Translations under genes and position numbers: made by a program
DNA from: a virus
Strand: one strand, 5' to 3'
IMG/VR virus record: IMGVR_UViG_3300025141_000089
Location: 1 to 61,539 of that record
Length of the DNA stretch: 61,539 nucleotides
Notes under the pieces: model-generated
Database searches by the model: none
What the model was told of the DNA's origin: nothing
Seen by the model: the letters and a program-made list of their open reading frames with translations, nothing else
In this document: piece by piece, positions 1 through 61,539 of the stretch
Numbering within the stretch: the first letter of the stretch is position 1
Layout of the letters: each line of letters opens with the position of its first letter

Positions 1-561
1 TGTAAATACTTGTTCGTATCTTTCAAATAGTTTTGGATTCATACCACCATCGTATTTAACTCCACGCATTACATCATATCCCTGCAATTCAAGATGCCCT
101 ATGAGAATTGGTGCAGATGCAGTTTTAATAAAATCAATTGATTGATTATAATTTTCTGTATTCATCCAAGGCAACAATGCAATATCTAAACCATCAAAGT
201 TTACCACAGTAGGTTCTTCATATAAAATTAAATCATCGCCGAATAATTCTCGTATTGAATTAATTACATTTGTATTTCGGTAATATACATCATGGTTGCC
301 AAGAATACAATGCAACTCAATGCCTTCATCTCTCAACCTATCCATAAACTTTGTTCTAATTTGATTTAATATGTTAAAGTTTACATATTTGCGCCTGTCC
401 ATTAAATCGCCAGCATGTATAACTGTTTTGATGTCGTTCTCTTTTAGATATGGAAAAAACACACCATCAAAGAACTTCATAAAATAATCTAAAAATAATT
501 GGCTATCGCCCCTTGCACCGAAGTGCGTGTCATTTATCAGTGCTATCTTCACTTTGTTCAT
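1..561 (-). CDS. gp47: gp47 recombination endonuclease subunit (partial, N-terminal 187 residues)
   Basis: This is the nuclease subunit of the phage Mre11/Rad50-like complex, which resects DNA ends for recombination-dependent replication; its partner is gp46. The visible 187 residues carry the metallophosphatase motifs in order: D11-x-H13 (INDTHFG), GDLMDRR at 51-57, GNHD at 88-91 and GHLE at 155-158. The start is the ATG at 561, which gives MNKVKIALINDTHFG directly ahead of motif I. It overlaps the end of gp55 by 32 bases. The reading frame stays open to base 1, so the C-terminus, including the later GHxH-type motif, lies outside the window. The identification rests on the motifs and on the location next to gp55 and uvsW. 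Confidence 0.9.
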   Translation of the reverse strand, partial: MNKVKIALINDTHFGARGDSQLFLDYFMKFFDGVFFPYLKENDIKTVIHAGDLMDRRKYVNFNILNQIRTKFMDRLRDEGIELHCILGNHDVYYRNTNVINSIRELFGDDLILYEEPTVVNFDGLDIALLPWMNTENYNQSIDFIKTASAPILIGHLELQGYDVMRGVKYDGGMNPKLFERYEQVFT

Positions 562-1138
562 CCTGTAACATACATTCTAATGTATTATTTTCTTTTTTAT
601 TTTTGGCAGACTTCTGTTTTGAAGTTCTTTTCTTACGTTTCTTTGGTGTAAACTTTTCTATATCTGTGTCATTTAAATTAAAATGATCAGTCATTGCTTT
701 CTTAGTTGATTTTTCAAAATAATTCTCTTTAAACCAACTGCTTAATGAACCATCATCCATTTGTTCCATCAATCTATATTTCACATATGATTGTTTCTTT
801 TCTTTCTCAATTCGTCTAAGAAATGCATAATATATAATCTGTGTAAAATATGAAAATGGATTCTTTGATTTATTTGGATCAAAATTGTGTGCATACATCA
901 AACAATTCTCTATACCATCTCCAATCATTTCTTCTCTATAATCATAATTAATAAAATTTGGCCTATGTGAAAGATGTTCTGCAATCAATAAAAAACATTC
1001 TCCAATATAATCAGTAACTGGCGGTCTCTTTTCATCTGAATTTTCTGCTTCAATAACATCCTTCTTCCATTCAACCATTGCACTATAAAACACTTTGTTA
1101 TCGATATATTGGTGTTTTGTACGTTTCTTCTTACTCAT
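530..1138 (-). CDS. gp55: gp55 late-promoter sigma factor
   Basis: This 202-residue protein resembles T4 gp55 (185 residues), the minimal sigma subunit that directs host RNA polymerase to the short late promoters. The best match is the region-2-like helix around residues 92-115, with the pattern KNPFSYFTQIIYYAFLRRI; DGIENCL and the FDP motif precede it. The C-terminal 40 residues are Lys/Arg-rich and low in complexity. The ATG at 1138 has no visible Shine-Dalgarno sequence; instead a TATAAT box with a matching -35 lies 7 bases upstream, so a leaderless message is possible. The stop overlaps gp47. This protein would recognise the late promoters listed elsewhere in this annotation. Confidence 0.9.
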   Translation of the reverse strand: MSKKKRTKHQYIDNKVFYSAMVEWKKDVIEAENSDEKRPPVTDYIGECFLLIAEHLSHRPNFINYDYREEMIGDGIENCLMYAHNFDPNKSKNPFSYFTQIIYYAFLRRIEKEKKQSYVKYRLMEQMDDGSLSSWFKENYFEKSTKKAMTDHFNLNDTDIEKFTPKKRKKRTSKQKSAKNKKENNTLECMLQDEQSEDSTDK

Positions 1139-1173
1139 TATTTATATTATACTCATATTTTTAAAAAAATCAA
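1139..1173 (-). promoter_or_regulatory. sigma70-type promoter of gp55, apparently leaderless
   Basis: On the minus strand, TTGATT (1168-1173) and TATAAT (1146-1151) are 16 bases apart. Only 7 bases separate the -10 box from the gp55 ATG, so transcription would begin at or one base before the start codon. A TATAAATA late-type octamer (1139-1146) overlaps the same spot but would start transcription inside the gene. The arrangement is almost identical to that upstream of uvsY. Confidence 0.5.
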
Positions 1174-1248
1174 AATAAATATTAGTTTTTTTCTTGACAA
1201 TTCTCGTTTTCCGCGTTACACTTATCAGTGCCCCGGGAAACAAGGGTA

Positions 1249-2097
1249 TTAAGGCCTATCATCCAAATAATCATCTGGATATGGGCTCCAATCTTTCCAG
1301 TGTAAACCATATTCATCAGAATCCCGACCATTGGGGTCTTCATCTTTAAATTTCTTATATCCAATTGGTGGAAATGCACCACCAAACAATTCTTTTGGAA
1401 AATTACCAAAAGGGAATTCATCTTCCGAAGATGTTTTCCCTTGAGAAAGAGAATCAATAATTGATTTAATTTGGTCTTCTTCTACCAAACCAGAGTCAAT
1501 TAAAGTTAAAAGTGCTTCTGGTGGCAAATAAAGGCTCATAGTGATATAATTTTCAAAATCATCATCCATTTCATTATTTCTTTCTGAATCTTTTCGTAAT
1601 TCATCCAATTCTTCATCACTTAGATTGTTAATCTCATTCATGACTCTATCCATCATTTCTTCATCTATAGGTGCTTTATGAAGCATATCCATCATTTTTT
1701 GAACTTCTTCTGCATCTTTAAAATTGTTTGGTCGGTTATTTTTGGGAATATATGGATTTCTTGAGTCTTTTTTAATGATTCTATTATTTTTCTGATTCTT
1801 CATGGAATCATCTTTTTTCTTTTCCAATTCATAGAGTTGAAGAACATCATTATCTGGTTTAAGAAAGGATGCAATAAAGTCTTTAGGAATGGTTGTTTTT
1901 TCATAAGATGAATATATCAACCAATTTTTAAGAATTGTAAATTCTTTGGTTCTACCATAACCATCAGTCATTAATGAAGAATGAAATTTCATTGGTCTTT
2001 CAATAATTAGATTGCCATTCTTTTCGCCAGCAATTCTAGTTATTAATTCTTCCCCACTTTTAAGTTTAAGAATTCTAAATGAATTTTTTTTCATCAT
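1249..2097 (-). CDS. conserved hypothetical protein, acidic, between uvsW and gp55
   Basis: This is a 282-residue protein of unknown function. The N-terminal 75 residues form a compact, probably beta-rich unit beginning with FRILKLKSGEELI (residues 6-18), a pattern reminiscent of small Sm-like or RNA-binding barrels; that resemblance is weak. The rest is charged: a Lys/Asn-rich linker, then a long acidic helical stretch (LSDEELDELRKDSE) and an Asp-rich C-terminus ending in DDYLDDRP. Two adjacent ATGs are possible; the first (2097) is preceded by GAGAGG at good spacing. It starts 7 bases after the uvsW stop, so it is co-transcribed with uvsW and uvsY. Confidence 0.6.
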   Translation of the reverse strand: MMKKNSFRILKLKSGEELITRIAGEKNGNLIIERPMKFHSSLMTDGYGRTKEFTILKNWLIYSSYEKTTIPKDFIASFLKPDNDVLQLYELEKKKDDSMKNQKNNRIIKKDSRNPYIPKNNRPNNFKDAEEVQKMMDMLHKAPIDEEMMDRVMNEINNLSDEELDELRKDSERNNEMDDDFENYITMSLYLPPEALLTLIDSGLVEEDQIKSIIDSLSQGKTSSEDEFPFGNFPKELFGGAFPPIGYKKFKDEDPNGRDSDEYGLHWKDWSPYPDDYLDDRP

Positions 2098-2103
2098 TAC
2101 CTC

Positions 2104-3597
2104 TCATAACTGAATTTTTACCGATTTCCATTGAAAGTTCTCACTACTATATATGCGTATTCTTTCTTCTAAATGTTTCATAGTGTGATTTTTATATTTC
2201 TTATAGCATAAATCATCACTAATATCATATAATTTTACTTTATCTTTTGTTTCAGATTTTCGTAATCCGCGGCCAATAGATTGTAATACACGAATAACTG
2301 ATTTAGAAGGTGATGCAAATATGATATTATGTATGTTCCTGATGTTGATTCCTGTACTACAAGTACCATACGATGCAATTAGGATTGCGTTCTTCTCTTT
2401 ATCAATAATTTGCCTAATTTCTTCTCGTTGTTCCGTATCTGTTCCGCCATAAATAAAGAACACTTTTCTGGGGTCTTCACATTCTTTTTTTATCATTTCA
2501 TATAATGGTTTTCCATGAGTTTCAACGTAATTAAATAATAATAAAGAGTTGCCGTGTAGAGTACAACAAAGAGTTGAAATGAATTTATTTCTTTTATCAT
2601 TTCCAACAATCCATTTAATTTCTTCTTGATAAGATATTCTTTTTACTTCCTGAATTTCCTTTGGGGTATATTGTAGGGTGATACATTCAATTGATAACTC
2701 GGATAAGAGTTCTTTTTCCATCAAGTCTTTTGTACTTGTAACATTATACACTCTACCAAATAAACCCTCAATGACGAGTTTATGCGTATGACTTCCATCC
2801 AATGTACCAGTTGTACCTATTCTATATGGACAGTGAGTAAGTTTTGTCATAATCGCTGTCAATGATTTGCTTTTGAAAAGGTGGCACTCATCACCAAATA
2901 CCACACCAAATTCTTCAAAATATTTCTGCGGCATTTTGTATATACTCTGCCAGGTTGATATAACAACTTGTTTTTCTGTCACTTTATCTTTACCTGCATA
3001 TATGACATGGCAATTTTCATTTACATCCCATTTGGAATTGGATGAGTAATCCTTGAAGTCGTTGTACATTTGTGACACAAGACCAGTTGTGGGTACAATG
3101 ATTAGGATTTTCTTTTCTTTGGGTATAACTTTTTCATAATGGCGAATTAATGAATATATGATGAGTGATTTGCCACTCCCTGTTGGAGATAGTAACAAAC
3201 ATCTGTCATGTTCGATTGCATGTTGAATTGCATTTACCTGATGGTCATATGGAGTAATAGATTTGCCACTAATTGCGGGTTTTATCTTGTCTTTGAGGTA
3301 TGATTTAATTTGTTCTTTTGTTATGTTTTTAGAAGAACTAGCCATTTTGTCTTCATATGTGTACTGTCTTTCGTTGGCAAAAGACCTAACATAGTCTTTT
3401 AGGCCTGCATATATCATATGTGTATGAACATTAAATAAACGTATTTGGCCGTCCCACATTTTGTTTCTATACGCAGGGGTATATTGATAATTTGGCACAG
3501 TAAAGGTGAAGAATTGGCTGAGTTCTTTGGCAATACTTCGTTCACAATGAACTTTAATGTTCACGGTATCTTCTTGGTATATTTCTAAATCACTCAT
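2104..3597 (-). CDS. uvsW: UvsW RNA-DNA and DNA helicase
   Basis: This 497-residue superfamily 2 helicase (T4 UvsW is 587 residues) unwinds R-loops and branched recombination intermediates and helps switch the phage from origin-dependent to recombination-dependent replication. Visible motifs are a Q-like TPYDHQ at 115-120, Walker A SPTGSGKS at 137-144, motif II DECH at 237-240, a TGT motif III at 263-265, and motif VI QSIGRGLRKS near residue 440. The N-terminal 100 residues match the UvsW-specific nucleic-acid-binding domain (MWDGQIRLFN). The ATG overlaps the uvsY stop by 4 bases, so the two are translationally coupled. Confidence 0.93.
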   Translation of the reverse strand: MSDLEIYQEDTVNIKVHCERSIAKELSQFFTFTVPNYQYTPAYRNKMWDGQIRLFNVHTHMIYAGLKDYVRSFANERQYTYEDKMASSSKNITKEQIKSYLKDKIKPAISGKSITPYDHQVNAIQHAIEHDRCLLLSPTGSGKSLIIYSLIRHYEKVIPKEKKILIIVPTTGLVSQMYNDFKDYSSNSKWDVNENCHVIYAGKDKVTEKQVVISTWQSIYKMPQKYFEEFGVVFGDECHLFKSKSLTAIMTKLTHCPYRIGTTGTLDGSHTHKLVIEGLFGRVYNVTSTKDLMEKELLSELSIECITLQYTPKEIQEVKRISYQEEIKWIVGNDKRNKFISTLCCTLHGNSLLLFNYVETHGKPLYEMIKKECEDPRKVFFIYGGTDTEQREEIRQIIDKEKNAILIASYGTCSTGINIRNIHNIIFASPSKSVIRVLQSIGRGLRKSETKDKVKLYDISDDLCYKKYKNHTMKHLEERIRIYSSENFQWKSVKIQL

Positions 3598-4028
3598 GAT
3601 CCACTAGTAAACTTTAACCAATCAATAGCAGAACGAATGTTCCATTGTCTGTTGTTGATTAATTTAATTACATTTTCTAAGTAGTTTACCTTCTCCTGTT
3701 GTAACAGTATTCTATTTGCCAATGTAATTATATCATCATCGGCATCTAAAAATTTGTCAATATCTGATTTTAATATGTTTAAGTCAAATGTGTCCCATCC
3801 AAAATCATCTAGTTGTTCTTGACTTAATTTGCCAGTATAATATAGCCATTTGTTTTTTCTAAGAACACTGAAATCTGATTTTAATTTCCCTAATATAAGC
3901 TTTTCATCTGTGAAAATTATTAGGTATTTGTTATGCAATTGGGGAGTTTTCATAGATTCAATGTCTAATGCAGTTTCATCCATGACCATATCTTTATTCA
4001 CTAGTTGCCTAATATCATCTATATTCAT
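3594..4028 (-). CDS. uvsY: UvsY recombination mediator
   Basis: This 144-residue protein (T4 UvsY is 137) loads the UvsX recombinase onto gp32-coated single-stranded DNA. Family features are the N-terminal helix, the YLIIFTDEKLILGKL beta hairpin, and the C-terminal NRQWNIRSAIDWLKFTSG pattern used in hexamer formation. It is the first gene of the uvsY-uvsW-unknown group. No Shine-Dalgarno precedes the ATG at 4028; a sigma70-like promoter lies 6 bases upstream. Confidence 0.85.
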   Translation of the reverse strand: MNIDDIRQLVNKDMVMDETALDIESMKTPQLHNKYLIIFTDEKLILGKLKSDFSVLRKNKWLYYTGKLSQEQLDDFGWDTFDLNILKSDIDKFLDADDDIITLANRILLQQEKVNYLENVIKLINNRQWNIRSAIDWLKFTSGS

Positions 4029-4034
4029 GTGTAT

Positions 4035-4062
4035 ACTATACCATAGATTTCAGAAAAATCAA
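4035..4062 (-). promoter_or_regulatory. sigma70-type promoter of uvsY, apparently leaderless
   Basis: On the minus strand, TTGATT (4057-4062), a 16-base spacer and TATAGT (4035-4040) end 6 bases before the uvsY ATG, so the expected +1 is the A of the start codon. The same -35 hexamer followed by TTT, and the same spacer length, occur at gp55. Confidence 0.5.
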
Positions 4063-4065
4063 GTA

Positions 4066-4677
4066 TTATGGTGAATTTGTTAGTCGGTTTATTGAATAAT
4101 AGGTATATGCAAAAGTTGCATTGGCTACAATTGGTTCATTATCAGAAGATGTACTATTAAATTGGATGCCACTTAATGCTATAGGAAACATATCGTGGAT
4201 ATCAACTTCCAATTTTGTTTTATAACTACTATTTGTAATGGATATTTTTGAATTAGAAAAGAAATCTCCAAATTGGCCAGGATGTTTGCGTGTTGACTGG
4301 GCACTGATATTACTTTTAAAATCTACCATCGTTCCAATTTCTTCCATCCATTCAAAAACTTCAATCCAGTTTTTCATATCCTCATCAACAAGGAAACTGA
4401 CATTTAATTCTTCCCATGTGTATCTGCCTCCAATCCATTTGGCAGATGTTCCAAAGACGGTAGGTTGTTCCACTGGAGATAAAGAAAGTGAAGGAAGATT
4501 AACTTGTTGACAATAGTATGTTACCAACGGAAGTCTGGTAATTTCAAATTTAAAATAATTAGTAGAGAGATAGTTATTAGTATCTGGTTGCCTGGGATCT
4601 GATACTCTTGTAACATCAGGCAATCCTGGCCCAGTATATCCTGCCTTTTCCCCAGTATATCCACCTTCATATGCCAT
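4066..4677 (-). CDS. gp19-fold tail-tube-like virion protein
   Basis: This 203-residue protein resembles the T4 gp19/gp54 tail tube family. It begins with a Gly/Tyr-rich arm (GGYTGEKAGYTGPG), followed by NYFKFEITRLP, FGTSAKWIGGRYTWEELNVSFLVDEDMKNWIEVFEWM and a C-terminal ATFAYTYYSI strand, the usual gp19-fold order. The same position directly after gp23 is filled by a structural gene in other marine T4-like phages. It has its own late promoter and a good AGGAG site, after the gp23 terminator. A role as a minor tube or tail-completion protein is inferred; it is not the major tube protein, which is at 10725-11312. Confidence 0.6.
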   Translation of the reverse strand: MAYEGGYTGEKAGYTGPGLPDVTRVSDPRQPDTNNYLSTNYFKFEITRLPLVTYYCQQVNLPSLSLSPVEQPTVFGTSAKWIGGRYTWEELNVSFLVDEDMKNWIEVFEWMEEIGTMVDFKSNISAQSTRKHPGQFGDFFSNSKISITNSSYKTKLEVDIHDMFPIALSGIQFNSTSSDNEPIVANATFAYTYYSINRLTNSP

Positions 4678-4693
4678 ACAAATCTCCTTACAT

Positions 4694-4701
4694 TATGTAT
4701 A
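4694..4701 (-). promoter_or_regulatory. late promoter TATACATA
   Basis: The octamer TATACATA on the minus strand lies 16 bases before the ATG of the gp19-fold gene at 4677, directly after the gp23 terminator. The sequence TAAGGAG supplies the ribosome binding site between promoter and start. Confidence 0.6.
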
Positions 4702-4702
4702 A

Positions 4703-4730
4703 GAAAAAAGGGTGTCCCGAAGGACACCCT
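4703..4730 (-). terminator. rho-independent terminator after gp23
   Basis: A 9-bp stem, AGGGTGTCC (4709-4717) pairing with GGACACCCT (4722-4730), is closed on the minus strand by a UUCG tetraloop and followed by TTTTTT. It lies 27 bases downstream of the gp23 stop and separates the capsid transcript from the next gene's late promoter. Confidence 0.85.
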
Positions 4731-4756
4731 GATTTCACAGTGTTATTCTACACTAA

Positions 4757-6115
4757 TTATGTGTTACCATGAAGGTTAGTAATGGTGAAGAGTCTGTAGT
4801 AGACATTCTTACCCGAACCAACACTTACAGTAGTACCATCATCGTGTGCGAATGGGTTTGCAACCATACCGTACCGAGTTTTGAACCCGATTTTTGGTTG
4901 GAAGGTGTTTTCACCAACTGCACGAACCATTTGTAATGGAACATATGGGCAGTAGAAAATACCTGCATCGTATGGATTGCTACCACGATATCCAACACAA
5001 GCGAAGTTAATATCACTTGAACGGGCATCGTTTGTGGTAGCACTGTATGGGTCGATGTATACTTTCATCTTACCATTGAGTGTACCAACAAATGTATTAC
5101 CAGTGTCATCAACATCTAATGATGTATTTAGTGCGGGTGAGAGTTGTAACCAACCACCCATTGCGAGTGCGGATGCAACATCGGATGAACAAAGAACAAA
5201 GTTACCTTTGCCTCTTCGTGTTTGCTTTGCGATAATGTTTGCTTCTCGTTCTAATTGGAACATCAAACCACGGAATCGTTCAGCACTCCAACGACCATCA
5301 CTATCTGTGTTAAGGTCATATGTACCTGCTGATGACAAATCTGTGTGTTGTGCGCCGTTTCTTGCTGAAACATAAATGCTTCGAACAACTTCTCGGTTGA
5401 TTTCTGAAAGGATTTCACTTGAGAGGATGTTAGCAAGTTCAGTTTCTGCGTCAAGACCGTGAACTGCTTTCAAGTCTTGTGCGAGTTCTGTGGTGTATTC
5501 TGCTTTCAATGCACGGGTTTTTGCTTCAACAGCAACTCGTTCAATACTGAACGCCATGTCACGGAATGCAGTACCATCTGAAGAACCCATACCTTCAGCA
5601 GTTGATGTGAGCAATGCACGGAAGCCAGTAAGTGACGGTGAACCCGTTGGGTCGATACCACCAGTTGAACTGAATGCAGCACCTGTTGATGTGTTACCAG
5701 CACCAGAGAACTTAGCAAATGCTTCTTGATACAATGCTTCTGCACCAGATTGTGTGTCATATCGTGAACGCATTGCGAAAATGAGTCCAGTCGGTGCAGA
5801 CATTGGTTGCACACCTACTAAATCATAAGCAATTAGATTTGGCATTGAACGGCGAACAAGGCTGATTAGAATTGGATCATAACCAGCGAGGCCGCCAGCA
5901 GTACCGATTTGTGCGTTACTGAAGTTGCCACCCATTGCGTTTGTTGGTGTTGATTCTGTGAGGTGTTGCTCACGAAGTGCAGCCTCTTGGTTTTCCAAAA
6001 GTGCCGCTGTTACTTTTTTCTTGTATGAATCTTCAATTTCTGGAAGATCCGGATGATTTAATACAGGATTCCATTTTTCCTGTAATTGATCATATGGTGT
6101 TGTGTTACTATCCAT
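4757..6115 (-). CDS. gp23: gp23 major capsid protein
   Basis: This 452-residue HK97-fold capsid protein (T4 gp23 is 521) forms the hexamers of the head shell. Diagnostic stretches include the N-terminal PVLNHPDLPEI, YDPILISLVRRSMPNLIAYDLVGVQPM, FRDMAFSIERVAVEAKTRALKAEYT and the C-terminal FKTRYGMVANPFA. As in T4, the N-terminal peptide before about residue 65 is probably removed by gp21 during maturation; the exact cleavage site was not determined. A late promoter lies 45 bases upstream and a strong terminator downstream, consistent with very high late expression. Confidence 0.97.
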   Translation of the reverse strand: MDSNTTPYDQLQEKWNPVLNHPDLPEIEDSYKKKVTAALLENQEAALREQHLTESTPTNAMGGNFSNAQIGTAGGLAGYDPILISLVRRSMPNLIAYDLVGVQPMSAPTGLIFAMRSRYDTQSGAEALYQEAFAKFSGAGNTSTGAAFSSTGGIDPTGSPSLTGFRALLTSTAEGMGSSDGTAFRDMAFSIERVAVEAKTRALKAEYTTELAQDLKAVHGLDAETELANILSSEILSEINREVVRSIYVSARNGAQHTDLSSAGTYDLNTDSDGRWSAERFRGLMFQLEREANIIAKQTRRGKGNFVLCSSDVASALAMGGWLQLSPALNTSLDVDDTGNTFVGTLNGKMKVYIDPYSATTNDARSSDINFACVGYRGSNPYDAGIFYCPYVPLQMVRAVGENTFQPKIGFKTRYGMVANPFAHDDGTTVSVGSGKNVYYRLFTITNLHGNT

Positions 6116-6160
6116 TTCTATATTTCTCCTAAAGGGTTATTTTAATTTCGATTTACTTAT

Positions 6161-6168
6161 TATGTATA
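6161..6168 (-). promoter_or_regulatory. late promoter TATACATA of gp23
   Basis: TATACATA on the minus strand, 45 bases before the gp23 ATG and just after the gp22 stop. A short inverted repeat (ACTTA / TAAGT) flanks it. An AGGAG site lies closer to the start codon. Confidence 0.65.
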
Positions 6169-6179
6169 AAATTTAAGTT

Positions 6180-7157
6180 TTATACCATTTTGTTTGAATC
6201 TGTGTGTCTACTAATTGCACTCATATATCCGTCCATCATGGGACTATTTGATTTTACATTTTCAGAAGATGAACCCTCTTCATTTAAGTATGACAGGGAA
6301 CTCGAAGATTCGGTATCACCGAAATAACCTTCCTTGAGTGTTTGAATTTTATCTCTATATTGTTCTTCGTCTTCAAATTCAATATTTTCAGATAATGATG
6401 CTAATCGTTCTATATCCGTATCAATTAGTCCATTTGCTTCTTCAAAAAAGATTTCCTGACAACGATGTGATACAACTTCTTGGTGAAGATATATATTGTT
6501 TTGAATTGCTTCATTCAATGATGCTTTTAATTGTTCATTTTCTTCAGCAATATCTTCAACGATATCGTATTTCTCGTCTGGAACATCAATAAAGTTAGTA
6601 TCAAAGAGTTCTTTGAGGCCACCGATGAAGTTTTCTGCGATATCTGAACGAATACCAGTTTCTACTGCGAGTTCGTTTTCTTCCATCCAGTTTTCTATAA
6701 CATAACCAAGATAGTCATCTAACTTTTCTGCTAGTTCTGTTGAAACTTCTTGGATATGTTCTGCGAGTTGTTCTTCATAATGTTCAAGAATGATTGATTC
6801 AATTTCACCAACTCGTTCGTTGATTGCTGCCTCAAAGATTGTTGCAGTTTTAACCATAAATTCTTCTGTGAGATTTTCACCATCAAAAAGTGCTTCAAGC
6901 GTTTGTTCCATTCTTTCTTGAGGAGTTCCAAGTGCGTGAGGAACTTCAACTTTACTAGAAGCGGCTGATGCTTTCGCAGCGATAGAAGACTTATTCTTCT
7001 TATCTTTACCTTCTGTTCCTTTATCGGTGCCCAACTTTGCGTGTTTTCCATCCGCAGACTGATACAGTTTTTCATCTTCTACAGACTTAGTATCTAAAGT
7101 TGGGGTTTCTTTGCCCGCTTCGTATAAGTCGTTGTAATTAGTTTCTTCGTTATTCAT
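6180..7157 (-). CDS. gp22: gp22 prohead core scaffold protein
   Basis: This 325-residue, strongly acidic, helix-rich protein is the main internal scaffold of the prohead; in T4 (269 residues) it is degraded by gp21 before DNA packaging. The family core is seen from about residue 90: FDGENLTEEFMVKTATIFEAAINERV, a long coiled-coil region, then FIGGLKELFDTNFIDVPDEKYD. The first 75 residues are Lys/Glu-rich and longer than in T4. The gene lies between gp21 and gp23, as in all T4-like phages. Confidence 0.9.
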   Translation of the reverse strand: MNNEETNYNDLYEAGKETPTLDTKSVEDEKLYQSADGKHAKLGTDKGTEGKDKKNKSSIAAKASAASSKVEVPHALGTPQERMEQTLEALFDGENLTEEFMVKTATIFEAAINERVGEIESIILEHYEEQLAEHIQEVSTELAEKLDDYLGYVIENWMEENELAVETGIRSDIAENFIGGLKELFDTNFIDVPDEKYDIVEDIAEENEQLKASLNEAIQNNIYLHQEVVSHRCQEIFFEEANGLIDTDIERLASLSENIEFEDEEQYRDKIQTLKEGYFGDTESSSSLSYLNEEGSSSENVKSNSPMMDGYMSAISRHTDSNKMV

Positions 7158-7189
7158 GGTAGATTTAATCTCCTAGTGTTTTTGTTCCA

Positions 7190-7384
7190 TCATTTATTTT
7201 TTCTATTTAATCCTTTAAATCCTTGGATTATTGCATTTTTAATGGCATTTGTTCCAGCATCTACTATTTTTCCTGGAGCATCCTCGATTTCTCTTTTTAG
7301 TTTATCTTTGAGGGCTTGTTTTGCCTTACCTGCAAGTTCTGATGCTTTCTTCTTAGCTTTATTTTCTAAAATATATTCTGTCAT
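7190..7384 (-). CDS. small basic protein between gp21 and gp22
   Basis: This 64-residue Lys/Ala-rich protein is predicted to be mostly amphipathic helix, with a Gly-containing C-terminal part (IIQGFKGLNRKNK). I do not recognise a family. It has its own late promoter 22 bases upstream and an AAAGG site, so it is probably a real late gene. The location suggests a prohead core or head-associated role, by context only. Confidence 0.55.
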   Translation of the reverse strand: MTEYILENKAKKKASELAGKAKQALKDKLKREIEDAPGKIVDAGTNAIKNAIIQGFKGLNRKNK

Positions 7385-7390
7385 TAATTG

Positions 7391-7427
7391 AACCTTTAAC
7401 TTCTATTATGTATAAAAAATTAAAGTT
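7391..7427 (-). promoter_or_regulatory. late promoter TATACATA inside an inverted repeat
   Basis: TATACATA (7407-7414, minus strand) lies between arms AACTTTAA (7420-7427) and TTAAAGGTT (7391-7399, one bulged G). The downstream arm contains the AAAGG ribosome binding site of the 64-residue gene. Read-through RNA could fold and hide this site; RNA started at the promoter would lack the upstream arm. Confidence 0.45.
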
Positions 7428-8070
7428 TTGACAAGAAATGAGCAAATGCTTTAATCGCATTTTCTTGCAATTCTCTTGCTGAACTCTTTTCTATTACCTC
7501 TTTATATTGTTCTATTACTTCTTCTCTAAAGATACCATTGTCCCAAATCCATTCTTTACCTTCCATAATACCGTCTACAAATGCGCCAGGTGCGGATGGG
7601 TCTGCAACAATATCTACTGCTGAAAGCATGAAGTCTTTTTGCACCTCATTAATTCCTTGTGAATTTGCTTTTAGTGAACCCATACCTCTAGATGAAACAC
7701 CGAGTCTTGCACCTTCACCGATTAGGTTTTGTGCAATTTTACCCATTGGGGTGTCCATTATTTTTGCTTTACCTTGAACATCATTTCCTGCCATATTCAA
7801 TTCTTTAATCATGTGTGATACACGGTCAAGATTTACTGTAGGACCTTGTGGGTGGTTGAGTTCTCCCATTGCACGGTTTTTTGCAACATATTCTTTACCA
7901 TAACGACCAACTTCATTCTCCATGATTCCAAGAGGATATACTCTACCATTCTTGTTCTTTTGCTCCGCTTGCATAAAGACACCTTTGATGTAATGGCTTT
8001 TCTTTCCTGTTTCTTCATTTGTTTCAACGAGAAACTGAACATTTTCTGTCATTTCCGTGATTAGTTTCAT
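7420..8070 (-). CDS. gp21: gp21 prohead maturation protease
   Basis: This 216-residue serine protease (T4 gp21 is 212) cleaves capsid, core and scaffold proteins during head maturation. Catalytic features are His73 in GELNHP, the Ser pair in GVSSRG at 124-129, and the VDIVADPSAPGAF stretch at 152-164, typical of the herpesvirus-like prohead protease fold. The ATG overlaps the stop of the preceding core gene (ATGA), so translation is probably coupled. Confidence 0.95.
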   Translation of the reverse strand: MKLITEMTENVQFLVETNEETGKKSHYIKGVFMQAEQKNKNGRVYPLGIMENEVGRYGKEYVAKNRAMGELNHPQGPTVNLDRVSHMIKELNMAGNDVQGKAKIMDTPMGKIAQNLIGEGARLGVSSRGMGSLKANSQGINEVQKDFMLSAVDIVADPSAPGAFVDGIMEGKEWIWDNGIFREEVIEQYKEVIEKSSARELQENAIKAFAHFLSKL

Positions 8071-8489
8071 TCGTCATCGTCCTCGTCTTTATTGTCGCGA
8101 ACCATTTTCTTTTTATTTGCTTCTTTTTCTGCGGCAACTGCATCTTCTTCTTCAGCAGTTGGGTCTTCTTTACCTGTTGCTTCTTCTGCATCAGATTCCC
8201 AGTTGTTGTCTAGGTAGTTGTAGAATTTTGATTTTTCTTCGGGAGTTTTTAATTCTTTTGGATCCTGAATGCCAAACTTCTTTAATGCCAAACGGTAAAA
8301 TTTCTTATATGCACCACTTTCTTTATCTGGTTTCTTGTCTTCACCTTCATTGTAAAGATTCATTGCGATATATTCTTTCATCTCAGAAAGCCGTTCGTTC
8401 ATTTTATCATACAGAACAAATTGAGTTTGAGAAACTGCTTCTTGCATTTCTCCGTTTAAGACATTTTCAATTATTTTTTCAGTAATCAT
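8067..8489 (-). CDS. probable prohead core protein (gp68 position)
   Basis: This 140-residue protein has a helical N-terminus (residues 1-60) and a highly acidic and then mixed-charge tail ending in DNKDEDDDE. Its length and its place directly upstream of gp21 match T4 gp68 (141 residues), a minor prohead core protein. I could not confirm sequence similarity by eye, so the call rests on position, size and composition. Confidence 0.55.
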   Translation of the reverse strand: MITEKIIENVLNGEMQEAVSQTQFVLYDKMNERLSEMKEYIAMNLYNEGEDKKPDKESGAYKKFYRLALKKFGIQDPKELKTPEEKSKFYNYLDNNWESDAEEATGKEDPTAEEEDAVAAEKEANKKKMVRDNKDEDDDE

Positions 8490-8502
8490 TGATTATTTCC
8501 TA

Positions 8503-9147
8503 TTATGCTTTCTTATTGCAAAAGTCCAAGACTTTATAATAACTTTCTTCTGTTTCTGAGAGCATATCTCTCAAAATGGTTTGGTTGTCGCCGTTTAATT
8601 GATCATGAATTTGAATGATGCTACTTGCATCTTCTGGCAATATATGTATATTTTTCGAATCTTTGAGGGTGTATATTACCCCATCTTCTAGTGAATATGC
8701 TTCTTTGATTGCATCAATAACATTACCTTCATTTATAGATGCTTTCATGTCTTTTGCTAGATTCTTTATCATTACTAATGTGTCGTGATGTCTTCCTCCA
8801 ACCAAATTCACAGAGATAGTTTTTCCTTTTATGGATATATTATTATTTTTCAGCCCCATGTGCTTTAACGCAACCACAAATTCTTTGGCATCTTTTGTTG
8901 TTTTGAAGGTATAACCAGATGGGAAGAATTTTGCACCTCTAAGTTCTTCTAGGGGTTCGGCCTCTTCGGCGACTTCATCGCTGTCAATTTCTTTATCAGA
9001 ATCAGATAACAAATCTTGAGAAATGTTTAAGTTCTTATCTATGATAGACGTGGCTAATCTTTCTCTCATTTCATCCGCAAATGCAGAAGAAAATGCTTCT
9101 TTATCTTTACCTATGATTGATGCTAACATGTGGTCAATATTGCTCAT
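8503..9147 (-). CDS. putative prohead core-associated protein downstream of the portal
   Basis: This 214-residue protein lies where T4 has gene 67. Residues 8-40 (MLASIIGKDKEAFSSAFADEMRERL) look like a helical head-core segment, followed by an acidic stretch (DSDKEIDSDEVAEEAEPLEE) and a compact domain from about residue 70 (FFPSGYTFKTTKDAKEFVVALKHMG), which may be an alpha/beta fold. The start overlaps the gp20 stop by 14 bases. It is much longer than T4 gp67 (80 residues), so homology is uncertain. Confidence 0.5.
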   Translation of the reverse strand: MSNIDHMLASIIGKDKEAFSSAFADEMRERLATSIIDKNLNISQDLLSDSDKEIDSDEVAEEAEPLEELRGAKFFPSGYTFKTTKDAKEFVVALKHMGLKNNNISIKGKTISVNLVGGRHHDTLVMIKNLAKDMKASINEGNVIDAIKEAYSLEDGVIYTLKDSKNIHILPEDASSIIQIHDQLNGDNQTILRDMLSETEESYYKVLDFCNKKA

Positions 9148-10672
9148 CTTCTTGTCCTTCTTCTACTGGTGGTTGTTCTGCCAATTCTTTTTGAATTTCT
9201 ACATCCATTTTTGTTATTTCTTCTTCTGTTTGGTGTAAGATATTTCTTCGCACCCAATCAACAGAGTAATACTTACCTATATATTCATCCGCTTGGCTTA
9301 GCAATTCCATTCTATCTCTCATAATTTCCGATTCTTTGAGTTCTGAAAAATATGAATCTTTATTATATTCAAAATACACATCAGGCTCAATTGATTTCCA
9401 ATCTTCTTCAGACATAATACCCTTTAAAAGTAATTGTGTCCTTAATAGTTGAAGGAACATATCAGTGAATCTCATTCGTATTTTATCGATAAACTTTTGA
9501 AATTTTACTTCATCTCTTGTAATTTCCGCAGAACGGCCCATATTGAATCCGTTTTCTGCCTCCATTCGCGAAATTGGAACATTCAACGAACGATATACTT
9601 TCTTGAGTAAATAATCTACATCTTCCATTTCACCAAGATTTTGCCCACCATCAAGGGTGGTAATCTCTGTTCCTCGTCCACCTTCTTTTCGTGGTAGCCA
9701 GAAATCTTCTAGCATGTGTAAATGGTCACGGCCGTCTGTGATTGCGCCGGTCGTTGCATCATAAGTTACTTTATTTCTGTATCGGTTCATCAAACCTTTA
9801 AGGTATTGTTCTGCTTTTTGTTTTGGCAAGTTACCAACATCGATGTAGAATACTCTGCGTTCTGGTGCGCGAGAGATACGGTATATAACAACCGCATCTT
9901 CGATTTGCCTAAGCATATTTAATGGTCTGATTACTTTTTGCAGATAACCAACAATTCGTTTTGTGTTTGAATCTACAACACCAGAATGTGTATAACAAAT
10001 AGAATCTGGTGCAATTTTGATGCCAGATGTTGATGTTGGGTTTAATGAATTTTTAGATGTATCAGTGTAAACATAAAATTCTTCCACACTCTTAACAAAA
10101 GGAACTCTATTTGTCCCTATATGTTGCTGTTCTTTTTTAACTTTTTGAATTTTCTTAATATTTGTGGGATTAATTGGCCGAAGTTCTTTGATGCCCTTTT
10201 GTGGCAGTTCGTTATCAATGATGATATGATAATATAATTTACTATCCACATACCACCTTCGGAAAATATCATAAGAATTCTTATGGAATTTGAGTAATTT
10301 TAAAATATTATCATATTCGGAATACATTTTATTTTTGATATTATCAGACAAATCAACTCGTTCTAAGTCGAGTTTAATTGGTTTTCTATCTTGGTCTAAA
10401 ATGATTGCTTCATTCACAATGTCTTCGATTGCTTGGTCTACTTCTGGGAATAGAGCCATATTACGAAACTGCTGAATGAGTCCATTTTCATCCTTAACAG
10501 AACCAGCGAAGTCCATCATTGTGCCGAAGACTCCGCCGGATTCTATTGTGAATGTTCCATCATACTCGTCTGGAGCAACGAAGGATTTTTCGTTTGTTTT
10601 GTTTATTGACTGCCCAATTGCGTCAGTCGGTTTCTTCTTCCCTATCGAGAATCCAAAAATATCTATTGGCAT
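9134..10672 (-). CDS. gp20: gp20 portal vertex protein
   Basis: This 512-residue portal protein (T4 gp20 is 524) forms the dodecameric ring that nucleates head assembly and through which gp17 pumps DNA. Recognisable core segments are FRNMALFPEVDQAIEDIVNEAI, the wing region with RRWYVDSKLYYHIIID, and EDAVVIYRISRAPERRVFYIDVGNLPKQKAEQYL. The later stretch LNVPISRMEAENGFNMGRSAEITRDE is typical of the gp20 used as a marker gene in marine T4-like phages. A canonical TATAAATA late promoter lies 38 bases upstream. Confidence 0.97.
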   Translation of the reverse strand: MPIDIFGFSIGKKKPTDAIGQSINKTNEKSFVAPDEYDGTFTIESGGVFGTMMDFAGSVKDENGLIQQFRNMALFPEVDQAIEDIVNEAIILDQDRKPIKLDLERVDLSDNIKNKMYSEYDNILKLLKFHKNSYDIFRRWYVDSKLYYHIIIDNELPQKGIKELRPINPTNIKKIQKVKKEQQHIGTNRVPFVKSVEEFYVYTDTSKNSLNPTSTSGIKIAPDSICYTHSGVVDSNTKRIVGYLQKVIRPLNMLRQIEDAVVIYRISRAPERRVFYIDVGNLPKQKAEQYLKGLMNRYRNKVTYDATTGAITDGRDHLHMLEDFWLPRKEGGRGTEITTLDGGQNLGEMEDVDYLLKKVYRSLNVPISRMEAENGFNMGRSAEITRDEVKFQKFIDKIRMRFTDMFLQLLRTQLLLKGIMSEEDWKSIEPDVYFEYNKDSYFSELKESEIMRDRMELLSQADEYIGKYYSVDWVRRNILHQTEEEITKMDVEIQKELAEQPPVEEGQEDEQY

Positions 10673-10710
10673 AATATAATTTCCTTATGGTGAAAGTTCA
10701 CTGTACTTTA

Positions 10711-10718
10711 TATTTATA
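10711..10718 (-). promoter_or_regulatory. late promoter TATAAATA of gp20
   Basis: An exact T4 late consensus, TATAAATA, on the minus strand, 38 bases before the gp20 ATG. AAGGAA follows as the ribosome binding site. It is one of the few canonical octamers here; most others read TATACATA. Confidence 0.65.
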
Positions 10719-10724
10719 TGATTT

Positions 10725-11312
10725 TTACGGCGCCAAGTCGACTCCGCCTTCCAACCAATCATATGCGAATGTTACAGTAAATTCTGCAATTGTGTCTGAA
10801 GAATCATAAGTTAATGCAATTTCACTTACAACGGTTGGCCATGCACTTTTCATTACAACATGGCGTTTAGTGTCTCCAAGCATATCAAGTTGGCCAACCG
10901 TCCAATCTCGGAACATCGTACTTGATGAATCTAAGTTGACCCCAGACCCGACAGCAAAGGCCGGCCCGGGAATATTCTTAGGATGATCATTAAATCCAGC
11001 ATTCCATTTCCAAAACTCATTATAAGCGCCCGCGCGGGTCCCAGTTGCAAAGGTATCGTAAAATGTACATGTCCATTCTTCGTATGTTCTATCTCCTGGA
11101 ATTTTTACAACTCTGCCTCTAAACGGAACACGCATAATACCAACAGTTACTGCCGGCATAGATGTTGCTCTACAAAGTAAACCAGTTGTTGAAGCATCAA
11201 TTTGCTTACCAGTTGGACCGAGTATTCCAGAAACCATATACCTATTCGGTCGTGATCCGCCATCAAAATTGGCTTTAAAATTATCAACATTCATCTTACT
11301 TGGCGCTGCCAT
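10725..11312 (-). CDS. gp19: gp19 tail tube protein
   Basis: This 195-residue protein (T4 gp19 is 163) polymerises into the inner tube of the contractile tail. The family pattern is clear: NRYMVSGI near the N-terminus, LLCRATSMPAVTVGIMRVPFRGRVVKIPGDRTYEEWTCTFYD, an insertion including GFNDHPKNIPGPAF, and the closing strand EFTVTFAYDWL. It lies between gp18 and gp20 as in T4 and has a late promoter 39 bases upstream. Confidence 0.93.
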   Translation of the reverse strand: MAAPSKMNVDNFKANFDGGSRPNRYMVSGILGPTGKQIDASTTGLLCRATSMPAVTVGIMRVPFRGRVVKIPGDRTYEEWTCTFYDTFATGTRAGAYNEFWKWNAGFNDHPKNIPGPAFAVGSGVNLDSSSTMFRDWTVGQLDMLGDTKRHVVMKSAWPTVVSEIALTYDSSDTIAEFTVTFAYDWLEGGVDLAP

Positions 11313-11351
11313 ATTTATTTCCTCTCTTTATTAAAATTCCTATACTTTATG

Positions 11352-11359
11352 TATGTATA
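11352..11359 (-). promoter_or_regulatory. late promoter TATACATA of gp19
   Basis: TATACATA on the minus strand, 39 bases before the gp19 ATG. A partial overlapping copy (CATACATA, 11348-11355) directly follows. The AAGAGGAAATAAAT stretch before the ATG supplies the ribosome binding site. Confidence 0.6.
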
Positions 11360-11369
11360 TTATTGTATT

Positions 11370-12641
11370 TTATTCCAAATCATCCGCAGTATTTTTATTT
11401 ACAAACCGAATTCTAATAAAGTTAATAGATTTAGTCGGTTTGATGAAAATATCTGCAACAAAGTTGTTTGAGTCAATAATGCTTGATGTGTTATTGGACT
11501 CATCACACACTACTTTATAATCATAAACACCTCGTCTTGATTGTATAGATCGCAAGAACGGTTCAACTGCATTTACAAAAGAACGTCTAGTATCTTCATC
11601 GTTCAGTTCAAAGAGTTTATCTCTTGCAGCTGCACCTATAGTTTTCTTTAGGTGAATAAACAATCGAGAAACATTAATTCTACTTAATGTGCTGCTGGAT
11701 GATGCTTGTGTTTTATCTCCAAACAATACTGTTCCTTCGCCTGGGAAGGTAACAACTGGGTTAATCTTTGCATCATACATTGTATCCATTTCAGCATCTG
11801 TTGGATTGTCCCAAAGTCGCACAGTACCTAAAATTTGTCCTCGTTTAAATCCAGCGGGTGACCACCAAGGGTCTGCAACTGCATCTGTTCTTGCCATACA
11901 CCCTGCAACATCCGCTGCGAGTGGTGTTTTAATTAAATCATCTAATGCATCTTCTCGAATTCCTCTATTTATTCCAAGATGTTTTTTATATCCGTGTACT
12001 GTAACATTGAATTCGTCTGCTGTTTGATTAGATGATTTCGCCGCGGTATCAGCAAGTGTTGTCGGACAAACTGCAATACAGTCTTGTCTGAATGATGCAA
12101 TATTCGATGTGTAAGAAACATGGTCACCAGTCGCTGCAAATACCAAATCAAGTGGAATTTGCTTATCGTGGAACGGAGTTGACGATGTGGTGAAACTTGT
12201 ATTTTCAATACTTCCTGTGCCACCAACAATCAAAACACCACCATATTGTAGATAGTTATGTGCTGCCCACCATTCGTTTTTCCATGCACCAGTTGGTCCT
12301 GAGGGCCATCGTGCAAAAGTACCACCCGCATACATTGTACCTGCGGTTGCCGCAGTACCAGCTGTGTGAAAGAATGGCATTCCATCATGTGAACCGCCAT
12401 TAGTAACGCCTGATGCACTCCATCCACCGTGGGCTAAGGTTTCTGTGCTGTTTAATCTTGCAATCCATTCATTTACCGATGATATCGTCATTACACCAGT
12501 TTTATATTCTGCTGTAGTTCCCAATGCATACGGCAGTCCACCAAGACTAACCATCCCTGCTCTTGTTATTGAACCTGATTCTGAAAAGGGAACAACAAAA
12601 CTTTGATCTTCTACTAATACTGTTATATTTGGTCTTGCCAT
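11370..12641 (-). CDS. gp18: gp18 tail sheath protein
   Basis: This 423-residue contractile sheath protein is shorter than T4 gp18 (659), as expected if the outer protruding domains are reduced. The N-terminus (ITVLVEDQSFVVPFSESGSITRAGMVSLGG) and the C-terminal core (LSRINVSRLFIHLKKTIGAAARDKLFELNDEDTRRSFVNAVEPFLRSIQSRRGVYDYKVVCDESNN) are diagnostic. The last part, FIKPTKSINFIRIRFVN, is the strand that links neighbouring sheath subunits. Confidence 0.95.
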   Translation of the reverse strand: MARPNITVLVEDQSFVVPFSESGSITRAGMVSLGGLPYALGTTAEYKTGVMTISSVNEWIARLNSTETLAHGGWSASGVTNGGSHDGMPFFHTAGTAATAGTMYAGGTFARWPSGPTGAWKNEWWAAHNYLQYGGVLIVGGTGSIENTSFTTSSTPFHDKQIPLDLVFAATGDHVSYTSNIASFRQDCIAVCPTTLADTAAKSSNQTADEFNVTVHGYKKHLGINRGIREDALDDLIKTPLAADVAGCMARTDAVADPWWSPAGFKRGQILGTVRLWDNPTDAEMDTMYDAKINPVVTFPGEGTVLFGDKTQASSSSTLSRINVSRLFIHLKKTIGAAARDKLFELNDEDTRRSFVNAVEPFLRSIQSRRGVYDYKVVCDESNNTSSIIDSNNFVADIFIKPTKSINFIRIRFVNKNTADDLE

Positions 12642-12731
12642 TTGAAATATTTCCTCTTATTAAGTCATTTTATGTTATGCAATCATTAAAAAATGCAAAA
12701 TTTTACATTTCTTTTATTTTATTTTTCACAT

Positions 12732-12739
12732 TATGTATA
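12732..12739 (-). promoter_or_regulatory. late promoter TATACATA of gp18
   Basis: TATACATA on the minus strand, 90 bases before the gp18 ATG and 13 bases before the gp17 stop. The AT-rich leader between it and gp18 contains no ORF or GC-rich hairpin that I can see. Confidence 0.55.
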
Positions 12740-12752
12740 AAATTGTAATATT

Positions 12753-14405
12753 TCAGATAGGAAACCACCTATCGTCCCCATCCCACTCACCTTCTTCTGC
12801 TTCATCTACAACAAATCCAAATGGCATCAAATCATCCTCAATTTCTCTAATTTGGTCTTCATATATTTGAGTTCTGACATCAGAATTTGTCAATGATTTA
12901 AAATAATCCTGTCTTGTCATCCACGCAAACAATACCAATGCCATCACCAAGTCATCTGTGTGTCCATCATCTGCTTCAAATGAGTTCTTCTTGGCAACAA
13001 AGGTAATCAGTTCGTTAATGATGTCCATATCTTCTATGATAAATTTGTCTTCCTCAATAAGACTTTTCAATAAAGAACATCCAAGTTTCTTCACCGGCAC
13101 AGTAGTACGGACACCCAATTGTGATTGTGACCTATTACTACCAAATCCACCATTCATCACCTGACCTGCACGACCCCTATATGTGGTCATCAATACATTT
13201 TCATATTCTAAATCCTGATGCAAAATGTCTGCAACTTGTCCCCCGATGTCGTTAATTTCAATCAAAACCCCCGCAGTATTGTATTTTGTCGCAATTGCAC
13301 GAATAACAGTAGGATAAACCATAGGGGATACTGTGTTATTCCTATATCGTGCCACTAGTCTATATGGCATCTCAGTCGTATCCACAACAATAAATGCACT
13401 ATAATCTTTTCCTTGCCCCCTTGCAGTATCTACTGTGATGAAATAGTCATTGTCTTCTTTTGGTTCTTCATATATCCATAGTCCATCTGCATCTTTACTT
13501 TCGGGTGTTTCCCAATTCATTGTGCGAAGTTTTGCAGAAGAAATCAGAGTGTTTTGACTACCCAAGAAGTCGCAAATGAATTCTTGTTGGAATTGCTCTG
13601 CACTTGTATTGGCAATAGTTTCTTCTTTCCATTTTTCATCTCGTAATGGACCACCAGGATATTGTGGTACTTCATCCCACTGAACTTCAATTGGAATGTA
13701 ATCGTTCTTGCCTGATTCTCCTGGTTTCTTCGTTGCACCCTTCCAATAATAATAGAACATATTCAAACCGTTTGGTGTTGAAATCATAATCACTTTGGTT
13801 TCTTGTCCCGCGGAAATTGTCGGATATACTGAATTGAAGAATTCTTCGGCAATATTGGTAGGGACATGTGCGAATTCATCAAGTAAAATTGCGTTGTATG
13901 AACCACCACGAATAGCACTGGATGATGTAGATGATGCAATAATCCTTGAACCATTTTCAAGTTTCACTGATGCTTTGTTCCACTCTACAATCCCCTGTTG
14001 CAACCAAAGTGGCAAATATTCGTATGTGAGTTGTAATCTGCCGAGAATATCTTTCGCAACCGCCTGCTTGTTTGCAAGAATAGCAACATTCATATTCTGA
14101 TTAAACATAATATAGTGTAGCATGTACGCAACCATCGTAGTGGACTTACCTGACTGCCTAGGGAGTTTTGCAATAGTGAATCTATTTTCATGAACAGTTC
14201 GTACCATGTCATCTTGAAAGTCATATAAATGAAACGGAACAAGTCCTTCGTCCAATGAAACAACCTTGATATACTTCTCAATAAAGTAAACAGGGTCTTT
14301 GGCACATTTCATATATTCAATCACCTGTTCTTCAGTGAATTGAATATCAATACCAGCCTCTTTTAGTTGTTTGTTTCCTAAATAACCTTGTTGTTTATTG
14401 CTCAT
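12753..14405 (-). CDS. gp17: gp17 terminase large subunit
   Basis: This 550-residue packaging motor (T4 gp17 is 610) combines an ATPase and a headful nuclease. The ATPase motifs are Walker A RQSGKST at 83-89, Walker B ILLDEFAH at 173-180 and the coupling motif MISTPNG at 207-213. The RNase H-like nuclease begins with FITVDTARGQGKDYS near residue 330; further acidic residues are in GVLIEINDIGG and DDGHTDDLVMAL. The start overlaps the gp16 stop by 11 bases, which suggests coupled synthesis of the two subunits. Confidence 0.97.
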   Translation of the reverse strand: MSNKQQGYLGNKQLKEAGIDIQFTEEQVIEYMKCAKDPVYFIEKYIKVVSLDEGLVPFHLYDFQDDMVRTVHENRFTIAKLPRQSGKSTTMVAYMLHYIMFNQNMNVAILANKQAVAKDILGRLQLTYEYLPLWLQQGIVEWNKASVKLENGSRIIASSTSSSAIRGGSYNAILLDEFAHVPTNIAEEFFNSVYPTISAGQETKVIMISTPNGLNMFYYYWKGATKKPGESGKNDYIPIEVQWDEVPQYPGGPLRDEKWKEETIANTSAEQFQQEFICDFLGSQNTLISSAKLRTMNWETPESKDADGLWIYEEPKEDNDYFITVDTARGQGKDYSAFIVVDTTEMPYRLVARYRNNTVSPMVYPTVIRAIATKYNTAGVLIEINDIGGQVADILHQDLEYENVLMTTYRGRAGQVMNGGFGSNRSQSQLGVRTTVPVKKLGCSLLKSLIEEDKFIIEDMDIINELITFVAKKNSFEADDGHTDDLVMALVLFAWMTRQDYFKSLTNSDVRTQIYEDQIREIEDDLMPFGFVVDEAEEGEWDGDDRWFPI

Positions 14406-14871
14406 CTACAATCTCTGTATCAATAATATCACTCGTCATTGCTTTTGTTCGACTTCTTTCTTGATTGATTAAGTCTTGCAAGTCACTGGTTGAACCAACA
14501 TAAATTGATTGGTTGGTTGTGTTATTGATATTAATTTCTTCTTTGTTAATCTCTTTGACTTTCTTATGCAAGTCTATCAAGTCTTTGTTCACTTCTGAAA
14601 CTGTTTTAATCATCTGTGCGGCCACTTCATACGCTCTTGGTGCATCACCTTGCGTTGCAACATTTAGAATCCCATCAATGGCATCTTCACCTTGTTTAAT
14701 GAGTTCTTTCATGTTCTTGCGAACCAACCAATAATCTTTTTCGCTGTCAACCGCATCCACTTCCACTTCTCGTATGTGGGATGGTTTCTCGATTTGCTTT
14801 GGTTCTTCTGTTTTAAATTCTATATCTAATGCTTCTGATAGTTTTTCGTCTATCGACTTTTTATCACTCAT
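14395..14871 (-). CDS. gp16: gp16 terminase small subunit
   Basis: This 158-residue protein (T4 gp16 is 164) recognises phage DNA and regulates gp17. It has an acidic N-terminal region, a central coiled-coil pair (RKNMKELIKQGEDAIDGILNVA and PRAYEVAAQMIKTVSEVNKDLIDLHKKVKEI) and a polar C-terminus. An in-frame ATG exists at 14886, but 14871 (MSDKKSIDEK) is preferred: it overlaps the gp15 stop (ATGAGTGA) and has GGTGA 8 bases upstream. Confidence 0.85.
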   Translation of the reverse strand: MSDKKSIDEKLSEALDIEFKTEEPKQIEKPSHIREVEVDAVDSEKDYWLVRKNMKELIKQGEDAIDGILNVATQGDAPRAYEVAAQMIKTVSEVNKDLIDLHKKVKEINKEEININNTTNQSIYVGSTSDLQDLINQERSRTKAMTSDIIDTEIVDEQ

Positions 14872-15631
14872 AATAATATTCACCATAAATTTGATTACCG
14901 GCCGTGTAACCTTCTCCAGTATAACCGCCAGTAATTCCTATTCTCAAGTCATGCGTTCCAGTAACAGGATAGTTGAATTTCTCTGCACTTCCGAAAATAT
15001 CAATTTCAGATTGAAGAATAATCTTTCCTGTCTTGACTGGACCATACATATATGTCTTTGCACTAAATTCAAACGAAGATGTAAGATTTCGTCTTGTATC
15101 AAACGCACCTTCATAATCTTCTTCAGTGGTCACGCCATTCAACACAAATGGCACATCAACTTTCTTATTAATATCATTTATATTAAATGACACAACAAAT
15201 TCTGGACTAAAATAAGGCAAAATCTGTTCGATAATTTGTAAATTGTCGTCTTGATTTCTAGTAAACGCATAGAGTCCGAAGGATACGATGTATGGGACTT
15301 CGTTGTAGTTATATGAATAACTTAGCCCATCAGCACTAATTGCTTTTCTTTTTCTAAGTTTATTTGTTTTTCTTGCAGGATCATATGCAAAACCAGTAAT
15401 TTCAAACCCGATTCGCGGCAAAGTAATTTGTACTTTTGAAGTATCTGATATACTGCTACTTTCTTGAATCCTTCTCAAGAACTTTTCTTTTGGCCCATAT
15501 GAGAGAGGAACACGAATAGTTTCTTTAGTTGTTCCGTCTGGATTCTTTCTGATAATTTTAATATCATTAAACAAAGAACCAAATCCAATTACTAATTTTC
15601 TAATTGCTTCATTGTAGAATTGTGTAAACAT
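14864..15631 (-). CDS. gp15: gp15 tail sheath terminator / tail completion protein
   Basis: This 255-residue protein (T4 gp15 is 272) forms a hexameric ring on top of the tail and joins it to the neck. Matching features are FYNEAIRKLVIGFGSLFNDI at the N-terminus, VPLSYGPKEKFLRRI, LPRIGFEITGFAYDPARKTNKL and the central YIVSFGLYAFTRNQDDNLQIIEQILPYF. Its ATG overlaps the TAA of the small ORF upstream (TAATG). Confidence 0.9.
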   Translation of the reverse strand: MFTQFYNEAIRKLVIGFGSLFNDIKIIRKNPDGTTKETIRVPLSYGPKEKFLRRIQESSSISDTSKVQITLPRIGFEITGFAYDPARKTNKLRKRKAISADGLSYSYNYNEVPYIVSFGLYAFTRNQDDNLQIIEQILPYFSPEFVVSFNINDINKKVDVPFVLNGVTTEEDYEGAFDTRRNLTSSFEFSAKTYMYGPVKTGKIILQSEIDIFGSAEKFNYPVTGTHDLRIGITGGYTGEGYTAGNQIYGEYYYE

Positions 15632-15768
15632 TAGTAACCTGCCTTATATCCTTGTTCAACAAGAGTATTCCATTTTTCTGTATTTGGAACTGCCATCTTT
15701 CTCGTACCATTCATATTTAGGTATTTGATGCCTTTCTTTGCTTCCCTAATTTTATTTAAGTGTTTCAA
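15631..15768 (-). CDS. small ORF between gp14 and gp15
   Basis: A 45-residue basic peptide fits exactly in the space between gp14 and gp15. A TTG start at 15768 overlaps the gp14 stop, and its TAA overlaps the gp15 ATG (TAATG); an ATG at 15714 would give 27 residues. The peptide ends in AVPNTEKWNTLVEQGYKAGY and looks protein-like rather than random. Exact overlaps on both sides support a translated, coupled gene. I do not know its function; a neck-related role would be context only. Confidence 0.45.
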   Translation of the reverse strand: MKHLNKIREAKKGIKYLNMNGTRKMAVPNTEKWNTLVEQGYKAGY

Positions 15769-16688
15769 TAATTTCCTTCACTGAAAGGATCCGTTTCTGT
15801 AAAGTCAAAGATGTCGTCTTGGTCTCGGAGCAATTCAAAATCTTCATTATCTCCAGCCGGTGCATCGTCTTGGGGTTCATGTGGAATAATCACAGTAGTT
15901 GTTGTGGAACTGTTGAGTTCATATTCTGCACTAGATACTGCACCCTTAACTGTTTCACTTGTAGCAGTAGAAAGTGTTCCAACAACATTTGTAACTGTAA
16001 GTTTAGTTGTACTTGCATCCCAATCTGTAACTACCGCTGTTGCAGTTGCATCTGCCAGTGCCGCACCAGTTGAACCAAGAACTTGGAAGATTGATTCACC
16101 TTCAAAATAATTGATGTAGGTATCAGAACTTATTCTTGTCCCCACATCCAATTCAATAGCAAAGTATTTTCGTTCGTCTTCAACCTTATCAATTTCACTG
16201 TAGCCGGTGTCGATGACTTCTTGACTATATGTGAATACTTCACATGAGAGTTTATATGTAAAGAGTTTGCCTAATTGATAAAATGGATTTTCGTGTTCTA
16301 CAAAATTAATTTCAAATACTGTATTGCTAAGTGGGAAGAAAATTAAATCCCCTTCTTTTGGCCGTGTAGTGTTTTCATAAGAGCCAACTGCTTCTTCAAA
16401 TCGTTTACGAGAAACAACCAATTCCATTCTATCTTTTATTTGTATGCCAAATTTTGCAAGTACATCACCTTCACCTTCAAAACCATCCACAGATTGAATA
16501 TACATTTCAATTTCATAACCATCATCAAATTTTGAAGTTGTATCTTCTCCAAATAATTTATCTTCGTCTACAAGTGTTCTGGGAATATATACCATATCCC
16601 TTCCCATCGTTTGAATCATTTCGATGGTTAGGTCTTCTACCATATCCTGTTCACCAGCGTAGTCTTTGAAATAGGGATTGCGAGCCAT
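15765..16688 (-). CDS. gp14: gp14 neck protein
   Basis: This 307-residue protein (T4 gp14 is 256) forms part of the head-to-tail connector with gp13. Family features are NPYFKDYAGEQDMVEDLTIEMIQTMG, VYIPRTLVDEDKLFGED, and GDLIFFPLSNTVFEINFVEHENPFYQLGKLFTYKLSCEVFTYSQE. After about residue 195 there is a Thr/Ala/Val-rich insertion (TATAVVTDWDASTTKLTVTN) that reads as an extra beta-rich domain, followed by an acidic tail; this explains the longer length. It begins 3 bases after the gp13 stop. Confidence 0.92.
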   Translation of the reverse strand: MARNPYFKDYAGEQDMVEDLTIEMIQTMGRDMVYIPRTLVDEDKLFGEDTTSKFDDGYEIEMYIQSVDGFEGEGDVLAKFGIQIKDRMELVVSRKRFEEAVGSYENTTRPKEGDLIFFPLSNTVFEINFVEHENPFYQLGKLFTYKLSCEVFTYSQEVIDTGYSEIDKVEDERKYFAIELDVGTRISSDTYINYFEGESIFQVLGSTGAALADATATAVVTDWDASTTKLTVTNVVGTLSTATSETVKGAVSSAEYELNSSTTTTVIIPHEPQDDAPAGDNEDFELLRDQDDIFDFTETDPFSEGNY

Positions 16689-16691
16689 GTA

Positions 16692-17498
16692 TTATCCTGT
16701 CATAAAGTCGATTGGGTATTCGTAGGTTAGTCGTAGTTCTTCTTCAAGTTTTTCAATCTCCTGTATTGCTTCTTGCGATATTTCGCCACCTCGTAGTTGA
16801 ACTCCACCCGGCAATTGAACCCCTTCAAACTTTGACATATTTGCACCCCATTGTTTTTTAATGAGTGAGGTTAAGTATTTCTTTAACCAAATATCATTGA
16901 ACACTTCAGAGAATTGTGAAGATTCTATTCTCACATATGCTTCTATTAGGAAATATTTCCCTTCAACAATATCGTTAGTCCAATCTCCGTCAATGTTTAA
17001 TTTATTTGTTATTTTATTGAATCGAATTATTTTTTCTGGTTGAAAGAAATCTTGAATCATGTTGATATATCGTTTAGTAGAATCATATCGCGCCAAACCC
17101 ATACTAGAATTAAATCCAAGTCCACGATTAATACCAAAATAATCCATTAAAGCCATTTGATAACGAACATCAAACATATTAATATTTGCAAATTGTCCAA
17201 ATTGGTGAATTTTAACAACATTTAAAATATCTTTACCAGTAATTTTGCTACCTGTTGCACCAACTGGTTGTCCGATAGATTCAACATCAACATATTTTCT
17301 TGCTTTATCCGTTGCAGTGATTTTATACGCAAATAGTTCCTTTTCTGCACCATCTGAATGGTATTCAGCAAAAAGTTCTAATGCTTCGTCTAATCGGTCT
17401 TCACATTGTTGCCTATCCACATTGATATCAACAACTGGTGAACCCAATTTCCGCAAAGAATAATCAATTATATCATCTCTAGATGCTGGTTTTGCCAT
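16692..17498 (-). CDS. gp13: gp13 neck protein
   Basis: This 268-residue protein (T4 gp13 is 309) binds the portal and forms the upper neck ring. The N-terminus (SRDDIIDYSLRKLGSPVVDINVDRQQCEDRLDEALELFAEYHSDG) is the classic gp13 signature; MFDVRYQMALMDYFGINRG and the C-terminal LRLTYEYPIDFMTG also fit. Its ribosome binding site (AGGAG) lies in the 3' arm of a 12-bp inverted repeat that contains the late promoter, so translation from read-through RNA is probably blocked. Confidence 0.93.
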   Translation of the reverse strand: MAKPASRDDIIDYSLRKLGSPVVDINVDRQQCEDRLDEALELFAEYHSDGAEKELFAYKITATDKARKYVDVESIGQPVGATGSKITGKDILNVVKIHQFGQFANINMFDVRYQMALMDYFGINRGLGFNSSMGLARYDSTKRYINMIQDFFQPEKIIRFNKITNKLNIDGDWTNDIVEGKYFLIEAYVRIESSQFSEVFNDIWLKKYLTSLIKKQWGANMSKFEGVQLPGGVQLRGGEISQEAIQEIEKLEEELRLTYEYPIDFMTG

Positions 17499-17503
17499 TA
17501 AAA

Positions 17504-17542
17504 ACTCCTATATCTCTAATATATGTATAAAGATATAGGAGT
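17504..17542 (-). promoter_or_regulatory. gp13 late promoter within a 12-bp inverted repeat
   Basis: The perfect arms ACTCCTATATCT (17504-17515) and AGATATAGGAGT (17531-17542) enclose the late octamer TATACATA (17522-17529, minus strand). On the minus-strand RNA the second arm carries the gp13 AGGAG site and is followed by UUUUUAAUG. Read-through RNA would fold it shut, or terminate at the U-run; RNA started at the internal promoter lacks the first arm. T4 genes e and soc are known to use this layout. Confidence 0.6.
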
Positions 17543-17560
17543 GGGGGAAAGCAACAAATA

Positions 17561-18079
17561 CTATTCTTTGTTTTCTTCCTCTGGGTTTTCTGGCGGTTGT
17601 TCTTGTTTTCCTACGGCAACATCTAAATCGTGCATTACATCATAATCTATATTTTCGATGTAGTATTTTCGTGTTACTGGTTCTTCTGCTTCATCTGAAG
17701 TGCTTATTGTATAATTAGTAAATCCAGGCATTTGCAGAGGGCATGCGAGTTTAGGATAATCTAATTTTCCATATTCGTCTGCATTTGCAACCAAAAAGGT
17801 TTGTTTCCTATCACCACACCCACACCCACCACAAATATGTTTAGTAGGATCGGTAGTACTTTGATCTAAATATTCACAAGCCGGCAATTCCCCGCCAACA
17901 TTTTCATTGCCAAAACAACTTAATACCCTTAATTGTTTGATTGGTTTATTAATCTTATTGTTATTGATATTTCTTGATGCTAATGCAACAGCAAAACTTT
18001 GCACCATACTAAATGCTTTTTTAATTCCTCGTTGGTTTGGATCCAGCGGTGTTTTTCTAAATTTTGGTTTGTCTGTCAT
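17561..18079 (-). CDS. conserved protein with CGGCGCGD cysteine motif
   Basis: This 172-residue protein has a positively charged N-terminus (RKTPLDPNQRGIKKAF), a pattern of paired Cys (LSCFGNEN, PACEYLD, HICGGCGCGDR, LACPLQMPGF) and an acidic Pro/Glu-rich tail. The Cys spacing suggests a small metal-binding or disulfide-bonded unit around residues 53-120. I believe related genes occur in other marine T4-like phages, but know no function. It sits between gp13 and the cysteine-rich fibre locus, so a role in handling that locus is possible but unproven. Confidence 0.5.
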   Translation of the reverse strand: MTDKPKFRKTPLDPNQRGIKKAFSMVQSFAVALASRNINNNKINKPIKQLRVLSCFGNENVGGELPACEYLDQSTTDPTKHICGGCGCGDRKQTFLVANADEYGKLDYPKLACPLQMPGFTNYTISTSDEAEEPVTRKYYIENIDYDVMHDLDVAVGKQEQPPENPEEENKE

Positions 18080-18119
18080 AATATCTCCATAATAAAGTTT
18101 ATTAAATTATACACTATAA

Positions 18120-18127
18120 TATGTATG
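18120..18127 (-). promoter_or_regulatory. late-promoter-like CATACATA
   Basis: A one-mismatch version of the late octamer on the minus strand, 40 bases before the ATG at 18079. The distance is the same as at gp19 and gp25, and a GGAG site follows. Confidence 0.35.
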
Positions 18128-18141
18128 ATGTCAAATAAAAA

Positions 18142-19884
18142 TCATACAACTTTTAATAAAAGAGCCAGTCGTACATTATGTTCTTTGTCAAGTTCAGAAG
18201 CAGATACAACATCTGATGTCCACATGCTTGTGTTTAGTGATCCTATTTTGGTATTTTTTCTATTGTGTATATATGCAAGCGGTTTGGTGGGGGTTGTTCC
18301 CTCGACAAGTGTAGATGACCAATATGTTCCTTGCATTTCGTGAAATACGCCAGATGAACCCCTAGTAATATCAAGATTCTTAACATCAATCGAATCATAA
18401 GCATTCACATTAAATTCTTCACTCCATATCTCCCCATTATTTCTTTTTTGGGTTTTTGTCATCATAAATGCCAATAAGTTCTTACTTGGCACTACCAAGT
18501 TAAATCCTTTACCTATTCCGTTGATAGAAAAACCATTTCTAATTTGTTCAAACAAATTTAATGGTAATTTCATATTCCATGCACTATCCGCTTTTGATTT
18601 TTTTCTTTTATTAATTTTTAACTTGGCCATACTACCTTCGTGTAGGGAACTCAAACCATAATCAGATTCTAGAACAATAACCGCATATTGATTTTTAGCA
18701 AACGATCTAAAATCATTATGTTCTTCGTCTACAATTATAGATGATTGGACAATACCAGTTTTTGAATGTCCTAAAACTTCAACATCAGGATGAACTCCAC
18801 TTCCATTAAATATCCCAGCATATCTACCTGCAATTCTATATTCTCCTTCTTGCCAAGACTCTACAGTACTTCTAGAAATTGTTCCGTCCTTTAAAAAGGT
18901 TTTTATCATATCAATTTCTGATGTGTGGCCACAATTATATGGTGATCCATCTTGTCGCAATCCCATAAAATATCCATGACAAAATTCTATAGAAGATAAT
19001 TTACAACGGTATTCATTTCGATTAATATTTTCAACACATGCAGACACAATCCCCAACCCAGCCTGTTTCATTGTTTGATTATATCTTTTAATAAAATCTT
19101 CTTCAGGATTAGTTGCATTGTTTTGTATCAACAGATTATCAAACTTACTTTCTACGCCACTTCCACCCTGTGCTTCTGCGGTTTGATTGTTTGCATCGTT
19201 GCAATCCAGAATCTCTTCTGGATTAACAATATCATTACATGCCAATCCTCCTCCTTGATAATTGGCATAGATATTAGAATTGTCATTGCAATCATCACAC
19301 GATTCCGATGCCGAATCACAAACACATTCATCTAAATCTGCACATTGTTGTTCGCTGCACACATTTCTACAGTCATATATACCATTGCCCTGATACACAC
19401 AACAACTATTAGGATATCTAACATCCCACTTAGTGAGTACATCTTTTGCCGAAATTACTGTTTCTGGAACACCCGCGGCACCATTCGTACAAAAATTATA
19501 AACTTGTTCGAGCTCTGCAAATGCCGAACAATCTTCTGGTGACCATATCCCACCTATATCATTACATTGACATTGTGTTAGTTCTTTTAATCCTTCAAGA
19601 CTTGAAGGAATCCAAGTTTGTCTATCAATAGAGTTTAAATAAGCATCATGATTATCAAGATTACTACACGCACAACAACATCCCAGATCAGACAATGGTG
19701 GGCATTCAACATCTCCAACATTTTCTGCATATTGCCAATATCCATCATCTGCAATACAATCATAAAACGATACTAATTCATCCGACTGTGTTCCATCGGG
19801 TAAACAGCAGACACCGAATCCAGTAAATAAATCTTCTTTAATATCAACGGCAGTTCTTATTCTAGATCTAAATTGAATACTCAT
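18142..19884 (-). CDS. cysteine-rich virion protein with unique C-terminal domain
   Basis: This 580-residue protein opens with MSIQFRSRIRT and one recognisable GACC-type module (GVCCLPDGT), then about 200 residues rich in Cys, including CCCACS and CDDCND. From about residue 236 to the end the composition changes to an ordinary globular domain with few Cys. It includes YRIAGRYAGIFNGSG, GKGFNLVVPSKNLLAFMM and a C-terminal YWSSTLVEG...NVRLALLLKVV pattern faintly like the DUF1566/C-type-lectin fold. I infer a fibre tip or adhesin; no family is firmly recognised. It is the last gene of the cysteine-rich run. Confidence 0.5.
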   Translation of the reverse strand: MSIQFRSRIRTAVDIKEDLFTGFGVCCLPDGTQSDELVSFYDCIADDGYWQYAENVGDVECPPLSDLGCCCACSNLDNHDAYLNSIDRQTWIPSSLEGLKELTQCQCNDIGGIWSPEDCSAFAELEQVYNFCTNGAAGVPETVISAKDVLTKWDVRYPNSCCVYQGNGIYDCRNVCSEQQCADLDECVCDSASESCDDCNDNSNIYANYQGGGLACNDIVNPEEILDCNDANNQTAEAQGGSGVESKFDNLLIQNNATNPEEDFIKRYNQTMKQAGLGIVSACVENINRNEYRCKLSSIEFCHGYFMGLRQDGSPYNCGHTSEIDMIKTFLKDGTISRSTVESWQEGEYRIAGRYAGIFNGSGVHPDVEVLGHSKTGIVQSSIIVDEEHNDFRSFAKNQYAVIVLESDYGLSSLHEGSMAKLKINKRKKSKADSAWNMKLPLNLFEQIRNGFSINGIGKGFNLVVPSKNLLAFMMTKTQKRNNGEIWSEEFNVNAYDSIDVKNLDITRGSSGVFHEMQGTYWSSTLVEGTTPTKPLAYIHNRKNTKIGSLNTSMWTSDVVSASELDKEHNVRLALLLKVV

Positions 19885-19908
19885 GTTATATTATATATCC
19901 TTTTTTAT

Positions 19909-21564
19909 TTAAAACATACATTTTGGATAGGGGCAATTTGGAAATTTACAATCCATCCAAACACATTCGCCATCAGGTAATTGAACATTTGTGTATTCAT
20001 CTATTAAAATTTTTCTTGCCTCATCCTGCAAAATTTGTTGGACTTGTTGCCTATCCGGTTCTTCAAGGACACCCTCCGGCCGATCACATTCTTGGCACTC
20101 AGGACCGCACTGGCCGCAATTGCACGGGTAGCCAAGATCACAATCGGTCCCCGTACATTCAGGACAAGGGCCTACATCCATACCTTCATGACACTCAATT
20201 GGGCAAACATGCTGTTCCTTGATGCACGTTAAATAGTGATACTCATGCTGCGTGGCATCACACCAACCCACGTTCGACTCGCAACACGTGTTTGAAAGGG
20301 CCCAGGTAAGACACCAATGTAAACCACTGCGACACGCATGGCAGAGGATCGAGCTCCCAATGCACCCCATCACGTTTACCTGGCCTTCTATTGGCGGACA
20401 ATCGGGGCCGGGCAAGCAAGGTAAGCAATCTTCGGGATTCGAGAATATCTCCCAGCACGGAATTCCATCGCTATCGCGAGGATAAGCTCTACATTGATCC
20501 AAGCGGCCGCAATCAAAACGATCATACCCATCTTTAAATCCACTTGGACAGCAATCACCCCTACAAGTGCCGCGTATCCAATCCCCATCGCAATCACCTT
20601 CACCACAGCATTCCCTCCCATCTTTACAAGGACAGCAGGTTACAAAACGGGGGTTTACATCGCGAGGCACCCAGAACCAATCAGCGCAATCATAATCACC
20701 ACAAGACACACACATATCATCAGAACCTTCACAAACTCCTGGATAACATGTTTTTCGATAATGGAACGTACCTCCACGCTGATGACATGCATGCATATCT
20801 ACGACTTCGCAAGGCTCGTAATCAGGATGTTGCTGGCAACAAGCGCCTGGCGGGAATCTGCACGTCTCGCAATCTAAATTATTTATACCTACTGCAAAAC
20901 ATTCTGGAATCTCATTACCATCCTCATCAAAACAATTACATGTGTACACACCATCGCCTCGATCGTCCCAGTCATCACAAGTCGAATCTTCCCACGGGTA
21001 GTCCGTTACTCTACAACACTTATCATTATCACACCCCTCACCACCATCTTCAACACCACAATCACTAGAACCTAAATGAATTATCCCACCCAGGAGGCCA
21101 CAATTATCCCAAGGATCCCACTCATCAATATCACTAATCCACACACATTCTCCTGCTAAACAGCAAGATACATCAAATGTCGGTGTTGTGCATGTCTCAT
21201 CCCCGCAGGCTGTGGCACCCAAATAGCTCCCACCATCATCATTGCAGTGAGCCTCAGTCTTATAGCCACAGGTCATGTCTTGGTACGGACCTTCACAACA
21301 CGCACCATGTTGCATCGATGCATCGAAACAACCCAACGCACCATCTACATCAAACTCACATGCTGGGCAACATGCTGGGCAAGTTCCAATCTGATCGGCG
21401 CAAGTATATGAATTCCAGTATTCCTCGGTGCAATATCCGTCACCCTCTCCCGGCGTACAGGGCCATGGTGTACCACCAGCAACCGCACATTGACCATTGT
21501 CTAGGTTATCTAGACATGTGCCGTTAGGCAAACAGCAAGGGCCCTTTAAGCTTATATCACCCAT
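19909..21564 (-). CDS. cysteine-rich GACC-module protein (551 residues)
   Basis: The protein is built almost wholly of short Cys modules, for example GPCCLPNGTC, GACCEGPYQDMTC and GACCQQHPDYEPC. Each continues with a spaced C, a GG-x-aromatic turn and two further Cys. There is no collagen-like stalk. Its C-terminus, NVQLPDGECVWMDC...CPYPKC, is nearly the same as that of the gene at 21704-25336. The DNA in its middle part is visibly richer in G+C than its neighbours. No signal peptide is seen, as expected for a virion protein released by lysis. Function is inferred from the neighbouring fibre genes. Confidence 0.5.
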   Translation of the reverse strand: MGDISLKGPCCLPNGTCLDNLDNGQCAVAGGTPWPCTPGEGDGYCTEEYWNSYTCADQIGTCPACCPACEFDVDGALGCFDASMQHGACCEGPYQDMTCGYKTEAHCNDDGGSYLGATACGDETCTTPTFDVSCCLAGECVWISDIDEWDPWDNCGLLGGIIHLGSSDCGVEDGGEGCDNDKCCRVTDYPWEDSTCDDWDDRGDGVYTCNCFDEDGNEIPECFAVGINNLDCETCRFPPGACCQQHPDYEPCEVVDMHACHQRGGTFHYRKTCYPGVCEGSDDMCVSCGDYDCADWFWVPRDVNPRFVTCCPCKDGRECCGEGDCDGDWIRGTCRGDCCPSGFKDGYDRFDCGRLDQCRAYPRDSDGIPCWEIFSNPEDCLPCLPGPDCPPIEGQVNVMGCIGSSILCHACRSGLHWCLTWALSNTCCESNVGWCDATQHEYHYLTCIKEQHVCPIECHEGMDVGPCPECTGTDCDLGYPCNCGQCGPECQECDRPEGVLEEPDRQQVQQILQDEARKILIDEYTNVQLPDGECVWMDCKFPNCPYPKCMF

Positions 21565-21622
21565 TATATAATACTCCCATTAATCATTTGGTGAACAACA
21601 TGCAGTATATGGACCTTGCCAC
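21560..21622. repeat. 63-base duplicate of 25332-25394 (copy A)
   Basis: This segment and 25332-25394 are nearly the same over 63 bases, with a handful of mismatches. Each covers the end of one cysteine-module ORF (WQGPYTxCCSP), the intergenic GGGAGTATTATATA and the start ATGGG of the next gene. It marks a duplicated gene boundary. Confidence 0.85.
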
Positions 21623-21704
21623 CCAAACAGCAAGCGCCCACATTTGAGCCTCTACTTGACGATCTTTCTGTCTTATCGTCCTTAATTGTATATTTATCCT
21701 TCAT
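21564..21704 (-). pseudogene. remnant of a cysteine-module gene
   Basis: A 46-codon ORF fits exactly between two larger genes, sharing TAATG overlaps at both ends. In frame it reads a lysine-rich start and then SNVGACCLGG, the first part of a module. Directly after this the DNA continues in another frame with WQGPYTACCSPND and a stop, matching the end of the gene at 25352 (WQGPYTECCSPDV). The simplest reading is an internal deletion that joined the first half of one module to the last half of another out of frame. It may still be translated as a 46-residue peptide. Confidence 0.55.
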
Positions 21705-24700
21705 TATAAGTCCTCTCTACAAACAGGATATGGGCAATCTGCTCCAACACATTCCATCCAAACACATTCGCCACCAGGTAATTGAACATTTGTGTGGGTA
21801 TCACCAAGATTTGGTGGGGAGATTTCTCTATATGATGTTGTATTGCATTCAGGACCGTTCGAACAATCACAGCTGTGAGAAGGGTCCATCCACCCATAAC
21901 ATTCTGGAGGATCCGCATCACACGCGTCTCCACCTCCTTCAGGGGGACAACAACAACAACAATCACAAGGTTGGTCATTACCATCACCACAATCATTGCA
22001 AACAGACCCTGCGATGCTAAAAGTGCATTCTTTACAGCAGCAATCACAATCCTCTGTTGGACACGACCCACCACATTGCAGAGTACTCGAAGCACAAGGT
22101 TCGCAACTACAATCACCGCATTCTCCGTCAGCAGGACAATTTCCATCGTGACTATATCCAGTAACGGTGCGCCAGCACCCTCCAGCCTCACTCTCACAAT
22201 CGCCACCGGGATATACACATCCACCACCAATTAAACATGTACAACATATTATCGGACAACAAACATCATGGCACATCCCGCAATCGGCCACTATCGCTCC
22301 GCCACCTGCAATACATTCTTCTGGAGTTTTTACTACACATTCATGGGTGTCGGTTGTATTATCAGTTTCACATGGAGCATTGCCTATACCACCATTTGGT
22401 GCTGTGCAACAAAGAATCAGTTCAGGTGTGTTATCGCACGGATATGCACAATAAAAATCGTCTGCTGCTGGAGGTTCAGTAATCCCAGGACAACAATCCA
22501 ATGGCGGGGGACAAGGTGGGCCCAGACCACATCCTGGTGGTTGATTGGAACACGGGAAATTACAACTACCGTCTGGACAACATTCTCTCCCCGCTTGTGG
22601 ACAATAGCAACTATCACACGACTCCATGCAGATATTTTCTGGTTGGCAACAAGACAAGCCATCAGGGCATCCAGCACCACCCATACATCCAGGCATTCCT
22701 GAACAAACTACACAATCATCACCAGAAACAAATTGACAAATTTCCCCAGAACATTCTTCATGATAATAAAAATCACCCTCCAAACTTTCACAATTAAAAG
22801 AAGATTCTTCGCTACAAATTGGTATGTTTTCAAAGTACCGACAACAAGCGCCCCAGTTGTTCTCCGTACAACTATTATTTTCTTGACACGTTTCCTCTTC
22901 TGTCCAATCACCATTGATACCATCACACACAGATTGAGTAACTTCTAAGCACCCTGGCGAATATTCTATACAACAAGCACCAATCACATCATCTTGTTCG
23001 TAACATTCGACACAATCACCATTTAAATGAAAGGTCCCATCCTTAATACCACAATCATAATCTACAGTCATTAAGCAAATATCTTCATCTGTATTTTCAT
23101 CATAATAACAACAAGCACCAAGTACGCATGGATTATCTGAACAATATTTATTAGGTATTAATAAATCATCACCATCACAAAATAAAGCATCCATACAGTT
23201 TCCTGTGAACAATCCATCCACTCTTGAACAACATGCAAAAGCAATATCATCTCCACAATCATCACAGTTTATCATCCCTTGAGCAATACAATCTGGAATT
23301 ATATCTCCACCATCATCCAAACAATTACATGTATAATCAACCCAATCAGTACAAGTTACAACCCCACTAATCGATTTGCAACACTTATCATTATCACATA
23401 CAATCCCATCACAATCATCGACACCAGTATAATATACCCCACCGTTGTTACTACAGTTTGATTGAATATAAGGTGAATAGCATGTACCTCCCAAACAACA
23501 AGAACCATCTGTTGGGTTATCACATTCTATATCTAAACAATCTTGGCCACTATAGAAAAAGTCTAAAGCCTCCTGACAATCCCATTCATTGATGCCATCC
23601 ACACATGTGCCAGATCCCTGTAATAAATGACAACACGCTCCCGAAGCAGGACAAGGATTATCATCACAATTAGTTCCAAAATTTCCAAAGGTATATACAC
23701 CACCACTAATATCTGCACAATCTGGTAAAGTAGTCGTCTCACATATAGGAGTAGAATTGTTAGTATAACAACAAGATCCCATACAAATTTCACAACCGTC
23801 CGCGCCGCATCCACTGCAATCGCCATCCGTGGCACACGATGGGCATCCAACTTCCGGCCCTATTGGTGTTCCTCCAAACTTATGGCAATTCTCGAATGAT
23901 TGGCTCATACAATATTGCGGGTCTCCTTCAAAACAGCAAGCACCATCTTCACATGTAAATATATCCAAATCTTCTCCAGGTGTTCCACTGTATACATCAA
24001 CACACGTTTCTTCTGTGTCAACCATGAAGCAAGCGAAACAGTTATGCATTGTTCCGTTGGGGAGTTCTCCCGGATAACAACAAACAATTTCGCTGCCATC
24101 GTTACAATTGACAGCGCACGAAGAGTCCACTCCCTGCCAATTTCCACCAGCCGCGACACAATCGATGTCAATCATGTTTGGATAACACCAAGGATCCTGA
24201 TTCAAACAACACGCACCAGTTGGTTGCTGAAAACAGTCAGAGTCTTCCGATAATTCCGAACACATTACCAAGTCATGAAAAATTCCACTGTAGCCCTCTT
24301 CACACTCATCCATAATATAAGAATCTGTACCATCTAGACCATCTGCACAGTTCGGCCCGCTGCGAAGATAACTGCAACATGCACCTATATTGCATTGTTG
24401 GTCACACGGATCGCCTTCATAAAAACCATAACCAGTATCAGTATAATAATTACATTGAAATCTAAATATGTTGTCTGAACAGGTTGAATTAGAACCACAA
24501 CATGCACCTATATTGCATTGTGAGTCACAAACCGTATCATTACCCACATAAGTTCCACCATTGCTTCCGCAGTTATCCTCAGTCCTATAGTCACAATCAC
24601 CATTCGTATAACAACAAGCGCCACGTTCAACCGAGTCGCAATCGTTACAATTTGTGTCAATCCATGTACAGGCATTTGACGGCGCGCAATTATCTTCACA

Positions 24701-25336
24701 CTCATTTACGGTAACATTTTCAACACAACTATCATCGTTTCCCTCAGGGTCAATATAACAACAGTAACCCACATTTGAGCCAGGGCATTCATTGCATTCC
24801 GATTGACAAAAGCCAGTAGTATCGCAATCAAAATCAGGACAACACAACGATGTACCAGAAGGAGTACTACAACAATCCTCACCATGATGCCATACAGTTT
24901 CGTTGAACGTGTCATCACCCCTTGACCAACAATCTGCATAATTCATATCGTTTTCACAAAGGTCTACCCCATCTTGCCCACAAGGATTGCATGAATATCC
25001 TGAACACCACTGACAACAACAGGCACCAAGATATGCATCGTCAGTGCCGGTACACCTATCAACATCGCAAGTCGTATCGTTACCCCAATATAAACCTCCC
25101 GCGTTATTGCAATTGTCAGGTGTCATCTGCTCACAATCATGATCTTCTATGCAACACGCACCACCACTCCAACATGTAAAATCACATGCTTCGCAACCGT
25201 TGATAGTACTATCGCAATCATATGAATCATAGTCGTCCGCGTTGGGCCATGGTGTACCACTCCAACCATCCACACATTGGCCAATGGTGGATATATTAAC
25301 ACATGAACCCAAGCCTTGCCAACAACAAGCACCCAT
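21704..25336 (-). CDS. large cysteine-rich GACC-module protein (1210 residues)
   Basis: This protein is made almost entirely of tandem modules with the pattern G-A-C-C-x(3-7)-C-x(5-8)-C-x(3)-GG-x-[WYF]-x-G-x(4-6)-C-x(2-4)-C, so usually six Cys per unit. More than a dozen units are readable, such as GACCYTNGDC and GACCIEDHDC. The last 350 residues switch to denser clusters (CDCCCKEC, CDCCCCCP) and end with NVQLPGGECVWMEC...CPYPVC. There is no collagen stalk or transmembrane segment. I infer a disulfide-stapled extended rod or adhesive coat that associates with the collagen-stalk proteins encoded just upstream. Confidence 0.55.
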   Translation of the reverse strand: MGACCWQGLGSCVNISTIGQCVDGWSGTPWPNADDYDSYDCDSTINGCEACDFTCWSGGACCIEDHDCEQMTPDNCNNAGGLYWGNDTTCDVDRCTGTDDAYLGACCCQWCSGYSCNPCGQDGVDLCENDMNYADCWSRGDDTFNETVWHHGEDCCSTPSGTSLCCPDFDCDTTGFCQSECNECPGSNVGYCCYIDPEGNDDSCVENVTVNECEDNCAPSNACTWIDTNCNDCDSVERGACCYTNGDCDYRTEDNCGSNGGTYVGNDTVCDSQCNIGACCGSNSTCSDNIFRFQCNYYTDTGYGFYEGDPCDQQCNIGACCSYLRSGPNCADGLDGTDSYIMDECEEGYSGIFHDLVMCSELSEDSDCFQQPTGACCLNQDPWCYPNMIDIDCVAAGGNWQGVDSSCAVNCNDGSEIVCCYPGELPNGTMHNCFACFMVDTEETCVDVYSGTPGEDLDIFTCEDGACCFEGDPQYCMSQSFENCHKFGGTPIGPEVGCPSCATDGDCSGCGADGCEICMGSCCYTNNSTPICETTTLPDCADISGGVYTFGNFGTNCDDNPCPASGACCHLLQGSGTCVDGINEWDCQEALDFFYSGQDCLDIECDNPTDGSCCLGGTCYSPYIQSNCSNNGGVYYTGVDDCDGIVCDNDKCCKSISGVVTCTDWVDYTCNCLDDGGDIIPDCIAQGMINCDDCGDDIAFACCSRVDGLFTGNCMDALFCDGDDLLIPNKYCSDNPCVLGACCYYDENTDEDICLMTVDYDCGIKDGTFHLNGDCVECYEQDDVIGACCIEYSPGCLEVTQSVCDGINGDWTEEETCQENNSCTENNWGACCRYFENIPICSEESSFNCESLEGDFYYHEECSGEICQFVSGDDCVVCSGMPGCMGGAGCPDGLSCCQPENICMESCDSCYCPQAGRECCPDGSCNFPCSNQPPGCGLGPPCPPPLDCCPGITEPPAADDFYCAYPCDNTPELILCCTAPNGGIGNAPCETDNTTDTHECVVKTPEECIAGGGAIVADCGMCHDVCCPIICCTCLIGGGCVYPGGDCESEAGGCWRTVTGYSHDGNCPADGECGDCSCEPCASSTLQCGGSCPTEDCDCCCKECTFSIAGSVCNDCGDGNDQPCDCCCCCPPEGGGDACDADPPECYGWMDPSHSCDCSNGPECNTTSYREISPPNLGDTHTNVQLPGGECVWMECVGADCPYPVCREDL

Positions 25337-25394
25337 TATATAATACTCCCATTAAACATCTGGTGAACAACACTCAGTATATGGACCTTGCCAC
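25332..25394. repeat. 63-base duplicate of 21560-21622 (copy B)
   Basis: This is the second copy, here attached to the intact gene at 25352-27427. The match includes the ribosome binding region of the downstream gene, so unequal recombination between the two copies could delete or duplicate the whole 1210-residue gene between them. Confidence 0.85.
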
Positions 25395-27427
25395 GTGCCT
25401 GCCATCGAAAGGCACTCTGAAAATGTTTGGCCGTCTATACACCCACTCTCACCCATACAACAAGCACCCTGCACTTGATCACAAACACCATCATCACTAC
25501 ACACTTTCCCAACCCACCACACACTTGGATAAAGACAATCATTCTCATCCACACCATCATAGCATTCGGTCGTAATTGGATTGCAGCATGCACCAGTATT
25601 GGTGGCACAACAATCAACTGCGTACAATCCAGTACATTCCGTACCAGGACCCATGAATATACCCTTGCAATCTGGGCAAGTATCTTCATCCCTGAAATGA
25701 TCTTCACAGGCTGTTCTGGTTATATCATCTACACATACCTCCTGAGTGTCATCAGTAGCGCTACCTCCTAAACAACATGCACCAACATATACCGTTTTAT
25801 CACAACAATCTAGAGTTGTATCCACACAAGATGAGTTACTAACAGGGATACCACCATAAACATGTTGACACGCAGCTGCTGTTAGTGGCGGAAGATTTAC
25901 ATCATAGTCCCCAGCAGGAACTGTTCCAACAGAATCACCGATACAATTTCCGTCTTTACAACATGCAATCCCAACACCACAAGGATTTATACAAGGCCAT
26001 CCTGTCTCACCCGGCACATAATTATAACCATAATAGCTTAAATCCATATTACAAGTAATAGCCTTAGGACCATCTTCAATTAATTTCACCAATCCTGTTA
26101 TGTCATCAAGACGATAGTAAATATGAGTCCAATATGTTGCTCCAAAACTATTACATTCATCTGCTCCAGCATTTTCAATACAAACTGCGTGGTTTTGATA
26201 TTCTCCCCAATCACCACCTTCACTACAGCAAACTCCCGGTGCAAGTCCATCAGAACCACAACCATCACCACATGCCATAAATTGATTCCACGATCCTCCT
26301 AAAGTTGGTTCTCCATCTAAATCATATGGACTATAAAGTTGGCCACAATCATTTTCTGTCATATAATCAATACAGTTTATTTTACCACCCGGCCAATTAA
26401 GGTCATCCCGCGGTTCATCTATATCCAAATAACAACAAGAGCCTAAACCAACAGAACCAAAACATTCATCCACACCATATGCACGATTGGCAATATTTGC
26501 CTTCCATGTTTTTCCAGCATCGTTGGTTAATAAACTAATAATATCCCACCCACAAGAAAAATATAGTTCGTTTTCATCAAAATAAATATTTTCTGGCCAG
26601 TCCCATATGTCGTAACCACCTAGATGTATAGTAAAATTAAATACCTCATTGGAGGTAAAATCTCCAGTAAATCCTTGAATTCCTATTGGTGTTTCAATTC
26701 GGAATATACTTCCACGTTTTACATCCATCATCATTCCTGTGCCGCCACCACATGTTGGGCCGGTATACCATTCACTTGGCTCTCCACCAGTTATTCCATA
26801 AATTTTTGGCGTGACTCTATCCGATTCAAAAAGTGGCATTGAAGGAACTCGTATAACAATTTCTTCTGGATCATATGAGTAACCAGTAGCGCCACCAGTT
26901 TCAGAAAAATAAACTGTGCCAAGAGAATCAAAAGTTAATCCAGTAGAATCTGCTGATGCTCCGGCCGAAATATAAGAAAATCTATTTCTTATCATCCCAT
27001 CTGTTGTTGCGCCTTCTTTGTATATGATATCACCACTGATACCTACAACATCATCTGTTTGATATGATTTTAATGTTCCTTCTGCCGTTATTCCGCGGAA
27101 ATAAAATGTAATACCATCTGTTATATTTCTAAATATACTAACTGGGTTTGTTCCACCATCTCCAGTAATAGCACCAGCGGTCGCGACCTCTCCTGTTGGT
27201 CCTTTTAACCCTTCGATTGTAATTTCTTTTCCATCGGAAAGAACTAATATTAAATTATCATCTTCAGTTCTACCAGAAAATACAAAAGTACCAGTTGCAC
27301 CTGTAGGTCCAGTCGGACCTGTACCACCCGTACCTGCCGGTCCAGTAGGGCCAGTTAAACCACGAAGACCTTTTGGTCCCATCACGGATCCTGGTGGTAC
27401 TACTGAACTACTTCCAATTACTGGCAT
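25352..27427 (-). CDS. collagen-like / cysteine-module fibre protein (691 residues)
   Basis: Domain order: a short arm; Gly-X-Thr/Pro collagen-like repeats at about residues 18-48 (GPTGPAGTGGTGPTGPTGATG is the core); a beta-rich fibre domain to about residue 310 with the pattern WPENIYFDENELYFSCGWDII; then Cys modules to the end, finishing in GTWQGPYTECCSPDV. The fibre domain is shared with the collagen-like protein at 30288-33410. Collagen-like triplets in phage proteins usually form trimeric stalks, so a trimeric tail fibre is the likely form. The receptor is unknown. Confidence 0.6.
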   Translation of the reverse strand: MPVIGSSSVVPPGSVMGPKGLRGLTGPTGPAGTGGTGPTGPTGATGTFVFSGRTEDDNLILVLSDGKEITIEGLKGPTGEVATAGAITGDGGTNPVSIFRNITDGITFYFRGITAEGTLKSYQTDDVVGISGDIIYKEGATTDGMIRNRFSYISAGASADSTGLTFDSLGTVYFSETGGATGYSYDPEEIVIRVPSMPLFESDRVTPKIYGITGGEPSEWYTGPTCGGGTGMMMDVKRGSIFRIETPIGIQGFTGDFTSNEVFNFTIHLGGYDIWDWPENIYFDENELYFSCGWDIISLLTNDAGKTWKANIANRAYGVDECFGSVGLGSCCYLDIDEPRDDLNWPGGKINCIDYMTENDCGQLYSPYDLDGEPTLGGSWNQFMACGDGCGSDGLAPGVCCSEGGDWGEYQNHAVCIENAGADECNSFGATYWTHIYYRLDDITGLVKLIEDGPKAITCNMDLSYYGYNYVPGETGWPCINPCGVGIACCKDGNCIGDSVGTVPAGDYDVNLPPLTAAACQHVYGGIPVSNSSCVDTTLDCCDKTVYVGACCLGGSATDDTQEVCVDDITRTACEDHFRDEDTCPDCKGIFMGPGTECTGLYAVDCCATNTGACCNPITTECYDGVDENDCLYPSVWWVGKVCSDDGVCDQVQGACCMGESGCIDGQTFSECLSMAGTWQGPYTECCSPDV

Positions 27428-27441
27428 CTATTGTTCCTTTA

Positions 27442-30288
27442 TTATGCAAAGCACTTATCACAACCATTCACACAAACACAATTTCCACGGCTCTCACATT
27501 CAGAACACGGTACAGGCTCATCAAATTCTATACAACCAGAATCACAACAACAAGAGCAAACCATCCAAACTTGATTCGTAGAATTCTTATCATCTATGTA
27601 TGGTTGACAACCATGACTATTTGCTTTCCATGTTTCTTTAGTGCATATCGATTTATTTTTTGTTGGCAATGATTCAATTTTATGGGATACTGCCGAAGAT
27701 CCAACACACATCTCAGAATCAAAGTTATTAAAACACCTTTCATCTATATTTTTACAATCATTGACTATTCCACCATCCCCCAATGCACCTTCCCAACAAA
27801 CTCCAGGACAACAACAATTACAATCACCACTTCCAACTTCAATGGTCCATTGTTCGATATCATCTACTGGAGAAACTACATTACGGGGTTCTATACATTC
27901 GGATAAACTAAATTTACCAGAATATTGTTTTGCATCTGGAGCATCAACTTCTTTTCTGTATTCAGGAACAGAATATGTTTTTCTATCTTTTCCACTATTT
28001 CCTATAATTTTGTCTGGTTCTAAACTTGAAGACCTACTTGCCATGGTTTGAAAATATAAGTCGGCTACTTCTTGACTTCTTGATTGTCTTCCTGCTCCTG
28101 CTCCGCCAGCAAAATTCCACAAATCCCCCATTATATTATATTGTGAACAAACATCATTATTACAATCTCCATTTGCTACCCATATACCACCATTTCCAAA
28201 ACATTCCCCAAGATCCACACCAGGTTCACATCCCCAATCATAACAACAAGCGCCCCAGTTGCAGTTAATGTTTTCACATTGTTCACCTTGTGTCCAGAGG
28301 CCAAACATCCCAACACAATCTTCCCAAGTTTCCATTACACACTCATATGAATTCCCACCATCACCGACAGGCTTACAACATGCTGATTTTTGTTCATAAA
28401 CAGTTCCTGGATCACCCTTACAACATTCATGACAACTTCCATCCTGCAATATAACCGTACCACAACTGTTAGAATCTAAACAAGTATAATTATTTTGATT
28501 GGAGCCGGGGGCACAATAACAGTTCACATCCACACCACCCTCAGTACACAAACAATAACCCGAACCAGCATCGCATCCACCGCAATCTTCACTATCACAC
28601 GTTGGCATTTCTTGCGTCCAACCCGGACATCCAGTACATGGTGGTTCTGATGCACCAGAATGGCATTGATTATCAGAAAAAAGGCCTTTTGTTTCAAAAT
28701 CATGGGTTTCATCATTCCAAACCAAACAATTATAGGGTGCATAAGTTTGATCCACTACGGTTTCAGTTCCAGTAGTATTGTCCATTGGCACGGGGATTGC
28801 GTAATTTGCTCCAGCACATTTTGAACCAGCGCCCCAAAACATACCTTTAGAACCGCCCGCACCACCACTTGACCTTAATGTGTCACACACTTGAGCATTA
28901 CAATTAAAACACACTTCATCAACACAACAAGCACCCATCTCTTGTATACAACAATTAACATCTTCACATCCAGTATATGGAGGAATTTCGCCCCCCATCC
29001 ACTTACTATTCATTGACAGCGAACACTCAACAACACCCAATAGTACACATTCTCCATTCAAACAACAAGCGCCGCGATCCCCACACGCTGCGGGACAACC
29101 GCCCCACACTGACAAATCATCACAAGTAGTTAAACTAGCACCTGAATTGATAGGAATAAAAAATCCACCATAAACATTACACTTATGCTGTGTAGTTTCT
29201 ATGCAATTTCCGTTCACACAACACATTCCCTCATAATGACAATCCGTTCCTTCTGAACGATTTATACACGCAGTACTACCAGAGAACCACCCATCAATTT
29301 TATCACAATATTTTTTACTTACATAATCTAAACAACCCCTATAACCTGGACCTGTTATTCCATCTTGTTCACCAGTTCCTTTCCTACAATAACAACAAGA
29401 ACCCACAATAATTGGTTCTGGAATTAATGGACTATTAAATGTTATTCCTGGAAATTTATAAACACCCGCATTATGAGAACCACCATCATCATCAACATAT
29501 ATGCCACTATACATGGCAGTTAAACCCGCAGTAGAGTTATCTCCGAAATTTTCTTTATCTGTTATGCTACTAAAGGAAACAGATGTTCCATCAGGAGTAT
29601 TGATTCCAATCGTTCCTACGTGGCCTGGTGTTACACCCCATGATGTAAAGTTATTACTTGTTGATCCTTCACTGCCAGTTATCACAAATCTTTCTCTGTG
29701 TGTTAATATTCTAGCGGTTAATTGATCACCACTCCAAAATGTATTTGTTGCCGCATTAGCAGATAAGCCAGATATACTATTATTAATAAAAATTAATTCT
29801 CCAGTATTTCCAAGTATTCCATAATCGTGTGTAAGGCCTCTAATAAGAATAGTATCACTTTCTGGAGTTATTATACTAATATCATTTCCACTAACTGTTA
29901 AATTTCGGAAAGTTGCTGTACGGCCCTCTATAGATTTAAATACTTCTCCATAATAACCGGCATTTATAATAGAATATGATGTAGTAGGAAGATCTCCTGT
30001 CGAACCCCGAATACCTGTAACACCTAGAGTTGTTCCTTGATTAAGAAGAAATCCAGTCGTATCTCCTTCATATCCTCTAAGGCAAAATATAAGTTCATAT
30101 GTGATTCCTTCACCACTACTTCCAGATATACCTGCAATACCATATCCTGTAAATCCTATCGGACCTACTTGACCAGTCGTTCCTGTCAATCCCCCTGGCC
30201 CAGTGTTACCAGTAGCACCAGCAGGGCCAGTTATATAACCGACTCCTGATGGATTTGCTATTCTACTACTTCCTTGTATTGATGCCAT
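27442..30288 (-). CDS. collagen-like / cysteine-module fibre protein (948 residues)
   Basis: The N-terminus MASIQGSSRIANPSG leads into Gly-X-Thr/Pro repeats at about residues 20-50, then a beta-rich shaft to about 290. Cys modules follow, among them GSCCYCRKG, GMCCVNGNC and GACCLNGEC. A low-Cys interruption near residue 750 (QTMASRSSSLEPDKIIGNSGKDRKTYSV) is followed by a last Cys block with CCCP and CSCCCDSGC and the ending GNCVCVNGCDKCFA. Its stop and the next gene's... order is coupled: its ATG overlaps the stop of the gene at 30288-33410 by one base (TAATG). Confidence 0.6.
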   Translation of the reverse strand: MASIQGSSRIANPSGVGYITGPAGATGNTGPGGLTGTTGQVGPIGFTGYGIAGISGSSGEGITYELIFCLRGYEGDTTGFLLNQGTTLGVTGIRGSTGDLPTTSYSIINAGYYGEVFKSIEGRTATFRNLTVSGNDISIITPESDTILIRGLTHDYGILGNTGELIFINNSISGLSANAATNTFWSGDQLTARILTHRERFVITGSEGSTSNNFTSWGVTPGHVGTIGINTPDGTSVSFSSITDKENFGDNSTAGLTAMYSGIYVDDDGGSHNAGVYKFPGITFNSPLIPEPIIVGSCCYCRKGTGEQDGITGPGYRGCLDYVSKKYCDKIDGWFSGSTACINRSEGTDCHYEGMCCVNGNCIETTQHKCNVYGGFFIPINSGASLTTCDDLSVWGGCPAACGDRGACCLNGECVLLGVVECSLSMNSKWMGGEIPPYTGCEDVNCCIQEMGACCVDEVCFNCNAQVCDTLRSSGGAGGSKGMFWGAGSKCAGANYAIPVPMDNTTGTETVVDQTYAPYNCLVWNDETHDFETKGLFSDNQCHSGASEPPCTGCPGWTQEMPTCDSEDCGGCDAGSGYCLCTEGGVDVNCYCAPGSNQNNYTCLDSNSCGTVILQDGSCHECCKGDPGTVYEQKSACCKPVGDGGNSYECVMETWEDCVGMFGLWTQGEQCENINCNWGACCYDWGCEPGVDLGECFGNGGIWVANGDCNNDVCSQYNIMGDLWNFAGGAGAGRQSRSQEVADLYFQTMASRSSSLEPDKIIGNSGKDRKTYSVPEYRKEVDAPDAKQYSGKFSLSECIEPRNVVSPVDDIEQWTIEVGSGDCNCCCPGVCWEGALGDGGIVNDCKNIDERCFNNFDSEMCVGSSAVSHKIESLPTKNKSICTKETWKANSHGCQPYIDDKNSTNQVWMVCSCCCDSGCIEFDEPVPCSECESRGNCVCVNGCDKCFA

Positions 30289-33200
30289 TAGTACCTCTGG
30301 TTAATTCCTTTATCTTCATCTCGAATAATATTTGGAAGTTTCCATAACTTATAATTACTATCGTCACTGCTTGGATATCTACCATCACATCTCACTAAAC
30401 GTATAGGTCTTACTTTATATGTATTTACTGTTCTGTTCTTTTTGCCTACTAGGAAATTATCAGAATTTCCACTTTGATTTATTTTTATTGCCCATGCTAA
30501 ACTTCCAGGATCTGCGGTTACTCCAAGAGGACCAGTCGCGCCGACAGGATTAATAATTCCTTCTCCTATTCCAGCAGTTAATCCTTTTGTTTCATCATAT
30601 GCACCAGTAGAAGTCCAATGCCAACCATTTAATGGCGTTCCACCCGCTTCAAGAAGGTTAGAATTTAAATTAAATTCATTATCAACAGTTCTAATGCAAC
30701 TATTTGCAATATATGAAAACTCATCATGACTTGGTAAATACCAACCAGAGATATTAGGTGAATTAGAACCTGTTATTCCCAAAGATATTAAATTATCATC
30801 ATATAATCTTACTGCACGAACCGCAGAAACATATCCGCTTGTTAATCCAGGACCAAAATCCGAACCTGTATATGTTCCATCATCATCATAATAGCCTTTA
30901 AGTAGTGCATTATCCGCACTAATAATTCTGATTGTATTATATAATCCCCAGTTTCTGTGCCACATACCATGTGCAGTTTGTGTCGGTTTAGTTTTTAATT
31001 TACTTATTGCATCACTTCCGTATATCCTAGATGCATTACATGAGCTGAATGTTCTTTCTGGAAGGATGGTTAATGAAACTTTACCCCTATTTTGGTCATA
31101 CCAATACCCTTCGGATTTAGGAAATACTTCATATTTATATTCATTGCTTACATCTTCATATATTCCAAGATTTTGGTTATATAAAGGTCCCCACGAACTA
31201 CCACGATTTCCCCAATAAAATTCATTTGTAATGCCATCCACATTATTATATTCTACAACTCTATCACCAGTTATTCCTATAGGATTTAATGAAATAATTA
31301 CATAATATGCATCATTTTTGTTGGTGTGTTTATTACAAGACGATTTAGAGTCAAATCCATAACTGTGCCAATCATATTTGGATTTATATTTAGATGGCAC
31401 ATTACCAATATTATCATAAGTAGATCCAAATCCGCCCCTCATCAAAGACTCCCATGAAGAAAGTTTAGAACCACCAAATCCCCTTGCTCCTATTCCAACC
31501 TCACCATCAGGATGATATAATCCAACAACCATACCACCCGCATATAAATCGCCAGGTTGTAAATCTAATCCTGTAACTTCTGGAATGCATCCAGAAGTGG
31601 TTGAATTTTCTCTGCAATCAATATCCCTACAATGTGAACCATGCCCTGCATAAAGATATCCATCTTCTATACAAGAAGAACCAAGTGTGTTATTATCACA
31701 AATGGCGCCACCTTTGCAACATGCACCAGTACCACCCGAACAAATTTGAACATCATCTTTATTAACACACGGAATACCAATTCCCATAAAGAATTTCTTT
31801 TGTCTTAAACAATTGGTTTTAGATATTTGTTCACAATGTCCTATACCATCACAGCATGCCCCTATTTCATTTTTTAAATTTTCGCACTGCATTTCTTCAC
31901 ACGAATTTGCCGTTCCGCCAAAGAGAGTGTGATAGTTTAATACATCGGCCAAATCTACACATTCATTAGCAGACATATTTTCATAACACACAACTTCTTT
32001 CGATTTTATATTTCTTACACAACATGGTCCGAGTTCATAGCAAGAACTTCCCGTTCCACCTGCACCACATAATGTGCCTGTACCATTATAATAACCAGGG
32101 CAATTAGCTTCTGTTGTATGAACACATATTCCTTTCCCCATACAACATGCACCAGTGCCTCCATCACCAAAATAGTAATTTCTGCCATCTTTATATCCCT
32201 CAAAAGGAAATGTACCATCATCGTCATAGCAATAATATGCATTATCAATATTACCTGTTCCGCCAGTTATACCATACCATTGGACCATATTTCCGTGCCA
32301 TGCATACTCGTTCGGACACCATGTTTCATCATATTCGCAAGGCAACCAAAAAAAGTTTATAATATCAGTTCCACCACTCCAACATGGAGGTTTGTTTAAG
32401 GGCCATATAATATTTTTTTCTGTTTGACTGTTGGTGTACCATGGCGGGAATTCTCCACTAGTGGTAGCACCATGAACAACCAAACTAAATGCTTTTGCTA
32501 ATTCTGCATCACTAACACCATTACCAACAGGGCCATTTCCTGTATATCCAAAACTTGCACCCTTAAAATTTAATGAAACTTCTCCTGTATATCCAGTAAC
32601 ACCAGAAATACCATCTATTTGCCTCATATTAAGTACGAAAACTTTAGCATTGTTTGGGTCGATAGGCACAGATGGTGCATATAATGGCACATCCACACCA
32701 GTTTCTCTAATATCATAATCAGCACCAATTTTGAGATATTTTGCCTTTTCTGTAAAGTTTGTAACTCTAACATCAATAGCATTTGCTCCACTTGGAAGCC
32801 CCGAACTTGTCGCCATGTCGTATTTTGCACCACTAATTCCTGCAAGGTTCGACCCAGAAAGGCCCACCAATTGCCCCGCGGCACTATCGGTATCAGTTCC
32901 ATCAATATTTAAGTATCCAAAATTTCCTGGATCATATATGATGTTAATTGTATCTAAACTTTCGTTTTGTTGTAAAGATAATGCGGGGCCAGTAACCTCA
33001 ATCACTTTTAATACAAGTGAACTTATATTATTATCAGAATCTCTTCCTTGTACAAGTGTGACGCCCATACGAGAAGAGTCATTAATATTTTGTCCATCAA
33101 TTAGTGGATACCCACCACCTGTTGGCCCTTTAATTCTTGTTGTTGTGGTGTAACTACTAGTCCAACGGGTCTCGTTTTCATCTACCAATTCAAATATTGT

Positions 33201-33410
33201 ATGAAGTTTATCGCCCGCAATGGTAGCATTACCATCGGCATCAACAAGATACATGTTGGTGATATTACCACCACTAAATCCCGTTGCACCTGTGTATCCA
33301 TATCCTATTGGACCTGTAGCACCTGTGCCGCCAGAAGCACCGGTCGGGCCAGTAACATGTGTTGCTCCGATTGGTGTAAAGTGACTGCTTCCGTGTACTA
33401 TTGCTACCAT
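30288..33410 (-). CDS. collagen-like fibre protein with four Cys modules and a DUF1566-like tip
   Basis: This 1040-residue protein has the clearest architecture. Residues 1-20 are a short arm sharing a GSS motif with its two paralogues; 18-48 are collagen-like; about 50-400 are a beta-rich shaft; four six-Cys modules lie at about 419-457, 461-509, 517-557 and 562-599. From about 620 a large C-terminal domain includes SGWYLPSHDEFSYIANSC, WHWTSTGAYDE, AWAIKINQSGN and YKVRPIRLVR. These are hallmarks of the DUF1566/Lcl C-terminal (C-type-lectin-like) fold often used for ligand binding. It is a good candidate for the receptor-binding fibre. Confidence 0.65.
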   Translation of the reverse strand: MVAIVHGSSHFTPIGATHVTGPTGASGGTGATGPIGYGYTGATGFSGGNITNMYLVDADGNATIAGDKLHTIFELVDENETRWTSSYTTTTRIKGPTGGGYPLIDGQNINDSSRMGVTLVQGRDSDNNISSLVLKVIEVTGPALSLQQNESLDTINIIYDPGNFGYLNIDGTDTDSAAGQLVGLSGSNLAGISGAKYDMATSSGLPSGANAIDVRVTNFTEKAKYLKIGADYDIRETGVDVPLYAPSVPIDPNNAKVFVLNMRQIDGISGVTGYTGEVSLNFKGASFGYTGNGPVGNGVSDAELAKAFSLVVHGATTSGEFPPWYTNSQTEKNIIWPLNKPPCWSGGTDIINFFWLPCEYDETWCPNEYAWHGNMVQWYGITGGTGNIDNAYYCYDDDGTFPFEGYKDGRNYYFGDGGTGACCMGKGICVHTTEANCPGYYNGTGTLCGAGGTGSSCYELGPCCVRNIKSKEVVCYENMSANECVDLADVLNYHTLFGGTANSCEEMQCENLKNEIGACCDGIGHCEQISKTNCLRQKKFFMGIGIPCVNKDDVQICSGGTGACCKGGAICDNNTLGSSCIEDGYLYAGHGSHCRDIDCRENSTTSGCIPEVTGLDLQPGDLYAGGMVVGLYHPDGEVGIGARGFGGSKLSSWESLMRGGFGSTYDNIGNVPSKYKSKYDWHSYGFDSKSSCNKHTNKNDAYYVIISLNPIGITGDRVVEYNNVDGITNEFYWGNRGSSWGPLYNQNLGIYEDVSNEYKYEVFPKSEGYWYDQNRGKVSLTILPERTFSSCNASRIYGSDAISKLKTKPTQTAHGMWHRNWGLYNTIRIISADNALLKGYYDDDGTYTGSDFGPGLTSGYVSAVRAVRLYDDNLISLGITGSNSPNISGWYLPSHDEFSYIANSCIRTVDNEFNLNSNLLEAGGTPLNGWHWTSTGAYDETKGLTAGIGEGIINPVGATGPLGVTADPGSLAWAIKINQSGNSDNFLVGKKNRTVNTYKVRPIRLVRCDGRYPSSDDSNYKLWKLPNIIRDEDKGINQRY

Positions 33411-33423
33411 AATAATATACTAC

Positions 33424-34764
33424 TTATTTTCGTGTATCTGCTGTATTGGTACTTATATCTTCGCCTGCTCCGAGAAGTATAGGTGCATACACCTTAGATG
33501 CATCTTGAAGATTCTTTAAAGAATCTCCTACATTTATTTTCGCAGTAGCATCTTCCACTGTAAGTGTTTCAAAAGTTCCTTCTTTAAACTTTAAGTTAGT
33601 AGGTATAGAAAAAACATGGTTCATTGGCCCTGATGTGGAATCTCCTGGTGTATTATCTTGTGGCAACATCATCCACCATTTTTTTGGTATTAATTGTTCT
33701 TTATTATTATCAACTCGTATTCTAAGCGATGTTGATGATGATGCAACAGGAAGTTTAAAACTTGTCTTTTTAATACTACCAATTTTAAGTGTTGGACCAT
33801 TGGTTACTTCAACATACACACCTGCACCAAGATATTTGTCTAAGTTTTTTTCTGAATCCTTACTCTTCCACTCAACAGTAACAGTTTTATTAGCAACACT
33901 TGAATCTATTATCGTTGCATTTTGAAGAACTTTTCTTCCATTAACACGAACAGAACACTGTTTACCAACATCACTCGTTGATGGAGTATTTTCACAAGTA
34001 ATTATTGTTGTAGTCTGACACCATTCTTTAATTATATTGTAACTGTATAAATATGTTGCTCCTGTGGTCGCATCAAGGTTGAAAGATCGACCATCTATAG
34101 GAGTCCATCCACGGCCGGTGTTTTTGGGAGGGCCGCCAAATTCCGGGATTTCAATAATAGAAGCTACTGGAGCTGAATCTGTATCTTCGCCCGTAATTGA
34201 ACCACCAGCTTGATATCCAATATAATTTACAACTTGACCGGTCCATGGAGAATCTGGAGCAACTTGATAAATTGGTTTTATGACTTGAGTTGGTTCTGTT
34301 GGTGCAAGATTTTGAAGCACACCAGCAGTTGCCGCACTCAAGAAATATACATCTTGACCACCGGCAGCACCAGTCAGGCCTGCCTCAGCATCAATATGTG
34401 TTGCATTTACTAATTTTGTTGATGGATAATTTATTTGCCCCTGTATTATGACTGTGACCACTCCCGTTGTTGGGTCACTTGGATTCACAGGAGTTACACT
34501 TTCAACAATTCCTATAACTTCACAATTTGCAGGGGTATTTGCTTGTGCTTTAATATATTTTTGATAACTTGTACTGTTTATATCATTATCATATCTGATT
34601 GCATCCCCCGCTGTAACGCCGTCATCGCCGGGGAGGCCAGAAATAATACCACCAGAAAATCCAGATAATGGATGAGTCATAAGTAATCTAGCACCACTGC
34701 TTGTGATACTATTGATATTAAGATTTCCTAAAAGATTAGAACTATTTGTATTACAACTTGCCAT
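33424..34764 (-). CDS. fibre / baseplate-associated structural protein
   Basis: This 446-residue protein has a fibre module at about residues 80-184 (EVIGIVESV, VTVIIQGQI, GGQDVYFLS, PTQVIKPIYQVA, VNYIGY), also present in the next gene at 34777-37146 and common in tail fibres of marine T4-like phages. A second beta-rich domain contains two Cys. The C-terminal part from about residue 390 (KFKEGTFETLTVEDATAKINVG) looks like a beta-helical or trimerising end. It starts the fibre run next to the collagen-like genes. The exact tail location is unknown. Confidence 0.5.
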   Translation of the reverse strand: MASCNTNSSNLLGNLNINSITSSGARLLMTHPLSGFSGGIISGLPGDDGVTAGDAIRYDNDINSTSYQKYIKAQANTPANCEVIGIVESVTPVNPSDPTTGVVTVIIQGQINYPSTKLVNATHIDAEAGLTGAAGGQDVYFLSAATAGVLQNLAPTEPTQVIKPIYQVAPDSPWTGQVVNYIGYQAGGSITGEDTDSAPVASIIEIPEFGGPPKNTGRGWTPIDGRSFNLDATTGATYLYSYNIIKEWCQTTTIITCENTPSTSDVGKQCSVRVNGRKVLQNATIIDSSVANKTVTVEWKSKDSEKNLDKYLGAGVYVEVTNGPTLKIGSIKKTSFKLPVASSSTSLRIRVDNNKEQLIPKKWWMMLPQDNTPGDSTSGPMNHVFSIPTNLKFKEGTFETLTVEDATAKINVGDSLKNLQDASKVYAPILLGAGEDISTNTADTRK

Positions 34765-34776
34765 TAATCATCTCCG

Positions 34777-37146
34777 TTATAGAACCGTACCATCTGTGTC
34801 TAATTCTGCATCTGCAACATAGTGTGCTGAAATTTGATCCCAAAGAACTGTGCCGTTAGGAACAACAATATACATTCCGTCAGTTGTGTAATGTTCTGCA
34901 ATAATAGTTGTATCTCCAGCAGGTGCAACGCGTGTTCCGTGTGGCGAGCTCGTTCCAGACACATATCTTATATCTTTTTCTGCTGTTCTGTTATATGCAT
35001 CTCCGGTCGATCCTGTTTTTGGCGAATAGAAAGTAATAGCCGGGTTTGCTCTCATTCGTACAGGATATTTAAAATACAAATCTTTCATTGGAGTGGTTGT
35101 AAAATCAATAACACTAATTGTCGGATTATTGTTATCCAGCATCGTTACACTATGTGTGTTTTCATCGATATTATAACTTCTTTGATAGAATCTGCCACAT
35201 TCTTTCAATTCTTCATCTACGTCTGCTTCTGCATTAGTTGTTGCAACCAATCCCCGTTCAAGTTTAACTTTTGCTAAATCGAAAGTTGTATTTAATTTTG
35301 TAACATCAAATCCAACTGATAAGTAGTGCTTACTCCCTGTTGGAACTGCCGTTTGCTCTGGAACATTAAATGCAATCTCATATTTGCCCCACCTAGTACC
35401 AAGAGATGCATTTGCAACTGTTGTTGTATTTCTATTTGTTCCATCCATTTGTGTTAAAACAACACCCATAGTAGCACCAGTTATACCACTCTTGGCATTA
35501 AAAGATAATGTTACATCTTGTCCTCTTGCAATTCTAGAATCTTCTATTCGATTTTCAATATGGATGAAATCTCCATGATGGCCACCAGTACCTGCCATGA
35601 CATGATTAGATGCAAGATAATATTTTGGATTTCCAAATACTTGAGTCTGGTTCGCAACAAATTCTTGTCTTTGCAATGATGCACTAGAAATTGTTCCAGC
35701 ACCGCCCGAAACACCATGTATTCTTACCCACCTATCTGCAAAATATGTTGTATCTTTTGCAGTCCAAGCCGAATCCTTTCCGATTGATCTTTGCCAAATA
35801 TCGAATCCACCATTGATTAACATATTATTATTGATTGCACTACCATAAGTAGTACCACCCAACGAACTTGAATTATATGCCCAATTTCCATTTGGGTTTC
35901 CACCTCCACCAGACCTAGTACTCTCAGCAGTACTAGAACCACCACCCCCACCAGCATTTTGATTTATAATTACGCCTCGTCTAACGCCACTCCCTGCACT
36001 ATCAGGCCATGCAACTGCAAATGGTTTGGCAGGGGTTGGTACAGCGCCTGATGTTAATTTACCATTTTCATCAACATATAAAAGTCCATCATAATCAGAA
36101 GGTATATTACTCATATGACCACTAGATACAATTTCTACATAGTCAATACTATCTAATGTAAATCTATTAACGACCAATCCAACTGCATTTGAAATTGGCC
36201 TCCCATCAGCACCATCCGCTACAACCCAATCACCACCATTCGTGTATCCTGCGACAACACCTCTTACAAGGCCTGCATTTGTCGTTGAAACAATGAATCT
36301 GTTGTCATTGATACCACCTGTACCACCTGTACCGCTTCCTTTTAGGAACTGCCCACGATAATTTAAAACAATACCCTCATCTGCGGTAATTCCCAAAATC
36401 ATAGGTTTGGACACTTGCCCTGCGATGCCTGGTTCTTCAGGAGTGATACCACCACTGAACCCAGGACTCAAGAAGTAAACAACCCCTGCACTAAGTCCAC
36501 CACTTGGTCTATCTGTATATGAGTATGGTGCAAGTGTATCACTAAAGTCACCTTTAATTTTACCCGCAATAGTTACTTCAATATATGTGTTTGAATTGCT
36601 ATATGCTGTTCCATCTGATGGCCAAGTAACTCCAGATACCACACCCATAACTTCTGCATTATTGGCACTATCTGCTTTTCCAAGATAATATGTTGCATCT
36701 CCTGTACAACCTTCTATACCCTGATGATTCGCCCTTGCAACACGAATTGGTTGTCCAAAAGTAAAGCCTTTTGTTCCTGTATATCCTTGTTCTGAATTTA
36801 CTCTTATATTGAGACTAGGATTTTCTAAACTAGTTAAATCATAATTTAATACACCACCGATAGAAACATCACCCTGAAAGGTAACACCTCTTGCAATAGT
36901 TTCTGCGATATCACACCTAAATGTCCCCGATGGTAAATCTGGACCAGATGTAATACCTCCAACGGGATCATTAGGTGCAGTAGTTCCAAGAGTAAATACA
37001 ATACCATCACCAGAAGCACCGTTGAATATCTCAAGCAAATTAAGTTTGTTGACAGCGCTCGTATTATAATGACTAACCCAATCTGCAAAGGTGGTATCGC
37101 CAGTAATGTATGGTATGTTGTATTTGTTATCGTCTACTAAAGCCAT
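34777..37146 (-). CDS. tail fibre protein with putative carbohydrate-binding C-terminal domain
   Basis: Of 789 residues, about 1-160 are an N-terminal attachment region, 163-267 the fibre module shared with the gene at 33424-34764, 280-395 another beta domain, and 398-420 a Gly/Ser-rich linker. The C-terminal domain begins with NNNMLINGGFDIWQR (about 439-453) and YFADRWVRI, a motif found at the start of jelly-roll tail-fibre domains, followed by ENRIEDSRIARGQDVTLSFNAKSG. This fits a fibre that binds surface glycans; the ligand is not predicted. Confidence 0.6.
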   Translation of the reverse strand: MALVDDNKYNIPYITGDTTFADWVSHYNTSAVNKLNLLEIFNGASGDGIVFTLGTTAPNDPVGGITSGPDLPSGTFRCDIAETIARGVTFQGDVSIGGVLNYDLTSLENPSLNIRVNSEQGYTGTKGFTFGQPIRVARANHQGIEGCTGDATYYLGKADSANNAEVMGVVSGVTWPSDGTAYSNSNTYIEVTIAGKIKGDFSDTLAPYSYTDRPSGGLSAGVVYFLSPGFSGGITPEEPGIAGQVSKPMILGITADEGIVLNYRGQFLKGSGTGGTGGINDNRFIVSTTNAGLVRGVVAGYTNGGDWVVADGADGRPISNAVGLVVNRFTLDSIDYVEIVSSGHMSNIPSDYDGLLYVDENGKLTSGAVPTPAKPFAVAWPDSAGSGVRRGVIINQNAGGGGGSSTAESTRSGGGGNPNGNWAYNSSSLGGTTYGSAINNNMLINGGFDIWQRSIGKDSAWTAKDTTYFADRWVRIHGVSGGAGTISSASLQRQEFVANQTQVFGNPKYYLASNHVMAGTGGHHGDFIHIENRIEDSRIARGQDVTLSFNAKSGITGATMGVVLTQMDGTNRNTTTVANASLGTRWGKYEIAFNVPEQTAVPTGSKHYLSVGFDVTKLNTTFDLAKVKLERGLVATTNAEADVDEELKECGRFYQRSYNIDENTHSVTMLDNNNPTISVIDFTTTPMKDLYFKYPVRMRANPAITFYSPKTGSTGDAYNRTAEKDIRYVSGTSSPHGTRVAPAGDTTIIAEHYTTDGMYIVVPNGTVLWDQISAHYVADAELDTDGTVL

Positions 37147-37165
37147 ATTTGTTATCTCTATATGT

Positions 37166-37173
37166 TATTTATG
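37166..37173 (-). promoter_or_regulatory. late-promoter-like CATAAATA
   Basis: One mismatch from the T4 late consensus on the minus strand, 19 bases before the fibre gene start at 37146. It lies in the short space after the preceding stop codon. Confidence 0.35.
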
Positions 37174-37184
37174 TTAATTATTTG

Positions 37185-38177
37185 TCAGGACCCTTTGTAG
37201 AGAATTATATTATTCATATATCTCACAGTTTTGCTGTACGGATTAACCTTACAAACCAAAGAAAGTCGATTAAACTCTCCAATTTTATTCGGATCAGCCG
37301 CGGCTGCACCCTCGATATTCACACTATATCTACTTGCTCCACAAGCAACACTATTAGAATAGCCTGCGGCATTATCTCCGAGACTTTCATCACAAACATT
37401 ATCATTTGTACAGTGACAATCAACATATCCAGTCGAAATATTAAGTCCAATAGGAATCCAAATATCGGCACCAGCACCTAAATCTATCGAAACCGAATAG
37501 TGTGGATCAGGTCTGTCATCTGGAAAATTGGTATCTAAATATACCCAATGTTTTAATCCACTTATAAACGATGCATCACTTGTATCGGGGTTGATTTGAG
37601 GCAAATCAACCAAATACCATCCAGAATAAAATTGAATGGTTAGTGTATTCAAAGTCATACTAGCCTCTACAAGTTTCCCCCCATAGCCAGAAAGATCAGT
37701 CGGAACATAAGGACACTCAAAAGGCCATAATGGTGTTGAACCTCTCCATCCAGGTCCAGAAATTGCATACTGCTTATTATGATCTACAACATCACCAACA
37801 CTACCACCACCCATACCCAATCCTGTGTTTGGAATTGATTCATCAACGGCATTGAATGCGACACCATCGCCGGGTATGTCTTTATCATACCCGTGCCACA
37901 TTGGACCTGCACCAGAGGTAATCCAACTATTCATCATATTTAAACTTAAAGTCATTTGCATTTGAAAATGCTCTTGAATTTCATTTAATTCCGATGCTTG
38001 CAGCGGAAATCCTGGTCTGTATGCAACAAATTGATAATTTTTGGGCGAATTTTCTCCACCTCCGCCTGCAAACGAAAGTTCACTTTCTACCCTACTATTA
38101 AACGGGCTTGATGTTAAAGGAAACGATGGGTTATTTCCATCTCCTCCAACTTTTAATGGTTCTATATTTCTTGCCAT
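37185..38177 (-). CDS. baseplate-associated virion structural protein
   Basis: This 330-residue protein has a Gly-rich N-terminus followed by YRPGFPLQASELNEIQEHFQMQMTLS (about 53-78), a helical signature also seen in baseplate-attached proteins of other T4-like phages. The remainder is beta-rich and includes a small Cys cluster (CHCTNDNVC), unusual for a plain baseplate protein and in keeping with the cysteine enrichment of the cluster. It lies between the gp8-like and fibre genes, so it may be a fibre connector. No T4 gene number can be assigned. Confidence 0.5.
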   Translation of the reverse strand: MARNIEPLKVGGDGNNPSFPLTSSPFNSRVESELSFAGGGGENSPKNYQFVAYRPGFPLQASELNEIQEHFQMQMTLSLNMMNSWITSGAGPMWHGYDKDIPGDGVAFNAVDESIPNTGLGMGGGSVGDVVDHNKQYAISGPGWRGSTPLWPFECPYVPTDLSGYGGKLVEASMTLNTLTIQFYSGWYLVDLPQINPDTSDASFISGLKHWVYLDTNFPDDRPDPHYSVSIDLGAGADIWIPIGLNISTGYVDCHCTNDNVCDESLGDNAAGYSNSVACGASRYSVNIEGAAAADPNKIGEFNRLSLVCKVNPYSKTVRYMNNIILYKGS

Positions 38178-38183
38178 TTATAT

Positions 38184-40154
38184 TTATCCTTCTGATTGTC
38201 CTAATACAATTTCAACCGTCATGCTTGCTGATGTCATAACTTGATTATTTACTACTTTTGAAACATTGGGAACATTTATAGCTTTATTATTTGTTACTAT
38301 AACCTTTGTCTTGTCGGCCGACAAGACTGCTCCTGTAATTTTGCTGGTTGGCGCTTCGCTTGATGTTGTTATCCATTCATTCCCACTATTATCTGTTATT
38401 TGGAATGATGCCTTTGGTGAGTTGTTTCCAGCATATATTTCTACGCTCCTTATGGATGCATCATTCATAGTTTTTACATTTGCTATTTTTACTGCATTAT
38501 AATCAGAACCAGTCGATGAAGATTTTGATGCAGTTGAAGCATTCCAAGTTTGTGTATTATCTTTTCCCACTTGGGTTTGCAAAGAGAGATCTATCTTTGC
38601 GCCACTATCACTCGCTTCACTTGTAGTAGACATTATATTTCTATATGTTAATCTTGCAGTTTGCTTTGTAGCAGTGGTGCTTGCAAGAAAAGGCCTGTTA
38701 TCAACATCATATAAAGATGCAATACCATAACTATCAAATTTTGAAATGTCGGTTTCTTCATAAATGTCTTTAAACATTATGCTTTTCTTTATTATGGGCA
38801 ACAAATCCCCAGTGATAAGTTCTATGTTTTTATGTGCATTTCCAATTCTCGTAACTCTAAAATATTCTGGTTTTACATTTGGCCAAATCTCCTGTATATA
38901 ATTAATAGGAATTCCTGGAACATCCTGATATTGTCCTACTTGTTTTATATTAAGGCCAATAATTTCTTCTCTACCTTTGTTTCCTTGTGTTACAAGTTCA
39001 ACAATTGTTGGTTTGGATTCTGGATCTAATAAAATTCCAGTCAATTCAAACGATTTAGATGCACCCCAAAATGCTTCTGATATCGATTTTTCAGGTGAAG
39101 GCAGAGATTCAAAAATACCACGCAATGAACAGAAAGAAGAACCCTTTAAATTTTGATCCCATTCTTTAGCAATCAAAGCATTTCGTACTGCAATCCCCCG
39201 TTTGGGAAGCTTCGTATCTGCTAATATTCTATCATATTTTTCTTTTACTTCAATTTTGCAAGAACATGGACCACATTTGGATGCGCTCATATCTTCTTCA
39301 CTACATGATAAACATTCGTCACCAGTGAGTCCATTCGGACCACCTTTCCAAGTATTAAACACATAATCCATATCTAATGCTTTTGCAATTTCAAGACAAT
39401 GATAACATTTTCCATGACTACATTTATATAAATCACCAGCGTCGCGCAGAACACCTGCAACAGAATCGTAGTGATTTTCTTTATAATATAAGCAACAAGT
39501 CCCACACCAATTTTCTTTCCCTGCACCGCATTTTCTTACTGCTTGATTTTTTTGATTTTCATATTTTAATGTATAGTGAGAATCATATGCGTCATCCACA
39601 GTAGACACATGCATGTAATTATTAGATAAATCATCAAGGCCTTCGTGTACCACTGCTACAGGTGCCATAACGTGTCCACCGGGTGCTGTTTGCCACCCCA
39701 GTTTCGTTGAATCGGGGAGGCCATCTTTAAAGTTAATAGCAGTATTTAAATGTTCTCGACCCATACCAACTTTACCCCAATTTCCCATCACAACCCATAG
39801 CGTTCCATAATAATCCAAAAAACATGAACGATTAACTTCATTTAATGCAGGTCTACCATCAGCAACATAAAATCCAGGATATGTACTTGTTTTTAAAAAC
39901 TTTTCACCCGTTACTTTAGCCACTGTTCGGATATCAGATGCATTAATTGATTCTGCCCACGCTAAACTGTTTATGAAATTGGAATATGCATGATCTGAAT
40001 TTGTATATGGTGCTATTACTTCTTCGGGTGCATCGTTATTAGACAATACGAATGCCAATCCTTCATTTGATGCCATTCTTTTTAATTCATTTATGGTTGC
40101 ACGCGTAGATGTTCTAAACATCGGTGGTTTATTTGATTTACTTATATCTACCAT
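38184..40154 (-). CDS. gp8-like baseplate wedge protein with Cys-rich insertion
   Basis: This 656-residue protein is placed and organised like the longer gp8 of marine T4-like phages (T4 gp8 is 334). The N-terminal part has FRTSTRATINELKRMA and IAPYTNSDHAYSNFINSLAWAESI, and the middle has LYDVDNRPFLAS followed by repeated beta strands. Between about residues 208 and 305 there is a cysteine-rich block (GKENWCGTCCLYY, CSHGKCYHC, CGPCSCKI) that looks like an insertion. The C-terminal 130 residues form an extra beta domain. The gp8 assignment is from order and weak similarity; a different wedge protein is possible. Confidence 0.5.
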   Translation of the reverse strand: MVDISKSNKPPMFRTSTRATINELKRMASNEGLAFVLSNNDAPEEVIAPYTNSDHAYSNFINSLAWAESINASDIRTVAKVTGEKFLKTSTYPGFYVADGRPALNEVNRSCFLDYYGTLWVVMGNWGKVGMGREHLNTAINFKDGLPDSTKLGWQTAPGGHVMAPVAVVHEGLDDLSNNYMHVSTVDDAYDSHYTLKYENQKNQAVRKCGAGKENWCGTCCLYYKENHYDSVAGVLRDAGDLYKCSHGKCYHCLEIAKALDMDYVFNTWKGGPNGLTGDECLSCSEEDMSASKCGPCSCKIEVKEKYDRILADTKLPKRGIAVRNALIAKEWDQNLKGSSFCSLRGIFESLPSPEKSISEAFWGASKSFELTGILLDPESKPTIVELVTQGNKGREEIIGLNIKQVGQYQDVPGIPINYIQEIWPNVKPEYFRVTRIGNAHKNIELITGDLLPIIKKSIMFKDIYEETDISKFDSYGIASLYDVDNRPFLASTTATKQTARLTYRNIMSTTSEASDSGAKIDLSLQTQVGKDNTQTWNASTASKSSSTGSDYNAVKIANVKTMNDASIRSVEIYAGNNSPKASFQITDNSGNEWITTSSEAPTSKITGAVLSADKTKVIVTNNKAINVPNVSKVVNNQVMTSASMTVEIVLGQSEG

Positions 40155-40167
40155 ATAATTCCTTTTA

Positions 40168-41478
40168 TTAACATGTTGAAGCAGTACATCCAGTTAAACC
40201 TAAATTCGGACTATTTGTAATGGGGCATTGTCTGATGAACTCTCCTATATATATGCTTCCGATTGATGCACTTATAGGAATTCCAAACGCATCAACTTCT
40301 CCCGTAATTCCGTCTGACCAATCTGGATAGAAATGTGTAGGCGCGCCAAAAGTTTCTCCCAATCCTTGACCAGAAAGAGTATTTCCACCCCATGCATCAC
40401 CCACATGATTCTGTGTCCCCGATATACAAATTCCTCCTGTACCGACCCCGCTCCATGCACTTCCATATGTCCATCCTATTTCTCCACCGAAACTAGATAT
40501 GTCTTTACCCATGCCAGTCGGCCCATCATATGTGTGGCCACTTCCAGAACAACCCGCACAATATCTAATCGAACCTGTTGCATTAATCCTATATGGGAAA
40601 TAATTGTCCAATCTGGGAGATTCACAAAAATAAAATCCACCATCAAAATCACCGGGAGGCACATAATCCAATTCTGTCTTTTCCCAGAACCCCTTCATTC
40701 CAGCAGGGTGCAAAACCTCTTTTAACATTTCTGCATATATGGGCAATCCATTTTCATCTGTTTCTTCTATATTTGCTTTAACAAGATATGAATATTCTTG
40801 ATACCAATAACTATCTTGAATTATAAAATCGCCATTAAGATAACTTCCACCAAGATGTAATATAGGGGCACTATCTTCCCCCGCACCCCCATAATGCCCT
40901 GTTTGCCCAGCATCTGATATTACTTGCCAGTCGCCAAATTTACCACCATTTAACCGTAAAATCTTTTCTTTTGGATATACAAATTGAATCTGAGTCTTAT
41001 CGGCACCAAACAACTCCGAAAAGAAATAAATATAAGATTCTTCTGTTCCTTTTTTCTGGTATAAAGATTGACGAATATTTTGAATAAATTTTCTTGTATC
41101 CGCCACCTCGATGTACGCATCAGGAAATCCTGACGCATAGGTATATGTAAAATGTTTTAAAAAGGTATCGGGTGTTGTTCCTATGTCAACCAATTCTCGT
41201 AATCCCGCATCATGTTCTTTATCAACTGATAATTTATATCCACTTAAATTATACAACCAATCATAATATGCTTGTGTAAATCTTACTATATGAGTATCTG
41301 GAAAGTCCGATCTGGTTTTTTGTAAAATCCACCGAGGAAACATATGCCGAATATCAATATGTTGTTCTACTACTTCATTTTTTAATTTATCATCACCATC
41401 TATTTTAATACCCAACAACATCAATTGATAATTGATGTTGCGAGTCGTTGACAGATTGAAAAAAGGAAGAAAAGTCAT
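40168..41478 (-). CDS. baseplate wedge-associated structural protein downstream of gp6
   Basis: This 436-residue protein carries FLKHFTYTYASGFPDAYIEVADTRKFIQNIRQSLYQKKGTEESYIYFFSELFG as its most distinctive region; to avoid length, the key part is IRQSLYQKKGTEESY near residue 140. This pattern recurs in baseplate proteins of marine T4-like phages next to gp6. A Gly-rich C-terminal third contains GCSGSGHTYDG and ends in GLTGCTAST, with several Cys. T4 has gp7 here, but that protein is much larger, so no number is assigned. It starts 2 bases after the gp6 stop. Confidence 0.5.
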   Translation of the reverse strand: MTFLPFFNLSTTRNINYQLMLLGIKIDGDDKLKNEVVEQHIDIRHMFPRWILQKTRSDFPDTHIVRFTQAYYDWLYNLSGYKLSVDKEHDAGLRELVDIGTTPDTFLKHFTYTYASGFPDAYIEVADTRKFIQNIRQSLYQKKGTEESYIYFFSELFGADKTQIQFVYPKEKILRLNGGKFGDWQVISDAGQTGHYGGAGEDSAPILHLGGSYLNGDFIIQDSYWYQEYSYLVKANIEETDENGLPIYAEMLKEVLHPAGMKGFWEKTELDYVPPGDFDGGFYFCESPRLDNYFPYRINATGSIRYCAGCSGSGHTYDGPTGMGKDISSFGGEIGWTYGSAWSGVGTGGICISGTQNHVGDAWGGNTLSGQGLGETFGAPTHFYPDWSDGITGEVDAFGIPISASIGSIYIGEFIRQCPITNSPNLGLTGCTASTC

Positions 41479-41480
41479 AA

Positions 41481-43265
41481 TTATACACTAATCAAATTTA
41501 GTCCACTCGGATCAATCTCAGAAACTATATGTCTATTTGCATCGAAAGCAGGAGCCACAGGAGAAACCCTACAAGTAAATGGTTCACTAGAAACTCCTTG
41601 ATGTATCTTTATTTCTCCTTTATCTGGTCCAAATGTACCAGCACCTTTAATTATACCTAGCAATCCACTATCATTTATATACCATCCTTCTAAACTTAAA
41701 GTTTTATTATCTATCCATTGGTCTATTCTTAATTTTATTTTTAAATTGGATGGAATAGAAGGATCACTATTATATCTACTACCAACTGTAAATTCAGAAG
41801 TGGTAAATGAACTATGAGATAATTCACTATTAAGAAGTATGGGGCCTATACTTTCATCAGATCCCATTATAGTTCTTACATCAATATTTAAATTTAAATT
41901 ATAAGAAGAAGATGAAAGAGAGCCATCAATTTGATTTATATCTTCTGATATTTCATGTTTATTAAATGTTTTATTAAAACCTTTAGGATATTTTTTCATT
42001 AATGTAGAAATAATTCTGTTCATAATTGAAGCACTAGATTCGTTAGTTTTCATACTATTAAATGGAATTTCTCCTTCAACCACTCCAACAATATATGTTG
42101 GGTTTTTAAATTCTGGTAAAATAGTAACACAAGTTTTTTCTTTTAGTATATTAATTGCATTAGTGGCTGCACCAATTAAATCATCTGATTGTTCTTCATT
42201 CACTGATACAAAAACTCTACCATACATGGGTGGAATTTCGTCTTCACCACCCCACACATTAAATCTTTCATATGGATTACTCACATCTCCTGCGAATCCA
42301 TTTGCAGCCAATAATGCTTTACAATCTTCTACTGTAACTGCTCTATCTTGCGCTGCAAACCATTTAGGGGCAAAAAATTTAATCATATCTAAATTTGGTT
42401 CATCTGTACCACCAGAAGATAATCCAGTTCCATCTGCAAGAGTTTCTACTTCTGCATCTGGAAATCCGTGTATGGCCCAACTTCCAACACCATTTCCGGC
42501 TTTTCCGCTACTTCTAAGATAAGAAATTCGCACAGAATCAATATCAGTAATTTGTTTTCCTATTTGTGTTACATCATTGCTTCCAACATTACCACCAAAA
42601 ACAACAAAGAAACCAAGTTCACTTCGTTCCAACCAATATACTTTACTATGTTCATCCAATCCAGCCTGAATATTATCTACTTTCGTCCAAGTATCCCAGT
42701 CACCAGTTTCTAAATTTAAAACTTCTACTGTTATGGTTGATATATCAATATCAAGTCCATATAAAAATGATTTTTGAGTACTAACATCTACCAAGAGTGG
42801 ACTACTCAAAACCAAAGAAGCGGCCTCATAAATGTTAATTATTACTTCATTATCGAGATTATCAACCGCTGCATCATTAACACTATAAAAAGTATAAGGA
42901 ATTCCTGATTCTTTATATCCAGAAAATTTTGTATATTTTGGTATAACAATATTACTTCCGTGTCGTACTTTTATTCTAGAAGTGGAAGAAGTTCTTCCCG
43001 GAACAACATAACCTAAAGGTTTCACCAACGATATAATGGATTCTACTCTTTGTGCAGAATCTAAAAACATCTCGTTTGCAGTTGCATTAGAATATCTACC
43101 ATAATACATGGTGTTGTATGCTAAAACATCAAGCAAAACTTGAATTGCAGAACCAGCATAATTATAATCTTTTAATGTGTCTTGAGTTTTTAAATAATCA
43201 ATAAGACTTTCTTTAATGGCTATAAAGTCTAATGATCCTAGTTGTATATTTGTATTATCTGCCAT
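41481..43265 (-). CDS. gp6: gp6 baseplate wedge protein
   Basis: This 594-residue protein (T4 gp6 is 660) forms the inner ring of the baseplate and drives its opening. The N-terminal signature is clear: LDFIAIKESLIDYLKTQ, YNYAGSAIQVLLDVLAYNTMYYGRYSNATANEMFLDSAQR and VKPLGYVVPG. A middle stretch, FAPKWFAAQDRAVTVEDCKALLAANG, is the conserved baseplate J-like core. It begins 4 bases after the gp25 stop, the same order as in many myoviruses (25-6). Confidence 0.93.
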   Translation of the reverse strand: MADNTNIQLGSLDFIAIKESLIDYLKTQDTLKDYNYAGSAIQVLLDVLAYNTMYYGRYSNATANEMFLDSAQRVESIISLVKPLGYVVPGRTSSTSRIKVRHGSNIVIPKYTKFSGYKESGIPYTFYSVNDAAVDNLDNEVIINIYEAASLVLSSPLLVDVSTQKSFLYGLDIDISTITVEVLNLETGDWDTWTKVDNIQAGLDEHSKVYWLERSELGFFVVFGGNVGSNDVTQIGKQITDIDSVRISYLRSSGKAGNGVGSWAIHGFPDAEVETLADGTGLSSGGTDEPNLDMIKFFAPKWFAAQDRAVTVEDCKALLAANGFAGDVSNPYERFNVWGGEDEIPPMYGRVFVSVNEEQSDDLIGAATNAINILKEKTCVTILPEFKNPTYIVGVVEGEIPFNSMKTNESSASIMNRIISTLMKKYPKGFNKTFNKHEISEDINQIDGSLSSSSYNLNLNIDVRTIMGSDESIGPILLNSELSHSSFTTSEFTVGSRYNSDPSIPSNLKIKLRIDQWIDNKTLSLEGWYINDSGLLGIIKGAGTFGPDKGEIKIHQGVSSEPFTCRVSPVAPAFDANRHIVSEIDPSGLNLISV

Positions 43266-43269
43266 TTAA

Positions 43270-43737
43270 TTACCTTGTTTTTGTTAATCCTATGCTGATT
43301 GAATCTCGTAAAGACGAACCATCAACTGATTGTTTCATTAAAAAATAAGAAATGTATAAAAATAGTTGATTATTATCACTTACAATTGCCCTAGAAGATG
43401 ATTCGGTGTGTCCAGAAACTATAGGAGTTTCTTCATTTATTGGTTCATCATTTATTATGATATTTTCAATTTGAACTCTGGGTTCATATCGATTGATAGT
43501 AAATTTTATTTGTTGCATGATGGGAATACTATCAACATAATTAAAATTATCAAACAAAGAATCATTTATTATTGTACCAAAATTTCTTTTAAATGGCTTT
43601 TCACCTGGAATCGTCATGATGATATTGATTAAAGATTGCCTTATCGAATATACATCTTTCACCAAAGAAATATCACTAGTAAACTGATTTTTACTAAAAT
43701 GAATGTTTAAATCGGTATGTATACTTTCGATAGCCAT
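43270..43737 (-). CDS. gp25: gp25 baseplate wedge protein
   Basis: This 155-residue protein (T4 gp25 is 132) is the small wedge subunit where sheath assembly begins. The gpW/gp25 family features are SIRQSLINIIMTIPGEKPFKRNFGT and the invariant EPR motif in INRYEPRVQI. An insertion with ETPIVSGHTESSS lies between the last strands. A TATACATA late promoter is 39 bases upstream. Confidence 0.93.
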   Translation of the reverse strand: MAIESIHTDLNIHFSKNQFTSDISLVKDVYSIRQSLINIIMTIPGEKPFKRNFGTIINDSLFDNFNYVDSIPIMQQIKFTINRYEPRVQIENIIINDEPINEETPIVSGHTESSSRAIVSDNNQLFLYISYFLMKQSVDGSSLRDSISIGLTKTR

Positions 43738-43776
43738 ATTCCATAATCCTTAGTTGTGTTTCGATTTCTCTTATTG

Positions 43777-43784
43777 TATGTATA
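43777..43784 (-). promoter_or_regulatory. late promoter TATACATA of gp25
   Basis: TATACATA on the minus strand, 39 bases before the gp25 ATG, flanked by the short inverted repeat CTCTT / AAGAG. AAGGA lies just before the start codon. Confidence 0.6.
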
Positions 43785-43802
43785 AAAAGAGCAGACATTA
43801 TC

Positions 43803-44687
43803 CTATGAGCCTATAAGTTTTTTAATATAATCCACCATACCACTCCATGTGGAAGATCCACTTAAATCAACTGGTGACGTATCTCTTATCAAAGTTAAAT
43901 GCATTTCGTGTGCAACAGGAAATGCACCTATATTATGAGTAATTGATTCTATTAACCACCTTCCACCAATTTTAGATAATTCGGTGCCATCACCACTAAA
44001 ATCTCTAACAAAAACCATAGTTCCAGGTCTTATTGTCAAATCACCATGAACCATTATACCCAGTATATTAGAAGTTATTAAATTCATTTGAGCATTTCGC
44101 CATAGTGGTTGTTGTGGAGGAGTATCCCAATATGTTGATTGCATTCTTGTATATTGAAGATATTTTTCAAATTTTGGGCCGATGCACGGACAATTACAAC
44201 TACTTGGATGATCATCGTCATGCCATATACACCCCAACCAATCTTCACCGTCCTCAAATGCTTCTTTAATGTAATCACATTCTTTTATACTTTGTTTTAC
44301 TTCTTCAAGTTCTTCATTTGTTGGTTCAGCCAACTTTTCTTTGGTTATTCCCCCATCACCATCCTCACCAAACAATCCACCAAAAACCCCACCAAAAAAC
44401 CCACCAAGGCCTTCCCCGAAAAGATTATTCCAGAAACTACCATCATTTTTTTCTATAGAACTATTGATTCTTTCAATCTGTTCTTCAGAATCTGGCATCA
44501 ATTCTTGGCAAGGACAATTACATAACGGTTCATCTTTCTCACAATCAGAATTGTCTACAGGCCCTTCTGGATTTGCACATGGATATTTGTCCCATATACC
44601 ATCATGGCCATGAGATATTTGCTTTCTGACCGACCATGTCTTATTTGCATAATCGGACAATCTTGATATTAATATTTTTTTATCCAT
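43803..44687 (-). CDS. baseplate hub C-domain-like protein with Cys-rich and Gly/Phe-rich parts
   Basis: Of 294 residues, the first 75 include a short Cys cluster (CNCPCQELMPD). About 88-112 are a Gly/Phe-rich stretch (GLGGFFGGVFGGLFG), which could be hydrophobic and membrane-active. A second Cys group (CNCPCIGP) follows. The last 100 residues (MVHGDLTIRPGTMVFVRD, GGRWLIESITHNIGAFPVAHEMHLTLIRD) resemble the final domain of tail hub proteins of the gp27/gpD type. The expected partner N-terminal hub domains are in the gene at 53414-55558, so the hub appears split. Confidence 0.5.
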   Translation of the reverse strand: MDKKILISRLSDYANKTWSVRKQISHGHDGIWDKYPCANPEGPVDNSDCEKDEPLCNCPCQELMPDSEEQIERINSSIEKNDGSFWNNLFGEGLGGFFGGVFGGLFGEDGDGGITKEKLAEPTNEELEEVKQSIKECDYIKEAFEDGEDWLGCIWHDDDHPSSCNCPCIGPKFEKYLQYTRMQSTYWDTPPQQPLWRNAQMNLITSNILGIMVHGDLTIRPGTMVFVRDFSGDGTELSKIGGRWLIESITHNIGAFPVAHEMHLTLIRDTSPVDLSGSSTWSGMVDYIKKLIGS

Positions 44688-44699
44688 GTGTCTTTATAT

Positions 44700-45173
44700 C
44701 TATAATGAATCGTTGTATATTATGTTAAATTTAACTTGATATCTCTTACGGGATTTTTGTGTGATAATTTTATCATAAGAATGTCCTGTCTTATTTTTAA
44801 ATCTATTTGCTATTATTGTGAATATCTGTTCTTTGGCAAATTTGTTTTGATTCTTTTTTTCATTCTTTTTATATTTAGTGGAATCTAAAACAAAAGACAT
44901 GTTAGACGGACTATATGTTTCAATGTATTCTAATACATCTTCAAATATGCCTTTCATCATCGTCATAGCCGTTCCAACAGACTCGTTTCCTGTTCTGTTT
45001 TGACGATAATTATTATAGAAATCTATAACAACATCATCTGTTTTTTTACATTTAACTATTAAGAGTGTAGTATATAACCCATATGTTTTTGGATGATTTC
45101 TATTATATATTACTAAAAAATTATTTTCCGTATCTGAAACCATAACTTTTCTTTCGGGTATTATGGTGTGCAT
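44700..45173 (-). CDS. hypothetical protein between hub genes
   Basis: This 157-residue alpha/beta protein has a basic C-terminus and no family that I recognise. It has no cysteine enrichment, unlike its neighbours (a single Cys, in IVKCKKTDD). Readable elements are NFLVIYNRNHPKTYGLYTTLLIV at the N-terminus and KSRKRYQVKFNIIYND at the end. An internal ATG at 45143 is an alternative start. The start at 45173 overlaps the stop of the giant cysteine-rich gene by 13 bases, implying coupling. A chaperone or structural role would be speculation. Confidence 0.55.
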   Translation of the reverse strand: MHTIIPERKVMVSDTENNFLVIYNRNHPKTYGLYTTLLIVKCKKTDDVVIDFYNNYRQNRTGNESVGTAMTMMKGIFEDVLEYIETYSPSNMSFVLDSTKYKKNEKKNQNKFAKEQIFTIIANRFKNKTGHSYDKIITQKSRKRYQVKFNIIYNDSL

Positions 45174-48100
45174 GCGCTACAATCTTCATCTTCTTTCCAA
45201 CACATATCACCAGAGACATCATCTGATTGCATACAACATTCATATTCATACATTTTTCCTAAACAATCACATCCATCTTCTACATCTGTACAGTCCATGC
45301 ACTTCATTAGTCCAGTTGCATTATCGGGACTACAACACAATCCAGAGGGACAGTCCCAATTTTCAATACACTCTATATCACATTCTTCGCAAACTTTCTC
45401 TTCTCCAACATAACCATTGCAACATAATCCATGTTCCCAACAATCTTCATCTGTTTCGCATAATATTCCTTCAACACATTGTTCGCCTATACAAACCATA
45501 CCATCTTCGCAATCCTCATGAGTTTCACAAAGAGAATCACACTCAACACATTCTTCGTATAAACAGCACATCTCTGGACAAGATTCTTCGCCCTCGCAAT
45601 CATTATCACAATCATCATCTACTTCACAATACAAATCCTTAATTTTACATACACCAACATCAGTGCAAATCATACCTTCTGGACACTCACTATCTGATTC
45701 ACATTCACAGGGTCCACATCCCCCACAAAAATCAGGACAAGGTCCACATTCACCATCAGGTTGAAGACACATACCAGCCGCCCAATGTCCGAAATCACCA
45801 TATCCATGGTCGTCTAGGTATGGATAATTGCCGTAAAACCCTGCTGTTGGTCCATTAGAATAACAAGGATCATATTTTTTAAGGATATCACAATCATCAC
45901 AAGGCATTATAGGAACAGGATTGATTTCCTTACATATACTACCATTCAAATCTGGTAAATTGTTATCTAGCCATGCATACGGTCCAGTAGTCCCATCGAG
46001 GTTATTCATTTCATAATGATCACAAGAACCATCTACCTCGCAATCGGGAGAAAATATCCAAGTTTCTGAGGGAAAACCTGGGCAAGTTTCACCGGCCGGA
46101 ATACATTTTCCATCCCTATAGCAACATTTTTCATCATCGAATATCCCTTCATCACCTGTCGCGCATATATTTCCAAACATATTGGCACACCAAGCAACAG
46201 GCGCTTCTTCTGCAATTTCACCGACATCAAACCGTTCATATGTTAAATATGATGCGGGAAGACATTCTTCATTTACTGCACACCCACCGCCATCGCATTG
46301 TGATCTTTCATCCACATCTCCATACCATTTTGGATAACAAGTATGATCAAAACATGTTCCCGTATCTTGACATAAATCTACACCAAGATGTTCTGCCTTA
46401 GCATACTGACATTCACAACTAAGGCAAGCATCATGGCTTGGATTATAACTGTGGTGATCTGTATCTATACACAATTCGTCACAGGTTGGCACATGCCATT
46501 CATCGCAAACCCATCTTGTACACCAATTTGGGCAACAAGTTTGGTCATCTCCATCCGCTGGATTCTGACAACAACTAGGGAAGCATTCCGGCTCACCATA
46601 TGGAACTCCACTATCATTGCACGGACATTCGTACGGCGGATCCGGCGACGTGTTGACTACCCATGAATCACATGTGACAATATTATCATATTCTTGTAGA
46701 TACCAAAGATTGAGAAACGGTTTTTCGCCTTCACATTTCCAACAGCAATCATATATATTATCTTTATCCGTACAACCCCCGCGGCAGTCTGTCACTCCAA
46801 CGCAATCATCTCCACCACAATTAAATGTATCACAATCCAAATAAAGGTAGTTATTGCATGAGTAATGATATTTGGGATCATTAAAAGGTGGGCACGGATA
46901 ACCATTGTCAGCAGGCTTCCATATTCCATTATCACATATACCATTTTCTAACCGATCTGTGAATACAGCCGTAGGAAAGCAATTACATCTACAATCATGA
47001 CTCAAGCCAGCTGGACAATCATCCACACAATGCGACACATCATATGGAATTTCCCGCCAATCACAATCAGGGTTCACATCCTTCACAAACAAATATTCTT
47101 CATCATACATTGTAGTGTTTGGTTTAATCACTGAACCAGTATGCATTCCAGATGCATAACATTCACCTAGACAATCGGTACACACATTAGGAAATATTTT
47201 AATTGCCGCCATATGTTCGTTGTCTCCACATCCATCTCCCCCATCCGTCCTATCCCCTGTACAACACTCACCCGCTAGTCGTTCTTCTCTGGTGCAGTTG
47301 CCAGGGTTTCTTTCCCATATGATATTCCCACAACATTTATCATATTGCTCACAGTCATCACACCCCCCACATTTACCATTTTCACCGCAACATTCCAAAC
47401 CATCTATATAACAATCTGGTTGGCATTCACAATCTTGCCCTATCGGAACACACTCCCAATTATCTTTGCAACATTTTTCTCCTTCTACGCATACATTGCC
47501 ATTACTCGCGCACCAATCAAGGTCAGTCGCCTCAGGCTGATTACAACCCACGGCACGTTGACATTTACGAATACCAAATTCATTTTCTCGACACGATGGA
47601 GCATCCGTTTCAAAAAGTTCGTTCAACTTTTTCCTCACACAATCACCATCGTGATTGCATTCATGACATTTTCTATTTTCAGCATAATCCATGCAAGGAG
47701 AACCTTCTGGAATTTCATCGCACCATAATCCTTCATAGAAATATGTTATTTGCTTATCGTGTGTGCCCCCTTTTCGTGTATCTGGCATCCTTGGCCAATT
47801 ATTCTCTTCGTTGAAATAATACTCCCACGACACTATAGACAATTCTTCACAGTCTGCTTGTGACATTATCCTACATGTTCTCATGCTATTACAATAATTA
47901 ATTGACGAATTATGATCACCATCCTCACATTCGAGTATTTCATCACCATGGCCAGGATATTGATTTTTGACATGGCAACATGCACCAAGAGGAGTACTAC
48001 ATGCACCTCCGCAGGTGAACGAATAATTTTCCCATTCATTTTCGCATGGACCTGAACCCCAACCATCACACGGATTTGGATTTGCAACGTTTTCAAGGCA

Positions 48101-51100
48101 ATTGAGTTGATTGCACAAACAATCCATTGTGTCTTCTATAAGTGTGACAGTCTCACCCTGCCACCTCCTCACCACCGCATTGCCGCATTCACAACTCCAA
48201 TCTGCAATATCACTGAGGTGTAATGGTGAAACATAATCCCCACAATATAATATTCCATCATCACCATATTCCTCAATCTTCCAACCATCAGCACAGAAAC
48301 AATCCGGCAAGTCGTACGGCCAATCGAGGTCGTCGCAGAGATCCGGGGCCCAGTGCGCGCAATTTTCCTCATACTTGCCCTCTAGTCCACAACAAAAATA
48401 TCCACATTCTCCTATTACTGCGATGCCATCAAGCCAGTAGGTCGATGGATAATCCATGCCGCCTCTGTGTGTAAACCGCCATGGATAACCATCAGGTCCA
48501 TAATCATAATGCCAGTCACTACGCATATCACAAGTAAATACACCACCGTTCCAAAGGGGTCCATGGCCACCTGAACCCCACCCAAATTCCGGCGCGGGTG
48601 GATGATTGTGTTCAGGTGTATCGCAATCACAACAATATCCTTCTGGACACAATTTACCTTCTTCTGGAGTAACATCATTACATTTTTTGTTCTTCCCATA
48701 CCATGCAATATCAGCTTCTCCATATTCTTCTTCTATTATGCCTTTTGCAAGGCATGCATCATAGGTTAAATCTTCACACGCGCCGACATGGGGATGATTA
48801 TATCCACGAATACAACAAGCACCAGTAGTTCCATCAACCATTACATAACCAGAAGTCGAACAACCAAGTTGACAAGCACCAGTAGTTCCATCATACTCAT
48901 CAAAATCATATTCACCGTTACATTGTACACAATCATAATTGCCTGGAATAACTTCTGTGTTGCAAGAGGAACAAGCGAGGTCGGCCGTCATTCCTTCAGC
49001 AGTAGACCCCCAACAAAAATCATCATATGGCCGGCAAACTCTGGGGTCTGATGTTAAACCAGAAGCAGGATAATTCCCTGTAGGACCAAACATAGAACAA
49101 TAGAATCCATATGGACAATTTGATTGACAGGGTAAACAATCCCCCTCCCAATTAAGTCGTCCTGGTTTATACCAAATTTCCGAAAAGTCATCACTTTCCA
49201 TTCCGCATGTGTATCCGATGGGTTCTCCACCAATGTCAATAATTAATTCATCTTCACATCTGTCAATTTGACTAGTCCACTTATAATCATAATCACTATC
49301 GGATGGACCGTATGCGGAAACACCATCATTCCAATGTAATACTTCCATATTACGACACTCTAACCATCTCAATCCTTCTCCATCTTTGTCGTAACATTCC
49401 CACGTTGGCTCAATTGATGTAGGACCTGTTAATCCTCTTACACAACAAGGACCTGTAAATCCACATGGTTCGCAAGGTTGTGTATATGGAGTAATCCCAT
49501 CACAATCCCAACATCTACCATGTACCTCTCCAGGAACAATATTAGAACGACAACACAAATCACCAGCACATTGTTCATTCTCTTGGCACGATTCATTCCA
49601 TCCTCTACCCGGAAGGCATCCACCCGAAACACCCGGCGCACAAGAAATGCAACCACCACACGTTCCATTATTACAACAGTGATGATCAAAACAATCTTCA
49701 TTTCTATCACATTCTTGACGAACCGAACAAGTGCCTTCAAACTCATCTATTCCATCACATGGAGATGGATACACGGAACAAAGTGGTGCTAATAAACAAC
49801 AATCATCATCACTCCAACACTTTACTTCTTCTGGGTATATACAATATCCAAACTTACAACATTTATCTTCTGGACAATGAGAATCTAATAAACACTCAAC
49901 ACATTTATAATCAGAATATCTTGTTCTTCCACAGTATGGTCTTCCTTCTCCGGTCGGGCCTTCACAATTACAGTGTGGTTCATAATTTTCTCCAGCTGGG
50001 TCAGATGCTTGACACATGCAATGACAATCACAATCTGGATCATAATTATTAGCGCCAGTCATTCCAACGCCATCTGGGTCTGTGCTTTGACACTGACAGC
50101 AATCCATGTGGCCTCCTAAACACGCACAACCATATGGATTATGTTCTTTAAAAGAGAACCGATTCGGATTGCTGCTGTTGTGATTGTCATCACATCTCTT
50201 CTTATCAGGGACCATAGAGTTATCACACGGCATGCACATTCTAGGATGTATAATCTTCTGATGATTAGGATTCAATGGATGATAGCTATTTTCCACCCCT
50301 GTGCAACATTCACCTTCTGGACAATCTTTATTTAATTCACAGTGATGACAGATACTGCCTGTCGCGCCTACTTCACCGCGGTCCCCTCGCACAATATTAT
50401 CAACCTTTTCATAAGGCAACCAACTCATACCATCATCACATCGTGGAGAACCTTCAGTAATACCATGCCATTCATTCACAATCCATGCATCCCATGTTGT
50501 GAGCTCAGGATAATCGCACGAACCCGGGTTGTCGCGACAACCATCAAATTGACAGCAAGATTTCCTTTGATATAAATGTACTTCTTCCCCATCATCGTTG
50601 AGTGATGCAGTCCATTTAGTGCCATGTTCGTATGTTATTCCATTTTTAACCTTTACTATCCAGTTCGATTCCGGCATATAAGTATCACAATCAAACTGTC
50701 TTCGTATTCCGCAACCGTCTTTATACACATGTCCATCTGCGGTACTTCCTATTCCGATTTCATATTCTGGCGATTCACCACCCACATGGGGATCATATGC
50801 CTTCCAATATCCAGTACAACACATACCATATGGAGTACAACAACCATCACATCCCCAATTGGCATAATCAAATGGATATCCACAAGGCGGTTGGAATATA
50901 TATTCATTATCAACGAAATCAACCCCATTACAGGAGATTGTTTCACCGTTTACATATTTTACCGTTGGTGCATGGCCATGTGTCACTGTATTCCAATCGG
51001 GGTGTTCTTCGGGCGGTTTACATGTTGTATTCCATGATGACCAATACCCACAAGTATAAATAGGCGCGCGCGTACGGGAATCTTGTTCCACCAATCCTTT

Positions 51101-53398
51101 TTTTATTTCTCTCCATGAGATGTTTTCATAATCTCCAGTCCATCCCGGCCAGGGATATTCATGACTAAATCCACCATTATCATAATCACACGGCTCCATT
51201 TCCAAGACGCCATATTTTTGTTTACCTACAGCATCATCTCCCCCCTCCCAAGTTACTCCTATAAGTATGTTATCATCATTATATAACAACTCTCCACCAT
51301 CTTCACATAATATTTTCATCCACCCAATGTGTTCTTGAAACTGTGGATTTATTCCATCTGGTATATCCATCGGCACATATGTGTGCTGTGGACCATACTC
51401 TGGATTATCTTCAGGAACAGTATAATTCCAATACCAACCTCTACAAATAAATTCACAACAATCATCGTTATCACAAAGAGGCCAACCCCATACGTTGTTA
51501 TTGGTTGGTTCACAGGGTTCATATAACGAACACTCCTGTTTAGGCCAACAAATTGCATCATCGTAATAGAACTCTTCGCATGACACACTAAGTGGAACAC
51601 ACTGTCCACTATAACAACATTTCGATTCGCCCTCTACACATATATTTCCAAATAACTGTTCACAATATTCAAATGGTTGTTCATCATCATCGTCAGAAGG
51701 TTCTGGACAACTTCCGTCTTCACAATGACAACATGCACCCATCTTCATTTCTTCACACCCACCAATATCTGCACATGTATTGCAAGAGCTCCCTCCCCCT
51801 TCACCATCACAACCAGTACAACTATCGGGCAAACAACCACTCTTTGCTTGCCAACCATGATAAGTTGACAGCGGATCTTTTTCACACTCCCACACATTCA
51901 AATCAGCGCATGTACCGTCTGATTTACAACATGCCGCTTTTGGTAAACATTCATTACCTTCATATTCGGGACCTTTATTGTCCCAGAACATAGGTTCTGC
52001 ACAACTAGAAGGCGAATATCCTTCTTCTATCAAAAAATCTTGACACAAAAATGTCCAGAAATCGTTGTTGCATGCCATTAATTTATTGTCTTCTTCATTA
52101 AGTCCATTATCAAAATCATCTCGCGGTGGGGACACACTCGAATTCATCTGATAGGTGCCCCACACCGTATAATCATAAATAACAATAACTGCACCTTTAC
52201 CGTGTTGTTTATATGCAACCGTGCATGCGTTAGGCCATGGGTTGGAATGCTGGCCCGATTTACCGCATGATCCCACCACTCCAACACCTTCATTGACAGG
52301 ATAAAGTGGTGCAGCTGCATTAGTTCTAAAAGAAAGTGGAAGATTACCAGTCGAATTGCCCCCACTATCTTCACCGGCTTTAACAAACGGCTTAATTGTT
52401 TGTTGACAACAAGGAATATTAAAGTTAATATGTTCATCATCGGGAGTTAAATCTTCAGGAAGGTTCATGTAATCTTCCATATAATTTACAGATGAATGAT
52501 AAAATTCAGTTTCAGGAACAATATTAAAGGGACCATCTCCTATGGGTATGTTGATACACCCATGCTCATCGTGTGCCTCACATCCTGCTTGCCATTCTTC
52601 CTCTGATGTTGCACAGAAATGAGCAAACCTCCGAAAATCTTCTTCGACAACATCAGTAACTTCGTTTTCTGAAGAAGGCCAACCGCAATCATCACATAAA
52701 CAATCATCGGAGTATTCTACACAATCTAACCAACATCCCAAATCCTTTCCACTGTCTTGATTAAGACACCACGGATTGTGCCAACTTCCATAAGTTGGAT
52801 CAATCATTATCACTAATTTTCCACCATCAATGACCCAATTTCTTATCCATTTCCAATTTTCGCAATTATCATAAACATTTTCAGTACTACTAGGATAAGG
52901 CGGTATGGTTAAATAAGGATTATTATTGGCATCAATCCCATCTTGATAACCCAATGCACCAACAAACGCTAAAGTATGACATCCAATATTTTCTTCTGTA
53001 CAGTGCATTGTACAGTCGCCCTTTGGAACTAATGGACCGTGATAGTTCTTTATCCAATCTTCAAATGCTTGGGGAGTCCAAGGAAGAGGTCCCATAGGAG
53101 AAAGAAGTTGATAATAATGTGGGGGGAACATATCATCAACGCATTCATGATAATCCTCACACACATCAGACGACCAACAGGGTTCTCCTATAAAAAGATC
53201 ATCTCCTTCCCACGGGTCGGAATCAGGCATTTTATGTTTTGGTTCTATGCCCGGCCATTCCCCACTACTCATTCCAACTGCACTACTCATTCCAACTGCA
53301 CAAACAGGGCAATCTATACTGGTATCATCATAGAAATATTCAGTTCCTTTACAGAATTTATCCCCACAGTCACAACAACATGATTTACCACTATACAT
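45161..53398 (-). CDS. giant cysteine-rich virion protein (2745 residues)
   Basis: This is a single uninterrupted reading frame of 8.2 kb. Residues 1-33 are Cys-rich; about 90-480 form a less Cys-rich globular part with GGKLVIMIDP (192-201), GKGAVIVIYD (400-409) and NNDFWTFLC (444-452), faintly like a glutamine-amidotransferase-type fold. From about 485 to the end there are dozens of Cys modules of several kinds: GACC units, xGNxCVEGExKCCY units (three similar copies), ECC/DKCC units, and a C-terminal series C-x(3-4)-DC-x(3)-C like EB or colipase-type repeats. In the last 180 residues about one in five is Cys. It sits between hub genes, where T4-like phages usually have central-spike genes. 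Function unknown; a tail-tip or baseplate appendage is inferred. Confidence 0.6.
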   Translation of the reverse strand: MYSGKSCCCDCGDKFCKGTEYFYDDTSIDCPVCAVGMSSAVGMSSGEWPGIEPKHKMPDSDPWEGDDLFIGEPCWSSDVCEDYHECVDDMFPPHYYQLLSPMGPLPWTPQAFEDWIKNYHGPLVPKGDCTMHCTEENIGCHTLAFVGALGYQDGIDANNNPYLTIPPYPSSTENVYDNCENWKWIRNWVIDGGKLVIMIDPTYGSWHNPWCLNQDSGKDLGCWLDCVEYSDDCLCDDCGWPSSENEVTDVVEEDFRRFAHFCATSEEEWQAGCEAHDEHGCINIPIGDGPFNIVPETEFYHSSVNYMEDYMNLPEDLTPDDEHINFNIPCCQQTIKPFVKAGEDSGGNSTGNLPLSFRTNAAAPLYPVNEGVGVVGSCGKSGQHSNPWPNACTVAYKQHGKGAVIVIYDYTVWGTYQMNSSVSPPRDDFDNGLNEEDNKLMACNNDFWTFLCQDFLIEEGYSPSSCAEPMFWDNKGPEYEGNECLPKAACCKSDGTCADLNVWECEKDPLSTYHGWQAKSGCLPDSCTGCDGEGGGSSCNTCADIGGCEEMKMGACCHCEDGSCPEPSDDDDEQPFEYCEQLFGNICVEGESKCCYSGQCVPLSVSCEEFYYDDAICWPKQECSLYEPCEPTNNNVWGWPLCDNDDCCEFICRGWYWNYTVPEDNPEYGPQHTYVPMDIPDGINPQFQEHIGWMKILCEDGGELLYNDDNILIGVTWEGGDDAVGKQKYGVLEMEPCDYDNGGFSHEYPWPGWTGDYENISWREIKKGLVEQDSRTRAPIYTCGYWSSWNTTCKPPEEHPDWNTVTHGHAPTVKYVNGETISCNGVDFVDNEYIFQPPCGYPFDYANWGCDGCCTPYGMCCTGYWKAYDPHVGGESPEYEIGIGSTADGHVYKDGCGIRRQFDCDTYMPESNWIVKVKNGITYEHGTKWTASLNDDGEEVHLYQRKSCCQFDGCRDNPGSCDYPELTTWDAWIVNEWHGITEGSPRCDDGMSWLPYEKVDNIVRGDRGEVGATGSICHHCELNKDCPEGECCTGVENSYHPLNPNHQKIIHPRMCMPCDNSMVPDKKRCDDNHNSSNPNRFSFKEHNPYGCACLGGHMDCCQCQSTDPDGVGMTGANNYDPDCDCHCMCQASDPAGENYEPHCNCEGPTGEGRPYCGRTRYSDYKCVECLLDSHCPEDKCCKFGYCIYPEEVKCWSDDDCCLLAPLCSVYPSPCDGIDEFEGTCSVRQECDRNEDCFDHHCCNNGTCGGCISCAPGVSGGCLPGRGWNESCQENEQCAGDLCCRSNIVPGEVHGRCWDCDGITPYTQPCEPCGFTGPCCVRGLTGPTSIEPTWECYDKDGEGLRWLECRNMEVLHWNDGVSAYGPSDSDYDYKWTSQIDRCEDELIIDIGGEPIGYTCGMESDDFSEIWYKPGRLNWEGDCLPCQSNCPYGFYCSMFGPTGNYPASGLTSDPRVCRPYDDFCWGSTAEGMTADLACSSCNTEVIPGNYDCVQCNGEYDFDEYDGTTGACQLGCSTSGYVMVDGTTGACCIRGYNHPHVGACEDLTYDACLAKGIIEEEYGEADIAWYGKNKKCNDVTPEEGKLCPEGYCCDCDTPEHNHPPAPEFGWGSGGHGPLWNGGVFTCDMRSDWHYDYGPDGYPWRFTHRGGMDYPSTYWLDGIAVIGECGYFCCGLEGKYEENCAHWAPDLCDDLDWPYDLPDCFCADGWKIEEYGDDGILYCGDYVSPLHLSDIADWSCECGNAVVRRWQGETVTLIEDTMDCLCNQLNCLENVANPNPCDGWGSGPCENEWENYSFTCGGACSTPLGACCHVKNQYPGHGDEILECEDGDHNSSINYCNSMRTCRIMSQADCEELSIVSWEYYFNEENNWPRMPDTRKGGTHDKQITYFYEGLWCDEIPEGSPCMDYAENRKCHECNHDGDCVRKKLNELFETDAPSCRENEFGIRKCQRAVGCNQPEATDLDWCASNGNVCVEGEKCCKDNWECVPIGQDCECQPDCYIDGLECCGENGKCGGCDDCEQYDKCCGNIIWERNPGNCTREERLAGECCTGDRTDGGDGCGDNEHMAAIKIFPNVCTDCLGECYASGMHTGSVIKPNTTMYDEEYLFVKDVNPDCDWREIPYDVSHCVDDCPAGLSHDCRCNCFPTAVFTDRLENGICDNGIWKPADNGYPCPPFNDPKYHYSCNNYLYLDCDTFNCGGDDCVGVTDCRGGCTDKDNIYDCCWKCEGEKPFLNLWYLQEYDNIVTCDSWVVNTSPDPPYECPCNDSGVPYGEPECFPSCCQNPADGDDQTCCPNWCTRWVCDEWHVPTCDELCIDTDHHSYNPSHDACLSCECQYAKAEHLGVDLCQDTGTCFDHTCYPKWYGDVDERSQCDGGGCAVNEECLPASYLTYERFDVGEIAEEAPVAWCANMFGNICATGDEGIFDDEKCCYRDGKCIPAGETCPGFPSETWIFSPDCEVDGSCDHYEMNNLDGTTGPYAWLDNNLPDLNGSICKEINPVPIMPCDDCDILKKYDPCYSNGPTAGFYGNYPYLDDHGYGDFGHWAAGMCLQPDGECGPCPDFCGGCGPCECESDSECPEGMICTDVGVCKIKDLYCEVDDDCDNDCEGEESCPEMCCLYEECVECDSLCETHEDCEDGMVCIGEQCVEGILCETDEDCWEHGLCCNGYVGEEKVCEECDIECIENWDCPSGLCCSPDNATGLMKCMDCTDVEDGCDCLGKMYEYECCMQSDDVSGDMCWKEDEDCSACTP
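53262..53303. repeat. short direct repeat in the start of the giant gene
   Basis: The 18-base unit ACTACTCATTCCAACTGC occurs twice in tandem, giving AVGMSSAVGMSS in the protein. It looks like a recent slippage duplication near the N-terminus. Confidence 0.7.
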
Positions 53399-53413
53399 TA
53401 TATAATATTTATG

Positions 53414-55558
53414 TTAGTTTGGACAACTACATAATCCATCGTGTGCATTTTGAACATCAAAGAAATATATTCTATCTGGAATTTCATTTTCCGTATCTTC
53501 TTCGGGATCAGGTTCAATAGGAGAAATTGTTTCTAGCATATCTGCCGGTATAACATTCATCTCTACAATATGTTTCCAAAATTCCCCATACATCTCACCT
53601 TCTCCACGCATTTCACAGGGATCATTTTCAATTTTCCAATACCCTCCTACTGGCATCATTTGATGGCCTTCTGGATAATCATTTCCATCTGGAAATGATT
53701 CTTCAATCTCGGCCGCATTGATACCAGGACCAGTATATACATCATCCCCTACTTGATGATTTAACAATTCATTAATATTATATGCACCATCTTTACCTGT
53801 TATATTATTTTCTTCATCACTCATAACGCCTTTTAATCCACCTCTAGACTCTGGAACAACAGCAATGGTTATGGGTGCATCTGGATGAGATACAATTTCT
53901 GCTTGAACTTCTCCTTCTTCTCCTTCTTCTCCTTCTTCTCCTTCTTCTCCCTCATTAATATATTCTTTAGGCCATATTTCCACTTCTCTCCATGAATATT
54001 CATATATGCCACCCTTACCGTTTTCTTGTATTAATTTTGCATCATCAATAATTGCTAAGAATTGTCGTTTGTCATCAATCTTATCACAGCATATTGTATG
54101 TCGATATACGTTCCACTTTTCTTTAAGATTATTTTTAAAAATATATTCCAAATAATTTTCTCTTGTTGGTTCAACAATGCTTCGTTGAATTGTTTTGATA
54201 GTTTCCAATTTTAAATTTGTTTGATCAGACATTGTTTGCCACATAATATTATTTCGCCTACCAAGAGACCCATCCCCCATTCTACTAGAAAGAAAATCAT
54301 ATTTATTGTGTGGGTTATTGCTATTATATGCAGTATCAAAATATCCATATATTTCTGGTATGTTTCTAAATTTTAAATTTTTATTTGGTTTCTCTGTATC
54401 AATTTCCGTCTCAATATCTTCAGGTAAAAATTTATATTTTTCTACCGTAAAAGTATTCCATGACTTTTCATCCCATTCTCTATGATATTGATAATCTACA
54501 AATTTATTTTTATGCACAGCAGCAGTATCCATATAATAATTATATGGATCTGAATAATCTGGCTCCACATGATAATAATATGAAGCATATGCCCCACTTT
54601 TCCACAATTTTAAATGATTTGGTGAAGCAATCATACTCTTGCTCGTCATTATTTTTGGATCACCTGTATTGGTTTCTTCTAAAGAACTTATTCCATCTTT
54701 TATAGCATATACTGCTCTAGAAGTGGTTTGAATATCTCCTGCTTCTCCCCCCCGCGGAACATCGTTTTTATTTTCCTCAACCATCTTCTTTATCGATTTA
54801 AAATGCCATTTATCAAAATCATGATAAAAAACATAATTACACCAAGTTTCATCTTCATCTATTGCATTTTCTGCCATATTTTTCATAAGTTGCATAAGAG
54901 TCATAGAATTTGTTTCTTTGCCCCACGGATATAATTGAGGATTTGTTTTTAACCATATTCCATTATGGACCTTGGGTTCTATATCCATACCTTCATTTTG
55001 TTTACCACACACCCATCCATTTTCCCCTTCAAAATATTTTGGTGCAATCATATTTACCATTTCATCAATTTTTAAAAACAAATCTTGATTAAAAATTTCA
55101 CCTTCCCCACCTTTCCAATCAGAAATATCAAGATACATTGGTTCACATGACATAAAATGAAGTTGCATTTTGTTATCTTTAATGCTTCCGCCCAGTTTGC
55201 CTGTAGCGTCTGCACCACCTACACCAAATTCATTTATTGATACTATACAAAATTCTAATATTTGCTCAGAATCTTCAAGGTGTGGTGTTTTCATTTCGAT
55301 GTGAATTATTTCATCTTGGCCAGAAATTTTAAAATTATCAATGGCCTTTCCTGGATTTTTTATTACTACATTTCCTGTAATTGCCGAATTTAATATACTT
55401 TCATCTATACGCAAGGATAAAAGTAAAGATCCCATATTGCCGGTTTCCTCACCATCATCTACAATATAGAATTTTTCACCCGAACTCATTTTTCTTATGT
55501 ATATACTCGATACATCGATACTATATCCACGATTGTGTGTGAGTGCTGCCGGACTCAT
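53414..55558 (-). CDS. gp27-like baseplate hub protein
   Basis: This 714-residue protein has gp27/tail-hub features: FYIVDDGEETGNMGSLLLSLRIDESILNSAITGNVVIKNPGKAIDNFKISGQDEIIHIEM (key part: NFKISGQDEIIHIE), FCIVSINEF and PWGKETNSMTLMQLMKNMAENAIDEDETWCNYVFYHDFDKWHFKSI. The central part (about 330-520) forms another domain. A Glu/Gly tandem repeat (EGEEGEEGEEG) near residue 545 acts as a linker to a C-terminal domain that ends in CSCPN. The final hub domain expected in this family is not seen here but in 43803-44687. T4 gp27 is 391 residues. Confidence 0.65.
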   Translation of the reverse strand: MSPAALTHNRGYSIDVSSIYIRKMSSGEKFYIVDDGEETGNMGSLLLSLRIDESILNSAITGNVVIKNPGKAIDNFKISGQDEIIHIEMKTPHLEDSEQILEFCIVSINEFGVGGADATGKLGGSIKDNKMQLHFMSCEPMYLDISDWKGGEGEIFNQDLFLKIDEMVNMIAPKYFEGENGWVCGKQNEGMDIEPKVHNGIWLKTNPQLYPWGKETNSMTLMQLMKNMAENAIDEDETWCNYVFYHDFDKWHFKSIKKMVEENKNDVPRGGEAGDIQTTSRAVYAIKDGISSLEETNTGDPKIMTSKSMIASPNHLKLWKSGAYASYYYHVEPDYSDPYNYYMDTAAVHKNKFVDYQYHREWDEKSWNTFTVEKYKFLPEDIETEIDTEKPNKNLKFRNIPEIYGYFDTAYNSNNPHNKYDFLSSRMGDGSLGRRNNIMWQTMSDQTNLKLETIKTIQRSIVEPTRENYLEYIFKNNLKEKWNVYRHTICCDKIDDKRQFLAIIDDAKLIQENGKGGIYEYSWREVEIWPKEYINEGEEGEEGEEGEEGEVQAEIVSHPDAPITIAVVPESRGGLKGVMSDEENNITGKDGAYNINELLNHQVGDDVYTGPGINAAEIEESFPDGNDYPEGHQMMPVGGYWKIENDPCEMRGEGEMYGEFWKHIVEMNVIPADMLETISPIEPDPEEDTENEIPDRIYFFDVQNAHDGLCSCPN
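53907..53952. repeat. 9-base tandem repeat encoding Gly-Glu-Glu
   Basis: Five near-perfect copies of a CTTCTTCTC-type unit encode GEEGEEGEE in the hub gene. The tract is a likely slippage site and would vary in length between relatives. Confidence 0.8.
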
Positions 55559-55580
55559 ATTATATTCATTCCTTTATACA

Positions 55581-56639
55581 TCAGAAATCATATTCAATAT
55601 ATTTTGTAGTGCCGGGAGGAACACTAGAGTTCATAATTGCCTTTACTTCTCCTACAATTTTTTGCACAATATTTGGAGTAAGAACTTTAATTGTTCGTCT
55701 ATCATCATTTTTTCTAATAATATCTGCACCTTCTCCTATTACTTTAATTGATGGATAAAGTCTTTGAATATCATCATTGATATAATGATATAAAACCGTA
55801 TTTGTTAAACCACATATGTTTTGCCCAGCACCACTATAATAACTTCCTGTTGCTCCGCCTATAGAATTTGGAACAGCATATGGATCGATGGGAACACCAC
55901 CAATTTCAAAATGTTTTACTGCACTTTTAAATGTTGATTTTTTCCTAATAATTCCAAAAGTACTCCCAGCAGTTGCACACCAAATTCCATATGCATTAGT
56001 ACCGTTACCGGTCGTTGGCCCAATAATTTGTGAACACCCCGCGGTAGATCCTAATGTTTGCTTCGCGCACGCGGTAAGTCCCATTCCATCAACGGGATAC
56101 CATTGCTGTGGAATTGCTGAATATTCATCCCGGCGAAAAAGATAAAATTCATCATTCTCTTCAAATGTTCCTTCAGACCTATCAGTTTTTATTTTAATTT
56201 TATGAAGATGTTTATCATATTCATCAATAATACCAAAAGTATTTATATCAACTGAACCCGTATCATCAACGTCTCGTTTAATCATAATATCATCTTTTTG
56301 TATAGCCGGATTTTCTACTATAAAATAAACACTACCGTCTAAGAACTCATCAAATATTCTATTTATTTCTTGAGTATTTTTAGGCCATTCTTGGTCTTTA
56401 TCAATTATTCCGTTTATCATCAACACTACCCACCACAAAAAAGAATCATTATATAATTCAAACGCAATTTGTTCGGGAGTGTCACCATCGCCTACTAGAT
56501 GGTATTTAAAATTTGAAGAATTGTTTAATGTTTCTTTTTTAATAGAAACATTTCTAAAAATATCAACAATTTCTAAATTAGTAATCTTTCCGTCTTCATT
56601 TATAAACTTATAATCAATTTTTGGATAATGTTCAAACAT
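55581..56639 (-). CDS. gp53: gp53 baseplate wedge protein with C-terminal extension
   Basis: The first 120 residues match T4 gp53 (196 residues): MFEHYPKIDYKF, DIFRNVSI and the LysM-like YHLVGDGDTPEQIAFELYNDSFLWWVVLMINGIID. A DDIMIKRDV...HKIKIK beta unit follows. From about residue 190 the protein continues for 110 residues with a Gly/Thr/Ser-rich part (STAGCSQIIGPTTGNG, GGATGSYYSGAGQ) before a C-terminal helix-strand unit (LYPSIKVIGEGADIIRKNDDRRTIKVLTP). The extension is unusual for gp53 and may be an exposed insert. Confidence 0.8.
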   Translation of the reverse strand: MFEHYPKIDYKFINEDGKITNLEIVDIFRNVSIKKETLNNSSNFKYHLVGDGDTPEQIAFELYNDSFLWWVVLMINGIIDKDQEWPKNTQEINRIFDEFLDGSVYFIVENPAIQKDDIMIKRDVDDTGSVDINTFGIIDEYDKHLHKIKIKTDRSEGTFEENDEFYLFRRDEYSAIPQQWYPVDGMGLTACAKQTLGSTAGCSQIIGPTTGNGTNAYGIWCATAGSTFGIIRKKSTFKSAVKHFEIGGVPIDPYAVPNSIGGATGSYYSGAGQNICGLTNTVLYHYINDDIQRLYPSIKVIGEGADIIRKNDDRRTIKVLTPNIVQKIVGEVKAIMNSSVPPGTTKYIEYDF

Positions 56640-56656
56640 ATATTATTTATAACCGA

Positions 56657-57604
56657 TTACAGGTCTGAATAGTCGCCACCACCGCCCGCGAATTGTACCG
56701 ATTGTTCGTTCGAGGCCCAACTATATGGAATTATACTACTGTGGTCTTGTTTTGCAACGCATTGATCAACTTCTAAAAATGAACACTTTAATGTAGTTAC
56801 TAATGGCCATCCACTTTGCGTCATTGTCATAACACCTTCTGTGCCTTCAGTAGGAGATATATTAACATTTAAAAGAACAGAAGTGAAAGGATCCATAGAC
56901 CATCTCCATGCTCCCGGAGTTGCAACGGGGTGGTCTCCGCGGAGACCCTTATCCGTCATGTCATACTTCCCCGCAGCAGCCCTGTCTCTCATCGCTCCTG
57001 ATACTGGATTGCTACCAATATTATCGCCGGCATCTCCAGGCGGAAAATATGTTGTGGTCCACATTGGTGGTGGCCGGACAATATTGTCGCCTGTTCGGTA
57101 TGGATCCATCGTAGGATACACAGATGCTTGGAATTTTCTACAAATACTTGCAATTACCATTCCTTCCCTTTCTGAACCAGTTCTATTTACCAAATTCCAA
57201 CTATAATGTCTTTGTCTTAAAACTGGACCTTTAAATCCAGCACTACTTAATTCCATGTTTACATTATTGTATGTCGCGGCGCGACCGAACAACTCCCAAA
57301 AATCTCTCCACCAATCTTTACCCTTGTCCCACAGGCCAGTACTTGCATCTGAGTACCCCGTCTGATTTTTTCCACTATCCCATGTTGCAGTTTCTGTTGT
57401 GGAAACATTGGTATATGGTAAGGTGATATTGTGTATCATTCCACCAGCACCTGCCCATCCTCCCCCTTCCCCTGTAGATTCTGACCTATCATCAGAACTT
57501 AGATGAAATGATTGTGCGAAAAAATTAAGATATCCCCCCGCAGATCCCCACATCGGCTCCTGATCACCTACTATTGGATAAGTAGTTCCTATTGATGCAA
57601 CCAT
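56657..57604 (-). CDS. gp48/gp54-type baseplate tail-tube cap protein
   Basis: This 315-residue protein has the tube-cap pattern: LRQRHYSWNLVNRTGSEREGMVIASICRKFQASVYP in the middle (arginine followed by an S-R/E-E segment and a helix) and LTSVLLNVN-like strands with SGWPLVTTLKCSFLEVD near the C-terminus, as in gp48 (T4, 364 residues) and gp54 (320). These proteins polymerise on the hub and start the gp19 tube. I favour gp48 because of the GSEREG helix but cannot separate the two. A TATAAATA late promoter lies 40 bases upstream. Confidence 0.6.
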   Translation of the reverse strand: MVASIGTTYPIVGDQEPMWGSAGGYLNFFAQSFHLSSDDRSESTGEGGGWAGAGGMIHNITLPYTNVSTTETATWDSGKNQTGYSDASTGLWDKGKDWWRDFWELFGRAATYNNVNMELSSAGFKGPVLRQRHYSWNLVNRTGSEREGMVIASICRKFQASVYPTMDPYRTGDNIVRPPPMWTTTYFPPGDAGDNIGSNPVSGAMRDRAAAGKYDMTDKGLRGDHPVATPGAWRWSMDPFTSVLLNVNISPTEGTEGVMTMTQSGWPLVTTLKCSFLEVDQCVAKQDHSSIIPYSWASNEQSVQFAGGGGDYSDL

Positions 57605-57644
57605 TGATTAATTCCTTATATTATATTGCATTCGGTTACTATAT

Positions 57645-57652
57645 TATTTATA
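57645..57652 (-). promoter_or_regulatory. late promoter TATAAATA (leftward half of a divergent pair)
   Basis: An exact T4 late octamer on the minus strand, 40 bases before the ATG of the tube-cap gene at 57604. It lies back to back with the plus-strand late promoter at 57661, 8 bases away. Confidence 0.6.
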
Positions 57653-57660
57653 CTTCAAAA

Positions 57661-57668
57661 TATACATA
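57661..57668 (+). promoter_or_regulatory. late promoter TATACATA (rightward half of a divergent pair)
   Basis: TATACATA on the plus strand, 20 bases before the gp4 ATG at 57689. It is the only copy of this octamer noted on the plus strand, and occurs where plus-strand genes begin. It also argues against the upstream ATG at 57626 as the gp4 start. Confidence 0.6.
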
Positions 57669-57688
57669 TATTGAGTTTTTTAAGAAAT

Positions 57689-58108
57689 ATGGCATATAAA
57701 ACAAAATACAAAATAAAAAATGAAAATAAGTACATAGGTGATTCATCGAATATTATATGCAGATCTTTATGGGAAAGAAGGGTTTGCAAATACCTTGACG
57801 AAAACATAAATATTTCCAAATGGGGTAGTGAAGAAATTGCTATTCCATATTATTCCACAACAGATAAAAAAATGCACAAATATTATCCAGATTTTATCAT
57901 AAAAAGCAATGAAAAAGTATCTATTATAGAAGTAAAACCCAAAAAACAAACTAAACCCCCAAAGAAACCAAAAAGAAAATCAAAAAATTACATAAATGAA
58001 TGTGTCCGATATACTATAAATCAAGAAAAATGGGATTCTGCAAAGAAATTTTGCGAAAATAAGGGTTGGAAGTTTATTATTTTAACAGAAGACGATATTC
58101 TCTCATAA
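57689..58108 (+). CDS. gp4: gp4 head completion protein
   Basis: This 139-residue basic protein (T4 gp4 is 150) finishes the filled head before tail joining. It resembles a TnsA/restriction-endonuclease fold: RSLWERRVCKYLDENINISKWGSEEIAIPYYS, then YYPDFIIKSNEKVSIIEVKPKKQ, where Asp (YPDF) and Glu-x-Lys (EVKPK) match a nuclease-like catalytic triad, and KKFCENKGWKFIILTEDDI at the C-terminus. The ATG at 57689 was chosen because the late promoter lies just upstream; the longer frame from 57626 would begin before it. Confidence 0.85.
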   Translation: MAYKTKYKIKNENKYIGDSSNIICRSLWERRVCKYLDENINISKWGSEEIAIPYYSTTDKKMHKYYPDFIIKSNEKVSIIEVKPKKQTKPPKKPKRKSKNYINECVRYTINQEKWDSAKKFCENKGWKFIILTEDDILS

Positions 58109-58111
58109 ATA
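58104..58111 (+). promoter_or_regulatory. late-promoter-like CATAAATA
   Basis: A one-mismatch late octamer on the plus strand that overlaps the gp4 stop, 31 bases before the next ATG at 58143. AAGGAAA and AAAGG follow before that start. Confidence 0.35.
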
Positions 58112-58142
58112 TAATAAGGAAAACACACAAAGGTAAATCCAT

Positions 58143-58655
58143 ATGGACAACAGTATTGACAGCTTCAAATCATATTATTCAGCGGGATTTTCTACCCCCA
58201 CCAAATATAAAGTGCTTACAAAACCACCGGGAGAAGGTTGGAGCGAGGCCGAGTGGTTTCCCGAATCTATAACTCTACCATCACGGGGTTTTCAAGTATA
58301 TACTGATACAATATATGGAACACATAAACAATTTCCATACAAACAACAATACAATGATGAAGTTGTTATGACTCTTAACCTTAGTTCGCAAAACTTTGAA
58401 AGAGAATACTTTGAAAGATGGATGGATAATGTTGTTTATTTCAACAATACAGCAAATTTAAACATGATAAATATTCGTGAATGGAGTGTAGGAATAATAA
58501 CAGAAGGACCGAGTGGCGGTGGCAACGGATCATTTGGATTATTTGGCGCATACCCATCATCAATCATTCCATCCAACTATGGATATGGAATGCAAAACGA
58601 AGTTGCTAAATTACAAGTAACTTTTAATTATTACAAATACTATTATTGGGCATAA
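58143..58655 (+). CDS. gp19-fold tube-like protein of the plus-strand operon
   Basis: This 170-residue protein has gp19-family features: an LPSRGFQVYTDTIYGTHKQFPYKQQYNDEVVMTL stretch (LPxR followed by YG and PY-x4-YND), FEREYFERWMDNVV, INIREWSV, a Gly-rich loop (GPSGGGNGSFG), and a closing VAKLQVTFNYYKYYYWA strand. It is the third gp19-fold protein in the window. Its place beside gp4 and gp26-like suggests a tube-initiating or tube-tip role similar to gp54, not the bulk tube. That role is inferred. Confidence 0.65.
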   Translation: MDNSIDSFKSYYSAGFSTPTKYKVLTKPPGEGWSEAEWFPESITLPSRGFQVYTDTIYGTHKQFPYKQQYNDEVVMTLNLSSQNFEREYFERWMDNVVYFNNTANLNMINIREWSVGIITEGPSGGGNGSFGLFGAYPSSIIPSNYGYGMQNEVAKLQVTFNYYKYYYWA

Positions 58656-58701
58656 ACCATATAATAATATAAAACACTACAAACAAAAAGGAATTTAAAT
58701 A

Positions 58702-59421
58702 ATGAGTAGTATAGTAGACATTTTAAAAGCATCGACTCCAAAATATGAATTGACATTACCTTCTAATGGTGAAATTTTAAAATTCAGGCCATTTTTAGTA
58801 AAAGAAGAAAAAATTCTGCTGATGGCAAAAGAATCATCAGAAGAAATTGAAGTCATCCATGCAGTTCAGGAATTAATTGAATCGTGCGTAGAAGAAATGG
58901 AAGATATCATTAATTTACCCATGTTCGATATCGAATACATGTATTTACAACTTCGTGCTAAATCTATTGGAGAAACAGTAACTCCAAAATTTACTTGTCC
59001 AAAAACAAACGAAATCATACAAACAAAAATTAATATCAACGATATCGAAGTTACAAAAACAAAAAACCACACAAACAAAGTTAAAATATCAGACGATTTG
59101 ATATTACACATGAAATATCCTAACATTGCTGTTATGGAAAATTTAAATAGACAAAATAAAAAAGAGAATCAAGTTCCACTTTACAATTTAATCGTCAATA
59201 CAATCGATACAATAGAAACAAAAGAAGAAACCATTGACGGTGATATAATTTCGACTGAGGAAATGGGAGAATTTGTAGGTAATCTTACAAAAGAACAATA
59301 TGAAAAAATAATAAATTTCTACACAACTTCTCCAAAACTAGAATATGAAGTAAAATATAAAACGAAAGATGGAGAAAACCGAACATTTAAATTACAAGGA
59401 CTACTCTCTTTTTTCAGGTAG
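58702..59421 (+). CDS. gp26: gp26-like baseplate hub assembly protein / tail chaperone, frameshift donor
   Basis: This 239-residue protein (T4 gp26 is 208) fits the T4 baseplate protein family: YELTLPSNGEILKFRPFLVKEEKILLMAKES, HAVQELIESCVEEM, INLPMFDIEYMYLQLRAKSIGE, FTCPKTNEI, and FVGNLTKEQYEKIINFYTTSPKLEYEVKYK. The last codons read LLSFFR-stop. The TTT TTC (FF) pair forms the slippery heptamer T TTT TTC at 59409-59415, with a stem-loop just after, so part of the ribosomes should continue in the -1 frame. The next gene looks like a tape measure, which matches the role of frameshifted tail chaperones in other phages. Confidence 0.8.
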   Translation: MSSIVDILKASTPKYELTLPSNGEILKFRPFLVKEEKILLMAKESSEEIEVIHAVQELIESCVEEMEDIINLPMFDIEYMYLQLRAKSIGETVTPKFTCPKTNEIIQTKININDIEVTKTKNHTNKVKISDDLILHMKYPNIAVMENLNRQNKKENQVPLYNLIVNTIDTIETKEETIDGDIISTEEMGEFVGNLTKEQYEKIINFYTTSPKLEYEVKYKTKDGENRTFKLQGLLSFFR

Positions 59422-59440
59422 GGCTCAGTCACATGAGCCT
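59409..59440 (+). promoter_or_regulatory. programmed -1 frameshift signal
   Basis: T TTT TTC (59409-59415) is in the correct phase with the gp26-like reading frame for simultaneous slippage. The 0-frame stop (TAG, 59419-59421) is two codons later. A perfect 6-bp stem, GGCTCA (59422-59427) with TGAGCC (59434-59439) and a 6-base loop, starts after a 6-base spacer; a G-T pair can extend it to 7. The -1 frame is open from 59409 to 59606. Confidence 0.8.
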
Positions 59441-59609
59441 GTTTAGTTACTATACACTCAACTTTCAGTTAATGCAACACCACAAATACAGTTTAACAGA
59501 AATAGAAATGATGATACCTTGGGAAAAAGAAATTTATGTGACTCAACTCCTAGAATTCATTAAAGCAGAGAATGAGAAAATCAAAGAAAGAAATGCAAAA
59601 AGAAAATAG
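59415..59609 (+). CDS. -1 frame extension of the gp26-like protein (small ORF)
   Basis: After slippage, 64 further codons are read (CAG at 59415 to the TAG at 59607-59609), giving a 302-residue fusion. The same frame has an ATG at 59433 (58 residues: MSLFSYYTLNFQLMQHHKYSLTEIEMM...), but that ATG lies in the stem-loop and has no good ribosome binding site, so independent expression looks weak. The C-terminal part is helical and charged, with EIEMMIPWEKEIYVTQLLEFI. The pattern of helix, PW and a Lys/Glu tail resembles the short -1 products of lambda-type tail chaperones. T4 has gene 51 here, but gp51 is far larger, so no symbol is given. Confidence 0.7.
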   Translation, partial: QVGLSHMSLFSYYTLNFQLMQHHKYSLTEIEMMIPWEKEIYVTQLLEFIKAENEKIKERNAKRK

Positions 59610-59623
59610 AGAAATAAAATAAA

Positions 59624-61420
59624 ATGCCACTACCACTTGCATTGCTGGCAGCAACAATGATTCCAGGTCTTATACCGGGTTTGGGTGCGGGAATTGCAGG
59701 CATAGGTAAAGGTATTGGTAGTGCTGCCAGCGGTTATGGGAAAGGAGTGGGAAGTGCATTTAGTGGTCTTGGTAAAGGTGCAGGTTCTATTGCATCTGGT
59801 GTGGGCGGTGGAATTGGGTCGGCCGCAGGAGGTTTAGGAAAGGGCGTTGGTGGACTAGCAGAAAAAGGCCTTGGTGCAGTAGGAGATTTTCTGTTTGGTG
59901 ATGACGAAGACGAGAAAAATTACGATACAATGACAATCGACAATTTAGAGATTGACACTCTAGAAGTTGACACTGCCAAAATTGATAAATTGGTAATTGA
60001 TTCAAAAGACCTTGGAAAAACTGACGACAATAAAACCGATAATGAAAAATTAGACGCTAAAGAACAAAAAGAACAACAAAAAGAACAACAAGAAACGCAA
60101 GATAATCTATTTTCTGGATTATCTGAAGATTCTGACACTGTACCCGAAAGTTTATCAGCTGAAGGAACAGCAGCATTACCCGAAAGTTTATCAGCTGAAG
60201 GAACAGCAGCATTACCCGAAAGTTTATCAGCTGAAGGAACATCATTACCCGAAAGTTTATCAGCTGAAGGAACAGCAGACTCAACTACCAATATCTTTAA
60301 TAATGAAGAAACTATCGAACCACCAAAAGCAAATAACAATAAAGAGGATAAGTTTCTCCCTAATGTAGAAACACTGACAGAATCATCTGAGGGGATGACT
60401 AATATTTTGGGTGGTGGTGAATCAAGTGGTGGTTCGTTTGCAGACCTTACTATGGATGCAAGTGAAATGACTAGTGAATTGGGTAGTATCAGTGAAACTC
60501 TTGCAACACCCGAAGAAGGTCCAGGATTTAATTGGGAAGATATTAAAGATGCAATTGGTGGTGGCGGTGGTGGTGGAGGTTTCATGTCTGATACCATGAA
60601 CGCCATGTTAATGCCACTGGAACTTATAGGAGAAGGGATTGGTGCTTTATGGGAAGGTGGTAAGGATGTAGTTAGTGGTATAGGAGAAGGGATTGGTGCT
60701 TTATGGGAAGGTGGTAAGGATGTAGTTAGTGGTATAAGAGAAGGGATTGGTGCTTTATGGGAAGGTGGTAAGGATGTAGTTAGTGGTATAGGAGAAGGGA
60801 TTGGTGCTTTATGGGAAGGTGGTAAGGATGTAGTTAGTGGTATAGGAGAAGGGATTAGTGGAATATGGGAAGGTGGTAAAGATGTTGTAGGTGGACTTTG
60901 GGAAGGTGGTAAAGATGTTGCAGGTGGTATATGGGAAGGTGTAGGGGACCTTTTTGGATTTGATACAGCATCAGATGTAGAAGCAAAAGCAGAAGCAGAA
61001 GCAAAAGGTGCAGGAAACATATCTAATGAAACATTATCTTCTATAGACACCACAACTCAAAGTATATTAGCAAATATAGAGTCTGCTTATGGGATGACTG
61101 AGCCCATCGAAGAAAAAGCAACATGGAACGGTGATGATAAAAACAAAGACTCCCAATGGGAAATCCAAGGTGCAATTTCTTATTTGCAGCCGATTATAGA
61201 CATGTTTTCTGGTGAAGTTCCTGCACATGATACAAAGAAACCGCGGGTCCCTAAGAATAAAGGGCAAATCCACTCCACAGACGGTTCAACACCATCAAGA
61301 GGAATGACTCCAGCATACACAAAAGCACCACCGGCCAGGCCACCTTCAACCAGTTCAATCATAATTCAAGAAATTCGTTCATATAACCAATATCCGCCTT
61401 GGATGTGGAAAGTGGGTTAA
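59624..61420 (+). CDS. repeat protein, candidate tail tape measure
   Basis: This 598-residue protein starts with a hydrophobic Gly/Ala-rich segment (residues 1-70, with repeated GKG-x-GS), then a charged region (IDNLEIDTLEVDTAKIDKLVID), four copies of a PESLSAEGT unit (about 174-217), a Gly run near 310, and a Trp-containing tandem array at about 336-440. In that array the unit GEGIGALWEGGKDVVSGI (18 residues) occurs four times, then a variant, then 11-residue spacing between Trp. Tape-measure proteins of other phages carry 11- and 18-residue repeats with aromatic anchors. Its length is close to T4 gp29 (590), and it follows the frameshift pair, the tape-measure position. Not proven; another virion protein is possible. 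Confidence 0.5.
   Translation: MPLPLALLAATMIPGLIPGLGAGIAGIGKGIGSAASGYGKGVGSAFSGLGKGAGSIASGVGGGIGSAAGGLGKGVGGLAEKGLGAVGDFLFGDDEDEKNYDTMTIDNLEIDTLEVDTAKIDKLVIDSKDLGKTDDNKTDNEKLDAKEQKEQQKEQQETQDNLFSGLSEDSDTVPESLSAEGTAALPESLSAEGTAALPESLSAEGTSLPESLSAEGTADSTTNIFNNEETIEPPKANNNKEDKFLPNVETLTESSEGMTNILGGGESSGGSFADLTMDASEMTSELGSISETLATPEEGPGFNWEDIKDAIGGGGGGGGFMSDTMNAMLMPLELIGEGIGALWEGGKDVVSGIGEGIGALWEGGKDVVSGIREGIGALWEGGKDVVSGIGEGIGALWEGGKDVVSGIGEGISGIWEGGKDVVGGLWEGGKDVAGGIWEGVGDLFGFDTASDVEAKAEAEAKGAGNISNETLSSIDTTTQSILANIESAYGMTEPIEEKATWNGDDKNKDSQWEIQGAISYLQPIIDMFSGEVPAHDTKKPRVPKNKGQIHSTDGSTPSRGMTPAYTKAPPARPPSTSSIIIQEIRSYNQYPPWMWKVG
60143..60280 (+). repeat. 36-base tandem repeat (PESLSAEGTAAL)
   Basis: Four copies of a 36-base unit, the third shortened by 3 bases, encode PESLSAEGT repeats in the tape-measure candidate. 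The copies are nearly identical in DNA, which points to recent expansion. Confidence 0.9.
60629..60931 (+). repeat. 54-base tandem repeat followed by a 33-base unit
   Basis: Four nearly identical 54-base units (60629-60844; the third starts AGA instead of GGA) are followed by a diverged fifth (60845-60898) and a 33-base unit (60899-60931). They encode 18- and then 11-residue repeats, each with one Trp followed by EGGKDV. Confidence 0.9.
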
Positions 61421-61424
61421 AAAG

Positions 61425-61455
61425 AAAAGGAGTCCCGAAGGACTCCTTTTTCAAT
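61425..61455 (+). terminator. bidirectional rho-independent terminator
   Basis: An 11-bp stem, AAAAGGAGTCC (61425-61435) with GGACTCCTTTT (61440-61450), and a four-base loop that reads UUCG on the minus strand. T-runs are present on both sides. It lies between the end of the plus-strand operon and the end of a minus-strand gene, so it can serve both. Confidence 0.85.
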
Positions 61456-61472
61456 AGAAGATAAAAATCAGT

Positions 61473-61539
61473 TTACTCGTTCGCTAACTTTTCAAAATAT
61501 GAGAGTGCGTCTGTATCTTCTTCCGTACTACTATCACCA
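61473..61539 (-). CDS. C-terminus of a minus-strand gene (partial)
   Basis: The last 21 residues and the stop of a gene that continues beyond the right edge are visible: an acidic start (GDSSTEEDTD) and the ending ALSYFEKLANE. The stop lies 22 bases from the bidirectional terminator. The family cannot be named from so little sequence. Confidence 0.6.
   Translation of the reverse strand, partial: GDSSTEEDTDALSYFEKLANE

Follow-up and report, generated by a model that had tools for sequence, protein, structure and literature searches.

Six consecutive minus-strand ORFs occupying positions 18142-33410 of the window (the entire 61.5-kb IMG/VR virus record, 61,539 nucleotides, apparently a fragment of a T4-like phage) encode proteins that share a repeated six-cysteine unit, and it is fairly probable that they form an accessory cassette of disulfide-hardened fibres or adhesins, located at the tail baseplate in a lineage of T4-like, probably marine phages. 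The initial annotation had proposed a modular system of fibres or an adhesive coat in these genes. Synteny, collagen stems, a candidate Lcl_C-like domain and the pairwise loss of cysteines are consistent with that proposal, which was nevertheless too broad, the module also being bacterial; its six genes were retained here, while a seventh cysteine-rich protein (45161-53398) lies outside the locus as first delimited and had been missed.

Neither the module nor such fibres seem to have been described before. The initial annotation knew of no phage system of this form and our literature search found none: the open-licence literature contained no description of Cys-rich or collagen/Cys phage fibres, nor of Cys repeats in planctomycetes. 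New here are the pairing of cysteines within the module, its distribution in bacteria, the second Cys-rich block and a relative that naturally lacks both blocks. These data make it testable how a lytic phage builds a large disulfide-rich appendage, name a small, apparently undescribed disulfide module common to planctomycetes and diverse viruses, and provide a clue to the host of a T4-like lineage that is widespread and uncultured.

Phage identity and position of the cassette

PHROG matches (138, 213, 2, 23, 460, 211, 219, 261 and 232) identified T4-like MCP, scaffold, portal, sheath, large terminase, neck and baseplate wedge genes in the window. They are arranged in T4-like order and constitute a T4-like myovirus structural cluster. 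The portal shared ~50 % identity with its counterparts in marine cyanophages and Pelagibacter phages, and the lineage is probably marine. The cassette lies between the baseplate genes and the neck genes. Its place corresponds to that of T4 genes 9-12 and wac, which account for the baseplate periphery, short tail fibres and whiskers and likewise separate the baseplate wedge genes from the neck. Searches of cultured phages (tblastn, six Cys-protein or module queries) returned nothing credible, some matches being possibly hidden by low-complexity filtering; function was therefore assigned from position and domains.

Composition of the cassette

Features are listed in Table 1 and genes are designated below by their first coordinate.

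Table 1. Coordinates of the cassette genes, the second Cys block and neighbouring features in the window
Feature	Position	Strand	Remarks
172-aa neck neighbour, six conserved Cys (CGGCGCGD)	17561..18079	-	kept beside neck genes
580-aa 'MSIQ-RSRI' family protein, 27 Cys	18142..19884	-	one clear GxCC unit near N-terminus
551-aa Cys protein, 78 Cys	19909..21564	-	3-4 canonical units
1210-aa module array, 192 Cys	21704..25336	-	~13-15 canonical units, strongest array of the cassette
691-aa protein	25352..27427	-	GSSS N-terminus, short collagen-like run, middle region, C-terminal Cys units
948-aa protein	27442..30288	-	GSS N-terminus, collagen-like run, Cys units and other Cys-rich parts
1040-aa fibre	30288..33410	-	GSS N-terminus, collagen-like run, four Cys units, candidate C-terminal Lcl_C/DUF1566-like domain
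Two tandem Cys units of the 30288 protein, 83 aa	31614..31862	-	segment used for structure prediction; HMM coordinates
Two Cys-poor fibre-region proteins, 446 and 789 aa	33424..37146	-	flank the cassette
2745-aa protein of the second Cys block, 296 Cys	45161..53398	-	in baseplate gene cluster; mostly non-canonical Cys spacing

The unit is 37 residues long with the consensus GACC-x5-C-x7-C-x3-GG-x-aromatic-C-x4-C. Its HMM gave 26 matches across the whole window (best E 7e-13) and matched all six cassette proteins, in agreement with the earlier observation of six consecutive large genes carrying the repeat. Cysteine made up 4.7, 14.2, 15.9, 6.4, 8.2 and 3.2 % of the six ORFs, in order, and 0.84 % of the other ORFs of the window (n = 27); seven proteins of this one phage fragment together contained ~750 Cys, many of which belong to fixed, conserved units. 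Composition-preserving shuffles yielded 0-0.13 units per protein versus up to 13 observed, which rules out a chance origin of the module.

No model of Pfam, NCBIfam or PHROG covered the GACC unit and the module array matched no PDB sequence, so that the module is apparently an undescribed family. Where a single protein matched an unrelated Pfam model, the match was judged to be due to chance.

The description of the proteins as dominated by modules held for 21704 and in part for 19909, and failed for 18142 and 30288, whose sequences consist mainly of something other than Cys units. Apart from 21704 and 19909, the cassette proteins each carry 1-6 units together with other domains, and several of the six are multi-domain fibres rather than module arrays. 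Collagen-like stalks, which had been reported for three proteins, were found in 25352, 27442 and 30288 as short unbroken Gly-X-Y runs of 18-30 residues; the PHROG tail-fibre matches, as in 25352, cover the collagen part only. The four units of 30288 are located at residues 420-599. Gene 18142 is the conserved last cassette gene before the neck genes and has homologues in ~47 viral ORFs. The C-termini of 19909 and 21704 share a TNVQLPxGECVWMxC...CPYPxC motif, which is also present in a few relatives.

Second block and flanking genes

Protein 45161 has the highest number of cysteines of all seven, homologues of 1100-2600 aa in relatives, and no Pfam match. Runs of a second motif, C-x4-(D/E)C-x4-C(C), unlike the GACC unit, were observed at residues 1169-1290 and 2566-2700; this motif matched the protein 10 times versus 2.2 times in shuffles.

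On the neck side, the 17561 protein had no Pfam, PHROG or cultured-phage match, and its candidacy as a dedicated partner of the cassette was rejected, the gene also occurring in phages without cassette. On the other side, the 789-aa flanking protein matched PHROG tail-fibre families.

Distribution and divergence among relatives

An IMG/VR search with the neighbouring neck gene recovered 59 loci, most of which, when extending far enough upstream, displayed Cys-rich ORFs in the cassette position; the cassette was found at the same site in dozens of IMG/VR contigs. Five longer records had the same gene order, and in four out of five the baseplate region encodes a large Cys-rich protein. Families 18142, 25352, 27442 and 30288 comprised 42-54 homologous ORFs each, some of which are overlapping copies of one contig. 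One relative (G008/L053) was otherwise collinear, with the flanking genes in order, and lacked both Cys blocks: its homologue of 34777 abuts that of 17561, and its homologue of 53414 abuts that of 43803. Canonical GACC modules were also observed in viral contigs of higher GC content (0.52-0.65; L099, L104, L106, L114, L121-L123 and L129).

Compared with its close relative G002, the window showed mostly 87-97 % identity in head and neck genes versus 60 to 90 % in cassette genes, 30288 being the most conserved member (90 %) and 19909 being replaced in G002 by a different Cys-module gene of 708 aa. Between the two phages, 183 out of 192 Cys (95 %) were kept in 21704 versus 58 % of the other residues, and 276 out of 296 Cys (93 %) in 45161 versus 61 % of the others. 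At the level of sequence, this divergence pattern is that of fibre genes; the disulfide scaffold appears fixed while surface residues seem to change rapidly, which would be expected of adhesive surfaces exposed to shifting host pressure.

Proposed function

We infer a location on the virion and a role in adhesion for the cassette proteins. Three of the six would be anchored by the short GSS N-terminus and a collagen-like triple helix; the fibres would be lengthened by beads of the 37-residue module, each locked by three disulfides (Cys1-4, 2-6 and 3-5), and would end in binding domains, the best candidate for contact with the host being the Lcl_C-like domain of 30288. Conservation was high in the C-terminal region of this protein. 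Pfam Lcl_C (PF07603) matched seven of 16 homologues, weakly (best E 7.6e-5), the window protein itself being unmatched, and a structural model of this region was of low confidence (pLDDT 61.5) and had no PDB match. The succession of collagen, modules and Lcl_C would resemble that of a receptor-binding fibre, as judged by domain order. No stem or tip was recognised in 21704, 19909 and 45161, and these proteins might have another role.

The cassette could instead decorate the outer baseplate or tail chiefly for physical stability (protease resistance), host binding being left to other fibres such as 34777. This would suit the very high conservation of Cys amid otherwise loose sequence, as well as the retention of a 34777 homologue by phages without cassette; it is rendered doubtful by the resemblance of the Lcl_C-like tip to receptor-contact proteins and by the replacement of 19909 between close relatives, which is also a habit of such proteins. 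Quite unlikely is a soluble adhesive or protective matrix, released at lysis or coating the cell, of which the proteins would be components without being virion parts. Two proteins are indeed almost purely Cys-rich and devoid of a recognised anchor or tip, and related modules occur in secreted bacterial proteins; against this, the window proteins lack signal-peptide-like N-termini, their genes are embedded and conserved in the neck/baseplate block, and three of them have collagen N-termini like those of phage fibres.

Disulfide bonds or metal

The initial annotation had raised the question of whether the six cysteines pair or bind metal. AlphaFold2 produced a confident model of two tandem units (pLDDT 95.6, pTM 0.82), which had no similar fold in the PDB or among viral predictions, short folds being hard to match. 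Cysteine losses were analysed across 898 phage and bacterial units. Losses of Cys1 and Cys4 always coincided (3/3, p 8e-9), Cys3 was lost with Cys5 six times (p 3.5e-9) and Cys2 with Cys6 in 5/6 cases (p 2e-4, the scoring of Cys6 being confounded by end effects); these p values ignore relatedness and are indicative only, related units not being independent. One unit in the 30288 orthologue of G001 (L071) had both Cys2 and Cys6 replaced. Because cysteines vanish in pairs 1+4, 2+6 and 3+5, three disulfides are favoured over metal, and the module is probably disulfide-bonded with the pairing 1-4, 2-6 and 3-5, as read from the sequences.

Very unlikely, then, are reduced, metal-bound fibres or regulators with a zinc-ribbon-like or Fe-S site in each unit: phage proteins are synthesised in a reducing cytoplasm and zinc could be bound by the CxxCxC pattern of the neighbouring 17561, but specific pairs disappear while the other four cysteines stay, unlike a shared cluster, the unit has no conserved His partners, and bacterial ORFs that start with signal-peptide-like sequence contain this module as well.

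Cysteine is normally scarce in phage structural proteins because their folding takes place in the reducing cytoplasm. The six window proteins had no obvious signal-peptide-like N-termini, from which we infer that they would be made reduced in the cytoplasm and oxidised at or after lysis. DsbA was absent from 20 related records (positive controls worked), and weak matches to thioredoxin and glutaredoxin were found in G001. This 123-kb relative (L068-L074) also contains a minus-strand ORF (32761-34251, 497 aa) in which a CGWC thioredoxin-like domain is joined, by eye, to glutamine-synthetase-like sequence. Its only tRNA gene is a tRNA-Cys(GCA) on the minus strand (L073:13549-13622; G001:C1:113549-113622). 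A tRNA-Cys was absent from all other module-bearing contigs with typed tRNAs and was rejected as a rule for module-bearing phages.

The module in bacteria and the possible host

The initial annotation had called for a profile search of phage and bacterial proteins. The searches run here placed the module in secreted proteins of Planctomycetota and in other viral contigs, and not in cultured phages. When 84,980 species genomes were scanned for the DNA pattern, the matches listed were mostly from Planctomycetota, largely Phycisphaerae, and bacterial module proteins often began with a signal-peptide-like sequence. In even samples, the module was detected in five out of 118 other Planctomycetota genomes, in none of 119 from the phylum of a Streptomyces hit and in none of 117 others from the phylum of a Bacteroidetes hit. 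Phage and bacterial profiles aligned over all 37 positions (E 2e-18). One Phycisphaerae protein (L200:4721-7975) combines a DNRLRE domain, GACC modules and a multicopper oxidase.

The module is not phage-specific and, outside viruses, was seen mainly in secreted proteins of Planctomycetota. Its occurrence there makes an exchange with bacteria probable, possibly with the host; a transfer from the host is plausible but unproven. A T4-like portal was absent from the 12 bacterial genomes reached via module hits and from 248 Phycisphaerae genomes, so that a planctomycete host remains a guess. We offer as a tentative and rather improbable scenario that these phages infect marine planctomycetes of the Phycisphaerae type and use a disulfide module acquired from surface proteins of the host both to armour and to aim their baseplate fibres, the disulfides closing only after the virion has left the cell. 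If true, this would define a class of phage fibres that mature by extracellular oxidation and may bind the host matrix like-to-like.

Comparison with known systems

By its place between baseplate wedge and neck genes, the cassette resembles genes 9-12 and wac of T4 and probably has a role in fibres or at the baseplate periphery. No sequence relation to these genes was detectable in the searches run, and the T4 proteins are not known to have Cys modules or GSS-collagen stems. Gly-X-Y stems at N-termini are shared with collagen-like phage tail fibres (PHROG 5073, 819 and 1806), from which the cassette differs in that the matches span only the collagen part and leave the Cys module uncovered.

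The GACC-repeat secreted proteins of Planctomycetota, including Phycisphaerae, share with the phage module the length of 37 residues, all six cysteines and GGxY. Unlike the phage proteins, they often have a signal-peptide-like start and carry their modules beside other domains, and no phage collagen stems were seen in them.

Lcl of Legionella is a trimeric, lollipop-shaped adhesin in which a collagen stem is followed by a DUF1566-containing domain and which binds sulphated glycosaminoglycans (PMC11162425); its C-terminal domain has no disulfides (PMC11162425). Diversity-generating retroelements also commonly target DUF1566 (PMC6642488). The 30288 family likewise displays a collagen-like stem and then a putative Lcl_C-type C-terminal domain, with the differences that its Lcl_C match is weak, that four Cys units are inserted between stem and tip, and that it is encoded by a phage, within a T4-like structural cluster.
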